From positions 1-64,000 of the forward strand of contig NZ_LMEA01000001.1 in NCBI RefSeq assembly GCF_001425235.1: DNA of 64,000 bases. The letters are read 5' to 3'. The notes beneath the pieces are model-generated. The model was not told the DNA's origin. It was given only the letters and a program-made list of their open reading frames with translations, and did not search any database. Shown one piece after another: positions 1 through 64,000 of the stretch (positions are counted from its first letter, which is position 1; the number at the start of each line of letters is the position of its first letter). Position numbers and translations under genes: made by a program. The DNA comes from Devosia sp. Root413D1 (lineage in GTDB: Bacteria; Pseudomonadota; Alphaproteobacteria; Rhizobiales; Devosiaceae).

Positions 1-139
1 TACTCAGCAAAAGCCGCCAGAACCGCCCCCTCAGGGCTACGCCTGCGGCCCAAACCACCAGCCCTCGCCAACTGCGCAACAGTCCCCAGAGGGGAGAGGT
101 CGTCGCGGAGCGGCGGGTGAGGGGGCCTTTCTGCCAGCG

Positions 140-2308
140 CTAGAGGAACGACTGCGGATCGATATCCACCTGCACTCTGAGGTTCCCCGTGGTCTTGGGC
201 GCCTGCTCCAGCCAGAACCGTACATAGCCCGAGAGATCAAAGTCCTTGCCGGATTGCGCCAAGAGCCGCACCCGGTGCCTGCCGCGGATCATCGAGATCG
301 GCGCGTCGGCTGGGCCGAACAGTTTCAGCCCTTCCGCCAGTGGCGCGACGCTCAGCAGCTGCTTGGCATAGGCGAAGGCCGGGTCGTGCTCGTTGGCCGA
401 AACGATCAGCGCCGCCAGCCGGCCGAACGGCGGCAGCCCACCCGCCTCGCGCGCCAAGAGTTCATGCTTGTAGAACGCCTCGCGATCGCCCTTGACCATC
501 GCCTTCATCACCGGATGGTCCGGATGATAGGTCTGGAGGAACGCCTTGCCGGCCCGGTTGGCGCGGCCGGCGCGCCCCGTTACCTGTGTCAGGATCTGGA
601 AGGTCCGCTCCGCCGCGCGCGGATCGCCGCGGTCGAGCCCGAGATCGGCATCGAGCACCCCGACCAAAGTCAGCTTCTCGAAATGGTGCCCCTTGGCCAC
701 CAGCTGCGTGCCCACCACCAGGTCGTATTCGCCGCGCTCGATCTCGGCAAAGCGCTCCTTGAGCTGCTGGTTCGAGCCCATGTCGGAGCTGAGGATCACC
801 ATGCGCGCGCCCGGGAAGCGCTCCGCCGCCTCTTCGGCGACCCGCTCGATCCCCGGCCCGATCGGCGTCAGCGAGTCGACCGCCCCACACTCGGTGCAGG
901 CCTTGGGCACCCGCTGTTCGTGCCCGCAATGGTGGCACATCAGGACGCCGCGGAAGCGGTGCTCGACCAGCCAGGCCGAGCAATCCGGGCACTGGTACTG
1001 GTGTCCGCACGCCTTGCACAAAGTCAGCGGCGCATAGCCGCGCCGGTTCAAAAACAGCAGCGCCTGCTCGCCCCGGTCGAGCGTCGCGAACACCTCGCGC
1101 GCCAGCTTCGGTGCGATCCACTGCCCTTTCTCCGGCGGCTCCTCGCGCATGTCGATCGGCGCGATGTCCGGCATCCCCGCCTCGGCGAAACGCGAGGTCA
1201 GGAGCACATGCTTGTAGCGCCCCTGGTTGGCATTGTTCCGGCTCTCCACCGACGGCGTCGCTGAGCTCAGGATCACCCGCGCCTCGGCAAACCGCGCCCG
1301 CACCACCGCCATATCGCGGGCGTGATAGTTCACCCCGTCATATTGCTTGAACGCCCCGTCATGTTCCTCGTCGAGCACCACCAGGCCGAGCTCGCGGAAC
1401 GGCAGGAACAGCGCCGAACGGGCTCCCAGCACCACCCGCACGTCGCCGTTCAGCACCGAGCGCCAGGTGCGGGCCCGCTGTGCCGGCGTCATATCCGAAT
1501 GCCACTCGGCCGGCTTGGTGCCGAAGCGTTTGGAAAACCGCTCGACGAAGGTCGAGGTCAGCGCGATTTCCGGCAGCAGCACCAGCGCCTGCCGCCCGGC
1601 CCTGAGCGTATCGGCCACTGCCTCGAAGAACACTTCGGTCTTGCCGCCGCCGGTCACCCCGTCGAGCAGCGCCACCCCGAAGCCGTTGACGTCGATCTCG
1701 CGGATCTGCGCCATTGCCGCCGCCTGCTCCTCGTTCAGCGTCGGCGGCGCCGCGTCGGGGTCAGGCGGCAGCGCGATCGGTGGCGGCGCCATCTCGACCC
1801 GCGCGAGCGCCCCGGCCTTCTCCAGCCCCTCGACCACTGAGGCCGAGACTCCGGCCTCGCCGATGATCGCCGATTTGGCCCAGGCCTGGCCATCGAGCAG
1901 CAGGTCGAGCACCTTGTCGCGCGACTTGGTGCGCTTGTCGGGCTCCACCCCGGTCAAGCGGAAGGCGGTGATCGGGCGCTCCGGCGCCAGCGCCTCGGTC
2001 GAACGCAAGACGCTCCTGAGCACCAGCCCCGGCGCCGCCAGGGTGTATTTCGACACCCAGTCGACCGTCCTCAGCAGCTCTTCACTGAGCGGCGGCGTGT
2101 CGAAGACCTGGGCGATGTCCTTCAGCCGGTTATGCGCGTAATTGTCCTTGGGCAGCCCCCAGACCACGCCCAGCGTCAGCCGCCCGACCAGCGGCACCGC
2201 GACGATCGAGCCGCGCTGCACCTCCATCCCATAGGGCACGCGGTAGCTGTACGGCCCATCGACCGACACGCTCACCATCACCGCCACGATGTCGGGGGAC
2301 TTTTCCAT
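140..2308 (-). CDS. priA: Primosomal protein N' (replication restart helicase PriA)
   Basis: PriA is a 3'-5' DNA helicase that recognises stalled forks and reloads the replicative helicase. The 722-residue protein has the family's usual length. Visible motifs are a Walker A at about residues 217-224 (GVTGGGKT), a DEEH box at 313-316, and eight cysteines in paired CxxC motifs between 431 and 475 that form the zinc module inside the helicase domain. The N-terminal ~100 residues match the 3'-DNA-end-binding domain. The Walker A has GGGKT where GSGKT is more common, which is still compatible with nucleotide binding. It points away from the VOC gene that starts at 2436. Identification is secure. 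Confidence 0.97.
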   Translation of the reverse strand: MEKSPDIVAVMVSVSVDGPYSYRVPYGMEVQRGSIVAVPLVGRLTLGVVWGLPKDNYAHNRLKDIAQVFDTPPLSEELLRTVDWVSKYTLAAPGLVLRSVLRSTEALAPERPITAFRLTGVEPDKRTKSRDKVLDLLLDGQAWAKSAIIGEAGVSASVVEGLEKAGALARVEMAPPPIALPPDPDAAPPTLNEEQAAAMAQIREIDVNGFGVALLDGVTGGGKTEVFFEAVADTLRAGRQALVLLPEIALTSTFVERFSKRFGTKPAEWHSDMTPAQRARTWRSVLNGDVRVVLGARSALFLPFRELGLVVLDEEHDGAFKQYDGVNYHARDMAVVRARFAEARVILSSATPSVESRNNANQGRYKHVLLTSRFAEAGMPDIAPIDMREEPPEKGQWIAPKLAREVFATLDRGEQALLFLNRRGYAPLTLCKACGHQYQCPDCSAWLVEHRFRGVLMCHHCGHEQRVPKACTECGAVDSLTPIGPGIERVAEEAAERFPGARMVILSSDMGSNQQLKERFAEIERGEYDLVVGTQLVAKGHHFEKLTLVGVLDADLGLDRGDPRAAERTFQILTQVTGRAGRANRAGKAFLQTYHPDHPVMKAMVKGDREAFYKHELLAREAGGLPPFGRLAALIVSANEHDPAFAYAKQLLSVAPLAEGLKLFGPADAPISMIRGRHRVRLLAQSGKDFDLSGYVRFWLEQAPKTTGNLRVQVDIDPQSFL

Positions 2309-2435
2309 CTGTGCTCGCTTTGTTCACGGCTGAGATGGGAATTGCAAGTGCCTTCGCCAAACTCTTACGCTGCTGCCGCGTTCTGTCAGCAGTCTCGGTT
2401 CAATTACCCGTGCCCAACCACACGAGGAGCGTCCC

Positions 2436-2918
2436 ATGCCCAGCACGATTCCCGAAGGCTACACCACCGTCACGCCGTGGATCATTTCTTCCGACACCCC
2501 GCAGCTGATCGATTTCCTCGTCGCCGCCTTCGACGGGGTCGAACTCAGCCGTATGGCCAACGAGGATGGGAGCATCGGCCACGCTGAGATCCGCATCGGT
2601 GACGCCGTCGTGATGGCCTTCGACGCGCCGGCCGGCCTCGCGGCCATGCCGGCCTTCATCCGGCTCTACGTTCCCGATGCGCGCAAGGGCTTCGCCAAGG
2701 CGCTCGAAGCCGGCGCCACCGAAGTCACCAAGCCGACCCTCCTCGCCTTCGGCGACCGCGTCGCCCGCGTCCGCGACCCGCTCGGCAATATCTGGTGGCT
2801 GCAGCAGCGCGTCGAGGAGGTCTCGGAAACCGAAATGCAGCAGCGCTGGGGCGACCCGAGATGGTCCGAACCCATGGCCTACGTACAGAACTCGCTGGCC
2901 GAAGCGCTGAAGCACTAG
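2436..2918 (+). CDS. VOC-superfamily (PhnB/glyoxalase-like) protein
   Basis: A 160-residue single-domain protein of the vicinal oxygen chelate fold. It opens with a PhnB-type strand (TVTPWIISSD), continues with helix LIDFLVAAFDG, and has a second beta-alpha-beta-beta-beta half ending DPLGNIWWLQ, where such proteins carry a metal or substrate position. No substrate can be assigned. It stands alone between priA (divergent) and an L,D-transpeptidase (convergent). The family also includes dioxygenases and antibiotic-binding proteins, so the enzymatic role stays open. Confidence 0.85.
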   Translation: MPSTIPEGYTTVTPWIISSDTPQLIDFLVAAFDGVELSRMANEDGSIGHAEIRIGDAVVMAFDAPAGLAAMPAFIRLYVPDARKGFAKALEAGATEVTKPTLLAFGDRVARVRDPLGNIWWLQQRVEEVSETEMQQRWGDPRWSEPMAYVQNSLAEALKH

Positions 2919-2956
2919 GGGCGCCGGCTTCCGAGCCGGCACCTGCTCGCCCACCC

Positions 2957-3103
2957 ACTGGCGTCATCCCGGCGAACGCCGGGACCCAGTGCACAGCCCT
3001 ATCCACCCGCATAGAACCATCCGACCTTTCGGTGATGGACCGGCAAGGCTTGTGCCTGCCTACCCTCAGAGCAGTGGGTCCCGGCTTTCGCCGGGATGAC
3101 ACC
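2957..3103. repeat. Palindromic intergenic element (inverted arms about 35 bp)
   Basis: Arm 2957-2991 is the near reverse complement of 3072-3103. Each arm contains its own small hairpin (ATCCCGGCGAACGCCGGGA type). Related elements occur at 27220-27312 and 60942-61045, and a single-arm copy at 33325-33352. A third half-arm of the same kind lies at 3118-3159. It sits between the convergent VOC and L,D-transpeptidase genes. It resembles the REP/RIME-like elements common in Rhizobiales genomes. Confidence 0.75.
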
Positions 3104-3161
3104 GAGTTTGCGGCGCTGTCTGGTGGCAAGTCCCGCCTGCGCGGGAATGACGCCGGGGAGG

Positions 3162-3827
3162 TCACATCACCAGAATCGGCGACCCACTCGGCACCCGCTG
3201 ATACAGATCGATCACATCCTGGTTGAGCAGCCGCACGCAGCCTGATGAGATCGCCTTGCCGATGGTCCGCTCGTCGGTCGCGCCGTGCAGCCGGTAAATG
3301 GTGTCGCGCCCATCCTTGAAGATATAGAGCGCCCGCGCCCCGAGCGGGTTTTCGAGGCTTGGCGCCATGCCGCGGCGATAGGGCTCGAGCTCGGGCTGCC
3401 GGTCGATCATCTCGCTCGGCGGCGTCCAGGTCGGCCATTCGCGCTTGTACTGGATCACGCCGCGCCCCGACCAGGTGAAGCCGTCGCGGCCGATGCCGAC
3501 GCCGTAGCGCATCGCCTTGCCGTTCTCCTGCACCAGGTAGAGGAAGCGGTGCGCCGTATCGACCACCACGGTGCCGGGCCGCTCGCCCGTCGGATCGTCC
3601 ACCACCTGCCGCCAGAACTGCGGTTCGATCAGGTCCATGCGGGCCGCCGGGATCGGGAAGCGCTCGTTCGGCTGCGCCGCATACATGGCGAGCACATCGT
3701 CCGGAATGCGGACGGTTTCGGTTTCCAGCCGGGGCGCGCCGGAGGTGGCGCAGCCGGCGAGGGCGAGGGCTGCAAAGCTCGCCGCCCCGGCGAGCAGCGC
3801 CCGGCGGCCGATGATCAGGTCAGTCAT
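3162..3827 (-). CDS. L,D-transpeptidase (YkuD domain) lipoprotein
   Basis: Enzymes of this family form 3-3 cross-links in peptidoglycan or attach proteins to it. The 221-residue protein begins with a GRRALL twin-arginine-like stretch and a hydrophobic segment ending in the lipobox LAGC (Cys26), so it is probably a periplasmic lipoprotein. The YkuD catalytic signature is complete near the C terminus: His181 in HGATDE and SSGCVR with Cys197. The catalytic domain is at the C-terminal end, as is usual. It lies near xerC and priA. Confidence 0.93.
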   Translation of the reverse strand: MTDLIIGRRALLAGAASFAALALAGCATSGAPRLETETVRIPDDVLAMYAAQPNERFPIPAARMDLIEPQFWRQVVDDPTGERPGTVVVDTAHRFLYLVQENGKAMRYGVGIGRDGFTWSGRGVIQYKREWPTWTPPSEMIDRQPELEPYRRGMAPSLENPLGARALYIFKDGRDTIYRLHGATDERTIGKAISSGCVRLLNQDVIDLYQRVPSGSPILVM

Positions 3828-3895
3828 TTTGAAATATCTCGTTAGCGGCCGGTCGGGCCGCGTTGGTCAGGAAAGGTGGTGATGTCGTGAGAGGA

Positions 3896-4216
3896 TCAGC
3901 CGAGCCGGGGCGGTGGCAGTTCCGCGAGGGGCGACCGACCCTGCCGCATCGGCTGGTCGGCCAAGCCAAGGGCCCACTGCGCCACGGTAGCCCGCGGCAC
4001 TTCGACAACCCGCCGGCTCAGTTCCGGCTGCGGCGGCATCACCCGCTTGCCACCCTGCATCTCGCACGGGTTCGGCAGATGCGCCGGCCCGCCATCGTGG
4101 CTGGCGCTCATGGTCGGCAGCCCGCTATTGGCAATGCAAACCCCGGCCGCGAAGCTGGGGCTCAACAGCGCGAGCAGCGCGACGCACAGCGTCAATATGG
4201 CAGTCAACCGATGCAT
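3896..4216 (-). CDS. Small secreted hypothetical protein
   Basis: A 106-residue reading frame with a clear signal peptide (MHRLTAILTLCVALLALLS, cleavage probably after SFA). The rest is short and proline-rich with two cysteines (GVC, NPC). I prefer the start at 4216 because the hydrophobic segment follows it directly. An upstream ATG at 4237 would add seven residues. No family is recognised. The frame could be spurious, but the signal peptide argues for a real exported protein. Confidence 0.5.
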   Translation of the reverse strand: MHRLTAILTLCVALLALLSPSFAAGVCIANSGLPTMSASHDGGPAHLPNPCEMQGGKRVMPPQPELSRRVVEVPRATVAQWALGLADQPMRQGRSPLAELPPPRLG

Positions 4217-4364
4217 GTCGCCCGGATAGCCCGCCAAATAAGGCAGGCAAAGGGCACCTCACGCCCGCGTGTTGGGTACCCGGGGGTTCGGAAGGCTGGT
4301 GATGCAGATCCGCAACACCCACTCCGTTTGCCGAATCCTAACCGCCCGGCCGTAGGCTTTCGAC

Positions 4365-5291
4365 ATGTCCCACGCCATGTTCGCCGACGCCGGCCTTTCC
4401 GCCCATATCGCCAACTGGCAGCGCGATCTCGGCGCCATCAGGCGCCTCGCGCCGCTGACGCTGGAGGCCTATCTGCGCGATCTCGGCCAGTTCGTCACCT
4501 TCCTCTCGGCCCACACCGGCGGCGAGGTCACACTGCAAACGCTGCAGGGGCTTCGCGCCGCTGATATCCGTGCCTTTCTCGCTGCCCGTCGCAGCGAGAG
4601 CCTCGGCTCGCGCTCGCTGGCCCGGGCGCTCAGCGCCATCAAGAGCTTCTTCGGTTTCCTCGAGCGGGAAGGCATCCTCGCGAGCGAGGCGCTCAACACC
4701 ATCCGCACACCCAAGCAGCCGCGTTCGCTGCCCAAGGCGCTGACCGTGCTCGAAGCCAAGGCCACCATCCGCACCACCGACGAACTCGAGGATACTCCCT
4801 GGGTCGCCGCCCGCGACATGGCGGTGATCTCGCTCTGCTATGGCGCAGGCCTCCGTATCTCGGAAGCCCTCGCCGTCAGCCGCGCCGATCTTGAAGCGAG
4901 CGCCCTGCGCGTTACCGGCAAGGGTGGCAAGACCCGGCTGGTGCCGTTGATCGCTGCGGTGCGCCAGGCCATCGACACCTATCTCGGCCTCACCCCGTTC
5001 CACCCCGGTCCGGACGAGCCGATCTTCCGCGGCAAGAAAGGCGGCCCGCTGTCGCCGCGGCTGATCCAGCTGCGCATGCAGCAGCTGCGCGGCGCCCTCG
5101 GGCTGCCGCCCTCGGCGACCCCGCACGCGCTCCGCCACAGCTTTGCCACTCACCTTCTCGGCAAAGGCGGCGACCTGCGCGCCATCCAGGAGCTCCTGGG
5201 CCACGCCTCGCTCTCGACCACCCAGATCTACACCGCGGTCGATACCGAGCGCCTGCTCGAGAGCTACCGCGCGGCCCATCCGCGGGCCTGA
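4365..5291 (+). CDS. xerC: Site-specific tyrosine recombinase XerC
   Basis: Xer recombinases resolve chromosome dimers at dif during segregation. The 308-residue protein has the N-terminal SAM-like core-binding domain (about 10-100) and a complete catalytic set: Arg164 (GAGLRISE), Lys188, His254 and Arg257 (HALRH), His280 (LLGHASL) and the nucleophile Tyr289 (TTQIYT). The length fits the Xer family rather than a phage integrase. XerC rather than XerD is inferred from the location close to priA, a recurrent arrangement in Rhizobiales. Confidence 0.92.
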   Translation: MSHAMFADAGLSAHIANWQRDLGAIRRLAPLTLEAYLRDLGQFVTFLSAHTGGEVTLQTLQGLRAADIRAFLAARRSESLGSRSLARALSAIKSFFGFLEREGILASEALNTIRTPKQPRSLPKALTVLEAKATIRTTDELEDTPWVAARDMAVISLCYGAGLRISEALAVSRADLEASALRVTGKGGKTRLVPLIAAVRQAIDTYLGLTPFHPGPDEPIFRGKKGGPLSPRLIQLRMQQLRGALGLPPSATPHALRHSFATHLLGKGGDLRAIQELLGHASLSTTQIYTAVDTERLLESYRAAHPRA

Positions 5292-5299
5292 GTCCGGCC

Positions 5300-6043
5300 T
5301 CAGCGCCCCGGTGTCGCTATGACGTCGTGCGCAAGCGACAGGACTTCCGCCTTTGCCGTACTGCTCGCCGAAAAGAACGCTTCCTGCAAGCGGATCACCG
5401 TTTCCGGCTGCACAAGCCAGGCAATGAACAGGTCATTGTCGGCCTTGCTCGACCACGACTCGCTCGATCGCAGGTAGCGCTCACCTTTGGCCCAGGTCAG
5501 CTGCCAGTTGATGAACTCCGCCAGTGCCACGCTCGCCGGCTCCGACCGATCGCCCTCCCACAGCTCGAGATACGGTCCGATCGGCTCTCCCGCCCTGACA
5601 AACGCCTCGATCAGCACGCCGGGTTCATCTCCTCCCGGAAGCCCGCCGAAACTCGCAGCCAGCAGGCCCAGAAAGACCCTGCGAACCGCCAACCGCTCCG
5701 CCTCGGGCCAGTCGGGCAGTCCCGCTTCGTTGAGCTTTGCGAACGTGTGCTCCGTGTTCCAGTACGGCCACGGCCCCTCGGCGCAGCATTCGAGCAGACG
5801 CGGCAGCAGCCAGCGCATTTGCTGGCTGGCCAGCGCCCCGCTCGCCTCATGGGCCGAGTTGAGATACTCCGAGATCTGCTCCACGCTCAGTCGCTCGCGT
5901 GACGTCTTCTCGATCTCGGCCTTCATAGCCACGGACATGCACACCCCACAGGTGCAGACCTGCAGCGGTCCGCCCAGGCCATTGTCGGGGAACAGGCGGT
6001 AGGCTTCCGCCACTGCCGCGGCGATATCGGGAGCACGTCTCAT
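5300..6043 (-). CDS. Hypothetical cytosolic protein
   Basis: About 247 residues from the ATG at 6043 (MRRAPDIAAAVAEAYRLFPD). In-frame upstream ATGs at 6052 and 6115 are less likely. The sequence is mostly alpha-helical with a cysteine cluster near the start (VCTCGVC) and several tryptophans (PYWNTEHTF, NWQLTWAKGE). No enzyme motif, signal peptide or membrane segment is visible. It is convergent with xerC, with 8 bp between the stops. Function is not assignable. Confidence 0.7.
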   Translation of the reverse strand: MRRAPDIAAAVAEAYRLFPDNGLGGPLQVCTCGVCMSVAMKAEIEKTSRERLSVEQISEYLNSAHEASGALASQQMRWLLPRLLECCAEGPWPYWNTEHTFAKLNEAGLPDWPEAERLAVRRVFLGLLAASFGGLPGGDEPGVLIEAFVRAGEPIGPYLELWEGDRSEPASVALAEFINWQLTWAKGERYLRSSESWSSKADNDLFIAWLVQPETVIRLQEAFFSASSTAKAEVLSLAHDVIATPGR

Positions 6044-6306
6044 GGCGCCAAGCATCAGCCATGCCTCGCAAAACCGCAATCGGCGGTCGAACGCACCGTT
6101 CACCCAACCGGCCACTTTACAGCCGCCATGCCCGAGCGTACCTATCCGCCCATGACCGCTTGCATCCTAATTATTGGCAAAACCTGCCTCATCCCCTCCG
6201 GGGACCGGGACGCGACGGCTGTTTGACCCTCGTTTGCTCACCGGCCCCGCCATCAGGCGCGGTAACCCGGTGATCTGATGGCAGGGGCCAGAACTGGACC
6301 CGCCAA

Positions 6307-7296
6307 ATGTCTCCCGAGACTGCGTCACCTCCATCCACCGCCCATCGCGGCTTCCGGCAATTCGCCTGGGCCGGCATCGTGCTGGCGCTCGCCGGCGCGG
6401 CGTTCTTCGCCACCAAAGGCATCGTCATCAAGCTGGCTTTGCTCGAGGGCATCGACTCGGTGACGACACTCACCTGGCGAATGATCGTCGCCGTGCCGAT
6501 CTTTTTGACTGTCGGCATCCTCGGTTACCGCAAGAAGCTGGCCCAGCAACCCCCAGGCGCCCCGCCGGTGCTCACCTGGCCGGTGCTGGCGCAGACCCTC
6601 GGCGTCGGCGTCATCGGCTATTACGTCGCGAGCTACCTCGATTTCTCGGCGCTCGAATACATTACCGCGCAGTTCGACCGGCTGATCCTCCTCACCTATC
6701 CGTTCTTCGTCGTGCTGTTCGGCGCGATCTTCTTCAAGCGCAAAATCACCCTGCCGATGGTCGTGGCGCTGCTCGTCTCCTACCTCGGCATCGGCGTCAT
6801 CTTCTGGCATGACCTCAGGATCGAGGGCGATAACGTGCTGCTCGGCGCCGCCTTGGTGTTCGGCTCGGCCATCGCCTACGCGGCGTACCAGATCATGGCC
6901 AAGCCATTGATCGACAAACTCGGCCCGCAGCTCTTCACCTCCATCGCCATGAGCGGCGCCGGCCCGGCGGTGATCGCGCATTTCCTCTTCACCCATCCGG
7001 TCACCGACCTTGCGGTCACCGGCAACGGGTTCCTGTTGATGCTGGCCATCGGCACGGTGTCGACCGTGCTGCCGGCCTATTGCATCTCGGGCGCCATCGC
7101 ACTGATCGGCCCCGAGCGCACCGCCATCATCGGCAACGTCTCGCCGGTGGTCACCGTCGGCCTCGCCATCTCCGTCCTCGGCGAAGCCTTCACGCCCTAC
7201 CACGCGATCGGTACGGCCCTGGTGCTGGGCGGGGTGTTCCTGTTCACCCGCAAGGAAAAGCCGAAGCTGAAGGTGCTGAAGGAAAGTACCGCTTGA
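6307..7296 (+). CDS. DMT-superfamily transporter (two EamA domains)
   Basis: A 329-residue inner-membrane protein with about ten hydrophobic helices arranged as two repeated EamA units, the standard drug/metabolite transporter layout. The first unit starts at about residue 20 and the second at about 170 (LLGAALVFGSAIAYAAYQIM). The second unit carries the usual GPERTAIIGNVSPVVTVGLA stretch near the end. The substrate cannot be read from sequence. It stands as a single gene. Confidence 0.9.
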   Translation: MSPETASPPSTAHRGFRQFAWAGIVLALAGAAFFATKGIVIKLALLEGIDSVTTLTWRMIVAVPIFLTVGILGYRKKLAQQPPGAPPVLTWPVLAQTLGVGVIGYYVASYLDFSALEYITAQFDRLILLTYPFFVVLFGAIFFKRKITLPMVVALLVSYLGIGVIFWHDLRIEGDNVLLGAALVFGSAIAYAAYQIMAKPLIDKLGPQLFTSIAMSGAGPAVIAHFLFTHPVTDLAVTGNGFLLMLAIGTVSTVLPAYCISGAIALIGPERTAIIGNVSPVVTVGLAISVLGEAFTPYHAIGTALVLGGVFLFTRKEKPKLKVLKESTA

Positions 7297-7399
7297 TTCC
7301 GTTGAGGATTCTCGACAAGCCTGCTCCTGGTTCAAATAGTTCTACAACAGTCGCCTGCGAGAAATTGCGGGGCGACTGACGAGGGTTCCGGGGGCGGGC

Positions 7400-9610
7400 G
7401 TGGGTTTGTGGACTAGGACCACCGACGACAGTACGGCAGCACGTGCCGCGCTGCTTGCGCTTTCCGGCACCATTGCAGGCCTCTGCTCCCCGCTGCCGGC
7501 GCAAGCGCAATACGTTGTGGCGCCGGGCCCGTACCCGGAGCTGACCGTCAGCAGCGGCAATCAGTCCGTCACCCAGAGCGGCGCAGTCTCGGTAGCCGGA
7601 CAAACGACCATCGTCGCGGGCACCGGCACCATCACCTTGACCAACAGCGGCAACGACTTCGGCGGCCAGATCGTCGCCGCGGGTTCAGCTATCGCGCTCA
7701 CCGACGCCAACGCCCTGCTCGTGGGCGTGCTGAACGGTGACTTAGGCGTCGTATCGCTCAGCGCCGGCGGGATGATCAGCCAGATCGGCATCGTCGAGGC
7801 GGGGACACTCAACCTCAACGGCGGCGATGACGTCATCCTGAGTAACACCGCCAACCGCATCGGCTTGCTGAACAGCGCGACCATCACCGGCGACTTCACC
7901 CTGGCCAACAGCCTGGCCCTGAACATCTACTCGCTCACTGCGGACAACGTGTCGCTCCACGTCGCCAGCGGCGTCACCGTGGGCGCCACTCATTCGATCA
8001 CCGCCGACCAGGTCACCATGAACACTGGCCTCTTGACCGTGAACGGCCAGGTCGACGGCGCCGTGAACATCCTCGACGGCGCATCGCTCGGAGGTACCGG
8101 CACGGTCGGCAACACCACGATCGCCAGTGGCGGCACGCTGGCGCCCGGCAACTCCATCGGCACGCTTCATGTCGACGGAGACCTGGTGTTCGCGGCTGGC
8201 TCGTCCTTTGACGTCGAGGTCGATCCCTTGAGCAGCGCAAGCGACCTTGTCGCCGTTACCGGCAACGTCACCATCAATGGCGGGACCGTCGCCCATATCG
8301 GTGGGGCTGGCGACTTCCTCCGCACGACCCGCATCATCCTGACCACTGGAGGCGAGCTCACCGGAGCGTTTGCCGAGGTCGAGTCGATCTATGCCTTTCT
8401 GACGCCCCGCCTCATCTATGACTACGACGCCGACATGGTGGCACTCGAACTGGGCCGCAACGATATCGACTTCGTATCGTCGGCAGCGACCCGCAACCAG
8501 ACCGCCACCGCCCAGGCCATCGACAGCATCGGCATCTTTGCCGCCAACCCGCTCTACGACGCCATCGCTCTGCTGCCCGACGATGACGCCCTGATCCAGG
8601 CGAGCTTCGACGCCCTATCGGGTGAGATCGGCGCGACCCTGCAGGGAGCGCTTATCGAAGACAGCCGCTTCATCCGTGACGCCATGGGCCAGCGCCTTCG
8701 CACCAGCCCGACTGGCCCTTCTGACGACTACGTGCCGCTGATGGGCTACGCGCCCAGCACCGAGCCCATGCTGCCCTCTCCGGAGCCGGCCGGCCCGACG
8801 GTCTGGGCCTATGGCTTCTCCTCCTCCGGTACGGCCGGCGGAGATGGCAACGCCGCCGCACGCGATCATGATATCGGCGGCCTGCTGGTCGGCACCGACG
8901 GCCTGCTCGGCGACTGGCGGGTCGGCCTCCTCGCCGGCTACAGCCGCTCCGGCTTCGAAGTAGAGGATCGCTCCTCCTCCGGCTCGAGCGACAGCTACCA
9001 CCTCGGCCTCTACGGCGGCACCGCCTGGGGCGCTCTCGCGCTGCGCACCGGGCTCGCCTATACCCTGGCGGACCTCTCCACCCAGCGTCTTGTCGCCATC
9101 CCCTGGCTCGATGACAGCCTCAGCGCCGCCTACGGCGCCCAGACCCTCCAGGCCTTCGGCGAGCTCGCCTACGCGATCGAGACTGACGGCGCCCGGCTCG
9201 AGCCCTTCGTCAACCTGGCGCATGTGAACCTCACCACCGACGGCTACACCGAAGAGGGCGGCCCCGCCGCGTTGACGGTTGCGGGCAGCTCCACCGGCAT
9301 CACCTTCGCCACCCTCGGGGCGCGGGCAGAACTCGCATTCGAACTGGGAAGCATCGACGCAACCCTGCTCGGCATGCTCGGCTGGCGCCACGCCTTCGGC
9401 GATCTCACCCCTACTGTAACTCAGGCTTTCGCGGCGGGTGACGCCTTCACCATCGCCGGCGCACCGATCGCCAGCGACAGCGTCGTGATCGAAGCCGGCC
9501 TCGATCTCGCCCTCAACGACACGGCCACCGTGGCCCTGTCCTATCTCGGCCAAATCTCGAGCGAAACCGAGAACCACGGCGCCAAGGCAACCCTGGCCGT
9601 CAGCTTCTAG
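7400..9610 (+). CDS. Type V secretion autotransporter
   Basis: Autotransporters carry a passenger exported through their own C-terminal outer-membrane barrel. The 736-residue protein uses a GTG start, with a signal peptide ending around AQAQ (residue 37). A beta-rich passenger of Gly/Asn/Thr repeats follows. A passenger-associated repeat sits at about 228-262 (GGTGTVG, TLAPGNSIGTL). The barrel runs from about residue 465 to the terminal phenylalanine (AVSF), as BAM recognition requires. The passenger is short and shows no protease or lipase motif, so an adhesin-like role is the default guess. Two hairpins follow the stop. Confidence 0.9.
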   Translation: MGLWTRTTDDSTAARAALLALSGTIAGLCSPLPAQAQYVVAPGPYPELTVSSGNQSVTQSGAVSVAGQTTIVAGTGTITLTNSGNDFGGQIVAAGSAIALTDANALLVGVLNGDLGVVSLSAGGMISQIGIVEAGTLNLNGGDDVILSNTANRIGLLNSATITGDFTLANSLALNIYSLTADNVSLHVASGVTVGATHSITADQVTMNTGLLTVNGQVDGAVNILDGASLGGTGTVGNTTIASGGTLAPGNSIGTLHVDGDLVFAAGSSFDVEVDPLSSASDLVAVTGNVTINGGTVAHIGGAGDFLRTTRIILTTGGELTGAFAEVESIYAFLTPRLIYDYDADMVALELGRNDIDFVSSAATRNQTATAQAIDSIGIFAANPLYDAIALLPDDDALIQASFDALSGEIGATLQGALIEDSRFIRDAMGQRLRTSPTGPSDDYVPLMGYAPSTEPMLPSPEPAGPTVWAYGFSSSGTAGGDGNAAARDHDIGGLLVGTDGLLGDWRVGLLAGYSRSGFEVEDRSSSGSSDSYHLGLYGGTAWGALALRTGLAYTLADLSTQRLVAIPWLDDSLSAAYGAQTLQAFGELAYAIETDGARLEPFVNLAHVNLTTDGYTEEGGPAALTVAGSSTGITFATLGARAELAFELGSIDATLLGMLGWRHAFGDLTPTVTQAFAAGDAFTIAGAPIASDSVVIEAGLDLALNDTATVALSYLGQISSETENHGAKATLAVSF

Positions 9611-9611
9611 A

Positions 9612-9654
9612 GCGCTTTCAGGAAAAGCTGCAGACTTTTCCGGTTCGAAAGCGC
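9612..9654. repeat. Hairpin after the autotransporter gene
   Basis: Arms GCGCTTTC (9612-9619) and GAAAGCGC (9647-9654) enclose a second pair, GGAAAAG (9621-9627) and CTTTTCC (9635-9641). It starts 2 bp after the stop codon. It may end or stabilise the transcript. There is no T run, so a classical intrinsic terminator is not claimed. Confidence 0.6.
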
Positions 9655-9669
9655 GGCAAAATCAATGAC

Positions 9670-9712
9670 CTGGAGCGTTTCGGCGCTTCATTGAAACGGT
9701 GAAACGCTCCAG
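9670..9712. repeat. 12-bp-arm inverted repeat
   Basis: Arms CTGGAGCGTTTC (9670-9681) and GAAACGCTCCAG (9701-9712) pair perfectly across a 19-nt loop. Together with the preceding hairpin it fills most of the gap between the autotransporter and the next gene. It could be a short mobile repeat or a regulatory palindrome. Confidence 0.6.
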
Positions 9713-9818
9713 AAGCTCGGGCGGCGTGCTCGCCACCACTCTCCACCCGCATCCGCACAACGCCACTTGTGGCATGCCACGTACCGGTGCAGCCTCCGTC
9801 CAGTGCTGGGGGGCAGTC

Positions 9819-10280
9819 ATGGTGCGCATTCTTTCGGGGCTTGCCCTGTTCGTCGTGGTCATTGCCCTCACCTGCGTCATGCTTGTCGGCTTCAGCTACG
9901 CCATGGGCTACGGCGCGCCTTCTTTTGACTTCGACTCACTTCTCCCCATCACCGCCGTGCTTGTGGCGTTCGCCTTGGCCAACTCGATCGTGCTGGTCGT
10001 TCTGGCCTGGCGCGGCCGGAACCGACCGCTGTCAGACGGGGTGTTGTCGCTGAATGTCCTCGTGATCGGCTTCACCCTCGTGACGCTGGTATCGATCCTG
10101 TTGCAGGGGCCATCGCCATATCCAGACAGCATGCCGATGTACTACGTTATGCTGATGGGCGGACAGGTCGTTACCTTCCTGATCCCGGCCCACATCGTCG
10201 CCGTTCTGGCGCTCAGCCGCACCCCACTCCTGCGTGGCTTTGTTCCAAAAGCAAAGGGGCCCGCCGAAGCGAGCCCCTGA
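9819..10280 (+). CDS. Small four-helix membrane protein of unknown function
   Basis: 153 residues from the ATG at 9819, chosen because a G-rich ribosome-binding sequence (CTGGGGGG) precedes it and the first transmembrane helix (ILSGLALFVVVIALTCVMLV) starts at once. The open frame continues upstream to 9699 but that part is low-complexity. Four hydrophobic segments are visible. No family is recognised. It is convergent with sucB, and the terminator at 10256-10277 lies inside its last codons. Confidence 0.65.
   Translation: MVRILSGLALFVVVIALTCVMLVGFSYAMGYGAPSFDFDSLLPITAVLVAFALANSIVLVVLAWRGRNRPLSDGVLSLNVLVIGFTLVTLVSILLQGPSPYPDSMPMYYVMLMGGQVVTFLIPAHIVAVLALSRTPLLRGFVPKAKGPAEASP
10256..10277 (-). 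terminator. Intrinsic terminator for the sucB transcript
   Basis: Read on the minus strand this is a 9-bp GC-rich stem (GGGGCTCGC/GCGGGCCCC, one G-T pair) with a TTCG tetraloop, followed by TTTGCTTTT. It lies 28 bp past the sucB stop. It also overlaps the 3' end of the convergent membrane-protein gene. Confidence 0.8.
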
Positions 10281-10304
10281 ACATCTGCGCTGACTGCCGC
10301 CGGA

Positions 10305-11657
10305 TCAGAGATCCAGCACCAGCCGTTCCGGCGCCTCGAGGCTCTCCTTGACGCGGACGAGGAAGGTCACCGCTTCCTTGCCGTCGACGATACGGTGATC
10401 GTAGCTCAGCGCCAGATACATCATCGGACGGATGACGATCTCGCCGCCGACCACCACCGGCCGCTCCTGGATCTTGTGCATGCCCAGAATACCCGACTGC
10501 GGAGCATTGAGGATCGGCGTCGACATCAGCGAGCCGTAGACGCCGCCATTCGAGATGGTGAAGGTGCCGCCCTGCATGTCGGCCATCGAGAGCTGCCCGT
10601 CACGGGCGAGCTTGCCGAGCCGGGCGATATCCTTCTCGATGCCGGCGATCGACAGCTGATCGGCGTCGCGCACCACCGGCACCACGAGGCCCTTATCGGT
10701 CCCCACCGCCACGCCGATATGGGCGTAGTTCTTGTACACCAGGTCGTCGCCGTCGATCTCGGCATTGACCGCCGGGATTTCCTTCAGCGCGTGCGTCACC
10801 GCCTTGGTGAAAAAGCCCATGAAGCCGAGCTTCACGCCGTGCTTTTTCTCGAACAGCTCCTTGTAGGAATTGCGCAAGTCCATCACCGGCTTCATGTCCA
10901 CCTCGTTGAAGGTGGTGAGCATGGCGGCGTTGTTCTGCGCTTCCTTCAAACGCCGCGCGATGGTCTGACGCAGCCGGGTCATCTTCACCCGCTCTTCGCG
11001 CACATCGTCATTGGCGTTAACCGGACCACGCGGCTGCGCCGGGACCGGAGCAGGCGCCGGCTCGGCGGCCTTGGGAGCCGGCGCCGGCGCAGGTGCGGGC
11101 GCTGCAACCGGCGCAGGAGCCGGCTTCGGCGTGGCGGCGACGGGCGCCGCAGCCACTGATGCGGCAGGTGCAGAAGCGGGCTTGGCCGCCGCCGCCAGCA
11201 CATCTTCCTTGAGGATCTGGCCACGACGGCCCGAACCACTGACATCGGCGTCGGTGAGCCCGGCTTCCGCCATCAGCTTCTGGGCGCTCGGCGCCGGCGG
11301 CACGGCGGAGCCGTTGCCATTGGCGGGCTTCGGCGCCGGCTCGGCGGCGACTGCGGCCGGCTGCGGCACGTCAGCGGGCTTGGCCACAGCGGCCGGTGCA
11401 GCGGCGGCCACAGCAGACCCAGCAGCGGCGATCGCCCCGATCAGCGCCCCGACATTGACCGTATCGCCCGGATTGGCGGTGATGGTTTCGAGCACGCCGG
11501 CGGCCGGGGCCGGTACCTCGATGGTCACCTTGTCGGTCTCGAGCTCCACCACCGGCTCATCGGCGGCGACAGTGTCGCCCACCTTCTTGAACCACTGGCC
11601 GATCGTCGCCTCGGTGACGCTCTCGCCCAGCGTGGGCACCCGGATGTCAGTCGCCAT
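10305..11657 (-). CDS. sucB: 2-oxoglutarate dehydrogenase E2 (dihydrolipoyl succinyltransferase)
   Basis: This is the acyltransferase core of the 2-oxoglutarate dehydrogenase complex, moving succinyl from lipoate to CoA. The 450-residue protein has one lipoyl domain with the lipoylated Lys43 ([10 protein letters not shown]). A long Ala/Pro linker follows, then an E1/E3-binding domain ([20 protein letters not shown]), a second Ala/Pro-rich linker, and the catalytic domain with His421 and Asp425 (SYDHRIVDG). A single lipoyl domain is normal for SucB. It follows sucA with 44 bp between them. An lpd (E3) gene does not follow as it does in some relatives. Confidence 0.97.
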
Positions 11658-11701
11658 CAGTTTGGTCCTTCAGTTTTCTTGCCGCGTCTAGGCGGGCGAT
11701 T

Positions 11702-14695
11702 CTACTTGGCGAACGCTTCTTCGAGGAAGGCCTGCAGCTGCTGCAGGTGCGTGCGCATCAGGCCGGTGGCCGTCGCCGCCGAGGCAGCGCGGCCGACATA
11801 GTGCGGCCGGTCGCCCGGGCGACCCATCTGGTCCATCACCCAGTCGATATAGGGCTGCACGAACGCCCAGGCGCCCATATTCTTGGGCTCTTCCTGGCAC
11901 CAGACGATCTCGGCGTTCTTGAACCGGTTGAGTTCGTCGAGCAGTGCCTTGGCCGGGAACGGGTAGAGCTGCTCGAGACGGAGCAGGTACACGTCGTTGA
12001 TGCCGCGCTTCTCGCGATCCTCGAGCAGGTCGTAGTAGACCTTGCCGGTGCACAGGATCACCTTGCGGATCTCCTCGTCCGGCGCCAGCTTGATCGTCGT
12101 CTTGGGCACGCCCGGCGCTTCCGCATCGTCCCACAACAGGCGATGGAACGTCGATTCCGGCCCGAACTCGACCAGCCCCGACACCGCCTTCTTGTGGCGC
12201 AACAGGCTCTTGGGCGTCATCAGCACCAAAGGCTTGCGGAAGTCGCGCTTCATCTGGCGGCGCAGGATGTGGAAGTAGTTGGCTGGCGTCGTGCAGTTGG
12301 CGACCTGCATATTGTCTTCGGCGCAGCTCTGCAGGTAGCGCTCGAGGCGGGCCGACGAGTGCTCCGGCCCCTGGCCTTCATAGCCATGCGGCAACAGCAT
12401 CACGAGGCCGCTCATCCGGAACCACTTGCGCTCGCCCGACGAGATGAACTGGTCGACCACCACCTGCGCACCGTTGGCAAAGTCGCCGAACTGGGCTTCC
12501 CACAGCGTCAGCGTTTTCGGTTCGGCCAGCGAATAGCCATACTCGAAGCCGAGCACCGCCTCTTCCGAGAGCATCGAGTTGACGACCTCGTAGCGGGCCT
12601 GCAGCTCGGCGATGTTGTTGAGCGGCGTGTAGGTCTCGTCCTTGTCCTGATCGTACAGCACCGAGTGGCGCTGGCTGAACGTGCCGCGCTCCACGTCCTG
12701 CCCCGAGAGCCGGACCGGGTGGCCCTCCTCGAGCAGCGTCGCATAGGCCAGCGCTTCGCCGGTCGCCCAGTCGATGCCTTCGCCCGACTCGATCGAGGCG
12801 AGCCGGTTGTCCATGAACCGCTTCACTGTCTTGTGGGCGTTGAAGCCGGCCGGAACCGTTGACAGCTTCTGGCCCAGATTGACCAGATCGGGGATGTCCA
12901 CCCCGGTGTCGCCGCGGCGCGGGCCCTCGACGTCGGCGCGCTTCAGGTCCTTCCACACGCCATCGAGCCAGTCTGTCTTGTTCGGGCGGAAATCCTGCCC
13001 GGCCTCGAACTCGCGCTCGAGATGCGCCCGCCAGTCGGCCTTCATCTTGTCGACGTCATCGGCCGACAGCACGCCCTCCGCGGCGAGGCGCTTCGAATAG
13101 ATATCGAGCGTCGTCTCGTGGCTGCGGATCTTGGAATACATCAGCGGCTGGGTGAAGCTCGGCTCGTCGCCTTCGTTATGGCCGAAGCGGCGATAGCAGA
13201 AGATGTCGATCACCACCGGCCGCGCGAAGCGCTGCCGGAACTCGGTGGCGACCTTGGCCACATAGACCACCGCTTCCGGGTCATCGCCGTTCACGTGGAA
13301 CACCGGCGCCTCGATCATCTTGGCGACGTCGGTCGGGTACGGCGAGGAGCGCGAATACATCGGCGACGTGGTGAAGCCGATCTGGTTATTGATCACCACG
13401 TGGATCGAGCCGCCGGTGCGGTGACCCTTCAGCCCGCTGAGGCCGAGGCATTCGGCAATCACGCCCTGGCCGGCAAACGCCGCATCACCATGCAGCAGCA
13501 GCGGCAGCACCACCGAGCGATCGGTCTGGCGCGTATCGGCGATGAACCGCCCATCGACCGCCGAACGCTGGTCCTGCTTGGCGCGCGCCTTGCCCAGCAC
13601 CACCGGATCGACGATCTCGAGATGCGACGGGTTGGCGGTGAGGCTGAGATGCACGTTATTGCCGTCGAACTCGCGGTCCGCTGAAGCACCCAGATGGTAC
13701 TTCACGTCGCCCGAGCCTTCTACTTCCTCGGGGTAGAAGGCCCCGCCCTTGAACTCGTGGAACAGCGCCCGATGCGGCTTCGCCAGCACCTGGGTCAGGA
13801 CGTTCAGCCGGCCGCGATGCGCCATGCCGAGCACGATATCCTTCACGCCCAGCGAACCGCCGCGCTTGATGATCTGCTCGAGCGCCGGGATCAGCGCTTC
13901 CGAGCCATCGAGGCCGAAGCGCTTGGTGCCGGTGAACTTGACGTCGAGGAACTTCTCGAACCCCTCGGCTTCGACCAGCTTGTTGAGGATCGCCTTCTTG
14001 CCCTCGGGCGTGAACTTGATCTCCTTGTCCGGCCCTTCCATGCGCTCCTGGATCCACTGCTTGGCTTCGGGATCGGAGATGTGCATGAACTCGACGCCGA
14101 CGGTCGAGCAATAGGTCCGCTTCAGGATCTCCAGCATCTGGGGAACCGTCGCGTATTCGAGGCCCAGATAGTTGTCGATGAAGATCTTGCGGCCGTAATC
14201 GGCCTCGGTGAAGCCGTAGGTTTGGGGATCGAGCTCGGGTGCCGGATCGTCGGCCTTCATCTTCAACGGGTCGAGATCGGCGTGCAGATGCCCGCGCATG
14301 CGGTAGGCGCGGATCATCATGATGGCGTGGATCGAGTCGCGTGTCGCCTGCAGCACGTCGATGGCGGTCGGCGCCGGTGCGCCGGCGACCTTGGCCTTCT
14401 CGACCACCGCCTTCTGCACCTTGACCTGGATCTCGCCCCAGTTGCCGTCGAGCGCCGAAACCAGCTCGCCATTGGCCGACTGCGGCCAATCCTGGCGCTG
14501 CCAGCTCGGGCCTTCGGCATTCTTGTCGATATCGGCGGGAGCATCCTCGAGCCGATCGAAATACGACGCCCAGGTCGGATCGATCGAGGCCGGATCGGCC
14601 TTGTAGCGGGCGTACAGCCCTTCGATGTAATCGGCGTTGCCGCCATAGAGGAAAGAAGAGAGCAAGAACTGTTCGTTCTTTTCTTGTCGGGTCAT
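11702..14695 (-). CDS. sucA: 2-oxoglutarate dehydrogenase E1 component
   Basis: Thiamine-diphosphate enzyme that decarboxylates 2-oxoglutarate and succinylates E2. The full-length 997-residue protein begins with the E2-binding N-terminal segment (FLYGGNADYIEGLYARYK). It shows the E1 signatures GMAHRGRLNVL, the ThDP-binding GDAAFAGQGVIAE, and FGHNEGDEPSFTQPLMYS. The second half carries LPHGYEGQGPEHSSARLERY and the C-terminal CQEEPKNMGAW. It lies between sucD and sucB in the usual alphaproteobacterial order. Confidence 0.98.
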   Translation of the reverse strand: MTRQEKNEQFLLSSFLYGGNADYIEGLYARYKADPASIDPTWASYFDRLEDAPADIDKNAEGPSWQRQDWPQSANGELVSALDGNWGEIQVKVQKAVVEKAKVAGAPAPTAIDVLQATRDSIHAIMMIRAYRMRGHLHADLDPLKMKADDPAPELDPQTYGFTEADYGRKIFIDNYLGLEYATVPQMLEILKRTYCSTVGVEFMHISDPEAKQWIQERMEGPDKEIKFTPEGKKAILNKLVEAEGFEKFLDVKFTGTKRFGLDGSEALIPALEQIIKRGGSLGVKDIVLGMAHRGRLNVLTQVLAKPHRALFHEFKGGAFYPEEVEGSGDVKYHLGASADREFDGNNVHLSLTANPSHLEIVDPVVLGKARAKQDQRSAVDGRFIADTRQTDRSVVLPLLLHGDAAFAGQGVIAECLGLSGLKGHRTGGSIHVVINNQIGFTTSPMYSRSSPYPTDVAKMIEAPVFHVNGDDPEAVVYVAKVATEFRQRFARPVVIDIFCYRRFGHNEGDEPSFTQPLMYSKIRSHETTLDIYSKRLAAEGVLSADDVDKMKADWRAHLEREFEAGQDFRPNKTDWLDGVWKDLKRADVEGPRRGDTGVDIPDLVNLGQKLSTVPAGFNAHKTVKRFMDNRLASIESGEGIDWATGEALAYATLLEEGHPVRLSGQDVERGTFSQRHSVLYDQDKDETYTPLNNIAELQARYEVVNSMLSEEAVLGFEYGYSLAEPKTLTLWEAQFGDFANGAQVVVDQFISSGERKWFRMSGLVMLLPHGYEGQGPEHSSARLERYLQSCAEDNMQVANCTTPANYFHILRRQMKRDFRKPLVLMTPKSLLRHKKAVSGLVEFGPESTFHRLLWDDAEAPGVPKTTIKLAPDEEIRKVILCTGKVYYDLLEDREKRGINDVYLLRLEQLYPFPAKALLDELNRFKNAEIVWCQEEPKNMGAWAFVQPYIDWVMDQMGRPGDRPHYVGRAASAATATGLMRTHLQQLQAFLEEAFAK

Positions 14696-14855
14696 GTCCA
14701 GCGTCGCGAGGCGTGAACCCCGCCATCCTTCTCAAACGCCCGGGAAATGCTCGACCGGGCCCTTTTTGCGTCGCGGGCCAACCTGCCCGCAACTTCTTTG
14801 TTTGACGTTAAGGCGCGGGAAACCACCCGCGCCCCGTCTTCAGTCCACCCTCGCC

Positions 14856-15764
14856 TCAGCCTTTTAGTACGTCGGCTAGGGTTTGGCCAATCCTCGCAGG
14901 CGACTGCGACACCTTTATGCCCGCGCGTTCCATTGCCGAAATCTTGTCTTCGGCGCCCCCCTTGCCGCCCGAAATCACGGCGCCGGCATGGCCCATGGTC
15001 CGGCCGGCCGGAGCGGTGCGCCCGGCGATGAAGCCGGCCATCGGCTTCTTGCGACCCTTCTTGGCCTCGTCGATCAGGAACTGCGCGGCATCTTCCTCGG
15101 CGGAACCGCCGATTTCGCCGATCATGATGATGGATTTGGTGGCTTCGTCGGCGAGGAACATCTCGAGCATATCGATGAACTCGGTGCCCTTGACCGGATC
15201 GCCGCCGATACCAACCGCAGTGGTCTGGCCGAGCCCGGCATTGGTGGTCTGGAACACCGCTTCATAGGTAAGCGTACCGGAGCGGGAAACAATGCCCACC
15301 GAGCCCTTGGAAAAGATCGAGCCCGGCATGATGCCGATCTTGCACTCTTCCGGCGTCAAGACGCCCGGGCAGTTGGGTCCGAGCAGCCGGGACTTGGATT
15401 TGTCGAGCCGCGCCTTCACCCGCACCATGTCGAGCACCGGGATGCCCTCGGTGATGCAGACGATCAGCGGGATCTCGGCATCGATCGCCTCGATGATGGC
15501 GTCGGCGGCGCCCGGCGGCGGCACGTAGACCACCGAAGCGGTGGCGCCGGTGCGCTCCTTGCCTTCGGCGACCGAAGCGAACACCGGCAGCGTGGCCGAG
15601 GCATCGAGCCCCGAGGTCCACACTTCACCGGCCTTCTTGGGGTTCACGCCGCCCACCATCTTGGTGCCGTAATAGGCCAGCGCCTGCTCGGTATGGAACG
15701 TGCCGGTCTTGCCGGTCAGCCCCTGCACCAGAACGCGAGTGTCTTTGTTGACGAGGATCGACAT
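14856..15764 (-). CDS. sucD: Succinyl-CoA synthetase alpha subunit
   Basis: This subunit binds CoA and carries the phosphohistidine in the substrate-level phosphorylation step of the TCA cycle. The 302-residue protein has the N-terminal CoA-binding Rossmann domain ([16 protein letters not shown]) and the active-site histidine at about 259 ([12 protein letters not shown]). It starts 14 bp after the sucC stop, so the two are surely co-transcribed. Spacing to sucA is 160 bp. Confidence 0.98.
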
Positions 15765-15778
15765 TGCTTCTTCCTGGC

Positions 15779-16975
15779 TCAGCGGGTCTTCACGGCGGCG
15801 ACGATCTTCTGCGCTGCGTCGTCGAGGTCGTCGGCCGAGATCACGTCGAGGCCGGATGAGTTGAGGATGGCTTTGCCTTCCTTGACGTTGGTGCCTTCGA
15901 GGCGCACCACCAGCGGCACCTTGAGGCCGACTTCCTTCACCGCGGCGATCACGCCTTCGGCGATGATATCGCAGCGCATGATGCCGCCGAAAATGTTGAC
16001 CAGGATGCCTTTGACGGCCGGGTCGGCGGTGATGATCTTGAACGCCGCCGTCACCTTCTCCTTGGAGGCGCCGCCGCCCACATCGAGGAAGTTGGCGGGC
16101 TCGGCGCCATAGAGCTTGATGATGTCCATCGTCGCCATGGCGAGGCCGGCGCCGTTGACCATGCAGCCGATATTGCCGTCGAGCGCCACATAGGCGAGGT
16201 CGAACTTCGACGCCTCGATCTCCTTGGCGTCCTCTTCGGTGAGGTCGCGCAGCGGCGCCAGCTCGGCATGCCGGAACGAAGCGTTGTTGTCGAAGCTCAC
16301 CTTGGCGTCGAGCACGCGCAGGTGCCCGTTGGCCATGACGATCAGCGGGTTCACTTCGAGCAAGCTCATATCGGTCTCGACGAACGCCTTGTAGAGCGCC
16401 GGGAACACCGACTTGGCGTCGTCCGCCGACGAGCCCTCGAGCTTCAGCGCCGCGACGATCTCGGCGACGTCCTTGGCAGTGACGCCGACCGTCGGGTCGA
16501 TATCGACCGCGATGATCTTTTCGGGCGTATCATGCGCCACCGCTTCGATGTCCATGCCGCCTTCGGTGGAGACGACGAACGACACCCGGCCGGTGGACCG
16601 ATCGACCAGCAGCGAGCAGTAGAGCTCGCGCGCGATATCGGCGCCATCCTCGATATAGAGCCGGTTGACCTGCTTGCCGGCCGGACCGGTCTGCTTGGTG
16701 ACGAGCGTATTGCCCAGCATTTCCTTGGCGTTGGCGGCGACGTCCGCAGCCGACTTCGCCAGCCGCACGCCGCCCTTGGCATCGGCGGGCAATTCCTTGA
16801 ACTTGCCCTTGCCGCGCCCGCCGGCATGGATCTGCGACTTCACCACATAGAGCGGTCCGGGCAGTTCCAGCGCCGCGGCTTCCGCCTCGTGCGGCGTAAA
16901 GATCGCCACCCCGTCGGCCACCGGCAACCCGTAGGTCTTCAGCAGCGCCTTGGCCTGGTGTTCGTGGATGTTCAT
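15779..16975 (-). CDS. sucC: Succinyl-CoA synthetase beta subunit (ADP-forming type)
   Basis: This subunit holds the ATP-grasp nucleotide site and the succinate site. The 398-residue length and the start [19 protein letters not shown] are typical. Also visible are the ATP-grasp lysine region ([16 protein letters not shown]), the metal-ligand stretch LLEVNPLIV, and the C-terminal Rossmann-like domain with [15 protein letters not shown]. It precedes sucD by 14 bp. It follows mdh after a 151-bp gap. Confidence 0.98.
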
Positions 16976-17126
16976 GTCTACCTACCGCCTTGTGTCGGAA
17001 GCTTTCCCACCCGCCGGGTCGTCCCCCGCCTCGCGGGATGCTCAGGAATGGTGGAGTGGGTTTGAAGTCCCCGCGCCGTTGCAGGGAGCACCGGGTGGGG
17101 GGCCGACTGAGCCGGCCCCGCACAAA

Positions 17127-18173
<1,047 letters not shown>

Positions 18174-18215
18174 CTAGCGGGCCGATCTGCAGCGATTGCA
18201 TGGCTTGCCTATTTG

Positions 18216-19406
18216 CTAGGCAGATTGAACCGCTTCACCCCGATGCGGCGCGCCGAGGTAGTCCGCCGATTGCATCTCGATCAGCCGCGACACGCAGCGC
18301 GCGAACTCGGCACGGGTCTTGTCGTCCTGGCCCAGCTCGTCGAGCGGTGCCGCAAAGCTCGCCGCGAGCTTGGCGCCACGATCGTAGAGGGTATCGACCA
18401 GGAGGATGAAGCGCTTGGCCGCGTTCGAGCGCAGCCGGTCGAACTGCGGCACGTGGTCGATCATCACCGCTTCATACGCATGGCTGAGCTTGAGATAGTC
18501 CCGTGCGCCCAACGGCTTGTCGCACAGCTCCGTGAATTCAAACCGCGCCGCCCCCATCGCCGCCCGCGGCACCGGAATGGTCCGGCCCAGCGAATGGAGC
18601 TCCGCCGGCTCGCCGGGCGCGCCGCCGGTGAGCTTCAGCCACAGCCGGTCCATCGCGGCGTCCACCTCGGCCCCGACGCCGAACTGGTACACCGCCTCGC
18701 CCTCGAACTTCAGCCGCCGGTAGTCGGTCGGCCCGTCGAGCTCGACGATCTCGGCGTGCTGCTTCAATTCGGCAATGAACGGCAGCACCAGTTGCCGGTT
18801 GAGCCCGTTCTCGTAGAGGTCGTCCGGCCGGGTGTTCGAAGTCGCAACAATCGTCACCCCGCCGGCGAACAGCTTGTCGAACAGCCGTCCCAGCAGCATG
18901 GCGTTGGTGATGTCCTGCACCTGGAACTCATCGAGGCATAAGAGCCGCACTTCTTCGAGCAGCGGCTTCACCACCGCCGCCACCGGATCGGCGCTCTCGG
19001 ACTTGCCTTTGCTGGATTTGCGGAATGCCGCGATCGCCTCATGCATCTCGTCCATGAACTCATGGAAATGCACCCGCCGCTTCTTTTCGGTCGGCGCCAG
19101 CGCGAAGAACAGGTCCATCAGCATGGTCTTGCCGCGCCCGACCTGCCCGACGAGATAGGCGCCGCGCACCGGCGCCGATCCGCCGAACAGCCCGCTCAGA
19201 AAGCCGCGCGAAGCGTGCTGCGCCGCGAGCTCGGTCGCCACGCGATCGAGCGCTGCCGCTGCCTTGAACTGCAATGGATCAGGAGTGAGCGCGCCGCCCT
19301 TGGTCAGCGCGTTCAGTTTGTCGGTGACTGGTGCGCTCGCGGGCCCCCGCCGACGAGCGCGCTCAGCCAAAGCGACTACGCTTTGGCGGTTCGAGCGCGC
19401 GACCAC
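18216..19406 (-). CDS. zapE: Cell division ATPase ZapE (AFG1-like)
   Basis: AFG1/ZapE ATPases act at the divisome in bacteria and in membrane protein quality control in mitochondria. The 396-residue protein has Walker A GQVGRGKT at 87-94, an HFHEFMDEMHEAI segment, Walker B LCLDEFQVQDITNA and ATSNTRPDDLY, all diagnostic of the family. It starts 18 bp after the stop of the Inh-type lipoprotein gene. It precedes mdh in the same direction. Confidence 0.94.
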   Translation of the reverse strand: MVARSNRQSVVALAERARRRGPASAPVTDKLNALTKGGALTPDPLQFKAAAALDRVATELAAQHASRGFLSGLFGGSAPVRGAYLVGQVGRGKTMLMDLFFALAPTEKKRRVHFHEFMDEMHEAIAAFRKSSKGKSESADPVAAVVKPLLEEVRLLCLDEFQVQDITNAMLLGRLFDKLFAGGVTIVATSNTRPDDLYENGLNRQLVLPFIAELKQHAEIVELDGPTDYRRLKFEGEAVYQFGVGAEVDAAMDRLWLKLTGGAPGEPAELHSLGRTIPVPRAAMGAARFEFTELCDKPLGARDYLKLSHAYEAVMIDHVPQFDRLRSNAAKRFILLVDTLYDRGAKLAASFAAPLDELGQDDKTRAEFARCVSRLIEMQSADYLGAPHRGEAVQSA

Positions 19407-19424
19407 ACAGACTTCTGGCCAAAG

Positions 19425-20033
19425 TCAGCCAACCATCGTGATGCCCTGGCCGCCTGCCAGGGTGCCGATGAACTGGCTGCCGCTGAGGATCAGCGAGGCG
19501 ATGATATCGCCATTCTCGTCGAACAACTGCACCTGGTTGCCCACCAGCTGCCAGCTCGCCACGACCTTCAGGCCGTTGAGCCCGCAGCCCGGCGTCGAAG
19601 CGCGATAGCGCGAGGTGCCGGATTTCGCCGTCTGGGTTAGGTTGAGCTTGCACTGCTCGGCGCCCGACACCACGGTCCAGCCACCCAGCAGCTTTTCGAC
19701 CGTCAGCCCGGTGGAAAGATCACGCCCCGATGCCTGCGGCACCGAGCCAAGCGTCGCGAACGAACCATCGGCATTGGCCGGCTGCCCAAGTTGACCCGGC
19801 GCCGGCTGGCCCGGGGTCAGCGGCGCGGGCTGGCCGAGCGAGGCCTGCTGCACCGTGCTGCCCGGCAAGGCGTTGAGGTCCGAACTTGCCACCGACGAAT
19901 TCTGGATCGGCGTGATGGTTTCGGTCGACGCGATGCTGGTCGTGGTCACGCCGCTCGAGGCGCAGCCGCTCAACACGAGCGACAACGCACCCAGTACGGC
20001 AATGGAAACGCCTGCGCGTCTCGAACTCATCAT
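19425..20033 (-). CDS. Lipoprotein with AprI/Inh-type (alkaline protease inhibitor-like) domain
   Basis: A 202-residue exported protein with lipobox LSGCASS near residue 25. A Gln/Pro-rich low-complexity linker follows, then a C-terminal lipocalin-like domain of about 100 residues (LLGGWTVVSGAEQCKLNLTQ to the end) with the paired cysteines typical of the Inh family. Known Inh proteins inhibit serralysin-type proteases in the periplasm. In Rhizobiales similar proteins (Omp10/19-like) are outer-membrane lipoproteins. The exact target is unknown. Confidence 0.75.
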   Translation of the reverse strand: MMSSRRAGVSIAVLGALSLVLSGCASSGVTTTSIASTETITPIQNSSVASSDLNALPGSTVQQASLGQPAPLTPGQPAPGQLGQPANADGSFATLGSVPQASGRDLSTGLTVEKLLGGWTVVSGAEQCKLNLTQTAKSGTSRYRASTPGCGLNGLKVVASWQLVGNQVQLFDENGDIIASLILSGSQFIGTLAGGQGITMVG

Positions 20034-20178
20034 CGGCTCTGCTCCGCCAGATGGTTAAGAATTGGTGACCGGCGATACAGCCTGAACGGCAAAGCCGTCA
20101 ACCGCCAAAGCCCCGCTTCCCCTATGCAGCGATTAATGTGGCGGAGTTAGGGAACGGACGCCCGGTGGCTGTGACCGC

Positions 20179-20324
20179 CCCACCCTAGCTTCGCTATGGC
20201 TTCGCCAAGCTCCGCTACCCTCCCACAAGGGGGAGGGAGGGCAAGAGCCGAAAGTGCAGTAAGCGTCTCCCTCCCCTCAGGGCGCCACCGCGTCCCCTTG
20301 TGGGGAGGGATCAAGGGTGGGTGG
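20179..20324. repeat. GC-rich palindromic element
   Basis: This fills most of the 310-base gap 20034-20343. The left half (CCACCCTAG, CCCTCCCACAAGG) is the reverse complement of the right half (CCTTGTGGGGAGGG, AGGGTGGG). No gene is seen in it. It is of the type scattered through the core part of this window. Confidence 0.65.
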
Positions 20325-20343
20325 CCCCACGCTCCAGCCGCTC

Positions 20344-20568
20344 CTACCGCTTCACCATCTCCGCCACGAGCGCCTCGGTCAGAATCTTCCCATCCGCCGC
20401 CTCGTCTTCCGGCAATTCGATCGGAATCCCCTTGGGCCCATACACCCCGGCGAGCCCCGGCAAGCCGTGCTCGCCGCCCTCCTTGGGGTGAAAGCCATGC
20501 GCCTTCAGCGCGGCAATCAGCACGCGGGCGACGGACGGGTCTTCGATCTCGGCGACGGTCTCGTACAG
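20344..20568 (-). CDS. Small DUF2007-like protein, start uncertain
   Basis: An unlisted open frame with no ATG. It encodes LYETVAEIEDPSVARVLIAA followed by a conserved-looking glycine/proline segment (HGLPGLAGVYGPKGIPIELP), like DUF2007 'signal transducing' proteins of about 75 residues. The proposed start is a CTG at 20568, preceded at 9 nt by GGGAG. The alternative GTG at 20523 would cut off the first strand and helix. The frame reaches into the end of sdhB, so it is probably translated with sdhB. A frameshift in the assembly could also explain the missing start. Confidence 0.45.
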   Translation of the reverse strand: MYETVAEIEDPSVARVLIAALKAHGFHPKEGGEHGLPGLAGVYGPKGIPIELPEDEAADGKILTEALVAEMVKR

Positions 20569-20596
20569 CTTATGCGACTCCCAGGCCTGTTCCGCC

Positions 20597-21379
20597 TTAC
20601 GCGAACTCTCTCGTCACCATCATCTGCTTGATCTCGGCGATTGCCTTGGCCGGGTTCAGCCCCTTGGGGCAGACCTTGGCGCAGTTCATGATGGTGTGGC
20701 AGCGATAGAGCTTGAACGGATCCTCGAGGTTGTCGAGCCGCTCCTCGGTGGCTTCGTCGCGGCTGTCGATCAGCCAGCGATAGGCCTGCAGCAGCACGGC
20801 AGGGCCGAGATACTTCTCGCCGTTCCACCAGTAGGACGGGCACGAGGTCGAGCAGCAGGCGCAGAGGATACATTCGTACAGCCCGTCGAGCTTGGCGCGG
20901 TCGTCGCGGCTCTGCAGCCACTCCTTTTCCGGCGTCGGCGTCGTGGTCTTCAGCCACGGCTCGATCGAGCGGTGCTGGTCGTAGAAGGTGGTGAGGTCCG
21001 GCACCAGGTCCTTGATGACAGGCATGTGCGGCAGCGGGTAGACGCTGATAGGGCCGGCGAAATCGTCCATGCCCTTGGTGCAGGCGAGCGTATTGGCGCC
21101 ACCGATATTCATCGAGCACGAGCCGCAGATGCCCTCGCGGCAGGAACGGCGCAGCGTCAGCGTCGGGTCGACCTTGTTCTTGATCCACAACAGTCCATCG
21201 AGCACCATCGGCCCGCAATCGTCGAGATCGATGAAATAGGTGTCGAGCCGCGGGTTCTCCCCACTGTCCGGATCATACCGGTACACCCGGTACTCCTTGA
21301 GCCGCGTCGCCCCCGCGGGCTTCGGCCAGGTCTTGCCCGGCATGATCCGCGAGTTCTTGGGGAGCGTCAGTTCAGCCAT
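20597..21379 (-). CDS. sdhB: Succinate dehydrogenase iron-sulfur subunit
   Basis: Carries the three Fe-S clusters between the flavoprotein and quinone. The 260-residue protein shows the 2Fe-2S set ([16 protein letters not shown] plus LACTKG), the [17 protein letters not shown] cluster and the C-terminal [17 protein letters not shown] cluster. It is separated from sdhA by five small genes, an unusual split of an operon that is normally contiguous. All genes run in the same direction. Confidence 0.97.
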
Positions 21380-21383
21380 GGTG

Positions 21384-21716
21384 TTACCCTACAACTTTGC
21401 ACGTCTTGAGCGCCGCGGCTGACGTGTTGGTCACCGCCATCACGTCATTGGCGCTCACATTGCCGATCACTGCGGGATCGAACAGTTTGCCCGGATCGGT
21501 CTGGGCATAAGTCGCGAGCTTCATCAGCTCCGGCTTCAGCTTGCTCGACAATTCCTTGGCGTAGCACTGGCAGCTTTCCGCCGTGGCGCCCGGCACCTTC
21601 GAGCAGGCATCGGCCACCGCCTGCGCATCAGCCGACAGCCCGCCGCAGCCGGTGAGCCAGAGCGTTGCGAACGCGCCGGCGACAAGTCCGAGGGCTTTCA
21701 TGGGGATGAGCGACAC
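21384..21716 (-). CDS. Small lipoprotein of unknown function
   Basis: About 110 residues. I prefer the GTG at 21716 because GAGGTG lies 6 nt upstream. The ATG at 21701 is also possible. The signal sequence ends in a lipobox LTGCGG. The mature part contains paired cysteines ([21 protein letters not shown]), a pattern shared with the next gene upstream (KTCMGIASDDALCSCKAD). The two probably arose from one family. It ends 4 bp before the sdhB start. Confidence 0.7.
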
Positions 21717-21736
21717 GGGCGGCACCTCTTTGTTGG

Positions 21737-22027
21737 TCAATAGTTCGGCTTGCAGATCTGGTTCGATTTGGCGACGTAGGTGTTATACGCCGCATACTGG
21801 CCTTCCGGCGGCGACTTGCCCTTCATCGAGGCGATCACCATGGCCATGAATTCCTCGTCGATCAGCGTCATCGCCGCATCGGCCTTGCACGAACAGAGCG
21901 CATCGTCCGAAGCAATGCCCATGCAGGTCTTGTAGAAATCTGCCTTCTGCGCCTCGGTCGGCGCAGCCTGCGCCACGCCCGACAGCATCCCCAGCGCCAA
22001 GAGCGCCACCAAAACCCGCTTCATCAT
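21737..22027 (-). CDS. Small secreted cysteine-motif protein
   Basis: 96 residues with a cleavable signal peptide (KRVLVALLALGMLSGVAQAA). The mature helical domain has the spacing C-x(9)-CxC (TCMGIASDDALCSC). It starts from ATGATG at 22027/22024. It is one of a run of five small genes between sdhA and sdhB. The function is unknown, but the resemblance to the neighbouring lipoprotein suggests a common fold. Confidence 0.7.
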   Translation of the reverse strand: MMKRVLVALLALGMLSGVAQAAPTEAQKADFYKTCMGIASDDALCSCKADAAMTLIDEEFMAMVIASMKGKSPPEGQYAAYNTYVAKSNQICKPNY

Positions 22028-22041
22028 TCGCCCCGTCTCTC

Positions 22042-22485
22042 TCACCGCAATTCTTTGCGGATCATCAGTTTCAAACCCGACCAGATTTCGCTGACCGCCG
22101 CCACCTTGATATCGACCAGCCCGATCGGCAGTACCACCTCACGGATCACATCTTCGGTGATATCGGTCGGCACTTTTGATGCCTTCTTCGGCCACGAAAT
22201 CCAGATCACCCCATCGCGGGTGATGGCCTCCAGCAGCGGCCGCGCATTATCCTCGAGCACGCCGCGCGAGGCGGTAAAGCCATGCACGAAGTCCCAGCTC
22301 GTGCTGCCGCGCCACGCATCCCACTCGGACACGCGCACTTCGGCAAACTCTCGCGCCACCGCCAGCTCACCGAGCTCACCCGGCAGCCCGAGAAACAGCG
22401 CCCGCTGCCCATCCTTCAGGCCGAGTTTCTGCGGCAGCGGCGTGCCGGAATAGCCTGACGATATGTCCACTCCGGGCGTCATACG
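22042..22485 (-). CDS. DUF3052 family protein
   Basis: 147 residues starting MTPGVDISSGYSGTPLPQKL at the ATG 22485. The frame is open to 22776 but the upstream part is the shadow of the next gene. The GYSGTPLxxKLGxxxG opening followed by a nucleotide-fold-like LFLGLPGEL is the DUF3052 signature. It also has VIWISWPKKASKVPTDIT in the second half, as that family does. The function is unknown. Its first ~25 codons are duplicated at the start of the next gene upstream. Confidence 0.85.
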   Translation of the reverse strand, partial: RMTPGVDISSGYSGTPLPQKLGLKDGQRALFLGLPGELGELAVAREFAEVRVSEWDAWRGSTSWDFVHGFTASRGVLEDNARPLLEAITRDGVIWISWPKKASKVPTDITEDVIREVVLPIGLVDIKVAAVSEIWSGLKLMIRKELR

Positions 22486-22991
22486 ACATACCCTGTCTTG
22501 GACCAGTCGATGTTCTTTGCCCTTTCGAACCGGCCATCCTCTAGCCCACCCGCGCACTCCGTCAGCACGAGGTGGTTGGAATCCTCGAACGAAATCTTGC
22601 AGTCGAGTGCGCCGGCCGCCGCCCATGCCCAAGACCCGGTTCCGACCTTGGCATAGAAGCGCCCCTTCGACACGCGATAGGTGGCGCGCCACTTCGGGTC
22701 GACACTTAGTGAGGGTGGCCCGTACATCGATCCGTTTCGGACAACGCAGAATGCCTTCGTCTCGCCGTGCCAGCAATCAGCTATCGCCAGTTCCAGGCCG
22801 ACATCCGTTGCCACCACGGGTACCAGCGGCTTGTCGCTATGGGGCGAGACTGGCGTTGATGAGCATGCCGATACGGCTAGTAACGCTGCCGGCAGAGCAA
22901 TGCACAGCACCCCGGACAGCGCCCGCGGCCCAGCCTTGAGCCCCAGCTTCTGCGGCAGTGGCGTGCCTGAAGAGCCAGCTGCAGCGGTCAT
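22479..22991 (-). CDS. Lipoprotein-like protein carrying a duplicated DUF3052 N-terminus
   Basis: A 170-residue frame whose first ~25 residues (SGTPLPQKLGLKAGPRAL) copy the start of the DUF3052 protein next to it. It then runs straight into a signal-like segment (VLCIALPAALLAVSACSS) with a lipobox. The mature part (DCWHGETKAFCVVRNG) resembles the following gene's QGCWHEGNSLLCFERTG. It therefore looks like a gene whose 5' end was replaced by a duplicated fragment. Whether the embedded signal still works is unclear. Its start overlaps the preceding stop by 4 nt. Confidence 0.65.
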   Translation of the reverse strand: MTAAAGSSGTPLPQKLGLKAGPRALSGVLCIALPAALLAVSACSSTPVSPHSDKPLVPVVATDVGLELAIADCWHGETKAFCVVRNGSMYGPPSLSVDPKWRATYRVSKGRFYAKVGTGSWAWAAAGALDCKISFEDSNHLVLTECAGGLEDGRFERAKNIDWSKTGYVV

Positions 22992-23440
22992 TCGGATATC
23001 GTCTCCGACAAGAAGAGATAGCCGAACTGCGCTGGCAAATAACTGTAGGCGTCATCGACCGCGCGACCACCCCTATCGGATCTGGCGCAGTTGATCAGTC
23101 GAAATGAAACCCTCGGACGCATCAACACATCGCAAATCATCTGGCGATTGGCGGTTATCGGACCGTCGCCGCGCATATTGTTGAGGCGCAGCTTTCCTGC
23201 CGCAACCCTGTAGGACCCGAGATAGGCCCAGCCTCCCTCGGCACCACCAGAAACTCGCTCGGTGAATCGCCCGGTCCGCTCGAAGCAGAGCAGGGAGTTA
23301 CCCTCGTGCCAACAACCCTGCAGAAGTGCCTTTATCTCGCCATCGGTGGCCTTCAGGTCACCAGCTTGAGCCGTCATCGACAAGATGGCCACAAGCGGGA
23401 GCGCTGCCAGCAGAGCTATCGCACGCGCCCGCCGCCGCAC
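22988..23440 (-). CDS. Secreted hypothetical protein, paralogue of the downstream lipoprotein
   Basis: 150 residues with a signal peptide (RAIALLAALPLVAILSMTAQA). The mature domain begins LKATDGEIKALLQGCWHEGN and contains four cysteines. The CWHxG...CFxRxG pattern recurs in the gene downstream (22479-22991), so the pair are likely diverged copies. The stop at 22988 overlaps the next start (ATGA), and the start lies 1 bp after the sdhA stop. It is therefore translated from the sdh message. Confidence 0.7.
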   Translation of the reverse strand: MRRRARAIALLAALPLVAILSMTAQAGDLKATDGEIKALLQGCWHEGNSLLCFERTGRFTERVSGGAEGGWAYLGSYRVAAGKLRLNNMRGDGPITANRQMICDVLMRPRVSFRLINCARSDRGGRAVDDAYSYLPAQFGYLFLSETISE

Positions 23441-23441
23441 T

Positions 23442-25250
23442 TCAGTACACTCGGGCCTTCGGCGCGATCTTCTTCAAACTGATCCCGCCCTCGCTCTCCG
23501 GCGTCAGCGGGTCGACGTGGACCGGCCGGTAGCCGAGGTCGACCTTGCCCGCATCATTGATCCAGCTCAGCGTGTGCTTGCGCCAGTTGACATCGTCGCG
23601 GTTCGGGAAATCCTCGTGCGCGTGGGCGCCACGGCTCTCGTGCCGGGCTTCTGCCGAGACCACCGTGGTTGCGGCGCAAGCCATCAGGTTCTCGAGCTCC
23701 AGCGTTTCCACCAGGTCTGAGTTCCAGATCATCGAGCGGTCAGAAACCTTGAGGTCGCTGAGTTCGCCATAGAGCGCGGTAATGCGTTCGACGCCCGACT
23801 TCAGCGATTCCGACGTCCGGAACACCGCCGCATCCTCCTGCATGATGCGCTGCATCTTGTCGCGCACTTCAGCCGTCGGGGAGCTGCCATTGGCGTGCCG
23901 CAGCCGGTCGAAGCGGGCGAGGATGCGCTCGTCTTCCGAGGCGCGGGCCGCCGGCACCATCGAACCCTTGTCGACCACTTTGGCCGCCCGGAGCGCCGCG
24001 GCCCGGCCGAACACCACGAGGTCGGTCAGGGAGTTCGAACCCAGCCGGTTGGCGCCATGCACCGAAGCACAGGCCGCTTCGCCCGCCGCCATCAGCCCCG
24101 GCACCACGCGGTCCGGATCGCCTTCGGTCGGGTTCAGCACCTCGCCGTGATAGTTCGCGGGGATGCCGCCCATATTGTAATGCACCGTCGGCAGCACCGG
24201 GATCGGCTCGCGCGTCAGGTCGACGCCGGCGAAGATCTTGGCCGATTCCGTGATGCCCGGGAGCCGCTCGTGCAGGACTTTCGGGTCAAGATGGTCGAGA
24301 TGGAGGAAGATGTGGTCCTTCTTCGGCCCGACGCCGCGCCCTTCGCGGATTTCGATGGTCATGCAGCGGCTCACGACGTCGCGCGATGCCAGGTCCTTGG
24401 CGTTGGGCGCATAGCGCTCCATGAAGCGCTCACCCTCGGAATTGGTGAGATAGCCGCCCTCGCCGCGCGCCCCTTCAGTGATCAGCACACCCGCGCCATA
24501 GACCCCGGTGGGGTGGAACTGCACGAACTCCATGTCCTGCAGCGGCAGCCCGGCCCGCGCCACCATGCCGTTGCCGTCGCCGGTGCAGGTATGGGCCGAG
24601 GTCGCCGAGAAGTAGGCCCGGCCATAACCGCCGGTCGCCAGCACTACCAGCTTGGCGCGGAACCGATGCAGCGTGCCGTCATCGAGCTTCCAGGCCATCA
24701 CGCCCTGGCACGAGCCATCGGCGCCCATGATCAGGTCGAGCGCAAAATACTCGATGAAGAACTGCGCGTTGTTCCTGAGGCTCTGCCCATAAAGCGTGTG
24801 GAGAATGGCGTGCCCGGTGCGGTCGGCCGCGGCGCAGGTGCGCTGCACCGGCGGGCCATCGCCGAATTCCGTCATATGGCCGCCGAACGGCCGCTGGTAG
24901 ATGGTGCCTTTTTCGGTGCGCGAGAACGGCACGCCATAGTGCTCGAGTTCGTAGATCGCCGCCGGCGCCTCGCGCGCCAGGTATTCCATGGCGTCGTTGT
25001 CGCCCAGCCAGTCCGACCCCTTGACGGTGTCGTACATGTGCCACTGCCAGCTGTCGGGGCCCATATTGCCCAGCGACGCGGCGATGCCGCCCTGTGCCGC
25101 CACGGTGTGCGAGCGGGTCGGGAACACTTTGGTGATGCAGGCGGTGTTGAGCCCCTGCTCGGCCATGCCCAGCGTCGCGCGCAGCCCGGCGCCGCCAGCA
25201 CCGACAATGACCACGTCGAATTCGTGGTCGATGATCTCGTAAGCGGCCAT
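23442..25250 (-). CDS. sdhA: Succinate dehydrogenase flavoprotein subunit
   Basis: Catalytic FAD subunit of complex II. The 602-residue protein has the FAD-binding GAGGAGLRA, the covalent-flavin histidine at about 48 ([14 protein letters not shown]), the active-site [21 protein letters not shown] stretch and [19 protein letters not shown]. Length and motifs are standard. sdhD ends upstream with a 5-bp gap. Confidence 0.98.
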
Positions 25251-25255
25251 GCGGA

Positions 25256-25660
25256 CTAACCCCAGAAGACGAGCTTGGCGATGGCGCCTAGCGCCACCAC
25301 GAAGAAGAAACCGACGAACAGGTTATTGGCGAGCATCGCCCAGCCATGTTCGCCCTTGTCGAAATAATCCTCGATCGTATCGCGCATACCGTTGCGCATA
25401 TGGATCGAGACGTTGATCACCAGCAGCGCCAGCCCGATGGCGACGAACGGGTTGCGGGCCAGCTCGATCATCTCGGCCGGCGCGCGGCTCGCGAGGCTGA
25501 CCACGAACCAGATGATGAAGATCGAAAAAACGATGTTGATCGCGCCGGTGATGCGCTGGGTGATGAAGCGCCGGGTCGAGGCCTTGGCCTTGCCGTAACG
25601 CGTCGCGGGGTTCTGGATCTGGGCCCGCGTGGGTTTGCCGAGAACGCTCATTTGAACCAC
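25256..25660 (-). CDS. sdhD: Succinate dehydrogenase membrane anchor subunit
   Basis: 134 residues with three transmembrane helices and the [17 protein letters not shown] motif near the quinone/haem site, as in alphaproteobacterial SdhD. It overlaps the end of sdhC by 13 bp and precedes sdhA by 5 bp. The short length is normal for this subunit. Confidence 0.94.
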
Positions 25661-26034
25661 ACGAAGATTGCCCAGACGATCAGCGTCACGAGGATCGAGG
25701 CCCCGAGCTGGATCCGCACCGCCAGCTCACGGCCGTTTGCGTCCATCGCCTTGGCGGTATCCCAGACGAAGTGCCGGATGCCGCCAAACATGTGGTGGAA
25801 CAGCACCCAGGTGTAGCCGAACAGCACCAGCTGGCCGAGCCACATGCCGAACAGCCAGGTGACGAAATCGAAGAAGCCGCCGCCGACCGCCGCCCCCACC
25901 AGCCACAGCACCAACAGCAGGGTGCCGCCATAGAGCGCAATGCCGGTCGCGCGGTGCACGATCGACATCGTCATGGTGAGCGTGAAGCGGTAGATCGAAA
26001 GATGCGGCGAAAGCGGCCGTGAAGAGGGAGCCAT
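25648..26034 (-). CDS. sdhC: Succinate dehydrogenase cytochrome b556 subunit
   Basis: 128 residues with the family start RPLSPHLSIYRF, the quinone-site SIVHRATGIALYGG and the haem-ligand region GGIRHFVWDTAKAMD. Three transmembrane helices are visible. First gene of the sdh operon. The promoter presumably lies in 26035-26180, where I could not pick an unambiguous site. Confidence 0.95.
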   Translation of the reverse strand: MAPSSRPLSPHLSIYRFTLTMTMSIVHRATGIALYGGTLLLVLWLVGAAVGGGFFDFVTWLFGMWLGQLVLFGYTWVLFHHMFGGIRHFVWDTAKAMDANGRELAVRIQLGASILVTLIVWAIFVWFK

Positions 26035-26179
26035 GCTAGTCTCGCGCCTCGCCCGCCGAGAAGGCCGGGCGCTCCAGTTTGGAATGGTTCGAGACTTCTA
26101 GCGGCGCTTTGCCCGGAGGTCAAAGGCTCTGCTTATGCCGAGCATTGCACTTTGGTTCTGTTATGCGCTGAGCGCATCT

Positions 26180-26410
26180 CTAGCGGCGTGGGGAGCCGAG
26201 CACCTCGGGCGCGGCCCGCAGCGCCTCGAGCGTGAGCAACAGGCTCAGCACTCGCTCGCTGCTGGGTCCGGACGCCACCGGGGTGGCGGACGAAAGCGTG
26301 GTCGAAGCGATCAGCCTTTGGCTGTCTTCGGCCAGGACATCCCGCACCAGGTTGCCCTGCATCGCGAGGATCGCGAGTGCAATGACGGTTCCTGCTGCGA
26401 GTCTGCCCAT
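26180..26410 (-). CDS. Small exported hypothetical protein
   Basis: 76 residues with an N-terminal hydrophobic segment (AAGTVIALAILAMQGNLV). The ATG is preceded by GGGACGAAAGAG, a plausible ribosome-binding site. The rest is Ser/Leu-rich without motifs. It is short and unsupported by any recognised family, so it may be spurious. Confidence 0.4.
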   Translation of the reverse strand: MGRLAAGTVIALAILAMQGNLVRDVLAEDSQRLIASTTLSSATPVASGPSSERVLSLLLTLEALRAAPEVLGSPRR

Positions 26411-26561
26411 CTCTTTCGTCCCTGTTGCGGGCGACCGGTATCCGGTTTCCGCTGCTTGAGGAGACTTCTAGCTGCCTTCACTTGGCCCGGCGCTGAAGCC
26501 GCTATTCACAATCGGTTCAGCAACGCATGATCTTTGTGCCGGTTCCCGGAGGAGAGATGAC

Positions 26562-27191
26562 GTGAACGAAAAAGTACGGGTGCTCGGCGAACAGGTGCTG
26601 TCGAACAACTGGGGCCTGGTGAAGAAAACCACCATCGAGCTCAAGCGCCGCAATGGCGAATGGCAGCGCCAGGAGCGCGAAACCTACGATCGCGGCGATG
26701 GCGCCGGGGTGCTGCTCTACAACCGCGCCCAGCGCACCGTCATCCTCACCCGCCAATTCCGCTTCCCGGTCTTCGCCCATGGCGAACACGCTACGCGTGG
26801 CGACCCGGGTACGCGTGGCGACCTGGGTACGCGTGGCGACCCGGGCTGGCTCATCGAGGTCGTGGCCGGCAAGCTCGACGGCGACCACCCGGTGACCACC
26901 GCGAAGAAGGAGGCCGAGGAAGAATCCGGCTACCGCGTCCACGACGTCGAGCTGGTGATGAGCGCTTACATGAGCCCCGGCTCGGTCACCGAGAAGCTCT
27001 CGCTGTTCCTCGCCGAATACGACGCGGACTCAAAAGTCTCGGCCGGCGGCGGCCTCGAGCATGAAGGCGAAGACATCGAAGTGCTGGAACTCGGCATCGA
27101 CGCCGCGCTCGAGATGATCGCATCAGGCGAAATCGCCGACGCCAAAACCATCATGCTGCTGCAGCATGTGAGGTTGAAGGGGATACTCTGA
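26562..27191 (+). CDS. NUDIX hydrolase (NudK/ADP-ribose pyrophosphatase-like)
   Basis: 209 residues. The NUDIX box is present (AGKLDGDHPVTTAKKEAEEESGYRV), with the REUXEE core as KEAEEES. The N-terminal layout (EQVLSNNWGLVKKTTIELKR, then LTRQFRFPVF) matches GDP-mannose/ADP-ribose pyrophosphatases of the NudK group. Between FPVFAHGEHA and WLIEVVAGKLD the protein has three copies of TRGD(P/L)G encoded by an 18-bp tandem repeat, where NudK has only a short loop. The insertion lies in a surface loop before the NUDIX box, so activity may be preserved. Confidence 0.88.
   Translation: MNEKVRVLGEQVLSNNWGLVKKTTIELKRRNGEWQRQERETYDRGDGAGVLLYNRAQRTVILTRQFRFPVFAHGEHATRGDPGTRGDLGTRGDPGWLIEVVAGKLDGDHPVTTAKKEAEEESGYRVHDVELVMSAYMSPGSVTEKLSLFLAEYDADSKVSAGGGLEHEGEDIEVLELGIDAALEMIASGEIADAKTIMLLQHVRLKGIL
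26792..26845 (+). repeat. Three in-frame 18-bp tandem repeats within the NUDIX gene
   Basis: Units TACGCGTGGCGACCCGGG (26792-26809, 26810-26827, 26828-26845). The middle one differs by a single C-to-T. Being a multiple of three, copy-number changes would leave the reading frame intact. Confidence 0.9.
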
Positions 27192-27219
27192 GGGGGATGT
27201 CCCCGGGATCCGCCCCACC

Positions 27220-27312
27220 CACCGGGTCATTCCCGCGAAAGCGGGAACCTCCGTTTGGGAGCTTGCGGCACGCACAGAAAACAGAGTGCCCGCTTTCGCG
27301 GGGTGACACCGA
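27220..27312. repeat. Palindromic intergenic element
   Basis: Inverted arms with internal hairpins (TCATTCCCGCGAAAGCGGGA at 27227-27246 and a complementary arm around 27285-27312). Same family as 2957-3103 and 60942-61045. It lies between the convergent NUDIX gene and the next small gene. Confidence 0.7.
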
Positions 27313-27336
27313 GTATGGGGTTGGAGCAGCGAAAGC

Positions 27337-27573
27337 TCAGTTCGTTACGAACGGGTCCGCATCCACGTCCAGCGTTGCATAGCCCTCGGGCAGCTTCACC
27401 GTGAACTCGGCGCCGGTTTCGCGCGGATCGAGCATCAGCATCGACAGAATCTGCGCCTTGGCCAGCGACGGCGCCGGCTTGACAGTCCCGTCCTGCGGCT
27501 GGCTGGCGAACACCGCGAGCGGCAGCGCCAGGGCGGCAAGTGCGGCGGCGGCGACAATCAGCTTGATCTGCAT
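27337..27573 (-). CDS. Small secreted hypothetical protein
   Basis: 78 residues with a clean signal peptide (IKLIVAAAALAALALPLAVFAS). The mature part (ILSMLMLDPRETGAEFTVKLPEGYATLDVDADPF) looks like a folded or conserved small domain rather than random sequence. No family is recognised. Convergent with the NUDIX gene. Confidence 0.6.
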   Translation of the reverse strand: MQIKLIVAAAALAALALPLAVFASQPQDGTVKPAPSLAKAQILSMLMLDPRETGAEFTVKLPEGYATLDVDADPFVTN

Positions 27574-27687
27574 TTCGGGACCTCAAAAACCTGGCGCATC
27601 CCAGCGCGTTTGTTGTCCCCTTCTAGCCCCGCCTGCCCGAACCCGCCTTGAACCCATCGTTCATGTTCGGTTTAGGCCACACACCCG

Positions 27688-28128
27688 CTACAGCTCTCCC
27701 CGCAGCACCCTCGCCTCCGGCAGCGCCAGATAGGCCTGAGGCACCGGCTGCGCGAAATAATCCATGGTGAATTCCTCGCCCAGCTCCACCGCCCGGCCGC
27801 ATCGCATGTGTCGCCCGTCCGGGTCGATCACCACATTGGGGTCGGACGAATGGTTGATCAGCCCGTAGCTGGTTCTCAGCGGCCGGACCAGCAGCAGCTT
27901 CGGCGTCACCGCGTTCCATTCCAGCGTCTCGAGCACCTCAGGGAACCGCTCCCACTCGACCAGTTGTCCATCGAGTTCGGCCAGCAGCTCCCCGGCCTTG
28001 CGCGCCCGGCTGCTGAACAGCCCGCGTCCGGCGATCCGGCTTGGCCCCACCACCGCGTCGGCGACAGTCGGCACGAACGCCCCGTCGCCGAGGAACGCCT
28101 CGGTAAAGCTGTCGATATGTACATTCAT
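27688..28128 (-). CDS. SET-domain-like protein
   Basis: 146 residues from the ATG at 28128. The core reads VVGPSRIAGRGLFSSRARKA, then LINHSSDPNVVIDPDGR, ending GEEFTMDYF. These are the GRGLF, NHSxxPN and GEELxxDY motifs of SET lysine methyltransferases, the last two forming the cofactor pseudoknot. Small bacterial SET proteins are known but their targets are mostly undefined. Its ATG overlaps the stop of the upstream alpha/beta hydrolase (ATGA). The frame stays open to 29286, but that upstream part is a shadow. Confidence 0.8.
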   Translation of the reverse strand: MNVHIDSFTEAFLGDGAFVPTVADAVVGPSRIAGRGLFSSRARKAGELLAELDGQLVEWERFPEVLETLEWNAVTPKLLLVRPLRTSYGLINHSSDPNVVIDPDGRHMRCGRAVELGEEFTMDYFAQPVPQAYLALPEARVLRGEL

Positions 28129-28799
28129 CTTGCCGCCTCCTCGAGCAGTCCGCTGAGTTCCTCCGGCTTGTCGACGGGCACATCGTGGCCGCATTTGACC
28201 TCGCGAACCGTCCATTCGGGCTGATTGCGGAACCCATCCGCGATGCCCTGGAAACCGTTCCAGCCGGTGGCGACGATATAGGTCTTCCTGGGCACCGCCT
28301 TGTAGGCGCCTGTGACCTTCAGCCGCTCGGTCAGCGTCGCGGTCGGCTGCGGCGAAGCCTTGCTCTCCACCCAGGCGCGATCCGCCTCGTCGAGGTAGTC
28401 GCCCGGCGAAGAGGGCGGCGACTCGGTGAGTTGACCGCTCAGTTCCCAGCCCGGTGCGAAATCGGTGAACCCCTGTCCGTCCTCGGGCACGAAGGCATCG
28501 AGATAGACGATTGAGCGAACCTTCTTGCCGAGCCGCTCTACCGCCCCGGTGGCGACGATCCCGCCATAGGAATGTGCCACCAGCACGATGTCCTCGAGGT
28601 CGTTCCACCGCACCTCGTTGACGATGTCGTCGATATGGGTGCTGAGATTGATCGGCAGCTGGTTGAGATGCGAGCGTTCGGCGAGCCCGCTCAGCGTCGG
28701 CGCATGCACCTTGTGGCCCCGCGCCCGCAGCCGGTCTATCACACGCACCCATGACCAGCTCCCCGTCCACGCTCCATGCACGATCACGAACGTCGCCAT
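28125..28799 (-). CDS. Alpha/beta-fold hydrolase (HNL/esterase-like)
   Basis: 224 residues. The start ATG at 28799 follows GGAGGAAGAG. A TTG at 28811 is the upstream alternative. It has the oxyanion-side HGAWTGSWSW, the nucleophile elbow AHSYGG, and the late His in KCGHDVPV. The short plant methylesterase/hydroxynitrile-lyase-like lid is visible. The substrate is unknown. It is divergent from the HxlR regulator across the repeat array at 28812-28864 and is probably its target. It is coupled to the SET-like gene downstream. Confidence 0.88.
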   Translation of the reverse strand: MATFVIVHGAWTGSWSWVRVIDRLRARGHKVHAPTLSGLAERSHLNQLPINLSTHIDDIVNEVRWNDLEDIVLVAHSYGGIVATGAVERLGKKVRSIVYLDAFVPEDGQGFTDFAPGWELSGQLTESPPSSPGDYLDEADRAWVESKASPQPTATLTERLKVTGAYKAVPRKTYIVATGWNGFQGIADGFRNQPEWTVREVKCGHDVPVDKPEELSGLLEEAAR

Positions 28800-28811
28800 C
28801 TCTTCCTCCAA

Positions 28812-28864
28812 TGATTGCGTTTTGCAAGTGATTGCGTTTTACAACCAATGATTGTATTTTGCAA
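28812..28864. promoter_or_regulatory. Three operator-like direct repeats between hydrolase and hxlR-type genes
   Basis: Copies at 28812-28827 (TGATTGCGTTTTGCAA), 28829-28844 (TGATTGCGTTTTACAA) and 28849-28864 (TGATTGTATTTTGCAA). Each contains a TTG-n7-CAA dyad. The third ends 2 bp before the regulator's ATG and the first begins 12 bp upstream of the hydrolase start. They are likely binding sites of the divergently encoded HxlR protein. Confidence 0.75.
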
Positions 28865-28866
28865 CC

Positions 28867-29304
28867 ATGGAAAACGCCTCGCCTTCTCCCCACCGTTCCG
28901 GCTGTCCGATCAACCTCGGTCTCGAGGTGTTCGGCGACAAATGGAGTCTCTTGATCGTCCGCGACATGATGTTTGCGGGAAAGCGGCACTTCCGCGAGTT
29001 CCTCGCCTCCGACGAGGGTATCTCCACCAACATCCTTGCCGACCGGCTGGTGAAGCTCGTCGATGCGGGCGTGCTGACGCGCGCCGGCGATCCCGCCCAC
29101 AAGCTGAAGGCGATCTATTCGCTGACCGAGATGGGAATCGAGCTGTTGCCGATCGTGGCCGAGATCAGCCGCTGGAGCCGCAAGTACCAGCCGGTCGATC
29201 CGCAGATGGCGGCGACCGGCGAGGCCCGCGATCGCGGCGGACCGGGAGCCGTTGCCGCCCAGATGGAGGCCCTGCGGCGCATCCACCTGAACGGCGAGAT
29301 TTAG
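28867..29304 (+). CDS. HxlR-family winged-helix transcriptional regulator
   Basis: 145 residues from the ATG 28867 (MENASPSPHRSGCPINLGLE). The HxlR pattern is clear: CPIN then LEVFGDKWSLLIVRDMMFAGKRHFREF, with the recognition helix in ISTNILADRLVKL. The conserved cysteine before the first helix is a redox or electrophile sensor in some members. The upstream in-frame ATG at 28852 lies in the operator array and is unlikely. It probably represses itself and the divergent hydrolase/SET pair. Confidence 0.92.
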   Translation: MENASPSPHRSGCPINLGLEVFGDKWSLLIVRDMMFAGKRHFREFLASDEGISTNILADRLVKLVDAGVLTRAGDPAHKLKAIYSLTEMGIELLPIVAEISRWSRKYQPVDPQMAATGEARDRGGPGAVAAQMEALRRIHLNGEI

Positions 29305-29309
29305 AGCAC

Positions 29310-29331
29310 TTCCGACATTCCCACGTCGGAA
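29310..29331. terminator. Hairpin after the HxlR gene
   Basis: TTCCGAC (29310-29316) pairs with GTCGGAA (29325-29331) across 8 nt, 5 bp after the stop codon. No strong T run follows, so it is only a possible terminator. Confidence 0.4.
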
Positions 29332-29350
29332 ACGCGATAATCAAAAGCGG

Positions 29351-29560
29351 CTAGACGTAGTCGACCAGTTTCTTATCCGGGTCATAGGGCTGGTCGCTGA
29401 CCACTTTGGTCACCGCCTGGCCGCAGACCATCTTCTTGTTCATTGCGTCATACGCATAGCTGGCAGAACCGTGCAGCACCCAGCCATCGCTCAACGCCTT
29501 GGTAACCTTATGGCAGAAGGCGGAATCGTCCTCCCCCGAGAGGAACCGATAGATCAACAT
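29351..29560 (-). CDS. DUF1737 domain protein
   Basis: 69 residues (MLIYRFLSGEDDSAFCHKVTKALSDGWVLHGS). The sequence matches the small DUF1737 domain, in which a helix-rich start leads into GWxLxGSxxYA. Function unknown. Preceded by AAAGGAGTA, a good ribosome-binding site. Divergent from the carbonic anhydrase gene. Confidence 0.85.
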   Translation of the reverse strand: MLIYRFLSGEDDSAFCHKVTKALSDGWVLHGSASYAYDAMNKKMVCGQAVTKVVSDQPYDPDKKLVDYV

Positions 29561-29635
29561 GCACTACTCCTTTTGCTCGCCCTCTTTGCCCCGGGCGATT
29601 GAAATTGCGTCCACTTACCGCTAATCCGCTGCGGT

Positions 29636-30274
29636 ATGGATCGGTTTCCAGCATTTTTGCTCGACGGCTACAAGTCGTTCATGTCCGACCGTTACGACCC
29701 CGAACAGGGCCGTTACCGGGAATTGGCTGATCAGGGGCAATCCCCGACCACCATGATCATCGCCTGCTGCGACAGTCGCGCAGCACCTGAGACGATCTTT
29801 TCGGCCGGACCGGGCGAGATGTTCGTCTTGCGTAACGTGGCCAATCTGGTGCCGACATTCCAGCCTGATGGCGGGCAGCACGGCACCTCGGCAGCGATCG
29901 AGTTCGCCGTCGCCGCGCTCGAAATCTCCAACATCGTGGTAATGGGTCATGGCCGCTGCGGTGGCATCAAGGCGGCCCTCGCCCCCGATACCGGCCCGCT
30001 GGCGCAGGGCGATTTTATCGGCAAGTGGATGGCCATGCTGGCCCCGGTCTCCGACGAAGTCGCGAAATACACCTTGCTGACCAACAAGGAGCGCCAGACC
30101 ATGCTGGAGCGCTTCTCGATCCGCAACTCGATCAACAACCTTCGCACCTTTCCCTATGTGAAGCGCCTCGAGGACGAAGGCAAACTCGCTATCCACGGCG
30201 CCTGGTTCGACATTTCGACCGGCGAACTCTGGGTCATGAACGACGACGGCGACTTCTACCGGCCGGACGTGTGA
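29636..30274 (+). CDS. Beta-class carbonic anhydrase
   Basis: Interconverts CO2 and bicarbonate. The 212-residue protein has the zinc ligands Cys44 (in CCDSR with the catalytic Asp46-Arg48 dyad), His105 and Cys108 (GHGRCGG). The first two helices (FPAFLLDGYKSF, then DQGQSPTTMIIACCDSR) match the family. Length is standard. A single gene. Confidence 0.95.
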   Translation: MDRFPAFLLDGYKSFMSDRYDPEQGRYRELADQGQSPTTMIIACCDSRAAPETIFSAGPGEMFVLRNVANLVPTFQPDGGQHGTSAAIEFAVAALEISNIVVMGHGRCGGIKAALAPDTGPLAQGDFIGKWMAMLAPVSDEVAKYTLLTNKERQTMLERFSIRNSINNLRTFPYVKRLEDEGKLAIHGAWFDISTGELWVMNDDGDFYRPDV

Positions 30275-30315
30275 TCGCTTGAAGGGTGGTGGAGGGGGGC
30301 CACGCGCAGCACCCC

Positions 30316-30768
30316 TCACCCGCTGCCAAACTCCCGCTCCCACCGATACAGAATATCCGGCGCGCGCGCCTCATTGCGCGCGCCATCGGTAAATTTCACC
30401 GCCTCGAACCCCATCCGCTCATAGAACGCCCGGCCGCGCAGGTTATTGGCGAAGCACCACAGCTGCAGGTCCTCGTTGCGCGATTGCGCATCGGCGATCA
30501 GCACCGACCCGACGCCGGAGCGCAGCTGTGCCGCATCGACATAGAGATGCTCGATCCAGCCTTCGAGCTCGGCCATGAAGCCGACGATCGCCCCATCTCG
30601 CTCCGCCACCGTCACTCGGAAGTCGCGCAGCACCTTGTCGCGCACGTAGACCCGGTCCTCCTCGACGGTGTGGAGGTCCGGCAGGAAGGTCAGCAGCCGC
30701 CGCGACGTCGCGAACAGCGCCGCAATATCAGCCGCATCCGCCTCCCTCGCCTGCCGCAGCGTGATCAT
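30316..30768 (-). CDS. GNAT-family N-acetyltransferase
   Basis: 150 residues from ATG 30768 (MITLRQAREADAADIAALF). The acetyl-CoA loop is VDAAQLRSGVGSVLI, followed by LQLWCFANNLRGRAFYERMGF, the typical GNAT C-terminal half. The ATG overlaps the stop of the upstream EamA transporter (ATGA), so the two are co-translated. The frame is open further upstream but that is the transporter's shadow. Substrate unknown. Confidence 0.9.
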   Translation of the reverse strand: MITLRQAREADAADIAALFATSRRLLTFLPDLHTVEEDRVYVRDKVLRDFRVTVAERDGAIVGFMAELEGWIEHLYVDAAQLRSGVGSVLIADAQSRNEDLQLWCFANNLRGRAFYERMGFEAVKFTDGARNEARAPDILYRWEREFGSG

Positions 30769-31640
30769 GCCGGCGCCCGCTTGAACAACCGCGGCCCGAA
30801 CACGTTGAGCAGCAGCCCGGCAAACACCAGCACGCTGCCGATGATCTCGACCCCGGTGATCGCCTCGCCAAGGAACAGCGCCGCGCTGGCGATCCCCGCC
30901 ACCGGCACGAACAGCGCAAACGGCGCCACCTGCCCGGTATTGTAGCGGCTCAGGAGCCAGGCCCAGGCGCCGAAGCCGAACAGCGTCGCGATATAGGCCA
31001 TGAAGGCGATCGAGCCGATTCCCTTGATGGTCAGGTGCGACAGCGCCAGCGGGATTGCCCCTGGCCCATCGAGCAGCAGCGAGGCCAGCAGCAGCGGGAT
31101 CGGCGGGATCAGCGCCGACCACACCACGAACCCCAGCATGTCGATCCGCCCCGCCGCCTTCCCCACCATGTTGCCAAGGCCCCAGCAGCCAGCCGCGGCG
31201 ATGGTCAGGAGCAGCGGCAGCAAAGCCGCCCCCTCGAGCCGGTCGACCGCGATCACCCCGATGCCCACCAGCGCCACCGCCGCCCCGCCCAGTTGCGCGA
31301 GGCCAGGCCGCTCGCCGAAGAAGGCGAAGGCGAGAAAGATGGTGAAGAACACCTGCAGCTGGATCACCAGCGAGCTCAGGCCGGCCGGCATGCCGAGCTT
31401 GATGGCAAGGAACAGCAGCCCGAACTGCCCGACGCCGATGGCGAGGCCATAGCCGATCAGCAGCGGCCACCCCACCGCCGGCCGCTTGACGAAGAACACC
31501 GCCGGCAAGGCCGCAAAGATGTAGCGCACCGCCGTCAGCAGCAACGGCGCCACCTCGTCGACGCCCCAGCGGATGGCGACAAAACTCAGCCCCCAGACGA
31601 CAGCGACCGAGAGGGCGAGAACGATATGACGGATGGGCAT
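30765..31640 (-). CDS. DMT-superfamily transporter (EamA)
   Basis: 291 residues from ATG 31640 (MPIRHIVLALSVAVVWGLSF). About ten transmembrane helices in two EamA repeats. The start is the RhaT/YdcZ-like VVWGLSFVAIRWGVDEVAP, resembling amino-acid exporters of the O-acetylserine/cysteine (EamA) type. Coupled to a GNAT gene, a pairing compatible with handling an amino acid or its acetylated form. That role is inference. Confidence 0.9.
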   Translation of the reverse strand: MPIRHIVLALSVAVVWGLSFVAIRWGVDEVAPLLLTAVRYIFAALPAVFFVKRPAVGWPLLIGYGLAIGVGQFGLLFLAIKLGMPAGLSSLVIQLQVFFTIFLAFAFFGERPGLAQLGGAAVALVGIGVIAVDRLEGAALLPLLLTIAAAGCWGLGNMVGKAAGRIDMLGFVVWSALIPPIPLLLASLLLDGPGAIPLALSHLTIKGIGSIAFMAYIATLFGFGAWAWLLSRYNTGQVAPFALFVPVAGIASAALFLGEAITGVEIIGSVLVFAGLLLNVFGPRLFKRAPA

Positions 31641-31708
31641 CGGACGGTTCCTGCGGCGGTTATGGCGTTCCTCGCTACTGCTCGGACCGCACATCGCCAT
31701 GCGATGTG

Positions 31709-31833
31709 ATACCCCTCATCCGCCCTTCGGGCACCTTCTCCCTCAGGGGGAGAAGGCGATAGACCCGAGGACTCTCAGTCGGGCACCTTCTCCCCTTAAG
31801 GGAGAAGGTGGCGCGCAGCGCCGGATGAGGGGT
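31709..31833. repeat. Palindromic intergenic element (second family)
   Basis: The left side ACCCCTCATCCG and CACCTTCTCCC is mirrored by GGGAGAAGGTG and CGGATGAGGGGT on the right, with a partial internal copy (GGGCACCTTCTCCCC). It lies between asd (convergent end) and the EamA gene start. No gene is seen. Confidence 0.65.
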
Positions 31834-31895
31834 ATGCGATGCGGCAGCATCGCCGATCCGACGCGAAGCGAGGAGCGACAGCCCCGGCCAGCAGC

Positions 31896-32936
31896 CTAAG
31901 CCGCCTTCTTCTCCACGAGCTTGCGCTCGACCAGCGTCTCGAGGATCTGCACGGTGTTGAGCGCCGCGCCCTTCCTGAGGTTGTCGCTCACCACCCAGAG
32001 GCTCAGGCCGTTCTCGACCGTCACATCTTCGCGGATGCGGCTGACATAGGTGTCGTACTCGCCTGCCGCCTCCACTGGCGTGGCGTAGCCGCCGGCCTCG
32101 CGCTTGTCGATCACCGAAATCCCCGGCGCCTCGCGCAGCGCTTCGCGCGCCTCGTCAGCCGAAATCGGGTTGGCGAATTCGAGGTTCACTGCCTCGGAGT
32201 GGCCGACGAACACCGGCACGCGCACGCAGGTGGCGGTGAGCTTGATCTTAGGGTCGAGGATCTTCTTGGTCTCGGCCACCATCTTCCACTCTTCCTTCGT
32301 ATAGCCATCCTCCATGAACACATCGATGTGTGGAATGACGTTGAAGGCGATCTGCTTGGTGAACTTTCTGGGCTCGGGCTTGTCGTTGACGAACACGCCC
32401 TTGGTCTGGTCCCACAGCTCGTCGACGCCCTCCTTGCCGGCGCCCGAAACGGACTGGTAAGTCGCGACCACCACCCGCTTGATCGTCGCAAGGTCATGCA
32501 GCGGCTTCAGCGCCACCACCAGTTGCGCCGTCGAGCAGTTCGGGTTGGCGATGATGTTCTTGCGGTCGTTGCGCGCCATATAGGCGTCGAGCACATGCGC
32601 ATTGACCTCCGGCACCACCAGCGGCACGTCGCCGTGGTAGCGCCAGAAGCTCGAATTATCGACGACGATGCAGCCGGTCGCCCCGATCCTTTCGCCATAC
32701 TCCTTGGCGATGGCCGAGCCGGCGCTCATCAGCGCGAAATCGACGCCCTTGAAATCGAAATGCTCGAGGTTCTGTACCTTGAGCCGCTTGTCGCCAAAAC
32801 TGATCTCCTGGCCCTGCGAGCGGGCGGAGGCCAAGGCGATCACTTCCGAGGCGGGAAACTTCCGCTCGGCGAGGATGTTGAGCATTTCCCGGCCCACATT
32901 GCCTGTGGCCCCGACGACGGCGACGCGATAACCCAT
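31896..32936 (-). CDS. asd: Aspartate-semialdehyde dehydrogenase
   Basis: Reduces aspartyl phosphate to the semialdehyde on the way to lysine, diaminopimelate, threonine and methionine. The 346-residue protein has the NADP motif GATGNVGREML at the N terminus and the catalytic Cys134 in IIANPNCSTAQL. The ending, including VSDNLRKGAALNTVQI, is standard. A single gene with a 481-bp non-coding region upstream. Confidence 0.97.
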   Translation of the reverse strand: MGYRVAVVGATGNVGREMLNILAERKFPASEVIALASARSQGQEISFGDKRLKVQNLEHFDFKGVDFALMSAGSAIAKEYGERIGATGCIVVDNSSFWRYHGDVPLVVPEVNAHVLDAYMARNDRKNIIANPNCSTAQLVVALKPLHDLATIKRVVVATYQSVSGAGKEGVDELWDQTKGVFVNDKPEPRKFTKQIAFNVIPHIDVFMEDGYTKEEWKMVAETKKILDPKIKLTATCVRVPVFVGHSEAVNLEFANPISADEAREALREAPGISVIDKREAGGYATPVEAAGEYDTYVSRIREDVTVENGLSLWVVSDNLRKGAALNTVQILETLVERKLVEKKAA

Positions 32937-33417
32937 TTTGGAAAGTCCTCTTTGCCTTCATTTCCCCCGCGCTGGACCGGCTCGGTCCGCGGCACACGGC
33001 ATCCGGCCGCTCCCCGGCGGGAGTTGCCCGGGGATCGGCTCAGGGGGTTTTGGTGGTTTTGGTCGCCGAAACAACGACACCACGAAGACCCTTGGTCTCC
33101 GCTTTGGTCATTGTGATGTGGTGGGTCTTGCGCATCCCGCAACCCGATCCTCTTGTCCGGCGCCGCGTTTCTACGCCGAAATCGCAAATAGTCAATCACC
33201 TATAGGACATCGCCTACGCTCATCCTCCCCCGCGTGGCGGGGGAGGGGGACCATGCGCAGCATGGTGGAGGGGGCGGCCAGACCCACGGACATCGTCCAC
33301 CTATCCGCTGGTTCCGGCTGCGAGTTGGGTCCCAGCTTTCGCTGGGATGACATCGAGTTTGATTGCCACGACTGGCTCCCCCTTGCATCGCCCGCGGAAA
33401 ACCGCCATCCCCACCCC
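32937..33417. other. Non-coding region with repeat-type hairpins
   Basis: I see no convincing gene in these 481 bases. They contain the asd leader, a CTCCCCCGCG/CGGGGGAG hairpin around 33227-33252 with a following ACCATGCGCAGCATGGT palindrome, and a single-arm copy of the 2957-type element at 33325-33352 (GGTCCCAGCTTTCGCTGGGA). The open plus-strand frame through this stretch is an N-terminal extension of the next gene without a start signal. Confidence 0.6.
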
Positions 33418-34611
33418 ATGCAAACCTACGACGTGATCATCCTCGGCGCCGGCGCGGCTGGCCTCATGGCCGGCATCGAAGCCGGCAAGCGCGGCCGCTC
33501 GGTGCTGGTGATCGACCACGCCAAGAATGCCGGCGAGAAGATCCGCATCTCCGGCGGCGGGCGCTGCAACTTCACCAATATCAACGCTACGGTGAAAGCC
33601 GGCCGCGACCGCTTCCTTTCCAGCAACCCGCGCTACGCCTTCTCCGCCCTGTCGCGCTACACGCCGGAACACTTCATCGCGCTGGTCGACCAGTACGCCA
33701 TCCCGTTCCACGAAAAGACCCTGGGCCAGCTGTTCTGCGATGGCTCGAGCCAGCAGATCGTCAACCTGCTGCTCAGCGAGCTGAAAAAGGCCAGGGGTAA
33801 CCTGCTGCTCGACACCGAGATCGACGGCGTCAGCCACGCCGACGGCAGCTTCACCGTGATGACCGCGAACGAAACGCTGATCGCCAAAGCGCTGGTCGTC
33901 GCCACCGGCGGCAAATCCATCCCCAAGATGGGCGCCACTGGTCTTGCCTATCAGCTCGCCACCCAGTTCGGCCTGCAGGTCACCGAGACCCGCCCTGCCC
34001 TGGTGCCGCTGACCTTCGAGCCGCGCATCCTCGAGCGCCTCGCGCCGCTGAGTGGCATCGCCGTCGACCCCACCCGCATTTCGGTGGGGAAGAAGAGCTT
34101 TGACGAAGCCATGCTCTTCACCCATCGCGGCCTCTCGGGTCCGGCGATCCTCCAGATCTCGAGCTACTGGCGTGAGGGCGACGCCATCGTCATCGACCTG
34201 TTCCCCAATGGCAACCTCGGCGAGATCCTCCGCGAGGCGCGCAGCACCTCGCCAAAACTGCAGCTGCAGACCGTCTTGTCGCAGCACCTCGCCAAGCGCC
34301 TCGCCCAGATGCTGGCCGAAGAGATCGGCATCACCACCATGATGGGCGACATGAGCGACAAGAGTTTTCAGAAGATCGAGGACTCGCTTCGGCGCTGGAC
34401 CATCAAGCCCACCGGCTCGGAAGGCTACCGCACCGCCGAAGTGACGCTGGGCGGCATCGACACCGACGGCCTCGACTCGACCACCATGCAGGCTCGTTCC
34501 GTCCCCGGCCTCTACTTCATCGGCGAAGCCGTCGATGTCACCGGCTGGCTCGGCGGCTACAACTTCCAGTGGGCCTGGGCCTCCGGCTGGGCCGCGGGAC
34601 AGGTCGCATAA
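33418..34611 (+). CDS. HI0933-family NAD(P)/FAD-dependent oxidoreductase
   Basis: 397 residues from ATG 33418 (MQTYDVIILGAGAAGLMAGI). It has the dinucleotide motif GAGAAGLMAG, the family-specific EKIRISGGGRCNFTN, ATGGKSIPKMGATG and the C-terminal FAD motif PGLYFIGEAVDVTGWLGGYN. These define the HI0933/YhiN group of flavoproteins. Their reaction is not well established. A single gene. Confidence 0.93.
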   Translation: MQTYDVIILGAGAAGLMAGIEAGKRGRSVLVIDHAKNAGEKIRISGGGRCNFTNINATVKAGRDRFLSSNPRYAFSALSRYTPEHFIALVDQYAIPFHEKTLGQLFCDGSSQQIVNLLLSELKKARGNLLLDTEIDGVSHADGSFTVMTANETLIAKALVVATGGKSIPKMGATGLAYQLATQFGLQVTETRPALVPLTFEPRILERLAPLSGIAVDPTRISVGKKSFDEAMLFTHRGLSGPAILQISSYWREGDAIVIDLFPNGNLGEILREARSTSPKLQLQTVLSQHLAKRLAQMLAEEIGITTMMGDMSDKSFQKIEDSLRRWTIKPTGSEGYRTAEVTLGGIDTDGLDSTTMQARSVPGLYFIGEAVDVTGWLGGYNFQWAWASGWAAGQVA

Positions 34612-34632
34612 GCCGAAGCCGGCGGACCACGC

Positions 34633-35526
34633 TCACTGCACCAACTCCTGCCGCCCAGCCGCCACCACGCTTCGCGTCAGCTCGGGCAGCCGATCCGCCG
34701 CGAACCGGCTCACCTGCCAAAACAGCGGCACATCCAGCGTCGCCCCAGGCACGATCTCAATCAGCCGGCCGGCACTCAGATGGCCCGCCACCAGTGACAC
34801 CGGATTGAGCGCCCAGCCGATCCCCGCCACCGAGGCGTCGACAAAGCCCTGCGTCGAGGGCAGCCAGTGCGTCGGAAACACCACCGCCTCGCCGGTCACC
34901 TGCCGCACCCAGTCCTGCTGCAGCCGATCCTTGTGGTTGAAGGTCAGCGCCGGCGCTTGGGCCAGCACTGCCGCTGTCACCCCATCGGCGAAGTGGCGCG
35001 CACAAAACTCCGGGCTCGCCGTGGCCTGGTACCGCAGCACGCCCAGTGGGGTAACCCGACAGCCCCGCACTGGCTCGCCGAACGAGGTCACCGCCGCCAG
35101 CACCCGGCCGCGCTCCAGCCACTCCGCCGTGTGTCCCTCATCGTCGATGGCGATGTTGACGAGGTACTCACTGCCGCGCGTAAACGGCGCGATCGCCCCG
35201 AGGAACCAGGTCCCGACGCTGTCCGCGTTCGCCGCGATGCTGATCGTCACGCGCCGTTCGGTCTCCCCCCGGAGCCCTGGCATCTGCTGCATCAATTCGC
35301 TCTCGAGTACCCCGACATGCGCGATATGCCCGCAGAGCCAGGCGCCATTCTCGGTCGCCGTGCACGGGTTGCCGCGCTCGATCAGCACCACCCCCAGCCG
35401 CTCCTCGAGCTGCTTCACCCGTTGCGACACCGCCGAGGGTGTGACGTTCAGCGCCCGCGCCGCCCGCTCGAAGCTGCCTGTCTCCACCACCAGGGCCACC
35501 GCCTGCGCCGCGGGATAATCGATCAT
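34633..35526 (-). CDS. argP: LysR-family regulator, ArgP type
   Basis: 297 residues. The N-terminal winged helix (AQAVALVVETGSFERAARALNVTPSAVSQRVKQLEERLGVVLIER) and the effector domain match ArgP/IciA. These proteins sense lysine and arginine and switch on the divergent exporter gene. It is divergent from a LysE/ArgO-type gene with 73 bp between the starts, the classic argP-argO arrangement, which supports the symbol. Confidence 0.88.
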   Translation of the reverse strand: MIDYPAAQAVALVVETGSFERAARALNVTPSAVSQRVKQLEERLGVVLIERGNPCTATENGAWLCGHIAHVGVLESELMQQMPGLRGETERRVTISIAANADSVGTWFLGAIAPFTRGSEYLVNIAIDDEGHTAEWLERGRVLAAVTSFGEPVRGCRVTPLGVLRYQATASPEFCARHFADGVTAAVLAQAPALTFNHKDRLQQDWVRQVTGEAVVFPTHWLPSTQGFVDASVAGIGWALNPVSLVAGHLSAGRLIEIVPGATLDVPLFWQVSRFAADRLPELTRSVVAAGRQELVQ

Positions 35527-35599
35527 CGGCTTAGTTCCGCTAATTCCAGGTGATGAAAGTTAACTGGATTGAGCCAGCCGCGCCACCTACGGCACCTCC

Positions 35600-36208
35600 A
35601 TGAATCTCCCAATCTTCTTCGCCGGCTTGAGCATGGGCCTCAGCCTGATTGTCGCCATCGGCGCGCAGAACGCCTTCGTGCTGCGGCAGGGCCTGCGCAA
35701 TGAGCACGTCTTCGCCGTCAGCCTTGCCTGCGCCTTGTCCGATGCGGTGCTCATCACCCTTGGCGTCACCAGCTTCGGCAAGGTCGCGAGCTGGCTGCCC
35801 TGGCTCGATCCGGTGATGCGCTACGGTGGCGCCGCCTTCCTCGTCTGGTACGGGGCAAGGAGCCTGCTCTCGGCGCTCCGGGCCGGCAATGCGCTGAGCG
35901 TCGGCGCCTCGGCCGGTCCACGCGGTCTCGCGGCGACGCTGCTGGCCTGCCTCGCCATCACCTGGCTCAACCCGCACGTCTACCTCGATACCGTGGTGCT
36001 GCTCGGCACGGTGTCGACCCAGTTCGCCGGCGCCGAGGTCTGGTTCGCCTTGGGCGCCATCCTCGGCTCGTTCCTGTTCTTCTTCGCCCTGGGCTATGGC
36101 GCCATCTGGCTGCGCCCGCTTTTCGCCAGGCCCGAGGCCTGGCGCCTGCTCGAAGCCGTCATCGCGCTGGTGATGTGGGCCATCGCGCTCAATCTGCTGC
36201 TCGGCTGA
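35600..36208 (+). CDS. argO: LysE/ArgO-family amino acid exporter
   Basis: 202 residues with six hydrophobic helices. The LysE-type opening is FFAGLSMGLSLIVAIGAQNAFVLRQGL, and the third-helix motif is ITWLNPHVYLDTVVLLGTVS. The family exports lysine or arginine. The divergent ArgP regulator makes arginine/lysine the best guess. It ends 3 bp before the convergent gene at 36212. Confidence 0.88.
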   Translation: MNLPIFFAGLSMGLSLIVAIGAQNAFVLRQGLRNEHVFAVSLACALSDAVLITLGVTSFGKVASWLPWLDPVMRYGGAAFLVWYGARSLLSALRAGNALSVGASAGPRGLAATLLACLAITWLNPHVYLDTVVLLGTVSTQFAGAEVWFALGAILGSFLFFFALGYGAIWLRPLFARPEAWRLLEAVIALVMWAIALNLLLG

Positions 36209-36211
36209 ACC

Positions 36212-36658
36212 TCAGAGCACGAACCCCAGGAACCGCCCCACCAGCAGCACCGTCGGCCATAAGACGATCGACACCCCCGCCAGGACCCGCCTGGCCCCCT
36301 CGACCCTCAGCAGGCTGAAGGCCAGAAAGTTCAGGCCCGCGACAAAGATCAGCCCGAGCTTGATCCAGAACAGCGGCATCCCGGCATAGTCCGTCGCTCG
36401 CACCGCGAACATCAGCGCCCCGGTCAGCACCGCCAGCCCGAAGCCACCCAGCGCCACCCGCCGCAGCAGCCGCACGAACGGCTGCTCGTCGATGCTCCGG
36501 ATCACCCCGATCACCCTGAGATCCATCAGGATCACGCTGGTCACCAGCCCGCCCACCGCCAGGATGTGCAGCGCGTTGACCACCGGATAGGCAAAAAACG
36601 AGGTCTTCAGCGCCTTGATCAGCGCCAGCTGCTCGATACTGCCGAGCAGCGTCTCCAC
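36212..36658 (-). CDS. Four-helix membrane protein (DUF2214/DUF6644-like)
   Basis: 148 residues with four transmembrane segments and a histidine in the first half (YPVVNALHILAVGGLV), like the YqhA/DUF2214-type b-haem-like membrane proteins. It follows immediately on the stop of the exported DUF6152-like gene upstream, so the two are one operon and probably work together at the membrane. Function unknown. Confidence 0.75.
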   Translation of the reverse strand: METLLGSIEQLALIKALKTSFFAYPVVNALHILAVGGLVTSVILMDLRVIGVIRSIDEQPFVRLLRRVALGGFGLAVLTGALMFAVRATDYAGMPLFWIKLGLIFVAGLNFLAFSLLRVEGARRVLAGVSIVLWPTVLLVGRFLGFVL

Positions 36659-37039
36659 CTAGTTGGCCGGCACACGGGTGGGATAGATATCGTAGGCCTT
36701 GCCGCCCACGGTGATGCGCACCGCCTTCATCCGCTTCTCGTTCGGATCGAGCGACCGATTGCCCAGCGCCACCACCTCATCGCCCGGCTTCACCGTATCC
36801 TCGGTGAACCCTGAGGCCATGGTTGGTCCCGGCGGCGCCAGTTCCACCCGCCAGACCACGCCCTCGACCTCGAGGTCGAGCGTCGCGTGCGGGTTGCCGA
36901 CGAATACCGATTTGACTGTCCCGGTGAGTTCGAAGAACCCCTCCTCGGTCCACGCCCAGCCATGGTGCGCCAGCGCCGGCAGCACCGGCATCGCTATGCC
37001 GAACGCCGCAACCAGCAGCAGAATGCCACGTCTCCTCAT
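36659..37039 (-). CDS. DUF6152-like exported protein
   Basis: 126 residues from ATG 37039, with a signal peptide ending LPALAHHGW. The mature domain (GTVKSVFVGNPHATLDLEVE, then KPGDEVVALGNRSLDPNEKRMKAVRI) is an OB-like beta barrel typical of DUF6152. The start at 37075 would add a non-signal-like stretch. It abuts the four-helix membrane protein gene. Role unknown. The HHGW start of the mature protein suggests possible metal binding. Confidence 0.75.
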   Translation of the reverse strand: MRRRGILLLVAAFGIAMPVLPALAHHGWAWTEEGFFELTGTVKSVFVGNPHATLDLEVEGVVWRVELAPPGPTMASGFTEDTVKPGDEVVALGNRSLDPNEKRMKAVRITVGGKAYDIYPTRVPAN

Positions 37040-37114
37040 CGGAACCTCCCTTGGGGCCCCCTGCCAAACTGGCAAACAGCCTATGCCTGTCGCCGCCTCG
37101 CGACAACGGCTCGA

Positions 37115-37489
37115 TCAGGCGCTATCCGCCTCGGCGAACGTGATCCGGTTGCCGACCGGATCGATCACCGTGCATTCGAGCCCGCCCCATTCAGGCCGCT
37201 CCAGCCCAGGCCGGTTGTTCTTGTAGCGCTTGGCGATCAGCTCCGCCTGCAGCTCGGCGACCCCGGTGCAGTTCACCCGTACATGCACGCCGGGCGAGCC
37301 GTCACCATGGTGCTCGGAGAGGTGCAGCACGATGCCATCCCGGCTCACCTGCATATAGAGCGGCATTCCCGGCTCGAACCGATGCTCCCAATCCACCGTG
37401 AAGCCCAGCCAGTCGACATAGAACTCCCGCGCCTTGATCTCATCGAACGAGCGGAGGATCGGTACGGTCTGCAGATAGGTCAGCGTCAT
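37115..37489 (-). CDS. Glyoxalase/bleomycin-resistance-type VOC protein
   Basis: 124 residues from ATG 37489 (MTLTYLQTVPILRSFDEIKA). The sequence FYVDWLGFTVDWEHRFEPGMPLYMQVSRDGIVLHLSEHHGDG is the characteristic VOC fold of the bleomycin-resistance type, which binds ligands rather than metal in many members. GGLECTVIDPVGNRITF closes the second half. Divergent from the Gfo/Idh oxidoreductase. Confidence 0.85.
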   Translation of the reverse strand: MTLTYLQTVPILRSFDEIKAREFYVDWLGFTVDWEHRFEPGMPLYMQVSRDGIVLHLSEHHGDGSPGVHVRVNCTGVAELQAELIAKRYKNNRPGLERPEWGGLECTVIDPVGNRITFAEADSA

Positions 37490-37587
37490 CGGGTTCCTCC
37501 TTGTTTGCAGCGCCAAAACTCGCGGAAGTCTTATGGCAGCGACGCTGTCCATCCGCTACCAATAGGGCAACTTGAGGGAGACACATC

Positions 37588-38601
37588 ATGGCTGAAAAGA
37601 AGATTCGCTGGGGCATCCTCAGCACCGCCAATATCGGGCTGAAGAAGGTCACCCCGGCGATCATGAAGTCGCCGCTGAGCGAAGTGGTCGCCGTCGCCTC
37701 GCGCGACGTGGCGAAGGCCGAAGCGTACATCGCCGAACTCGGTTTGACCGGCAAGGCCAAGGCGCATGGCAGCTACGAAGCTTTGTTCGCCGACCCCAAC
37801 GTCGACGCCATCTACAATCCGCTGCCCAACCACCTGCACGTGCCCATGACCCTGGCCGCGGCGAAAGCCGGCAAGCACGTGCTGTGCGAAAAGCCGATCG
37901 CGCTCAACGCCAAAGAGGCCGAGCAACTCCGGCAACTGCCCAAGAACATTGTCTTTCATGAAGCCTTCATGGTCCGCCATCACCCGCAGTGGCTCCGCGC
38001 CCGCGACATCGCCCGTTCTGGCGAGCTCGGCGAACTCCGCACCGTGCGCGGCATCTTCGAGTATTTCCTCACCGACCCCAGCAATGTGCGCAACCAGGCC
38101 GATATCGGCGGCGGCGGCATCTACGATGTCGGCTGCTATCCGATCACCGGTTCGCGCTTCCTGTTCGAGGCGGAGCCGCAGCGCGCCGTGTCGCTGGTCG
38201 ACCGCGACCCGGTGATGAAGACCGACCGCCTCGCCTCGGTGATCCTCGATTTCGGTGGCGGCAAGCAGGCAAGCTTCGTCTGCTCCACCCAGTCGGTCAA
38301 TCACCAGTCGCTCGAGCTGATCGGCACCAAGGGCCGCGTCGAACTGGTGATCCCGTTCAACGCCCCGGCCGATACCGCCACCGCCATCATCATCGACAAC
38401 GGCTATTCGCCCGATGGCCACCTCAGCCGCCGCGAGATCATCCCGCCCTGCGACCAGTACACCGAGCAGGCCAACGCCTTCTGCCGCGCCATCCTCGACA
38501 ACAAATCGCTCGAATGGGGCGTCGAGGACTCCATCAAATCGATGAAGGTCATCGACGCGGTGTTCAAAAGCGAAAAAACCGGCGCCTGGGCCACCGTCTG
38601 A
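37588..38601 (+). CDS. Gfo/Idh/MocA-family oxidoreductase
   Basis: 337 residues. N-terminal NAD(P) domain (IRWGILSTANIGLKKVTPA), the family's EKPIALNAKEAEQL motif with the catalytic lysine region, and a C-terminal alpha/beta domain (DIGGGGIYDVGCYPI). These enzymes act on sugars, inositols or their derivatives. The substrate cannot be read. Preceded by GGGAGACAC. Confidence 0.92.
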   Translation: MAEKKIRWGILSTANIGLKKVTPAIMKSPLSEVVAVASRDVAKAEAYIAELGLTGKAKAHGSYEALFADPNVDAIYNPLPNHLHVPMTLAAAKAGKHVLCEKPIALNAKEAEQLRQLPKNIVFHEAFMVRHHPQWLRARDIARSGELGELRTVRGIFEYFLTDPSNVRNQADIGGGGIYDVGCYPITGSRFLFEAEPQRAVSLVDRDPVMKTDRLASVILDFGGGKQASFVCSTQSVNHQSLELIGTKGRVELVIPFNAPADTATAIIIDNGYSPDGHLSRREIIPPCDQYTEQANAFCRAILDNKSLEWGVEDSIKSMKVIDAVFKSEKTGAWATV

Positions 38602-38644
38602 TCCAGGCTCGATCTCTCCTCATCTCCCCCTTGCGGGGGAGAAA

Positions 38645-38689
38645 GCGATTTCTAAGGCTTAGCGCCCGTCGCTAAGCCTTAGAAATCGC
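38645..38689. repeat. Perfect 20-bp-arm hairpin
   Basis: Arms 38645-38664 and 38670-38689 are perfectly complementary with a 5-nt loop (CCCGT). It is AT-richer than its surroundings and is framed by CTCCCCCTTGCGGGGGAG and AAGAGGGGGG, so it looks like an insertion into a GC-rich palindromic element. It lies between the convergent Gfo/Idh and TetR genes. Confidence 0.85.
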
Positions 38690-38728
38690 AAGAGGGGGGA
38701 CGTTTCGGGCACAGACTCTCCGCGCCCC

Positions 38729-39277
38729 CTACCCTCGCACCTCCGGCCCCACCAGCCGCTCCACCAGCAGCCGAATCCCCGGCCCCACTTCCCCTGGGCC
38801 CCGCGCCTTCCGCTTGATCCCCCAGGCTGCATCGAGCAGCAGCCGGGTCAGTAGTTCGGGCTGTCCAGCCCCCGCTTTCCGCAGTTCCTCAGCCACCATC
38901 GCGTCGATCACGTCCTCGGTCGCCCGCACCTCGGGCCGTACCTTTTCGTGCTCGTCGTAGAGTTCGTCGGCGTGCGGCGATTGCCCCAGCAGCCGATCGA
39001 TCGCCTCGTATTTGGCCGACAGCGCCGCTGCCAGCCGGGCCACCACTGTGCCCTCGCCGGTGAGCGCCGCCACGAACCGCTCGTGCAACTCCACTATCAG
39101 CTCGGCGACGATCGCCTCGAACACCGCGTTCTTGTCGCCGAAATATTTGTAGAGCGTGGGCTTGGCCACTCGTGCCTCGGCCGCAATCGCCTCCATCGAG
39201 GTGGCGCGCAATCCTTGCCTGAGGATCAGCCGCCGCGCCGCCGAAAGGATCTGCTCCCGCTTGTCGATCTCCGCCAC
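38729..39277 (-). CDS. TetR/AcrR-family transcriptional regulator
   Basis: 182 residues from a GTG at 39277 (VAEIDKREQILSAARRLILR). The helix-turn-helix is TSMEAIAAEARVAKPTLYKYFGDKNAVFEAIV, and the C-terminal half is a ligand-binding domain. An ATG at 39328 is in frame but lies inside the palindromic operator, so the GTG is preferred. It is divergent from an SDR-type oxidoreductase that it probably represses. Confidence 0.92.
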   Translation of the reverse strand: MAEIDKREQILSAARRLILRQGLRATSMEAIAAEARVAKPTLYKYFGDKNAVFEAIVAELIVELHERFVAALTGEGTVVARLAAALSAKYEAIDRLLGQSPHADELYDEHEKVRPEVRATEDVIDAMVAEELRKAGAGQPELLTRLLLDAAWGIKRKARGPGEVGPGIRLLVERLVGPEVRG

Positions 39278-39306
39278 GCCGATTTTCCTTCGTCGATATC
39301 TTGAAC

Positions 39307-39340
39307 GAACTGAACGATATTCGTACATATCGTTCAGTTC
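39307..39340. promoter_or_regulatory. Palindromic operator of the TetR/SDR pair
   Basis: Arms GAACTGAACGATAT (39307-39320) and ATATCGTTCAGTTC (39327-39340) are perfect inverted repeats around a 6-bp centre. They lie between the divergent TetR and SDR genes, 30 bp from the TetR GTG and 18 bp from the SDR ATG. A ribosome-binding ACGGAGGGA follows at 39342-39350. Confidence 0.85.
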
Positions 39341-39358
39341 AACGGAGGGATACCCCAA

Positions 39359-40390
39359 ATGTCCGACCAGCCTGACCGCGTCCTCGTCACCGGCATTTCC
39401 GGTTTTCTCGGCGGCCATGTCGCCCTGCAACTCCTCGCCCAAGGCTACACCGTCCGCGGCTCGTTGCGCAGCCTCGAGCGGGCCGAAAAGGTGAGGAAAA
39501 CCCTCGCTGCCCATGGCGCAGACACCTCGCGGCTGGAGTTCGTCGCCCTCGACCTCCTCGCCGACAAGGGTTGGGCAGAAGCGATGTCCGGCGTGCGCTA
39601 CCTGCAGCACGTCGCCTCGCCCTTCGTGCTCGAAATGCCCAGGGACAAGAACGACCTGATCCGTCCTGCCGTCGAAGGCACCCGGCGCGCCGTCACTGCC
39701 GCCTTCACCGCCGGCGTCGAGCGCGTCGTCGTCACCTCCTCGATTGCCGCCATCGCCTATGGCCATGACGACTACAGCCGCACCTTCACCACTGCCGACT
39801 GGACCAATCCCGATAGTCCCAAGGTCAGCGCCTACGCCGAATCGAAGCTGCGTGCCGAACGCGAAGCCTGGGCTGTCGCCGACAGTTTTGGCGCCCGCGA
39901 CCGGCTCGCCACCATCAATCCCGGCGCCATCCTCGGCCCGCTGCTCGACGAGGATGTCGGCACCTCGGGCCTCCTCGTGCAGCGGCTGCTCAACGGCTCC
40001 ATCCCGGCCGCGCCGAAGATGAGCTTTTCCATCATCGACGTCCGCGACGTCGCCGCCGCCCAGGTGGCGGCCATGACCGCCCCCGGCGCCGGCGGCAAGC
40101 GGCACATCCTCGCCGACCGCGAGATGAGCCTGTTCGAGCTGGCCACCGCGCTCCGCGCCGCGCTGCCCCAGGTCGCTGCCCGCGCCCCGCGCTTCGAGCT
40201 GCCCAACTGGGTGGTTCGGCTGATCGGCCTGTTCGATCCGCAGATCGGCTCCAACACCGCCGAACTCGGCCATGTCAGGCGCGTCGACGGCAATAGCGGC
40301 CGCCTTCTGCTCGCCCGCCCCACCATCCCCGGGCCCGACGCCGCCGTCGCCACCGCCCGGAGCCTCGTCGCCCAGCGTCTCGTCGCCTGA
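39359..40390 (+). CDS. Extended SDR / NAD-dependent epimerase-dehydratase
   Basis: 343 residues. It has the N-terminal TGISGFLGGHVALQLL nucleotide motif and VVTSSIAAIAYG. The catalytic Tyr is in SAYAESKLRAER, with YxxxK as YAESK. The pattern is that of dihydroflavonol-4-reductase-like enzymes that reduce ketones or aldehydes. The substrate is unknown. The TetR gene across the operator suggests induction by a small molecule. Confidence 0.9.
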   Translation: MSDQPDRVLVTGISGFLGGHVALQLLAQGYTVRGSLRSLERAEKVRKTLAAHGADTSRLEFVALDLLADKGWAEAMSGVRYLQHVASPFVLEMPRDKNDLIRPAVEGTRRAVTAAFTAGVERVVVTSSIAAIAYGHDDYSRTFTTADWTNPDSPKVSAYAESKLRAEREAWAVADSFGARDRLATINPGAILGPLLDEDVGTSGLLVQRLLNGSIPAAPKMSFSIIDVRDVAAAQVAAMTAPGAGGKRHILADREMSLFELATALRAALPQVAARAPRFELPNWVVRLIGLFDPQIGSNTAELGHVRRVDGNSGRLLLARPTIPGPDAAVATARSLVAQRLVA

Positions 40391-40443
40391 AAAAAGGACT
40401 GGTCCTCGGCGCGCGGATTGGCTAATAAGCGCGCCATCGAAGC

Positions 40444-40519
40444 GGGGCTGTAGCTCAGTTGGGAGAGCGCATCGTTCGCAATGATGAGGCCAGCGGTTCG
40501 ATTCCGCTCAGCTCCACCA
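40444..40519 (+). tRNA. tRNA-Ala (anticodon CGC)
   Basis: A 76-nt cloverleaf with an encoded CCA end. The acceptor stem GGGGCTG pairs with CAGCTCC. The D-arm is GCTCAGTTGGGAGAGC and the anticodon loop is TTCGCAA (anticodon CGC). The T-arm is AGCGG-TTCGATT-CCGCT. Its last 17 nt are part of the 24-bp attachment repeat of the island that follows. Confidence 0.93.
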
Positions 40520-40526
40520 CTTCGAT
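40503..40526. repeat. attL core of the genomic island (tRNA-Ala 3' end)
   Basis: 24-bp direct repeat (starts TCCGCTCAGCTCCACCA), identical to 55655-55678. It begins in the tRNA T-arm and extends 7 bp past the CCA. The integrase gene starts 84 bp further in. Confidence 0.92.
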
Positions 40527-40593
40527 CTAGAGCGTTGATCCCGCTCAAACCCTCTGAAATCCAAACGTTTTCTGTCCTCACTGCTCCACAACC

Positions 40594-40605
40594 CTGCTAC
40601 ACATT
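40594..40605 (+). promoter_or_regulatory. Candidate integrase arm-type site, left
   Basis: CTGCTACACATT, followed by GGGT. It recurs in the same orientation at 55583-55594, just inside the right att core. Both copies lie 55-70 bp from the core on the island side, as arm-binding sites of tyrosine integrases do. Confidence 0.5.
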
Positions 40606-40609
40606 GGGT

Positions 40610-42517
40610 ATGGACGACATGGGCAAGTATCCCGGCCTCGTGCTTCGCGGATCGGTTTTCTACTATCGCAGACGCGTCCCAGAGGACGTGCGGAACGGCA
40701 TTGCCGCGAACCGAGAGCGATGGAACCGGCTATCAGTGAACCCCGGTGCACCGCTCCACGACTGGCGCGAGCTACTTCAAGAAGACGGAACGGTACGAGG
40801 GGTGATCATTCGGTCACTCAAGACCGGCGAGCGACCCGAAGCGGAGCGGCGCTATCTCGCCACCGCCAGCAGCATCGCCAACAAGCTAGCCGAGATTGTC
40901 GCGCGTATGTCAGCGGAGGAGCCCATCGCAACCGACGACCACCTGCGGGAAATCGCCAGCAGATACTACTCCGACAGGACAAGGGGCGCTGAAGCCGAGT
41001 TTGGGGCCCTCACAGCCGACCAGTCGCAAATCGTTGAGAACTGGCGCGAAGACCTTGCGGCCATCGCGAGCGGTAGCGACGTTTTTAGGAGGGCCCTTAT
41101 GTCACGCGCAGCAGGGCTCCTCTCAGCGAGCGGGTTCGTTGCTGACGCGCACACCTCTAGCACTCTCGGTGGCTACCTCATGAAGGCCGAGCGTACGTTT
41201 CTAGAGCAGCAAATCTGGGAGTGGGAGACCGAGCAAAACATCTGGGACCGAGATCAAGAACCGGCGGAGCGACCTAAGGTGGCCGCCCTGCTCGCCCAAT
41301 CCGAAGGTTCACGACCTGACGTCGCGGCCGCCCCAGAACGAGTGCCTCGGCCCCCTCGGCGACTTGTCTCCATGCGGGATGTCTACAAGCGCTACCTTGT
41401 TCGGAAGGCCACTGCAGATCGGCATCACAAGACGCTGGGCAAATACGACTACGTATGGCGCCTCATCGAGGACTGTTTCAACGTGGACAAACCGATGTCC
41501 GAAATTTCGCGCGACGACACAAGTCGTTTCGAGGATATCTTGCGACGCCTGCCGCCCAACTGGCGGAAAAACAAGCGGCTTAAGGGCCTTCGTGCGCCGG
41601 AGGTTGCCGTCGAAGCTTCTCGCCTTGGCATGAAGCCGATTGGTCCGAACACCCTGTATGGCTACCTCTCTAACCTGTCGGCGTTCTTTGCATGGGCCGA
41701 AGCCGAGGACTTTGTAGAGAAGAACCTCGCACACGGGCTGGCTGAAAAACCCACGGGCAAGACGGCCCCGAGCCGGGTGAAGTTTGAAGACGACGACCTC
41801 TCAATCCTCTTCGGCGCAAACTACCGGACTGAGGCGCGCAAATATGGTGGCCTGAAGCCGCCTCCGCCCCCGGATGAGTTACCCGATGATCCTCGATACT
41901 GGGCTCCCATAGTGTCTCTGTTCACAGGCATGCGACTTGCCGAGATATGTCAGCTTACTCGCAAAGAGGTTCGGGAGTTTGACGGCGTCCCTTGCATCGT
42001 GACCATGTGGGATGTCAGCGACGAAACCGACTATGACGATCGGGAGGAAGACAAAGTCGTTCGGTCGATGAAATCTGCGGCGGCACAGCGGGCAATTCCG
42101 CTGGTAGATGAACTCCTTCGTCTGGGTTTTTGGGAGTTTGCTAAGCGCTTGCCAGATGGCAGCAGCGCCCGGCTGTTTCCAGCGCTCAAGCCAAATAAGC
42201 ACGGTTACATTGCAGCGCCCATCTCGCGCTGGTTCAACCGGTACAAGGCGACTGCTGGTGTCACAGACACGCGCAAAGTCTTCCATAGCCTGCGGCACAC
42301 CTTCCGGAGCGCAATGGCCCGCGCTGAGGTCAGTCATGACATAGCTGTGCGTGTCGGCGGATGGTCATCACGCGGTTTGTCTGACCACTACGGCAGATCG
42401 GACAACTTGGTGAAATTGGCGCACCAGCAACTGAACCGTATACGGTATGAGAGGCTCGATCTGTCGCACCTTTATCCCCCAGCAATTCCACAAATCGAAC
42501 TGTTAAGAGAGATTTAG
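40610..42517 (+). CDS. Tyrosine-type site-specific integrase of the island
   Basis: 635 residues from ATG 40610. An ATG at 40619 (MGKYPGLVLRGSVFYYRRRV) is also possible. The open frame upstream is just the tRNA gene. The N-terminal arm-binding domain opens GLVLRGSVFYYRRRVP, typical of large proteobacterial integrases. The catalytic residues are Arg442 (FTGMRLAEI), His559 and Arg562 (HSLRHTF), a Trp in GGWSSRG, and Tyr594 (SDHYGRSD). Its place beside the tRNA end identifies it as the enzyme that inserted the island. Confidence 0.95.
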   Translation: MDDMGKYPGLVLRGSVFYYRRRVPEDVRNGIAANRERWNRLSVNPGAPLHDWRELLQEDGTVRGVIIRSLKTGERPEAERRYLATASSIANKLAEIVARMSAEEPIATDDHLREIASRYYSDRTRGAEAEFGALTADQSQIVENWREDLAAIASGSDVFRRALMSRAAGLLSASGFVADAHTSSTLGGYLMKAERTFLEQQIWEWETEQNIWDRDQEPAERPKVAALLAQSEGSRPDVAAAPERVPRPPRRLVSMRDVYKRYLVRKATADRHHKTLGKYDYVWRLIEDCFNVDKPMSEISRDDTSRFEDILRRLPPNWRKNKRLKGLRAPEVAVEASRLGMKPIGPNTLYGYLSNLSAFFAWAEAEDFVEKNLAHGLAEKPTGKTAPSRVKFEDDDLSILFGANYRTEARKYGGLKPPPPPDELPDDPRYWAPIVSLFTGMRLAEICQLTRKEVREFDGVPCIVTMWDVSDETDYDDREEDKVVRSMKSAAAQRAIPLVDELLRLGFWEFAKRLPDGSSARLFPALKPNKHGYIAAPISRWFNRYKATAGVTDTRKVFHSLRHTFRSAMARAEVSHDIAVRVGGWSSRGLSDHYGRSDNLVKLAHQQLNRIRYERLDLSHLYPPAIPQIELLREI

Positions 42518-42623
42518 TTCGATCCTTAATCCTCCCGCGCTAAGGCTATGCAACTTGGTATTTGGGACGGCATAGTACTGGCATGCAATCAAGTACCTCC
42601 CTCTCTGAGCGTCAAAAAAATCC

Positions 42624-43022
42624 ATGTCTGAGTTTGGTCCGTTTCACAGGAAGAAGGCTCCCAAGCAGCGATACGATGATGTCTTGAAGCAGGAGGCCTC
42701 CAGCGAGATTTGGGGGAAACCACTGAGGCTGGGCGGCTTGTTCCCTAAGGTGAAGGCCTACAGCATGCCGCTATGCTTCGGTATTGCTGCTGGAATAGAG
42801 TGCGCGGACGGTGAAGGCATCGAGTTCGTCACGGCAGTCCCACCCTCAGAAGTCCTCCCCAATGGGGTGGTATACTGGACATTGGGAGAGACGCCTGTTC
42901 CCGGTCTCCGAAAGATCGATGACGAGACAATTGCTCTCACAGTCACCATATCGAAGGTTGTATACAGCGAACGAGGAGAGAAGCCCAATGAGCCTCAGCG
43001 AAACGCTCCTGTTCATCCATAA
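42624..43022 (+). CDS. Island hypothetical protein
   Basis: 132 residues, soluble, with a basic start (FHRKKAPKQRYDDVLKQEASSEIWG) and a beta-rich remainder (VVYWTLGETPVPGLRKIDDETIALTVTISKVVYS). No known motif. Its end overlaps the next gene by 35 bp, so the two are likely an operon. Not a recognisable excisionase, although it sits where one is often found. Confidence 0.6.
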   Translation: MSEFGPFHRKKAPKQRYDDVLKQEASSEIWGKPLRLGGLFPKVKAYSMPLCFGIAAGIECADGEGIEFVTAVPPSEVLPNGVVYWTLGETPVPGLRKIDDETIALTVTISKVVYSERGEKPNEPQRNAPVHP

Positions 43023-43845
43023 GCCGATCGCCGACATCCTTAAGAGTGCCGGACCGGCCTCCCACGCCGCTAAGTTCGAGATTGATGGCGAAACTGCATA
43101 CCTATTTGAAGGTGCAAGCCCCGAGACAGCACTGTTCGGGCTGACGGCTGATCCGAACGCTCCGAAAGGCCACTACTGGACCCAGCTTCTTCACCGAGAG
43201 AGCAAGAATACGAGAGCCCTAGCCGCAGCCTTGCAGGCCTTGGGCGTAGGCAAAGAAGAAATCGTATCTGCCACAACCGGGAGCGGAGTGCCCATTGTCG
43301 ATGTAGCGGCCGTGCGCGAGTACCTGAGTGAAGCCCCAAGGGCGGACAGTCGTCCAATACCCGGTCAAAGGACGGTCCAGAAAGGACCAACTAATGACAG
43401 TGAATGGGTGGTGATTGACGCCGCGCAGCGACCAATAGCTGACTTAGCCAAGTACGTCGCAAGAGGACTGAAAGTAGGGGAAGCGCCGAGCCGATTTGTT
43501 TTGGTAATTAACTTCAGAATGGTCAAGCAGGACAAAATGTGGGCTGACAAAAATTGGAGACCTCTGAGGAAATGGCACCGCGCGGCAGATGGCACGAAGA
43601 CATTTAGCAGAATAAGACGACCTATCCGCCCGGTGCTTCTCAAGCTAGCGCTGGAACGCATACATGGCCGCAGGGTCTCAAGCTATTGGAGGCATGTCAT
43701 TGTACTCTACGATGATGACGTTTCTTCGGTGAGCGAACGGCTCACGCGAGCAAAGACGCTTTTGGTTGGAAATACCGCAACTGCAACAAAGCTGCAAAAG
43801 CTCACGCACGCATCGGTTTCGGTATCAAAAGAATTGGCCGCGTGA
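42988..43845 (+). CDS. Island hypothetical protein
   Basis: 285 residues from ATG 42988, chosen for the preceding GAGGAGAG. The N-terminal ~110 residues form one region (LFEGASPETALFGLTADPNA). A basic C-terminal part follows (RKWHRAADGTKTFSRIRRPIRPVLLKLALERIHGRR) that could bind nucleic acid. No family is recognised. It overlaps the preceding gene, and the Septu-like pair is downstream after 365 bp. Confidence 0.6.
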   Translation: MSLSETLLFIHKPIADILKSAGPASHAAKFEIDGETAYLFEGASPETALFGLTADPNAPKGHYWTQLLHRESKNTRALAAALQALGVGKEEIVSATTGSGVPIVDVAAVREYLSEAPRADSRPIPGQRTVQKGPTNDSEWVVIDAAQRPIADLAKYVARGLKVGEAPSRFVLVINFRMVKQDKMWADKNWRPLRKWHRAADGTKTFSRIRRPIRPVLLKLALERIHGRRVSSYWRHVIVLYDDDVSSVSERLTRAKTLLVGNTATATKLQKLTHASVSVSKELAA

Positions 43846-43884
43846 ACACCCTACCGATCTGAACAGTCCGCCCCTGATCTCCTC

Positions 43885-44049
43885 ATGGCGGGAGACAAAG
43901 TGCACGTTGCAGTTGTCGATGTAGGATCACCGGCAAAAGGCAACCTTGGCTGGTGGATTACCGGTCCGGTTGTCGAATTGGGATCGAAAGCCGCTGCGAC
44001 CGAAGGAAATACTCGTCTTCTAGGCATTTGTTTCTGGAGGTCTCTCTGA
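43885..44049 (+). pseudogene. Short ORF, possible remnant
   Basis: A 54-codon frame (MAGDKVHVAVVDVGSPAKGN, then LGWWITGPVVELGSKAAAT) lying in the 365-base gap 43846-44210, which otherwise shows no gene. The start reads like the first strands of a larger alpha/beta domain and then stops, so it may be the 5' remnant of a broken gene. It could also be a small real protein or chance. Confidence 0.3.
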
Positions 44050-44210
44050 CGGACACGCGGCGGACGCTCGGGCCGAAAAACAGGTGACCATATTGAAACC
44101 CGGTGGTGGCTGACCACCTCCGGTAACTCAGGCAATACAGAGCGACGGGCTGTGCACAACAACGCGATGTATGTAGATAGTGCGCCAGCGTCAGACCACA
44201 GGGGCCTCAC

Positions 44211-45785
44211 TTGCGCATCTTCGTTCAACCGCCAGCCCGGCGTCCCTCGCGGGTTCAGGCCGATGACGCCCTGATACTAGTTGGGAACACTTGGAACGAC
44301 TACGGATACCGCACCTTGTATGCGGCGTTCCGACAGCTTGGCCAGTCATTTCACGAGATCGGAAACGTCAAAGTTCTGTCGAGAACTCAGAAAGTCGGCG
44401 AGGTTCCGCTGCCACAAGAGGAACTGCCGGGTGGCATCCTGCCGGACGAATACATCTCGCTGGGCAACAGCATCGATTATTACGAGCGCCTCATCGAGAT
44501 GGGCGCCGAGTACGCCGTTGAAGTTCTTGCAGCGCTGAAGGACGCGACGCGGGATGAGAGCCTGAGAACCTCGTTCTCCGACGTTGAGGCCTATGGCGTT
44601 TCCCTAAATCGCGATCGATCTGATGCCGAGACGTTTTATAGAGAGGCGCGAAACACCATTGAGAGTGGCGGCCCCCTACCTCAGGAGGCTGGTTTCGAGT
44701 TTGCCTTTACGCCGGGGCCGGACGGAGAACCGATCCGGTTTGAGTTTGGCTCTGGCCACATAGGAGGGTTTGGCGATCCGGGTCCCTCTCGTCGCGTGGC
44801 CGTGCTTGTCGGCGCCAACGGCGTTGGAAAGACCCGCCTCCTAGCTCAGATCGCCCGCGTCGCGTACGCGGCTCCAAGGGACCGGGACGAACTTCGAGAT
44901 GAAGGGGTCATTGACGGTAGCCCAGCTTTCCCGAGCATCGTTGCCGTTTCTTACAGTTCTTTTGATGACTTCGATCCCCCGAGGCTAACCGGGGATGACC
45001 CCTTGCAGGTGGCTAGGCAATTACGTGAGGGTACAGGACGCTACACCTATTGCGGAATACGCGATGTAGCTGCGAAATTTGAGAACCCTGACGAACCGAC
45101 CCGGCTGCTCACCCCAGACCAACTGGCAACGCTGTTTGCAGAACGCATTGAAACCGTCAGGTCGCTAAATCGATGGCCGATGCTCACGAGAGCGCTCTTG
45201 CCTGTATTGTCGGAGCCTTCGTTCCCATTGGGCTTCGAACGCGGGAGCGTCCCTGCAAGATTTGTCCTTGACCATTTTCTGGCGGACGACCCACGAAAGG
45301 TCTTCGGACTGCTGTCTAGCGGCCACAAGATCGCTATGCATCTTCTGGCAAGTCTAGCCGCTACGCTGAACCGGCGTGGTCTAGCGTTGATTGATGAACC
45401 GGAAACACACCTGCACCCGCCGCTGCTAGCGGCCCTAATGACTGGATTGCGCAACATCCTCGATACCCTTCAGTCTTACGCGATTGTTGCCACGCATTCG
45501 CCCGTCGTTGCGCAAGAAACGCTAAGCAGTCAGGTCTTGATCATCGGGATTGGTGGAGCCTCTAAGGCAACGCGACGCCCGGACATAGAGACTTTCGGCG
45601 AGAATACGGGAACGCTTACCAGAGAAATCTTCGGCCTTCACCCGGACGCAGCCGACTACACCAAGGTGCTTGACCAGATGGTAGCGACCTATGGGAGCAT
45701 CGAAGCCTTGGAGGCCCATCTCGGCGCACCGCTGTCAGGACAGGCTCTAGCTTACGTTTCTTCTGCTATCGCCCGGCGGTCCTAA
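44211..45785 (+). CDS. AAA/ABC-type ATPase, Septu PtuA-like, with a long N-terminal extension
   Basis: 524 residues from a TTG start at 44211, with no better start nearby. The ATPase core has Walker A GANGVGKT at 201-208, a degenerate signature (LLSSGHK, 368-373), Walker B LALIDEPETH at 391-400 and the H-loop ATHSP at 427-431. This is the SMC/OLD-like layout seen in PtuA and related anti-phage ATPases. About 195 residues precede Walker A (ALILVGNTWNDYGYRTLYAA onward), where PtuA normally has almost nothing. That region is unrecognised and may be a sensor or partner domain. The stop overlaps the start of an HNH gene (TAATG). Confidence 0.8.
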   Translation: MRIFVQPPARRPSRVQADDALILVGNTWNDYGYRTLYAAFRQLGQSFHEIGNVKVLSRTQKVGEVPLPQEELPGGILPDEYISLGNSIDYYERLIEMGAEYAVEVLAALKDATRDESLRTSFSDVEAYGVSLNRDRSDAETFYREARNTIESGGPLPQEAGFEFAFTPGPDGEPIRFEFGSGHIGGFGDPGPSRRVAVLVGANGVGKTRLLAQIARVAYAAPRDRDELRDEGVIDGSPAFPSIVAVSYSSFDDFDPPRLTGDDPLQVARQLREGTGRYTYCGIRDVAAKFENPDEPTRLLTPDQLATLFAERIETVRSLNRWPMLTRALLPVLSEPSFPLGFERGSVPARFVLDHFLADDPRKVFGLLSSGHKIAMHLLASLAATLNRRGLALIDEPETHLHPPLLAALMTGLRNILDTLQSYAIVATHSPVVAQETLSSQVLIIGIGGASKATRRPDIETFGENTGTLTREIFGLHPDAADYTKVLDQMVATYGSIEALEAHLGAPLSGQALAYVSSAIARRS

Positions 45786-46618
45786 TGCGCACTCTCGATT
45801 TTCAGGCGGCAGGCGTTTCGCCGCCAATGGAAACACTGGATAAAGCGTTAGGTCCGGGCAACGAACTCAAGGGACGGCCACGAACACTTATTGAGCGTCT
45901 CTTCGAGCGGTATCTCAAGTGCCTTGGAAGACCGGACTTGGTTCGAAAGTCCCGCTACTTTTCTGGAGCGCCCGGAAAGCCGATCGAGACCGCCTACCGC
46001 CAGACATACAAAGGTAAACGAATTTACGGGGTTCGACAGAGCTTGCAGAAGCTCGTCGGCAATCGCTGCCCTAGTTGCGGAGGCTCAAGACCTACCGAGC
46101 TAGATCATCATCTTGCTAAGACCGACTATCCCGAGTTCTCAGTATTGCCGATCAATCTGGTACCGTACTGCGGCGGGTGCAACGGGAAGAAATCAGATCG
46201 GCAAGTTGCCGATCCAGAGAAGGCCTTCATACACCCGTATCTCGACATAGTCCCGGACGTCCCATACCTGACTGTAGCCATTCAACAGAACGCTTCGGTG
46301 ACCGCCCAGATCGCCTTTGATGCGAATGCAGCGCTGGGCAGCGACCTACTTAAGAAGCGAATGGCCCATCAGTTCGAAACCGTCGATGTGCCAACCCAGC
46401 TTGCGTCTGAGATCGTTGAGTTCCTCGAAGAGCACGCTGACAACATTGCGGGCGCAGGTTTGCCAGATGGCGCCCCCGTGTCGAGCTATCTTGCTTCGAC
46501 CGCTGACAGAGTGGCAGCACGACTTGGTCATTCCTTTTGGAAGGTTGCCATCCTGAGGGCGTTGGCGGCCGACGCAGTCTTTTGTGCTGGCGGCTACAAG
46601 GCGCTGCTCAAACCTTAG
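45785..46618 (+). CDS. HNH endonuclease, Septu PtuB-like
   Basis: 277 residues. The HNH/zinc module is complete: Cys95-Cys98 (CPSC), Asp107-His108-His109 (ELDHHLAK), Asn124 (LPINLVPYC), and Cys129-Cys132 (CGGCNGKK). Such nucleases pair with PtuA-type ATPases and cut nucleic acid when the complex is activated by phage. Translation is coupled to the ATPase (1-nt overlap). The ~130 residues after the HNH core are unassigned and helical. Confidence 0.82.
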   Translation: MRTLDFQAAGVSPPMETLDKALGPGNELKGRPRTLIERLFERYLKCLGRPDLVRKSRYFSGAPGKPIETAYRQTYKGKRIYGVRQSLQKLVGNRCPSCGGSRPTELDHHLAKTDYPEFSVLPINLVPYCGGCNGKKSDRQVADPEKAFIHPYLDIVPDVPYLTVAIQQNASVTAQIAFDANAALGSDLLKKRMAHQFETVDVPTQLASEIVEFLEEHADNIAGAGLPDGAPVSSYLASTADRVAARLGHSFWKVAILRALAADAVFCAGGYKALLKP

Positions 46619-46642
46619 AGCGCGGCAACCTTTGAGCGCGGC

Positions 46643-46757
46643 GTCTCAATGGGGCGGGGTCTTACGGGATCAGCAATTAGCTCGAATAGCTGTCCCACAT
46701 GAATGTCTCATTGCCTTTTGCGTGCATGTCTCTATACTTCTAAGAGTTCATTGAGAC
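46643..46757. promoter_or_regulatory. Candidate recombinase (res-like) site
   Basis: GTCTCAATG at 46643-46651 and its reverse complement CATTGAGAC at 46749-46757, with a third related copy GTCTCATTG at 46705-46713. They lie in the gap just upstream of the serine recombinase gene, where resolvases commonly have their binding sites. Confidence 0.4.
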
Positions 46758-46769
46758 AAGAAGTGACCT

Positions 46770-47342
46770 ATGGCACTTGTGGGGTATGCACGAACTAGTA
46801 CGGCGGAACAGGTCGCTGGGCTGGAGGCCCAAATTCGGGACCTGCGCGCTGCAGGAGTTCAGGAAAATGAGCTTTTCGTGGAGCAGGTGTCTTCCGTCGG
46901 TCAACGCGGCAAACTGTCAGACGCAGTGCGCTTCCTACGGAGAGGTGACACCTTTGTGGTCACCAAGCTCGACAGGTTGGCTCGCTCAGTCGTCAACCTT
47001 CAGGAAATTTTGGACGATCTAGCCGAGAAGGAAGTTGCACTTCGTATCTTAGATTTCGGAGGCGGGGTTGCCGACACGGGTTCGGCTCAAGGCAAACTGA
47101 TGCTGAACATCTTCGCATCAATAGCCCAGTTTGAGCGGGAGATAATGCTGGAACGTCAGCGCGAGGGCATCGCCAAAGCCAAGGCTGACAAGAAGTACAA
47201 GGGCCGCGCCCCCACGGCGAAGCGGAAGTCGGACGATGTGCTCAGGATGTCCAAGGAGGGCATCGGCGCGTCCGAGATCGCTAAGCGTTGCGGCATTGGC
47301 CGAGCGTCCGTCTACCGAATACTAAAGGAAGGGGCCGCCTAG
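46770..47342 (+). CDS. Serine recombinase (resolvase/invertase family)
   Basis: 190 residues with the catalytic Ser10 (GYARTSTAEQ), the conserved RLARSVVNLQEIL and the long E helix (LMLNIFASIAQFEREIMLERQREGI). A C-terminal helix-turn-helix follows (IGASEIAKRCGIGRASVYRIL). Size and layout fit Tn3-type resolvases or DNA invertases. No transposase lies nearby, so resolution or inversion within the island is likely its job. Confidence 0.93.
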   Translation: MALVGYARTSTAEQVAGLEAQIRDLRAAGVQENELFVEQVSSVGQRGKLSDAVRFLRRGDTFVVTKLDRLARSVVNLQEILDDLAEKEVALRILDFGGGVADTGSAQGKLMLNIFASIAQFEREIMLERQREGIAKAKADKKYKGRAPTAKRKSDDVLRMSKEGIGASEIAKRCGIGRASVYRILKEGAA

Positions 47343-47421
47343 CGCCGTCGGGCTGCCAAGCCTTTCTAAACGAACGATCGTGCATAAGAGAACCATCGTG
47401 TTCTCAGAAAATCGTCTAGCT

Positions 47422-48204
47422 ATGACCGTCGCCCAGCATGTGAAGGATGCCGTCAACCTGACGGCCACGAAGTTGAAGGAAAAGTACCCCGAAACTTACG
47501 ATAGCTGGCGCAACATGAAGCAGCGCGCCAAGGACGAAGGTACCCCGGTTCACCCGGATTTCGAGGACTTCGATAGCTTCTTGGTCCACATGGGTCCCCG
47601 CCCTAGCCGGAAGCACACCGTGGACCGCAAAGATTACGGCGACCCCGAGTACTCCCCTGAAAAATGTCATTGGCTCGACAAGGCAGGGCAGGCCAACAAT
47701 CGGTCAACTACCCTATGGCTTACGGTGCAGGGAGAGACGAAGTCCCTCATGGACTGGGCCATCGCCACCACTCAGAAGCCGGACACGCTGCGGAGCCGCC
47801 TGAAAAAGCGATGGACGCACGACGAAGTCGTCTACGGCAAGAAGTCCCGCAATCGAGAGCCCAGCGCTGCCGTAACACCACACAAGAGCCAGTTTCCGTG
47901 GCTGTCGCCTGAACGGGCGGCCAAGTACGAAAGGGGCTATCGGGATCACACCGAGGGCCTGAGCCCCCGACCCACCCCATATGAGTACTACCTTCGCCGG
48001 CTCACGAACGCGTTGCGGCGACTAGAGATGGACATCACTTACTATCGCGACCTCCTGCGGGTTCCCGAGCTTACCGATCCTCTGCTCCCCCAGCCGACCC
48101 CTGAGGACATACTCCCCAAGATTGAGTGGATGGAACAACAGAGAGACCGGTTCACTGCCGAGATAGAGCAGGCTCATAGTTTTCAAGTCCGGAAGGCTGA
48201 TTGA
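47422..48204 (+). CDS. Phage-type DNA-binding/HNH-related protein
   Basis: 260 residues from ATG 47422. A GTG at 47380 is also in frame. The core is YDSWRNMKQRAKDEG, then MGPRPSRKHTVDRKDYGDPEYSPEKCHW and QANNRST. This is the motif chain of small phage HNH/AP2-like proteins (SWxxMxxRC, GxRPxxxxxLDRIDNxGxYxPxNCRW, QxxNRR). Here the zinc-type cysteines are reduced to one, so nuclease activity is doubtful. The C-terminal ~110 residues are unassigned with a coiled-coil-like end. Confidence 0.65.
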   Translation: MTVAQHVKDAVNLTATKLKEKYPETYDSWRNMKQRAKDEGTPVHPDFEDFDSFLVHMGPRPSRKHTVDRKDYGDPEYSPEKCHWLDKAGQANNRSTTLWLTVQGETKSLMDWAIATTQKPDTLRSRLKKRWTHDEVVYGKKSRNREPSAAVTPHKSQFPWLSPERAAKYERGYRDHTEGLSPRPTPYEYYLRRLTNALRRLEMDITYYRDLLRVPELTDPLLPQPTPEDILPKIEWMEQQRDRFTAEIEQAHSFQVRKAD

Positions 48205-48257
48205 TCCTAGGGACCATCAAGCCGGGGCCAATTTGGCGCCACGGCAGGTGTACGTAA

Positions 48258-48608
48258 ATGCGAGTGACCGTCAGACTGCTCTCACTTGTGGAGCGGGAGC
48301 GACGGGTAATGGTCGGCCGAAGAACCAACTTGAAGTATGAGCCCAAGCTCACGTGGGAGCAGGTCAGCGCCATTCGGCGGGACTATCGCTGGCACTCACG
48401 GGAGGCTGGATGCGCAGCGCTGGCCAAACGGTACGGCGTAAGTACCAACACCATCCACAAGATCATTCGAGGCAAGGTTTGGCGTGTGCGGACCGGCGAC
48501 GGCAACCAGTCCCTACCCCAACTGCGCAGACCTAGCTGGAAAGCTCTTGCCGTTGTGGATCAGAAGATCGACGGACATCTCGCGGCCCTGATGCGGCTGG
48601 TTCAGTAA
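48258..48608 (+). CDS. Small helix-turn-helix protein (NUMOD-like)
   Basis: 116 residues. The helix-turn-helix segment is LAKRYGVSTNTIHKIIRGKVW. It is preceded by LTWEQVSAIRRDYRWHSREA, a combination found in phage DNA-binding modules attached to homing endonucleases. Here it is a stand-alone basic protein. An ATG at 48309 is an alternative start. It follows the HNH-related gene in the same direction by 53 bp. Confidence 0.65.
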   Translation: MRVTVRLLSLVERERRVMVGRRTNLKYEPKLTWEQVSAIRRDYRWHSREAGCAALAKRYGVSTNTIHKIIRGKVWRVRTGDGNQSLPQLRRPSWKALAVVDQKIDGHLAALMRLVQ

Positions 48609-48740
48609 ATTGCAAAATCACCCCGCAGGGGGGCCATTGCAATTGGGCCTACAACTCGCGGAAAATGCTGACCTGCAATAGGAGTTTCCTTCGAGGTCGC
48701 GTCTCGTGACACACTGCTAACACATTGATTTTGCATCATA

Positions 48741-49319
48741 ATGTCTATGAGAGAGACATTCTGGATGCTGGAAAAACTGGGGCGGGTGCGGTTGTCCGAG
48801 CACTTCTACCTCCGCCAGTTCCTCTACTCTGAGATTGGCGCAGCGTTTGGCATACCGAATGTGCCGGACCACCCAGACCTAGCGATTGAGACAGGCACAC
48901 GCCTCTGTCAGGACGTGCTGGAGCCACTTCAACGACTGGTCGGCCCCATCGTGATCCGATCGGGATTTCGATCGGCTCGATTGAACGCTTTCGGTGCCAA
49001 GCACCGGCTCAAGTGTGCAGCGAATGTCAAAAACTACGCCCGCCACATCTGGGACCATCCTGATGCCGATGGCCACAAGGGTGCCGCTGCCTGCATCGTT
49101 GCACCCCGGTTCAACGACCTCCATTCCGGCATCAGCGGTAAGACCGCACTCGCCGAAGTCATAGACGCTCGCATCGACTACCACGCACTGGTGTTCTTCA
49201 CCCACAACGCGTTTACGATCGGGTGGCACGAGCGACCAGTTCGAAGCATCCGTCCCAGTCATCTCGATCCGCGCCAGACGTCAGCGCAGGAAAGCGTAGA
49301 TGACGCGTCACCTCCCTAG
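48741..49319 (+). CDS. Peptidase M15-like (hedgehog-fold) protein
   Basis: 192 residues. The opening RLSEHFYLRQFLYSEIG, followed by LEPLQRLVGPIVIRSGFRSARLNAFG, matches the N-terminal region of M15-type D-Ala-D-Ala peptidase-like proteins. KNYARHIWDHPDADGHKGAAA may replace the metal-site HxxGxAxD segment (here H-x-WD-x-PDADGHKG), and HALVFFTHNAFTIGWHE could supply the C-terminal histidine. The motif is not canonical, so enzymatic activity is uncertain. The 132-bp gap upstream is bounded by a 10-bp inverted repeat (TGCAAAATCA at 48611, TGATTTTGCA at 48726). Confidence 0.6.
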   Translation: MSMRETFWMLEKLGRVRLSEHFYLRQFLYSEIGAAFGIPNVPDHPDLAIETGTRLCQDVLEPLQRLVGPIVIRSGFRSARLNAFGAKHRLKCAANVKNYARHIWDHPDADGHKGAAACIVAPRFNDLHSGISGKTALAEVIDARIDYHALVFFTHNAFTIGWHERPVRSIRPSHLDPRQTSAQESVDDASPP

Positions 49320-49648
49320 TCCGCCCGAACCACCACACGGGCCAATTCGAGACACAGGGCGAGTTGCCGGTCGGACATCTGACGAGCCAGCGTGAGCAGT
49401 TCGGCAAGGGCCTTCTCCTGCTTTGGCGTTGCACCCTGCCCTTCGAAATCGAAGAAGTCCCGGAGCGGTACGCCCAGCACCCTTGCCAGCCCCTCCAGTG
49501 TCTCAAGATTGGGAAGGCTTATGCCGCGCTCAATCGCAGAGATTGTGTCGATACTGCGCTCAAGCTTCGCGGCAAGTTCACTCTGGGAGAGACCCTGCCC
49601 CCTCCGCGCCGCCCTAACCCTAAGTCCAACCCGCTCACGAATGTCCAT
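49316..49648 (-). CDS. XRE-family transcriptional regulator
   Basis: 110 residues with a textbook N-terminal Cro/CI helix-turn-helix (VGLRVRAARRGQGLSQSELAAKLERSIDTISAIERGISLPNLETLEGLARVLGV). A short C-terminal helical tail follows. Convergent with the M15-like gene (4-bp overlap at the stops). It could be the island's control regulator. Its own promoter faces the gene at 49820. Confidence 0.93.
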   Translation of the reverse strand: MDIRERVGLRVRAARRGQGLSQSELAAKLERSIDTISAIERGISLPNLETLEGLARVLGVPLRDFFDFEGQGATPKQEKALAELLTLARQMSDRQLALCLELARVVVRAD

Positions 49649-49819
49649 GCCGCAGTTTGGCTACGGATCGTTGGGACGAAATGGGGGTAGACTACGGTTT
49701 TTTGGATGCTACCGTATCAGCGCTACGACTATGATTTAGCTTTCGTGGGCAAGGGCTTGTGGTGCCGAACGCCGCAGGAGCCCACCCTCGCCGAATTGCG
49801 CACAAACTCTTGGGAAGCC

Positions 49820-50830
49820 ATGTCAACAGCCCTCGCCGTACTCACACTCATTTTGATCGTCGCCTTCATCTTCGGCATCGCCCTCGGTCTGTTCTTTCGA
49901 GGACGCAGGAAACGCGGCTGGCTGATTGCCGCAGGGAGCTTCGTCGCCTTCGTGGCAACCTTCAACGTTTCCATGTCCGTCGTGGATCGCGAGGCTGTAG
50001 ATCAGGGGTTCCTCAGTGCGTCTGACAGGAGTGCGGCGAAAGCGGCCGGTTACTCTGATCCCGCGACTTGGCAAACGAAGCGCGCCGAGGTCGCTTCCGC
50101 ATCGGAGAAGAAGTCCGAACCGGTGGCCCCCACCGAGATCGAGCAGGAGATCACCGAAGTGGTCGCGGTGGCAGCGAGCAAGTTTGGGACCGACGCGCTG
50201 TCGGCCTATTGCGACGGGTACCACAAGACGATCGCCGTCATTCGCGAGGCCGACGACAAGTTTGGCATCGAAGGCACCGACGAGAAGATGGACTGGATCA
50301 ATGAACGAGATGAAGCGATCGGCAGGCAGACAGAGAAGGCCATTGGCGTTCCTGCCACGGAGTGGCTGGCGATCGCCAGCGCGGAGCGATGGGACCAACG
50401 CTGCGAGGGACTAGCGCGCGGCTGGCTGCTGATTGAAGACGCCGACCTTCTTGCTGCCGGGGATGGGGACGCCCACGTGGTCACGCGCGCCCTTCAGGCG
50501 GCGTATGAAGGCAAGGTCAAAGCGGGTTCCGGTCTGCCGTTCTCCAGATACCGCTCTGCGACCTGCAACTGGAAGGAACTTGAAGGGTACCACTTCGCCG
50601 CGTGCACGCTGACCGGAGGGCAGAACGGCTTCAGGAGCGATCCGTACCTCTTTTTCGTCGGCAGCAAGGCTGGTGCCCCAGTGATCGTTCCTCTCGACAA
50701 CGATCACATGACTGAGCCGTCCTATCGCGACATCGACACAAACAAGACGGTGGTGCCGGTGGGCTGGTATGTGGGTCCCCAACCCTTCATCCCTGTACCG
50801 TACACTCAGATAAGGGCCCTGTTTGAGTAG
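49820..50830 (+). CDS. Membrane-anchored hypothetical protein of the island
   Basis: 336 residues from ATG 49820. The open frame starts at 49706 but the signal-like segment begins here. Two transmembrane helices lie close together (LAVLTLILIVAFIFGIALGLFF and GWLIAAGSFVAFVATFNVSM). A large, probably periplasmic, acidic domain follows, with four cysteines (SAYCDGY, DQRCEGLA, ATCNWKE, AACTLTGG). No enzyme family recognised. Possibly a sensor or exclusion protein. Confidence 0.6.
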   Translation: MSTALAVLTLILIVAFIFGIALGLFFRGRRKRGWLIAAGSFVAFVATFNVSMSVVDREAVDQGFLSASDRSAAKAAGYSDPATWQTKRAEVASASEKKSEPVAPTEIEQEITEVVAVAASKFGTDALSAYCDGYHKTIAVIREADDKFGIEGTDEKMDWINERDEAIGRQTEKAIGVPATEWLAIASAERWDQRCEGLARGWLLIEDADLLAAGDGDAHVVTRALQAAYEGKVKAGSGLPFSRYRSATCNWKELEGYHFAACTLTGGQNGFRSDPYLFFVGSKAGAPVIVPLDNDHMTEPSYRDIDTNKTVVPVGWYVGPQPFIPVPYTQIRALFE

Positions 50831-50848
50831 GTAACGCTGAGCCGACAA

Positions 50849-51232
50849 ATGTCCGAAAACGTCGAGACATGGAAAGCCCGGCTCACAGGCACGCCAAGCC
50901 TCATGCTGGGTTGGTCAACGGCGGAGGGGAAGGGAAACGAGCTTTCCTACCTCTTGCTGCCGGTCGAGTTCATAGCTCCGCGCGGTAGGAGTGTTCCGGG
51001 CGTCCTGTCGATCTTTGCAACAGATGTGCTGGATGCGGCGGATGCTGGACTGATCGCAGATGGCCCCGGTCCGGGGAAGACGGCAACTATCGCTACGACC
51101 CGAGCGCAGTTCTCAGACTTGGTGGGGTTTGTTCAAGCTGGTCGAGTTGGCGACTTTCAATTGCATGCGCAGAACCCCCGTGGGCGGGAGCGCCAACTCG
51201 TTAGCTGGTCGGTTGCAATTGCCTTGCGGTAG
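50849..51232 (+). CDS. Island hypothetical protein
   Basis: 127 residues, soluble, beginning MSENVETWKARLTGTPSLMLG. Near the end, LVSWSVAIALR resembles a beta strand of a small alpha/beta domain. It starts 18 bp after the membrane protein's stop. No family is recognised. Confidence 0.55.
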   Translation: MSENVETWKARLTGTPSLMLGWSTAEGKGNELSYLLLPVEFIAPRGRSVPGVLSIFATDVLDAADAGLIADGPGPGKTATIATTRAQFSDLVGFVQAGRVGDFQLHAQNPRGRERQLVSWSVAIALR

Positions 51233-51291
51233 GCCCTCGGCCATAGCAGGTGCGCAAACGCCGCCTATAGATCTATGCAACCACCCGTGGC

Positions 51292-52962
51292 ATGGTCTAT
51301 GCCTGCTTCGGAAAGAACGCGGGGGCGAGGCGGTTGCGAGCCATTGATGTGTATTCGGGTGTCGGCGGCTGGTCTCTGGGCCTGCGCCTTGCCGGTATCG
51401 ATGTTGTCACCTCGTACGAATGGAGAGAACACGCCAACACGACCAACCGAGAGAACAACCTTCATCCCACCGCCACAGTAGATGTTAGAACCGTTGACCT
51501 AACCTCCCTTCCCGCTGGCATTGACATCGTAGTGGGGAGCCCGCCCTGCACCCAATTTTCTCTCTCGAACCGAGGAGGCCAAGGAGACATTGGTGATGGG
51601 TTGGTGGACGTTCGGCGCTTCTTCGAAATTGTCGAGGCTACGAACTGCCGATACTGGGTCATGGAAAACGTCCCTCGGCTCGCCTCAATCATTCGTCAGG
51701 AGCTAGCACCCAAGGGGCGACTGGCGCGGTTCGGCCGATTGCGCCATGACATTCGCGTCTTCGACCTAAATGAGTTTGGGCTACCGCAGAAGCGGCAACG
51801 ATGCCTAGTCGGCAACATCGACTTTGACCTACTCTCAACATACGCGGGAAGGCTGCCGGCACGAACGCTCGGCGATGTCGTTGCGGCGCTAGCTCAGGAC
51901 CCAGTAAAGGATCCCCTGTACGGCGTCTCGGTAGCGAGGGCTTCGCTGAGGGACCACGTTCAAGAAGCCCCCCTCGACGCCGAGGAAATGCGGATCAACC
52001 GGGCCGCTAAGCGGTTGCATACGATCTATAACGCGATGCCCTTTCCTGACCGGCTAGATCGCCCATCGAGAACAGTCACTGCGACGTGCACCCGCGTCTC
52101 ACGTGAGAGCATCGTCATTCAGGACGGCTCCGCTGGCACACATAGGCGCCTCACGTTGCGTGAGAAGGCGTCCTTGCAAGGATTTCCCATTACCTTCCAG
52201 TTCTTCGCGGATCGCCACGCCCACAAGGCGGAGATGATCGGAAATGCGATGCCACCACCTTTCGCCTATCTGATCGGAAAGGCGATCTGCGGCGTTCCCG
52301 CCCTGTCGCTTGTTCCCGTCTCAGACCATAGTGAAAAGCTTGCCCTACCCACCGCCGCGCCGCCGCAGACGTCGCCGGAAACAAGTGGCAGGAAGTACAG
52401 CCTAGACCGACGCTTCCGGTTCGCTATTCCCTCGCTCCACTTGAAGAGCGGTGTTCGCTTTGAACTCAGGAATTACACCTTCAGGGAGCCTTGGTTTTGG
52501 GCGATGGAGTTCTACTTTGGGAGTTCCAAGCACATACACAGCATTGCAATGTCCTCCGACGTGCTCGGGCCCCTCCTGCCAGCCGGAACCGACGGACTGA
52601 CGCTGGCACTCGCTACAATTCGCAGCGACATTTCAGCGATGGACATCGATCGCATGCAATCGGTGTGGAGCCGTAAGGGGCCCGGAGGCACTTGGCCGTT
52701 CGCCCTTCTGGACTACCTCTCGGATGCGGCCGAGACCCTGCACGACTTAACCAGCGCTACACCGGATGGACTGTCTCTCAAGGCGATTGAAGACGTTCTC
52801 TGCCGACAGTTTGGGAGCACGTTTGGAAAACTCGTAGGGATCGAGAAACTTCGGCGAAATGCCCAGAGAGTGCACGCCGGATTGATACTGGGTTCAACGG
52901 TCAATGACCTGCTGGTCCCCTCGATCGCACCCATGGAGCAGAACCAAGCTCAACGAGCATAG
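51292..52962 (+). CDS. DNA cytosine-5 methyltransferase with C-terminal extension
   Basis: 556 residues. C5-methylase motifs in order: motif I DVYSGVGGWSLGLRLAG (19-35), motif IV with the catalytic Cys86 (VGSPPCTQFS), motif VI ENVPRL (125-130), motif VIII QKRQR (166-170), then RPSRTVTATCTR and IGNAMPPPFAYLIGKAI (IX-X). About 190 residues follow motif X (RFAIPSLHLKSGVRFELRNY onward), an extension not found in ordinary Dcm-type enzymes. The gene converges on the HNH-helicase operon with only 6 bp between the stops, so this is probably the modification arm of that system. Confidence 0.93.
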   Translation: MVYACFGKNAGARRLRAIDVYSGVGGWSLGLRLAGIDVVTSYEWREHANTTNRENNLHPTATVDVRTVDLTSLPAGIDIVVGSPPCTQFSLSNRGGQGDIGDGLVDVRRFFEIVEATNCRYWVMENVPRLASIIRQELAPKGRLARFGRLRHDIRVFDLNEFGLPQKRQRCLVGNIDFDLLSTYAGRLPARTLGDVVAALAQDPVKDPLYGVSVARASLRDHVQEAPLDAEEMRINRAAKRLHTIYNAMPFPDRLDRPSRTVTATCTRVSRESIVIQDGSAGTHRRLTLREKASLQGFPITFQFFADRHAHKAEMIGNAMPPPFAYLIGKAICGVPALSLVPVSDHSEKLALPTAAPPQTSPETSGRKYSLDRRFRFAIPSLHLKSGVRFELRNYTFREPWFWAMEFYFGSSKHIHSIAMSSDVLGPLLPAGTDGLTLALATIRSDISAMDIDRMQSVWSRKGPGGTWPFALLDYLSDAAETLHDLTSATPDGLSLKAIEDVLCRQFGSTFGKLVGIEKLRRNAQRVHAGLILGSTVNDLLVPSIAPMEQNQAQRA

Positions 52963-52968
52963 ACGCGC

Positions 52969-54819
52969 CTAGCTCTCCCCAGTGAAAATCTTCTTCACTT
53001 TGCCCCAAGTTTCCTCGGGAAGCTGCCGCATGATCTTCAGCATCTTGGCATCGCCGCTAGCGAGGATTTGCCTCCGAACGGTGCCTGCCATTGCTTCCCC
53101 CTCTTGAACGTCGTCTTCGTCAATGTCCATGCCGCGAGAGATCGCGCCAAGCCGGAGCGCTTCGTCCAGCGTCAACGTGAACTCGGTCGCAAAACTGTGT
53201 CCACAGTGCTGACACTGCTTGGCACTGAGTTGATTGAGACCACCGCAGTCCGGGCAGGGCTTGAACTGCTGCGGCCGCTTCGGGAACTCGTGCCCACACG
53301 CCTCGCACGTGGTGGCGGCAAGCGGAGCCTCGGTTTCGCAGATCGGACACTTTTTGGTCCTCGCGGGCCCTTCGTCCTTCAGCGCCTTGGGGGACATCTC
53401 GTCTTCGACACGACGAGCATATTCCTCCAGTGTGTTGAACGATGGCATCACAACGTACGCACGGGTGTCATCGTCGGGGCCAGCCGACCGCACGACACGG
53501 CCGATGCCTTGTCGAAAGGCGAGTTCGGTCAAAGCATACGGGAGGTAAATCAGAACCCGCAGACGTGCAATGTCCACCCCTTCGCTGATCATAGCGACGG
53601 ATACTAGCCATCGCTTTTCAGTGTGACGAAACCCATCGATCTTGTTCTCCACGTTCGGCGTATTGTGGTGAACGAGCACGGGCCTTTCACCCTCGATCCG
53701 TTCGATCAAATCGACCATGTACTCTGCGACGTCGATGGACGGAGCAATCACCAGCCCACCTGCCGTAGGCATGCGATAGCGCAAGTCGCTCAACTTCTCG
53801 CTGGCCCATTGAACCATCGTGCCCTGATAACCATCGACCCTTGGCAGCGTCGTCCCGACGTCGTACTGCGGCGTGCACGCCAGCCGATAAAAGTTCAGAG
53901 CCCGCTGTAGGCCGGGTATTCGCTTAAGGGTGGGCGTTAGCTCGGTTTCGCTCTGGCCAGAAACCAAAACCTTCTCGCCATCTTCAAGATCGACTGTGAA
54001 CTTGCCCTCGTGCCTATGGAAGGTCGCTGGGCGGCAATAGTCCAGATCAACAGCCTCACCGTAGGTTAGGGTGTAGGTTCCACCCTCGGGAAAGTCGATC
54101 GCCCCAGCGTCATCGTAGGCAAGCCACAGCGACTTCTGGCGATCAGACCTGATGGGTGTCCCGGTGAGAATGAGGACATACTTGGCCTCCGAAAAGGCAC
54201 CCGCCGCTCCCACACCCCAAGCTGCCTCTACGGCTGCATGATGATGCTCGTCACAGATGACGAGAACCCGAGAGTTGCTGCAGAGGGCTTGGAAGGCATC
54301 CTGAAGGCTCTGCACCGCCGCCCACGTGGCACACACGTCAAGATCGACCTGCTCGTCTGCGCCCGTTACTCGGGCCATGAACCGGCCTGTTACTTGGTGA
54401 AAATCCTTAGCCCACTGGCGGACCACCTCCACTCGGGGCGCGATGACAACCACACGATCGATTAGCCCCATGTCAATGAGGCTCTTGGCAATCACGCAAG
54501 CCGCAATCGTCTTGCCCGCCCCCGGCGCGGCGTTGATCAGGAAGTGCCGGTCTGTAGCATCCTCGACCAACCACTTTAGCGCTTGCTGCCGAGCTTTGCT
54601 CTGCCATTCGCGTAGTTGCATTACGGCTGATCCCTTCTTGCTATTGCAGTCGGAACATAGGGCCTGCCCATTCAAAATGAGCGTCGGGCCGCCCTTCGAA
54701 AAAGGGAGTACGTGATCAGCATGAAAACTCCTGCCGATCTTCCTGCCACATATGGCGCACTTTCCCCCACCCGTCAGCCAAAGGATAAATCTCTGACGCT
54801 TAGAGAATAGCCGCCTCAC
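52969..54819 (-). CDS. HNH-SF2 helicase-zinc ribbon fusion protein
   Basis: 616 residues with three parts. The N-terminal HNH nuclease has Cys21-Cys24, Asp35-His36 (HADHVLPFSKGG), Asn50, and Cys55-Cys58 (CSDCNSKKG). An SF2 helicase follows: Walker A APGAGKT at 98-104, DEHH at 190-193, TGTPIR at 219-224, and motif VI FRQGIGRVVR. Two CxxC-x(11)-CxxC zinc ribbons come next (about 491-540), then a helical tail. It combines duplex unwinding and cutting in one chain. It is the last gene of a three-gene operon (4-bp overlap with the preceding stop) and faces a C5 methyltransferase. Confidence 0.92.
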   Translation of the reverse strand: MRRLFSKRQRFILWLTGGGKCAICGRKIGRSFHADHVLPFSKGGPTLILNGQALCSDCNSKKGSAVMQLREWQSKARQQALKWLVEDATDRHFLINAAPGAGKTIAACVIAKSLIDMGLIDRVVVIAPRVEVVRQWAKDFHQVTGRFMARVTGADEQVDLDVCATWAAVQSLQDAFQALCSNSRVLVICDEHHHAAVEAAWGVGAAGAFSEAKYVLILTGTPIRSDRQKSLWLAYDDAGAIDFPEGGTYTLTYGEAVDLDYCRPATFHRHEGKFTVDLEDGEKVLVSGQSETELTPTLKRIPGLQRALNFYRLACTPQYDVGTTLPRVDGYQGTMVQWASEKLSDLRYRMPTAGGLVIAPSIDVAEYMVDLIERIEGERPVLVHHNTPNVENKIDGFRHTEKRWLVSVAMISEGVDIARLRVLIYLPYALTELAFRQGIGRVVRSAGPDDDTRAYVVMPSFNTLEEYARRVEDEMSPKALKDEGPARTKKCPICETEAPLAATTCEACGHEFPKRPQQFKPCPDCGGLNQLSAKQCQHCGHSFATEFTLTLDEALRLGAISRGMDIDEDDVQEGEAMAGTVRRQILASGDAKMLKIMRQLPEETWGKVKKIFTGES

Positions 54820-55091
54820 CTGCTGATACGATACTCAGTCAACATGATCTCGCGGATAGGAAGGTTCGGCGGAGGCTTGAGCACCGCGTGTTTGTTAATT
54901 CGAACCATCGCCGCAGCGTAGGCGATCTTCCTCGTATCGACTACGAAGCCCTGACCTCGCAACTCATAGACAAGCTCGGGCAAATTCGACAGGCCGAAAA
55001 GGACCAACGCTTCAAGCCTTGTAAGGGGCTCCCCCGATAGCAGGTGCTCCTTTGCAGCTAGAGCGATCCCGTTTACGTCTGATACCGCCAT
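54816..55091 (-). CDS. Small winged-helix-like protein
   Basis: 91 residues. The sequence LLSGEPLTRLEALVLFGLSNLPELVYELRGQGFVVDTRKI matches the helix-turn-helix 'wing' of small proteins in which TRLEAL...LRxxGxxV forms the DNA-recognition unit. It overlaps the HNH-helicase gene by 4 bp (ATGA) and the preceding gene by 19 bp. It may give DNA specificity or control expression of the operon. Confidence 0.7.
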   Translation of the reverse strand: MAVSDVNGIALAAKEHLLSGEPLTRLEALVLFGLSNLPELVYELRGQGFVVDTRKIAYAAAMVRINKHAVLKPPPNLPIREIMLTEYRISR

Positions 55092-55408
55092 TCTGGCCCC
55101 AACAATCTTTCCACTCGCGTCCGCAGATACCTAATCTGATCCCCGCCCACGTTGTCTAGGGACCGAAGGAAACGCCCTTCATACTCCAAAATTTGCCATC
55201 CGCCGTCGCTCATGGCGCGATCTACGCTAAGCCTATCAAATGAATTGCCGTCCCGGGGATCGGCAAAATATGTCAGAGATGCTGTCTCATCCGAATAGGC
55301 GCGCACTATTTCATTGGCGAGCCTTAGGAGGTCACCTGAAGCAACGGTTCCCTTAACCGATGCGCGTAGTTCTAAGTAGACCTGCCTTACAAGTGCGGGT
55401 TTATTCAT
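55073..55408 (-). CDS. First gene of the HNH-helicase operon, unknown function
   Basis: 111 residues from ATG 55408 (MNKPALVRQVYLELRASVKG). The frame is open to 55456 with an ATG there. It is helical in the first half (GDLLRLANEIVRAYSDETAS), and the rest (RAMSDGGWQILEYEGRFLRS, GPEWRYQ) is without a known motif. It overlaps the winged-helix-like gene by 19 bp, so the three genes form a tight operon. Confidence 0.65.
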   Translation of the reverse strand: MNKPALVRQVYLELRASVKGTVASGDLLRLANEIVRAYSDETASLTYFADPRDGNSFDRLSVDRAMSDGGWQILEYEGRFLRSLDNVGGDQIRYLRTRVERLLGPEWRYQT

Positions 55409-55582
55409 TGTGCCCCCGTCCAACATGAACGTGGGGTAAGGACCGCCAATGGTCAAGGTGCTTGCAAATACGTGCGCTTCTTTACCCTGCCACGCGCTGC
55501 GGTTCTTAGCCGTTCCGACTTTTACTGGGCCTTGGAACGAAGTACCGTTGGCACTCTATCGCTTGATAGGCGCAGCACCTAT

Positions 55583-55594
55583 CTGCTACACATT
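55583..55594 (+). promoter_or_regulatory. Candidate integrase arm-type site, right
   Basis: CTGCTACACATT, the same 12-mer as 40594-40605, 61 bp inside the right att core. It is flanked by CACCTA (55576-55581) and TAGGTG (55594-55599), a short inverted repeat. Confidence 0.5.
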
Positions 55595-55654
55595 AGGTGG
55601 CAGCAGCGTCGCAGAGCGATTGATTTTAAAAGGTAAATCTGGCTCAGCGGAGCG

Positions 55655-55678
55655 TCCGCTCAGCTCCACCACTTCGAT
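55655..55678. repeat. attR core of the genomic island
   Basis: 24-bp direct repeat of the tRNA-Ala 3' end (same 24 bases as 40503-40526), marking the right end of the island. The flanking bases then differ (T instead of C at the next position). Confidence 0.92.
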
Positions 55679-56007
55679 TTCCGTCAAGGACTTAGCTAGC
55701 GGTTTTGCTTGGTGGGACAACCAAGTAAGACATTGGCTTTGTTCAATCCGAACTACCTTCAGCGTTCTAGCCACCGCGTTTCCACTTCCGCTGGACGCTG
55801 CCCGCCTCGGTTACGGCTCTCAAACCAGCTCGATTCGACTGTCGCTGAACAATCGCTGTCCCACCGCCCATCGGTGATCCAGCAGTTCCGTGCGTTTCAG
55901 TCAATTGTGGATGCCGCGACAATAGAGCAAACGAACGGCGACGCTTTCCATCGCCTTGACTTTGAAAGGAGCAATCGTATCGTTGCCCCCCGGACGAGGG
56001 GCAAATA
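55679..56007. other. Region after attR without a convincing gene
   Basis: A Ser/Arg-rich 99-codon frame (55709-56008) ends in TAATG overlapping the next start. Its composition looks non-coding and I do not call it. A GAGGGG ribosome-binding sequence precedes the 56008 start. Base composition is still island-like rather than core-like. Confidence 0.5.
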
Positions 56008-56790
56008 ATGACGCAACCGCAGCATCAACGGCACAGCGGCTGGCGCAACTGGCTATGCACGGCTGCGGTCGCCCTGACTGTCATCGCAAGCTCCGCGGTG
56101 TTTGTCTTCGGTCAGTATGCATACGTGTCGAATGGCGTTCTGTTCTGGACGACGATCGCCTCTATTGTAGCCTTGTCGTTCTGGTCGAGCTGCATGGAAG
56201 CCGCCTATTCGACGATCAATAGCGATCAGAACCCCGTCGCTGAGAAAGCCACAGCAGAACTCGACGCGCTTGGCCAGACCTGGGTACAGACCACTGCGGA
56301 AGCGGGAAATGCCGCCGCCATGACCAAGAAGACCGTCAAGGTTCTGGCACAACTCCAGGCGCGCCGGAACGTCCTGGTGGGGCGACATCGAATGGCCAGC
56401 GGAATCGATCGCGCGGAGATCGTTGGTGCCTTTGCATCCCTTAGCGTCCTGCTCAACCTATCCTTGGGCATTGTTTTGCCGATTGCGTTAGCGAGCCAAA
56501 TCGCCCCTACTTTGGTGATCGACCTCACCGCCATTTATGCGTGGCTTCAAAGTTACCTCGTCCTGCCACCCGGCATTCCAATGAAGTTCGATCTGACGAG
56601 CCAAAAATCGTTGGTCTTCGTCGCGACGACCGTTCCCATCCTCCTCGCCGGAAAGATCATCCCAAAGACAATCGGGTTGAACTCAGCCGGGTTTTGGATC
56701 GGAAAATTCTCGGGACTCGCAAGGATCGTCCAAGTCGCTCTTGGCTGGATCAGCGTCGGCACCAGTTGGGTGTTCCAACCTAAAAGTTAG
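56008..56790 (+). CDS. Integral membrane protein with DUF21/CNNM-like transmembrane domain
   Basis: 260 residues with four to five hydrophobic segments. The stretches FWSSCMEAAYSTINSD and PILLAGKIIPKTIGLNSAGF correspond to the FFSxxETAL and FGEIxPKTxA motifs of the DUF21 domain of CorC/HlyC/CNNM proteins. No CBS domains follow, so it would be a free-standing DUF21-like protein. DUF21 proteins are linked to Mg/Co efflux. The role here, in an accessory stretch, is unknown. It converges on the next gene with a 4-bp overlap. Confidence 0.65.
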   Translation: MTQPQHQRHSGWRNWLCTAAVALTVIASSAVFVFGQYAYVSNGVLFWTTIASIVALSFWSSCMEAAYSTINSDQNPVAEKATAELDALGQTWVQTTAEAGNAAAMTKKTVKVLAQLQARRNVLVGRHRMASGIDRAEIVGAFASLSVLLNLSLGIVLPIALASQIAPTLVIDLTAIYAWLQSYLVLPPGIPMKFDLTSQKSLVFVATTVPILLAGKIIPKTIGLNSAGFWIGKFSGLARIVQVALGWISVGTSWVFQPKS

Positions 56791-57173
56791 CCTTGAAAGA
56801 AAAAGAGATCCCGGAACACGTCATCTGGGCCCTTCCGACGCATGACAGAGGCTCCCTGAGCTTCCACCGTTATCAACGCATCGGACGTCAGTTTGAACGC
56901 CTTGTCGTCGAGCGTGAAATTGAAAACCTTCACCTCGCGTCCCGGATTGCCGTGGGATGGAATCGTGCGTAGGTAAACGGAGCCGCCAACACCGTTGCCG
57001 GACACAGTGTCTTCGTTGATAACAGCTTGGGAAATATCACGATAATCGATCGTAATATTCTCGATCTGAATGGACCTTCCATTCGGATGCACTTTGCCTT
57101 CCGGTACCAAGTGGGTTACGGGCCGGGAGAATGCGCTGGTGAGATCACGCTTCCTGCCAAATGAAAACTTCAT
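56787..57173 (-). CDS. Accessory hypothetical protein
   Basis: 128 residues from ATG 57173 (MKFSFGRKRDLTSAFSRPVT). An ATG at 57221 is in frame. Beta-rich, with alternating segments (IQIENITIDYRDISQAVI, KVFNFTLDDKAFKLTSDALITVEA). It has no signal peptide and no known motif. Convergent with the DUF21-like gene. Confidence 0.6.
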   Translation of the reverse strand: MKFSFGRKRDLTSAFSRPVTHLVPEGKVHPNGRSIQIENITIDYRDISQAVINEDTVSGNGVGGSVYLRTIPSHGNPGREVKVFNFTLDDKAFKLTSDALITVEAQGASVMRRKGPDDVFRDLFFFQG

Positions 57174-57298
57174 GGCCCGCTCGGTCCTTCGATCTATTCT
57201 TTCATAAGATAACACCAGCACATTGACTCTTCAAGGCGATTGCTGAAGTGTGACGGTGGCGTCACAATGCCCCACATGATCCAACAAGGACCACCAAG

Positions 57299-57790
57299 AT
57301 GGGCTTAGGGAGCCCGGTGCAACCGCTCTATACCCGCAAGGCACGCCTTATTGGTGGCGAAGCGCTCCTGGCGAGTGCGGGCGCGACTCTGGACGAAATC
57401 GGGACCTTTGCTGAGTGCCACGTGAACACTGTCAGCGACGCGCTTCGAGGACGAGCGAAACTCTATGTCAAAGCGCACCAGATATTTACGGCGCTGAACA
57501 TGAGGCTGTTTAATTCGGCGAGACGATCGGCTCATGTCGAATATCAAACTGCGGGAACCTTCCAGACCGACCCTACACTGGAGGACTGCCTCGTATTCTA
57601 CGGACTCGAGCGCCACATGAAGGCATCCCGATTGAGCGTGCCCACACTCGCAAGTGAGGTTGGAGTGCAGCCGGTGCTCGTTGAGAATGCGAGACGACAA
57701 TGGCCTGTCGACAAGGACGTCGTCTCGGCAATCCGTGACGCGTTGGAGAAGCGCGGCAGTGAGATCGATCCGCTCCATATAGTCAATTAA
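57299..57790 (+). CDS. Helix-turn-helix-like accessory protein
   Basis: 163 residues. The first half contains LASAGATLDEIGTFAECHVNTVSDALRGRAKLY, which reads like a helix-turn-helix. A second one (LSVPTLASEVGVQPVLVENARR) follows near residue 110. No family is named. The ATG is preceded by AAGGACCACCAAG. Possibly a regulator left over from the older accessory segment. Confidence 0.55.
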   Translation: MGLGSPVQPLYTRKARLIGGEALLASAGATLDEIGTFAECHVNTVSDALRGRAKLYVKAHQIFTALNMRLFNSARRSAHVEYQTAGTFQTDPTLEDCLVFYGLERHMKASRLSVPTLASEVGVQPVLVENARRQWPVDKDVVSAIRDALEKRGSEIDPLHIVN

Positions 57791-57961
57791 GCCTTGATGA
57801 CCGCGAAAACTGGCCTTGGAGGCTAGGCCCATTGGTGGCTGCGGCGTCTGAGACTCTCTTCGGGCGGGTCAGACGCTAGATGCGCTCTCAGTGGGCGACC
57901 TCCATGGCCTCGGGAACAAGCGCGGGGTTCTCTCCGGTTGAACAACTGAACATGTCTACCG

Positions 57962-57976
57962 GATTCCGGTCAGCTC
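57962..57976. repeat. Degenerate third copy of the tRNA-Ala end
   Basis: GATTCCGGTCAGCTC matches tRNA bases 40500-40514 (GATTCCGCTCAGCTC) at 14 of 15 positions, and ACC follows as in the tRNA after one missing C. It lies exactly where island-type sequence ends and the LacI promoter begins. Confidence 0.5.
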
Positions 57977-57987
57977 ACCGCACCCCG

Positions 57988-58017
57988 TTGACAACGCCAT
58001 CCGCATCACGCTGATAT
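57988..58017 (+). promoter_or_regulatory. Sigma-70-type promoter of the LacI gene
   Basis: TTGACA at 57988-57993 and TGATAT at 58012-58017, 18 bp apart. It ends directly at the operator at 58019, so repressor binding would block initiation. Confidence 0.7.
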
Positions 58018-58018
58018 G

Positions 58019-58032
58019 TGGGATCGATCTCA
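58019..58032. promoter_or_regulatory. LacI-type operator, site 1
   Basis: TGGGATCGATCTCA, a near palindrome centred on CG as LacI-family operators are. It sits between the -10 box and the ATG at 58045. The identical 14-mer recurs at 59177. Confidence 0.8.
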
Positions 58033-58044
58033 TGTCGGGTTCCC

Positions 58045-59097
58045 ATGGCGACGATTACCGACGTCTCGAAGAAGGCCGGCGTTTCACGATCTACCGTTTC
58101 ACGGCTGATCGCCGGCAACGGCTACGTCTCGGACGAAGCCCGCAAGGCAGTCGAAGCGGCGATCCAGGAACTCGGCTATCGCCCCAATACCATGGCACGC
58201 GGCCTCCGCTCCAACCGATCCGACATTATCGGCGGCGTCGTCGTCAACGTCTCGAGCCCGTTCTATGCCCAGATGATCGGCGGTATGCAGGAAACGGCGC
58301 GCAGCGCCGGCAAGAGCATCATCGTCGCCTCCGGTTATGCCGATCGCGATGAGGAGGCGCACGCCATCATCGAGTTACTTGATCGCGCCTGCGATGGACT
58401 GATCCTCTATCTCGAAAACGCCCTGCGCGACGACGTGCTGGAGATCATCGCCCGCTCGAAGACCCCGGTGGTCACCGTTGGCGGCAACGAGTGCCCACCG
58501 GCCCGCGCCCGCGTCACCATCGACAACGCCACCGGTGCTGAAGCCGGCATGCGGCTGCTGCTCGACCAGGGCCACCGCCACATCGCCTATCTCTCCGGCG
58601 GCACCATCTATCGCGACACGCACGAGCGTCTCAGCGGCATCGACGCGGCACTGGCCGGCTTCGGGCTTGCCCGCGACGATATCTATGTCGAGCATGGCAG
58701 CTTCTCCGAAACCTTCGGCCAACAGGCGTCCGCCCGGCTGCTGGTCGAGCGCCCCGAGACCACCGCCATTTTCGCCGGCGACGACGACGTCGCGGCCGGC
58801 GCGCTGCTGGCGCTGAAGGCCGCCGGCAAGCGGGTCCCCGAGGAGATCTCGCTGCTCGGCTTCGACGACAATTTCCACGCCCGGCATCTGACCCCCGGGC
58901 TCACCACGGTGCGCCAGCCGGTCGACGAGGCCGGCCGCGTCGCTACGCGCCTGCTGCTCTCCATCCTCGATGGCGAACCGCCGGCTGCACCTGTCATCAC
59001 CATCCCCACCGAGCTGATCATGCGCCAGAGCGTCGGCCCGGCCCGGAGCCTTTCGCCGACGCCCCGCACGGTTGCGCCGGCGCTGACTGCCAGTTGA
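58045..59097 (+). CDS. LacI-family transcriptional regulator
   Basis: 350 residues from ATG 58045. N-terminal LacI helix-turn-helix (ATITDVSKKAGVSRSTVSRLIAGNGYVSDEARKAVEAA) with the hinge ELGYRPNTMARGLRS. A periplasmic-binding-protein-like effector domain follows (DIIGGVVVNVSSPFYAQMI, then PEEISLLGFDDNFHARHLTPGLTTVRQP). It controls itself and the adjacent ABC transporter through the two matching operators. The inducer is unknown. Confidence 0.95.
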   Translation: MATITDVSKKAGVSRSTVSRLIAGNGYVSDEARKAVEAAIQELGYRPNTMARGLRSNRSDIIGGVVVNVSSPFYAQMIGGMQETARSAGKSIIVASGYADRDEEAHAIIELLDRACDGLILYLENALRDDVLEIIARSKTPVVTVGGNECPPARARVTIDNATGAEAGMRLLLDQGHRHIAYLSGGTIYRDTHERLSGIDAALAGFGLARDDIYVEHGSFSETFGQQASARLLVERPETTAIFAGDDDVAAGALLALKAAGKRVPEEISLLGFDDNFHARHLTPGLTTVRQPVDEAGRVATRLLLSILDGEPPAAPVITIPTELIMRQSVGPARSLSPTPRTVAPALTAS

Positions 59098-59176
59098 CCA
59101 GAGCGAGATCAGGATCTCGCGACAAAACTAGAACTACGCCTCAGGAGCTTCTTCGACTGCAAACGGCTGATCGATA

Positions 59177-59190
59177 TGGGATCGATCTCA
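59177..59190. promoter_or_regulatory. LacI-type operator, site 2
   Basis: The same 14-mer as 58019-58032, 17 bp upstream of the binding-protein ATG at 59208 and overlapping the likely leader. The ribosome-binding GGGAGAGA lies between. Confidence 0.8.
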
Positions 59191-59207
59191 CAGGGAGAGA
59201 CAAAGCC

Positions 59208-60884
59208 ATGCACCGACTGCGTTTACTGACCCTTCTCGCCACCACCGCGCTCACTGCCGCCGCCTTCGCGACAACGGCCGACGCGGAAGTGATCATCCGC
59301 ATCGCTCCGGTCCATACCGACGCGCATGTCGAGAACTACAACCCCTACAACCTCACCGGCCCGCACGCTTACGTGCAGGATTTCGCCTATGAGCCGCTGT
59401 GGATCGACAATGTCTGGCACCCGGACAACGATTTTCCGGCGCTCGCCACCTCATATGAAGTCGGCGCCGACCTGAAGAGCGTCACCTACCACCTGCGTGA
59501 GGGCGTCAAGTGGTCCGACGGCGAGCCGTTCACCGCCGCCGACGTGGTCTTCACCTTCAACTACGCCAAGGCGCATCTCGATTTCCCCATCGGCTATGAC
59601 ATCTACAATGCCGAAAAGGACACCGGCTCGATCGTCGACGTGGTGGCGGTCGATGACCACACCGTCCGCTTCGAGCTGAAGACCGCCGACTCGCTGGCGC
59701 GCCTCAATATCGGCCCGGTCTTCCCGCTGCCCGAGCATATCTGGAAGGACATCGCCGACCCGGTGAACTACGCCAACCCCAAGGTGGTGGCGACCGGCCC
59801 CTTCACCGAGGTGCGCGATTTCTCGCGCAACGCCTTCAAGCTCTGCAAGAACCCGCTCTATCGCGAAGCCGCCGAGGTGAAGGTCGACTGCATCGAATAC
59901 CCGCAGCTTTCCGACAACCTGCAGGTGATCGCCGCCATCACCAATGGCGATCTCGACTGGGCCACCGACGGCATCACCGATCCCGAGATCACTTACGCAT
60001 CGAAGAGCCCGGACAACCACTATTGGCTGCCGCCCGACGCCGGCACCAACCTCCAGCTCAACACCACCAAGGCGCCGTTCAACAACCTCGAGTTCCGCAA
60101 GGCCATGTCGATGGCAATCGACCGCGGCACGCTGGTCGACATCGCCACTTTCGGGCTCACCACGCCGGCCGAGTACCCGATCGGCGAGGGCATGTTCTAC
60201 AAGGACTGGATCGATACCGCGGCGCTGGCGCCCTACCAGTACCTGATGACCTATGATCCTGAAGCGGCCAAGAAAGTGCTCGATGACGCGGGCTTCGTCG
60301 ACAAGGATGGCGATGGCTGGCGCGACAACCCCGACGGCACCCCGATCGCCTTCAAGATGGCCGTGCCGGCCGGCTGGGACGACTGGGTGAACACCCTGCA
60401 GACCGTCTCGGAAAACCTGCAGGATATCGGCATCAACGGCGAGATGGAGACGCCCGAGGAAGGCGCCTGGTTCGACAACATCCCGACCGGCAATTTCGAC
60501 GTCTACATCATGTGGACCAACCTGAGCTCGACCCCCTGGTTCACCTATTATTCAATGTTCAACCCGCGCTCGATGGTGCCTGGCACGCTCAACGAGCAAG
60601 CCATGCACCAGATGAAGATCCCTGGCATCGAGGCTGATCTTGCCGCCATCAGCGCCACCGCCGACGTCGCGGTGCAGAAGGAAAAGATCACCTCGGTGAT
60701 GAAGCAGGTGGCCGAGAACCTGCCGGTGATCACGCTGTTCTCGAACCCCGCCTGGTACGAGTATTCGACCCGCAACTTCACCGGCTGGCCGGACGAGTCC
60801 AACGCCTGGGCCCGCCCCAACAACCCCGCCGGCATCCACGAACGCGTCAAGGTGCTGCTGAGCCTGACGCCGGTGGCGAAGTAA
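59208..60884 (+). CDS. ABC transporter substrate-binding protein (family 5, peptide/oligosaccharide type)
   Basis: 558 residues from ATG 59208, chosen because a signal peptide (LRLLTLLATTALTAAAFATTADA) follows and the ATG has a GGGAGAGA site upstream. The mature SBP_bac_5 domain shows WHPDNDFPALATSYEV, VKWSDGEPFTAADVVFTF and FRKAMSMAIDRGTLVDIA. This is the DppA/OppA fold, which also includes oligosaccharide binders. With a LacI regulator, a sugar-derived ligand is as likely as a peptide. Confidence 0.93.
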   Translation: MHRLRLLTLLATTALTAAAFATTADAEVIIRIAPVHTDAHVENYNPYNLTGPHAYVQDFAYEPLWIDNVWHPDNDFPALATSYEVGADLKSVTYHLREGVKWSDGEPFTAADVVFTFNYAKAHLDFPIGYDIYNAEKDTGSIVDVVAVDDHTVRFELKTADSLARLNIGPVFPLPEHIWKDIADPVNYANPKVVATGPFTEVRDFSRNAFKLCKNPLYREAAEVKVDCIEYPQLSDNLQVIAAITNGDLDWATDGITDPEITYASKSPDNHYWLPPDAGTNLQLNTTKAPFNNLEFRKAMSMAIDRGTLVDIATFGLTTPAEYPIGEGMFYKDWIDTAALAPYQYLMTYDPEAAKKVLDDAGFVDKDGDGWRDNPDGTPIAFKMAVPAGWDDWVNTLQTVSENLQDIGINGEMETPEEGAWFDNIPTGNFDVYIMWTNLSSTPWFTYYSMFNPRSMVPGTLNEQAMHQMKIPGIEADLAAISATADVAVQKEKITSVMKQVAENLPVITLFSNPAWYEYSTRNFTGWPDESNAWARPNNPAGIHERVKVLLSLTPVAK

Positions 60885-60941
60885 GCTGATCTCGGATGGC
60901 CCTGCATGACGCCGGGCCATCCCTCTCGACTGCGCATCCCC

Positions 60942-61045
60942 CACCGGCGTCATTCCCGCGCAGGCGGGAACCTAGTGGGATGGTGCCGCAGATACGGCGC
61001 AAGTGGCCAGGCTAGGTTCCCGCCTTCGCGGGAATGACGCCGGTG
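60942..61045. repeat. Palindromic element inside the ABC operon
   Basis: Arms 60942-60975 and 61012-61045 match as reverse complements at 33 of 34 positions. The element lies between the binding-protein and permease genes, where a stable stem can protect the upstream message and lower downstream expression. Same family as 2957-3103. Confidence 0.85.
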
Positions 61046-61064
61046 CAGGCAGACAGGAACAGGA

Positions 61065-62048
61065 ATGGCCTTCCTCCTCCGCAGACTGGGCTTCTATTTC
61101 GGGGCGTTCTTCGTCGCGATCACCCTCAATTTCCTGATCCCCCGGCTGATGCCGGGCGATCCGGCCACCCGCATCCTGTTGTCGCTGCGCGGCAAGCTCC
61201 GGCCCGACCAGATCGACGCCATCCGCAAGACCTATGGCTTTTCGGGTTCGCTGTGGGACCAGTACCTGCAATATCTCTGGCGCCTCGCACATTTCGATTT
61301 CGGCATCTCGACGGTCAATTTCCCCGAGCCGACGGCGAGCCTGTTGTTCTACGCCGCTGGCTGGACCCTGGTCCTCGTCGGCGCCGCTACCACCCTCTCC
61401 TTCGGCATCGGTATCACCATGGGCATCTGGTCGGCCTGGCGCCGTGGCGGCTTCTTCGACACCTTCTTCACTCCGATCAACGTGATGCTCAACGCCTTCA
61501 CCCCGGCGGTCGTGGCGCTGCTGCTCTGGTACGCTTTCACCATGCAGTGGCCGATCTTCCCGCTCGGCCGGGCCCACGAAATGAACCTCACCCCCGGCTT
61601 CAACCTCGAAACGCTGCTGAGCGTCGCCTGGCATGCCGTGCTGCCCGTCGCCTCGATCGTCATCGTCAGCTTCGGCGCCTGGCACCTGGGCATGCGCAAC
61701 ACCATGATCAACCTGCTCAACGAGGATTTTGTCCTCCTCGCCAAGGCCAAGGGCCTATCCGACCGGCGCATCCGCAACCGCTACGTGGCGCGCAACGCCA
61801 TCCTGCCGCAGATCACCTCGCTGGCGCTGTCGATCGGCTTTGTGCTGGGCGGCGCCTTCATCACCGAGGTGGTGTTCAACTATCCCGGGCTCGGCAAGTT
61901 CACCCTCAACGCCATCCAGACCCGCGACTATTCCTTCATCCAGGCGCAACTGATCCTGCTGACCATGAGCGTGCTCGTCGCCAACCTCGCCTCCGACGTC
62001 CTCAACGTCATCCTCGACCCCCGTCTTCGTTCGGCAGGGAGGGCATGA
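61065..62048 (+). CDS. ABC transporter permease, DppB/OppB type
   Basis: 327 residues with six membrane helices. It has the DppB-type start (FLLRRLGFYFGAFFVAITLNFLIPRLMPGDP) and the EAA loop (LLAKAKGLSDRRIRNRYVARNAILPQITS) that docks on the ATPase. Followed 58 bp later by the second permease. Confidence 0.94.
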   Translation: MAFLLRRLGFYFGAFFVAITLNFLIPRLMPGDPATRILLSLRGKLRPDQIDAIRKTYGFSGSLWDQYLQYLWRLAHFDFGISTVNFPEPTASLLFYAAGWTLVLVGAATTLSFGIGITMGIWSAWRRGGFFDTFFTPINVMLNAFTPAVVALLLWYAFTMQWPIFPLGRAHEMNLTPGFNLETLLSVAWHAVLPVASIVIVSFGAWHLGMRNTMINLLNEDFVLLAKAKGLSDRRIRNRYVARNAILPQITSLALSIGFVLGGAFITEVVFNYPGLGKFTLNAIQTRDYSFIQAQLILLTMSVLVANLASDVLNVILDPRLRSAGRA

Positions 62049-62106
62049 TGATGGCTCTGTGCAAGCTGCCCCCGCTCGCACCGGCCTGGCTGTTGGAGGT
62101 CACCCC

Positions 62107-63126
62107 ATGACCGACATCCTCCCCGCCATTACCACCACGCCACCGCGCGCCGAGCTCACCGCCCCGACCCAGCGCGAGCTGATGGCCGAGCTCGGCCTCA
62201 AGCCGCGCTCGCGCCTCCTCGCGAGACTCCCCGGCTGGGCCCAGCTGTTCGTCACCAACAAGAAGGGCCTGTTCGGGCTCGCCATTCTCGCCATCTTCAT
62301 GATCCTGGCGCTGCTGGCGCCGCTGATCACCCCCTATGACCCCTATCGCCGCGCCGGTAAGCCGCACGTGCAGCCGGGGGTCGAGCACTTCCTCGGCACC
62401 TCGCGCCAGGGCAAGGACAATTTCAGCCAGTTGCTCGAAGGCAGCCGCGCCAGCCTCACCGTCGGCTTCATCGCCGGCTTCTCGGCCACCCTGATCGGCC
62501 TCGCCGTAGGCATTTCCGCCGGCTATTTCGGCGGCAAGACCGACGAGGTGCTGACCTTCTTCGTCAACGTCTCGCTGGTGCTGCCGGCGCTGCCGCTGAT
62601 CATCGTCCTCGCCAGTTTCATCGAGGAGGCGTCGCCGACCGTAATCGGCCTCGTCCTTGCCTTGACCGGCTGGGGCTGGAGTGCGCGCACCATCCGCACC
62701 CAGACTCTGGCGCTGAAGAACCGGGAATTCGTGCTCGCCGCCGAGCTGATGGGCGAAAAGAAGTGGCGGATCATCGTGCGCGAGATTCTGCCCAACATGA
62801 GCTCGTTCGTGGTCGGTGGGTTCGTGCTCGCCACCATTTACGGCATCCTCGCTGAGGCGGCGCTGGAGTTCATCGGGCTGGGCAGTCCCAACTCGGTGAC
62901 CTGGGGCACCATGCTCTACTGGGCCATGCGGGCGCAGGCCCTGCAGACCGGCGCCTGGTTCGAAATCTGGCCGCCTGCCATCGCCATCATGCTGACCGGC
63001 GCGGCGCTCGTCATGGTCAACTTCGCCGTCGACGAGATCACCAACCCGCAGCTCGCCGCCACCCGCCGCATCGGCCCCATCCGCCGGTTCTTGAGGCGCC
63101 GCAACCGGAGGGCCGATTTTGTCTGA
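62107..63126 (+). CDS. ABC transporter permease, DppC/OppC type
   Basis: 339 residues from ATG 62107. The N-terminal extension of ~60 residues (RLPGWAQLFVTNKKGLFGLA) and the first periplasmic HFLGTSRQGKDNFSQLLEG stretch match DppC. The EAA loop is LAAELMGEKKWRIIVREILPNMSS. Its last codons overlap the TTG start of the ATPase gene by 8 bp. Confidence 0.94.
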   Translation: MTDILPAITTTPPRAELTAPTQRELMAELGLKPRSRLLARLPGWAQLFVTNKKGLFGLAILAIFMILALLAPLITPYDPYRRAGKPHVQPGVEHFLGTSRQGKDNFSQLLEGSRASLTVGFIAGFSATLIGLAVGISAGYFGGKTDEVLTFFVNVSLVLPALPLIIVLASFIEEASPTVIGLVLALTGWGWSARTIRTQTLALKNREFVLAAELMGEKKWRIIVREILPNMSSFVVGGFVLATIYGILAEAALEFIGLGSPNSVTWGTMLYWAMRAQALQTGAWFEIWPPAIAIMLTGAALVMVNFAVDEITNPQLAATRRIGPIRRFLRRRNRRADFV

Positions 63127-64000
63127 CGCACCCCTCGTCGAGGTCCGCAACCTCACCGTCGACTATGTCGGCGCCAACACCGTGTCGCGCGCCGTCAACG
63201 GCATCGACTTCGACATCCGCCCCGGCGAGGCCTTCGGGCTCGCCGGGGAAAGCGGCTGCGGCAAATCCACCGTCGCCTTCGCGCTGGCCCGGCTTACCCG
63301 GCTGCCCGGCCTCGTCTCGGGCGGCGCCGTGCGTTTCATGGGAGAAGACGTGCTGAGCTTTTCGGCCGAGCGGTTGCGCCGCTATCGCTGGAGCGAAGTC
63401 AGCTTCGTCTTCCAGTCGGCGATGAATGCCTTGAACCCGGTGATCAAGGTGTCGGAGCAGATCGAAGACGCCATCCTTGCGCACCGGCCGAAAGCCAGCC
63501 GCGCCGAAACCCTGGCCCGTGCCGCCGAACTGTTCGAGCTGGTCGGCATCAGCCCGCGCCGTCTCGACGATTATCCGCACCAGTTCTCGGGCGGCATGCG
63601 CCAGCGCATCTGCATCGCCATGGCGCTGGCGCTCGAGCCCAAACTGATCATCATGGATGAGCCCACCACCGCGCTCGACGTGGTGGTGCAGCGCGACATC
63701 ATCGAGCAGATCTGCGAGCTCAAGGCCCGCTTCGGCTTTTCGGTGCTGTTCATCACCCACGACCTCGGGCTGATGATCGAGTTCTGCGACCGCATCGGCG
63801 TGATGTATGCCGGGGAGCTGGTGGAAGTGGCGCCGGCCGGCGCTATCCTCACCGCCCCGCAGCACCCCTATACCAGGGCGCTCGGCCGTTCCTTCCCGCC
63901 GCTCAGCGGGCCGCGCGTCCGTCTCGAAGGCATTGCCGGCTCGCCGCCCAGCCTCAGCGCCCTGCCCGAGGGGTGCCGCTTCTCGCCGCGCTGCGGCGAA
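63119..64000 (+). CDS. ABC transporter ATP-binding protein, DppD/OppD type (3' end outside window)
   Basis: 294 codons are visible before the window edge. The TTG start at 63119 fits the overlap with the permease. Walker A is GESGCGKST, the Q-loop region is VFQSAMNALNP, the signature is QFSGGMRQRI, Walker B is LIIMDEPTTALD, and the H-loop is ITHDLG. The C-terminal oligopeptide-type cluster is only just starting (GCRFSPRC). Incomplete at the 3' end. Confidence 0.95.
   Translation, partial: MSDAPLVEVRNLTVDYVGANTVSRAVNGIDFDIRPGEAFGLAGESGCGKSTVAFALARLTRLPGLVSGGAVRFMGEDVLSFSAERLRRYRWSEVSFVFQSAMNALNPVIKVSEQIEDAILAHRPKASRAETLARAAELFELVGISPRRLDDYPHQFSGGMRQRICIAMALALEPKLIIMDEPTTALDVVVQRDIIEQICELKARFGFSVLFITHDLGLMIEFCDRIGVMYAGELVEVAPAGAILTAPQHPYTRALGRSFPPLSGPRVRLEGIAGSPPSLSALPEGCRFSPRCGE

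Follow-up and report, generated by a model that had tools for sequence, protein, structure and literature searches.

A C5 cytosine DNA methylase gene and an operon that converges on it from the opposite strand, tail to tail with a gap of 6 bp, raise the question of whether they form one restriction system or two modules that have become neighbours. Both lie in the window (i.e. the whole stretch of 64,000 nucleotides of Devosia sp. Root413D1 that was analysed). The methylase gene, on the plus strand, occupies positions 51292-52962 and encodes 556 aa. Facing it on the minus strand are three genes, hereafter the cassette: orf111 (55073-55408), which is the first gene, a gene for a winged-helix protein of 91 aa (wHTH; 54816-55091) and, as the last gene of the operon, a GTG-initiated gene (52969-54819) for a protein of 616 aa that combines an HNH nuclease, a RadD-like SF2 helicase and two zinc ribbons. 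The minus-strand genes overlap by 19 bp (wHTH and orf111) and 4 bp (helicase and wHTH), and the whole cassette is under 2.5 kb. A preliminary description, which took the four genes for a candidate restriction or defence module, gave all of their coordinates, the gap and both overlaps correctly.

The domains of the HNH-helicase are recognised by Pfam as HNH (residues 21-64, 7.6e-11), ResIII (67-224, 3.3e-19) and Helicase_C (356-445, 3.2e-6), with the UPF0547 zinc ribbon matched at two stretches. Key residues of the HNH domain and of the helicase motifs are invariant in an alignment of five sequences, which come from the window, a second genome described below (G321), two Streptomyces plasmids and the Saccharomonospora phage PIS 136. 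The best PHROG is phrog_16 (DNA helicase, 2e-39) and the best solved relative is the RadD repair helicase (6jde, 5.4e-6), which shares with the window protein the SF2 core and the region after it, and which is not known to carry an HNH domain. The match to the RadD model NF053632 (3.8e-13) reaches 48.6 bits, below the cut-off of 720. A weak match was also obtained with 7clg, whose listed name is 'Putative helicase' and which is presumably SauUSI. The PADLOC hits for the HNH-helicase cover only portions of generic helicase or HNH models (the best being PbeA, 4.7e-14), and no PADLOC model is matched by wHTH or orf111. The former matches HTH_39 (PF14090, 2.1e-6). The latter is 111 aa long from an ATG and 127 aa long from an upstream TTG; it has no PHROG match, and its 127-aa form has no Pfam match.

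The methylase matches PF00145 over residues 16-332 (3e-35), and the motifs DVYSGVGG, PPC, ENV, QKRQR and GNAMP are all in place. It carries a C-terminal extension of about 210-220 aa beyond the Pfam DNA_methylase domain, and alignments identify in this part of the gene (52336-52962, plus strand) a conserved domain common to the methylase's family. The preliminary description had suggested structure prediction for this region and for the two small proteins. The C-terminal domain, modelled from six sequences, gave good confidence (pLDDT 79.2, pTM 0.78) and a fold with no match in PDB or BFVD at E<=0.001, whereas the orf111 model was poor (pLDDT 57.5) and too weak for a fold search. The C-terminal domain was found in one of 385 genomes of the class (the window's own) and in two of 136 genomes of the family. 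In PADLOC, the best model for the methylase is MTase_II (2.8e-44), and DrmMII scores 1.8e-25. The methylase is thus one of a rare family distinguished by a C-terminal domain of its own, and it probably marks short sites. Such marks may protect against the cassette or against some other enzyme, or may serve the element as anti-restriction.

All four genes belong to an integrative island of 15.2 kb, located in a tRNA-Ala(CGC) gene, and form its distal cargo. The attachment gene (40444-40519, plus strand, ARAGORN) contributes its 3' end to a 24-bp attL-type repeat that also includes flanking sequence (40503-40526, plus strand), and an exact copy of this repeat (attR-type, 55655-55678, plus strand) marks the island end. 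Just inside the tRNA end lies the tyrosine integrase of the island (40481-42517, plus strand; PF00589, 2.7e-10; phrog_1, 1.3e-27). One sibling genome (G086) has an uninterrupted version of the attL-type repeat. Three siblings from the genus (G086, G088 and G091) align with the window from the upstream flank up to and including the tRNA, and the alignment resumes at about 57943-57983; they share nothing of the island except the short repeat, and they carry other sequence between the aligned flanks (~0.6 kb, ~1.1 kb and ~8 kb, respectively). The G+C content of the island is 57.7%, versus 63.0% for the whole window.

The island is defence-like, with a PtuA/PtuB-like pair (Septu / PDC-M01; an ATPase and an HNH protein) among its cargo at 44211-46618 on the plus strand (PADLOC: PDC-M01A, 6.3e-96; PtuA, 1.2e-72; PDC-M01B, 1.2e-38). 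The two genes of this pair overlap by 1 bp. No phage structural gene was recognised among the larger ORFs of the island, which were inspected by eye, with family searches for some of them. Other cargo includes a serine invertase/resolvase (46770-47342), a relative of which is also close to the methylase in genome G070, and an XRE-type HTH gene (49316-49648) that resembles restriction control proteins (PADLOC Control_protein, 9.5e-8) and is oriented divergently to the genes that lead up to the methylase. In L035, one of the loci considered below, the methylase is preceded by a comparable HTH gene (33%, E 3e-6). Past attR, a stretch of 2.3 kb (55679-57982) has no counterpart in the three siblings; it contains orf56008 and orf56787 as well as a weak HTH protein, and is perhaps a second small insertion.

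A second copy of the cassette was detected in G321, a genome from another order, with orf111, wHTH and helicase in the same order and with short overlaps (41, 70 and 71% identity, respectively, the helicase being matched over its full length, residues 1-614). Between the two copies, pN and pS are 0.199 and 0.847 for the helicase, 0.211 and 0.841 for wHTH, and 0.423 and 0.768 for orf111, where constraint is weaker than in the other two genes. As synonymous sites are saturated while the proteins have been kept, the cassette frames are under selection, orf111 least of all. The three opposing genes thus are a real unit, as previously proposed. In G321 they lie within a 3.36-kb insert at a tRNA-Ala(CGC), a place where sibling G589 has 78 bp and where different sequence, about 6.1 and 7.1 kb long respectively, is present in siblings G590 and G591. 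Among 20 window genes, only the three cassette genes have a match in the 20 kb around this copy, and no replication gene or integrase was recognised in the insert (searched with the window integrase by tblastn, and by eye for the rest).

The window methylase has no match in G321 at E<=1e-5 (60 contigs, 99% complete). Similarly, PF00145 has no match there at E<=0.001; as a control, the same model has matches in 10 of 14 named genomes, including G589 and the window's genome (G000). As the search of G321 gave no C5 methylase to go with its cassette, the methylase is not obligatory for the cassette, and the two look like neighbouring modules rather than one fixed system. We therefore rejected an obligate four-gene restriction system. 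Only one other close copy of the cassette was found, so the case for independence draws on one genome, in 60 contigs.

In the genome samples searched, which overlap one another, a full-length helicase relative was found in only one genome besides the window's own. At E<=1e-10, the helicase matches three of the 385 genomes of the class, namely the window's own, G321 and G484 (an HNH-only match). One of 76 genomes is matched in the order of G321 (G321 itself, E<=1e-12) and one of 397 in that of the window (its own genome, E<=1e-20). At the phylum level, 13 of 398 genomes match at E<=1e-12, 12 of them from residue 50 or later, i.e. without the HNH domain. Within the family, 118 of 136 genomes match the helicase query at E<=0.001; we did not retain these as relatives, since among the matches listed those outside the window are short HNH or partial helicase stretches.

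What, then, accompanies the methylase elsewhere? We gathered 15 distinct loci of its family, i.e. the window, L035, L036, L037-L041, L169-L175 and G070 (L179), with L172 and L173 counted once because they are identical over their shared stretch. The flanks of the 14 non-window loci were surveyed by tblastn over about 2.8-10 kb a side. DrmA and DrmB are beside the methylase at five of the 15 loci (L035, L037, L038, L039 and L041), Vsr at six (L037-L041 and L175), an SNF2 operon with NOV_C proteins at three (L040, L175 and G070) and the HNH cassette at one, the window. None of the partners sought was found at six loci (L036, L169, L170, L171, L172/L173 and L174), and the HNH-helicase of the window is absent from the flanks of all 14 other loci. 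The methylase family thus keeps company with changing helicase-nuclease operons, several of them tail to tail. For example, the methylase and the SNF2 operon meet tail to tail with a 4-bp overlap in L175 and with 0 bp between them in G070. In L040, Vsr lies between the two and the join to the operon comes about 2 bp after it. Homology links the operons of L040 and L175, both in SNF2 (29%, E 4e-48) and in a protein of ~450 aa (24%, E 2e-11). We call the ~450-aa protein, which has no Pfam match, ParB-like because it matches genes annotated as such in L181 and L182.

Related SNF2 operons were also examined on four plasmids (L180-L183) of 70 matching records; an annotated C5 methylase is present in two of the four stretches examined and Vsr in two, and these C5 methylases are not close to the window's. 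In L037 (8001-17505), as well as in L039, L041 and L038, methylase, Vsr, DrmA, DrmB, a NERD/UvrD helicase and a sigma factor form a conserved cluster. This is a DISARM-like arrangement with a sigma factor of its own, which scores as MzaA in PADLOC. In L040, from a Sphingomonas bin, a short Argonaute and an REase-type partner (PADLOC names; 4590-7444) adjoin the methylase-Vsr pair. Finally, L169-L174 are viral contigs of 22-151 kb in which the methylase, with its C-terminal domain, lacks the partners sought; these methylases are possibly anti-restriction proteins.

These surveys bear on the suggestion that all four genes recur together as one restriction system. The three-gene cassette does recur, the methylase does not recur with it and none of the 14 other methylase loci has the helicase, which comes close to the finding named in the preliminary description as one that would refute it. 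In favour of the earlier interpretation are the reality of the three-gene unit, its location in a defence-like island and the helicase-nuclease operons often found beside relatives of the methylase, which give the earlier idea some context.

The HNH-helicase also has distant relatives in phages, plasmids and viral contigs. A query built from the five-sequence alignment retrieved 67 viral-contig loci, 56 of which match from residue 20 or before (50 of these 56 reaching residue 400 or beyond), while scans of viral contigs with a single-protein or two-sequence query gave no match. Six phage records match the helicase, one of them over both HNH and core, as do 73 plasmid records; of the 30 listed among these 73, three are Streptomyces plasmids with matches spanning residues 2 to 472-475, and in the remaining 27 the match begins at residue 51 or later. 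Compared with the window protein, the phrog_16-type HNH-helicases of viral contigs, Streptomyces plasmids and phage PIS 136 have the same HNH and SF2 chain, with 31-34% identity over residues 2 to 472-475, but zinc-ribbon cysteines are missing in the three that were aligned, the downstream partner differs, and neither wHTH nor orf111 is present. Within flanks of up to 6 kb (less at contig ends), one weak methylase match was found in the 67 viral loci, and wHTH, orf111 and Vsr are absent from all of them (phmmer on ORFs plus tblastn, the ORF picking having missed the helicase itself in six of the 67 loci). More generally, no relatives of wHTH were found in phages, plasmids or viral contigs, and none of orf111 in plasmids or viral contigs.

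To survey partners, the 67 viral and three annotated loci were reduced to 69 helicase ORFs that lie on the match strand and encode at least 350 aa; 35 of these ORFs share one HNH sequence signature. An ORF lies directly downstream of 63 of them and in 48 of these 63 cases it resembles one partner of ~200 aa. This partner (e.g. L045:7851-8423) has no PHROG match (four tested) or Pfam match (two tested), and the L045 version is unmatched among 20 window genes. In L050, the HNH-helicase gene adjoins a replication initiator and DnaB; in L087, a related helicase without HNH match adjoins a replication initiator.

How do these arrangements compare with described systems? In CglI and NgoAVII, a C5 methylase, a nuclease and an SF2 ATPase form a restriction system (PMC4267653), and the same three kinds of function are encoded together in the window, and in the window only. 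In these systems, which comprise three genes, nuclease (PLD, B3) and ATPase (Z1) are separate proteins; in contrast, the window has HNH and motor in one chain, its operon faces the methylase, and the cassette also occurs where no C5 methylase was found. None of the PLD, B3 and Z1 domains was detected in the four window proteins (Pfam, E<=0.1), and a constant linkage of methylase to nuclease and ATPase was not observed, given G321 and the 14 other methylase loci.

In four DISARM-like loci (L037, L038, L039 and L041), the methylase belongs to the same family as that of the window and shows about 50% identity over almost its entire length; a fifth (L035) has such a methylase broken in two frames. 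DrmA, DrmB and a NERD-UvrD-type helicase are present at all five loci, a sigma factor at four (the L035 sequence stops before this point) and Vsr at four, and none of these is beside the window methylase. A DISARM assignment was rejected, as L037 DrmA and DrmB have no tblastn match within the window; Vsr and SNF2/NOV_C are likewise unmatched there. The SNF2 operon with NOV_C/DUF3883 and ParB-like proteins, which in L175 and G070 is tail to tail with a methylase from this family and in L040 follows Vsr, keeps motor and NOV_C protein in separate chains, unlike the single HNH-RadD-like chain of the window, and no match to wHTH or orf111 was found at these loci. Single-chain nuclease-motors are familiar from type I HsdR, type III Res and SauUSI, so the preliminary description's view of separate subunits as the usual state does not strongly set the window apart. 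A table in PMC4267653 gives 'helicase-endonuclease' for HsdR and Res. In the part consulted, a paper on YprA and ARMADA (PMC12458937) treats DISARM relatives, including Vsr-type nucleases and NERD, and neither the HNH cassette nor this family of C5 methylases is described. Our search of open-licence PubMed Central literature found no description of an HNH-helicase cassette with a C5 methylase.

The explanation we favour, with about an even chance of being right, is that the island ends with two separate modules, arranged tail to tail as its final cargo, and that neither needs the other here. The cassette would be an autonomous, mobile unit of three genes in which, from its domains, the SF2 motor may travel on DNA with ATP, the HNH domain may nick or cut DNA, most likely incoming or replicating foreign DNA, and wHTH may act as a DNA-binding or control subunit, with wHTH and orf111 controlling or loading the motor. 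It would function without the neighbouring methylase and may have a role in defence. The second module would be the methylase with its family-specific C-terminal domain, whose relatives look like the modification arm of different helicase-nuclease operons. Several observations run counter to this reading: only one other close copy of the cassette was found; the tail-to-tail join recurs with another operon (L175 and G070), such that the arrangement itself may be selected; PADLOC points to no defence system for the cassette proteins beyond the partial matches of the helicase; and remote relatives of the helicase are encoded in replication regions of phages, which fits a role outside defence.

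A rival reading is that the methylase guards host sites and the cassette restricts unmethylated DNA, having replaced the family's usual effector (DrmA/B or SNF2/NOV_C). A working methylase-cassette pair in this island is possible, and relatives of the methylase do abut another helicase-nuclease operon (directly in L175 and G070, via Vsr in L040) or neighbour DrmA/B at five loci. No obvious other methylase partner is nearby, since Vsr, DrmA, DrmB and SNF2/NOV_C are unmatched in the window, and DrmA has no match in G000 or in G321 (in a search lacking a genome known to match); CglI and NgoAVII (PMC4267653) offer a precedent. However, G321 keeps an intact, selected cassette with no C5 methylase found, and the combination of methylase and cassette was seen once, in the window; we hold such a pairing to be less likely than two independent modules. 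Less probable still is that the HNH-helicase assists the recombination or replication of mobile elements, is kept for island upkeep and has no part in defence. Its best PHROG and best solved relative, the 67 viral-contig loci and the replication neighbours in L050 and L087 agree with such a phage-type DNA metabolism, but the window lacks the ~200-aa partner usual in viral and plasmid forms (48 of 63), no relatives of wHTH or orf111 were found among those forms, and the G321 insert has no recognised replication gene or integrase. A prophage replication remnant was likewise not preferred as first choice, with the viral partner missing and no phage structural gene recognised among the larger island ORFs.

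Beyond the two-module reading of this locus, we tentatively consider that the methylase family may be a plug-in modification arm swapped among at least three unrelated effectors (DrmA/DrmB, SNF2/NOV_C and the HNH-RadD-like cassette), frequently in a tail-to-tail arrangement, with its C-terminal domain serving in docking or licensing and the HNH cassette being an undescribed effector able to act alone. The cassette is a compact candidate effector, with motor and nuclease in one chain, and its presence in a genome that yielded no C5 methylase raises the question of how it spares its host. If the methylase is an exchangeable arm, this would explain how effectors can be swapped in helicase-based defence while self-marking is kept, and the role of its C-terminal domain would become directly testable.
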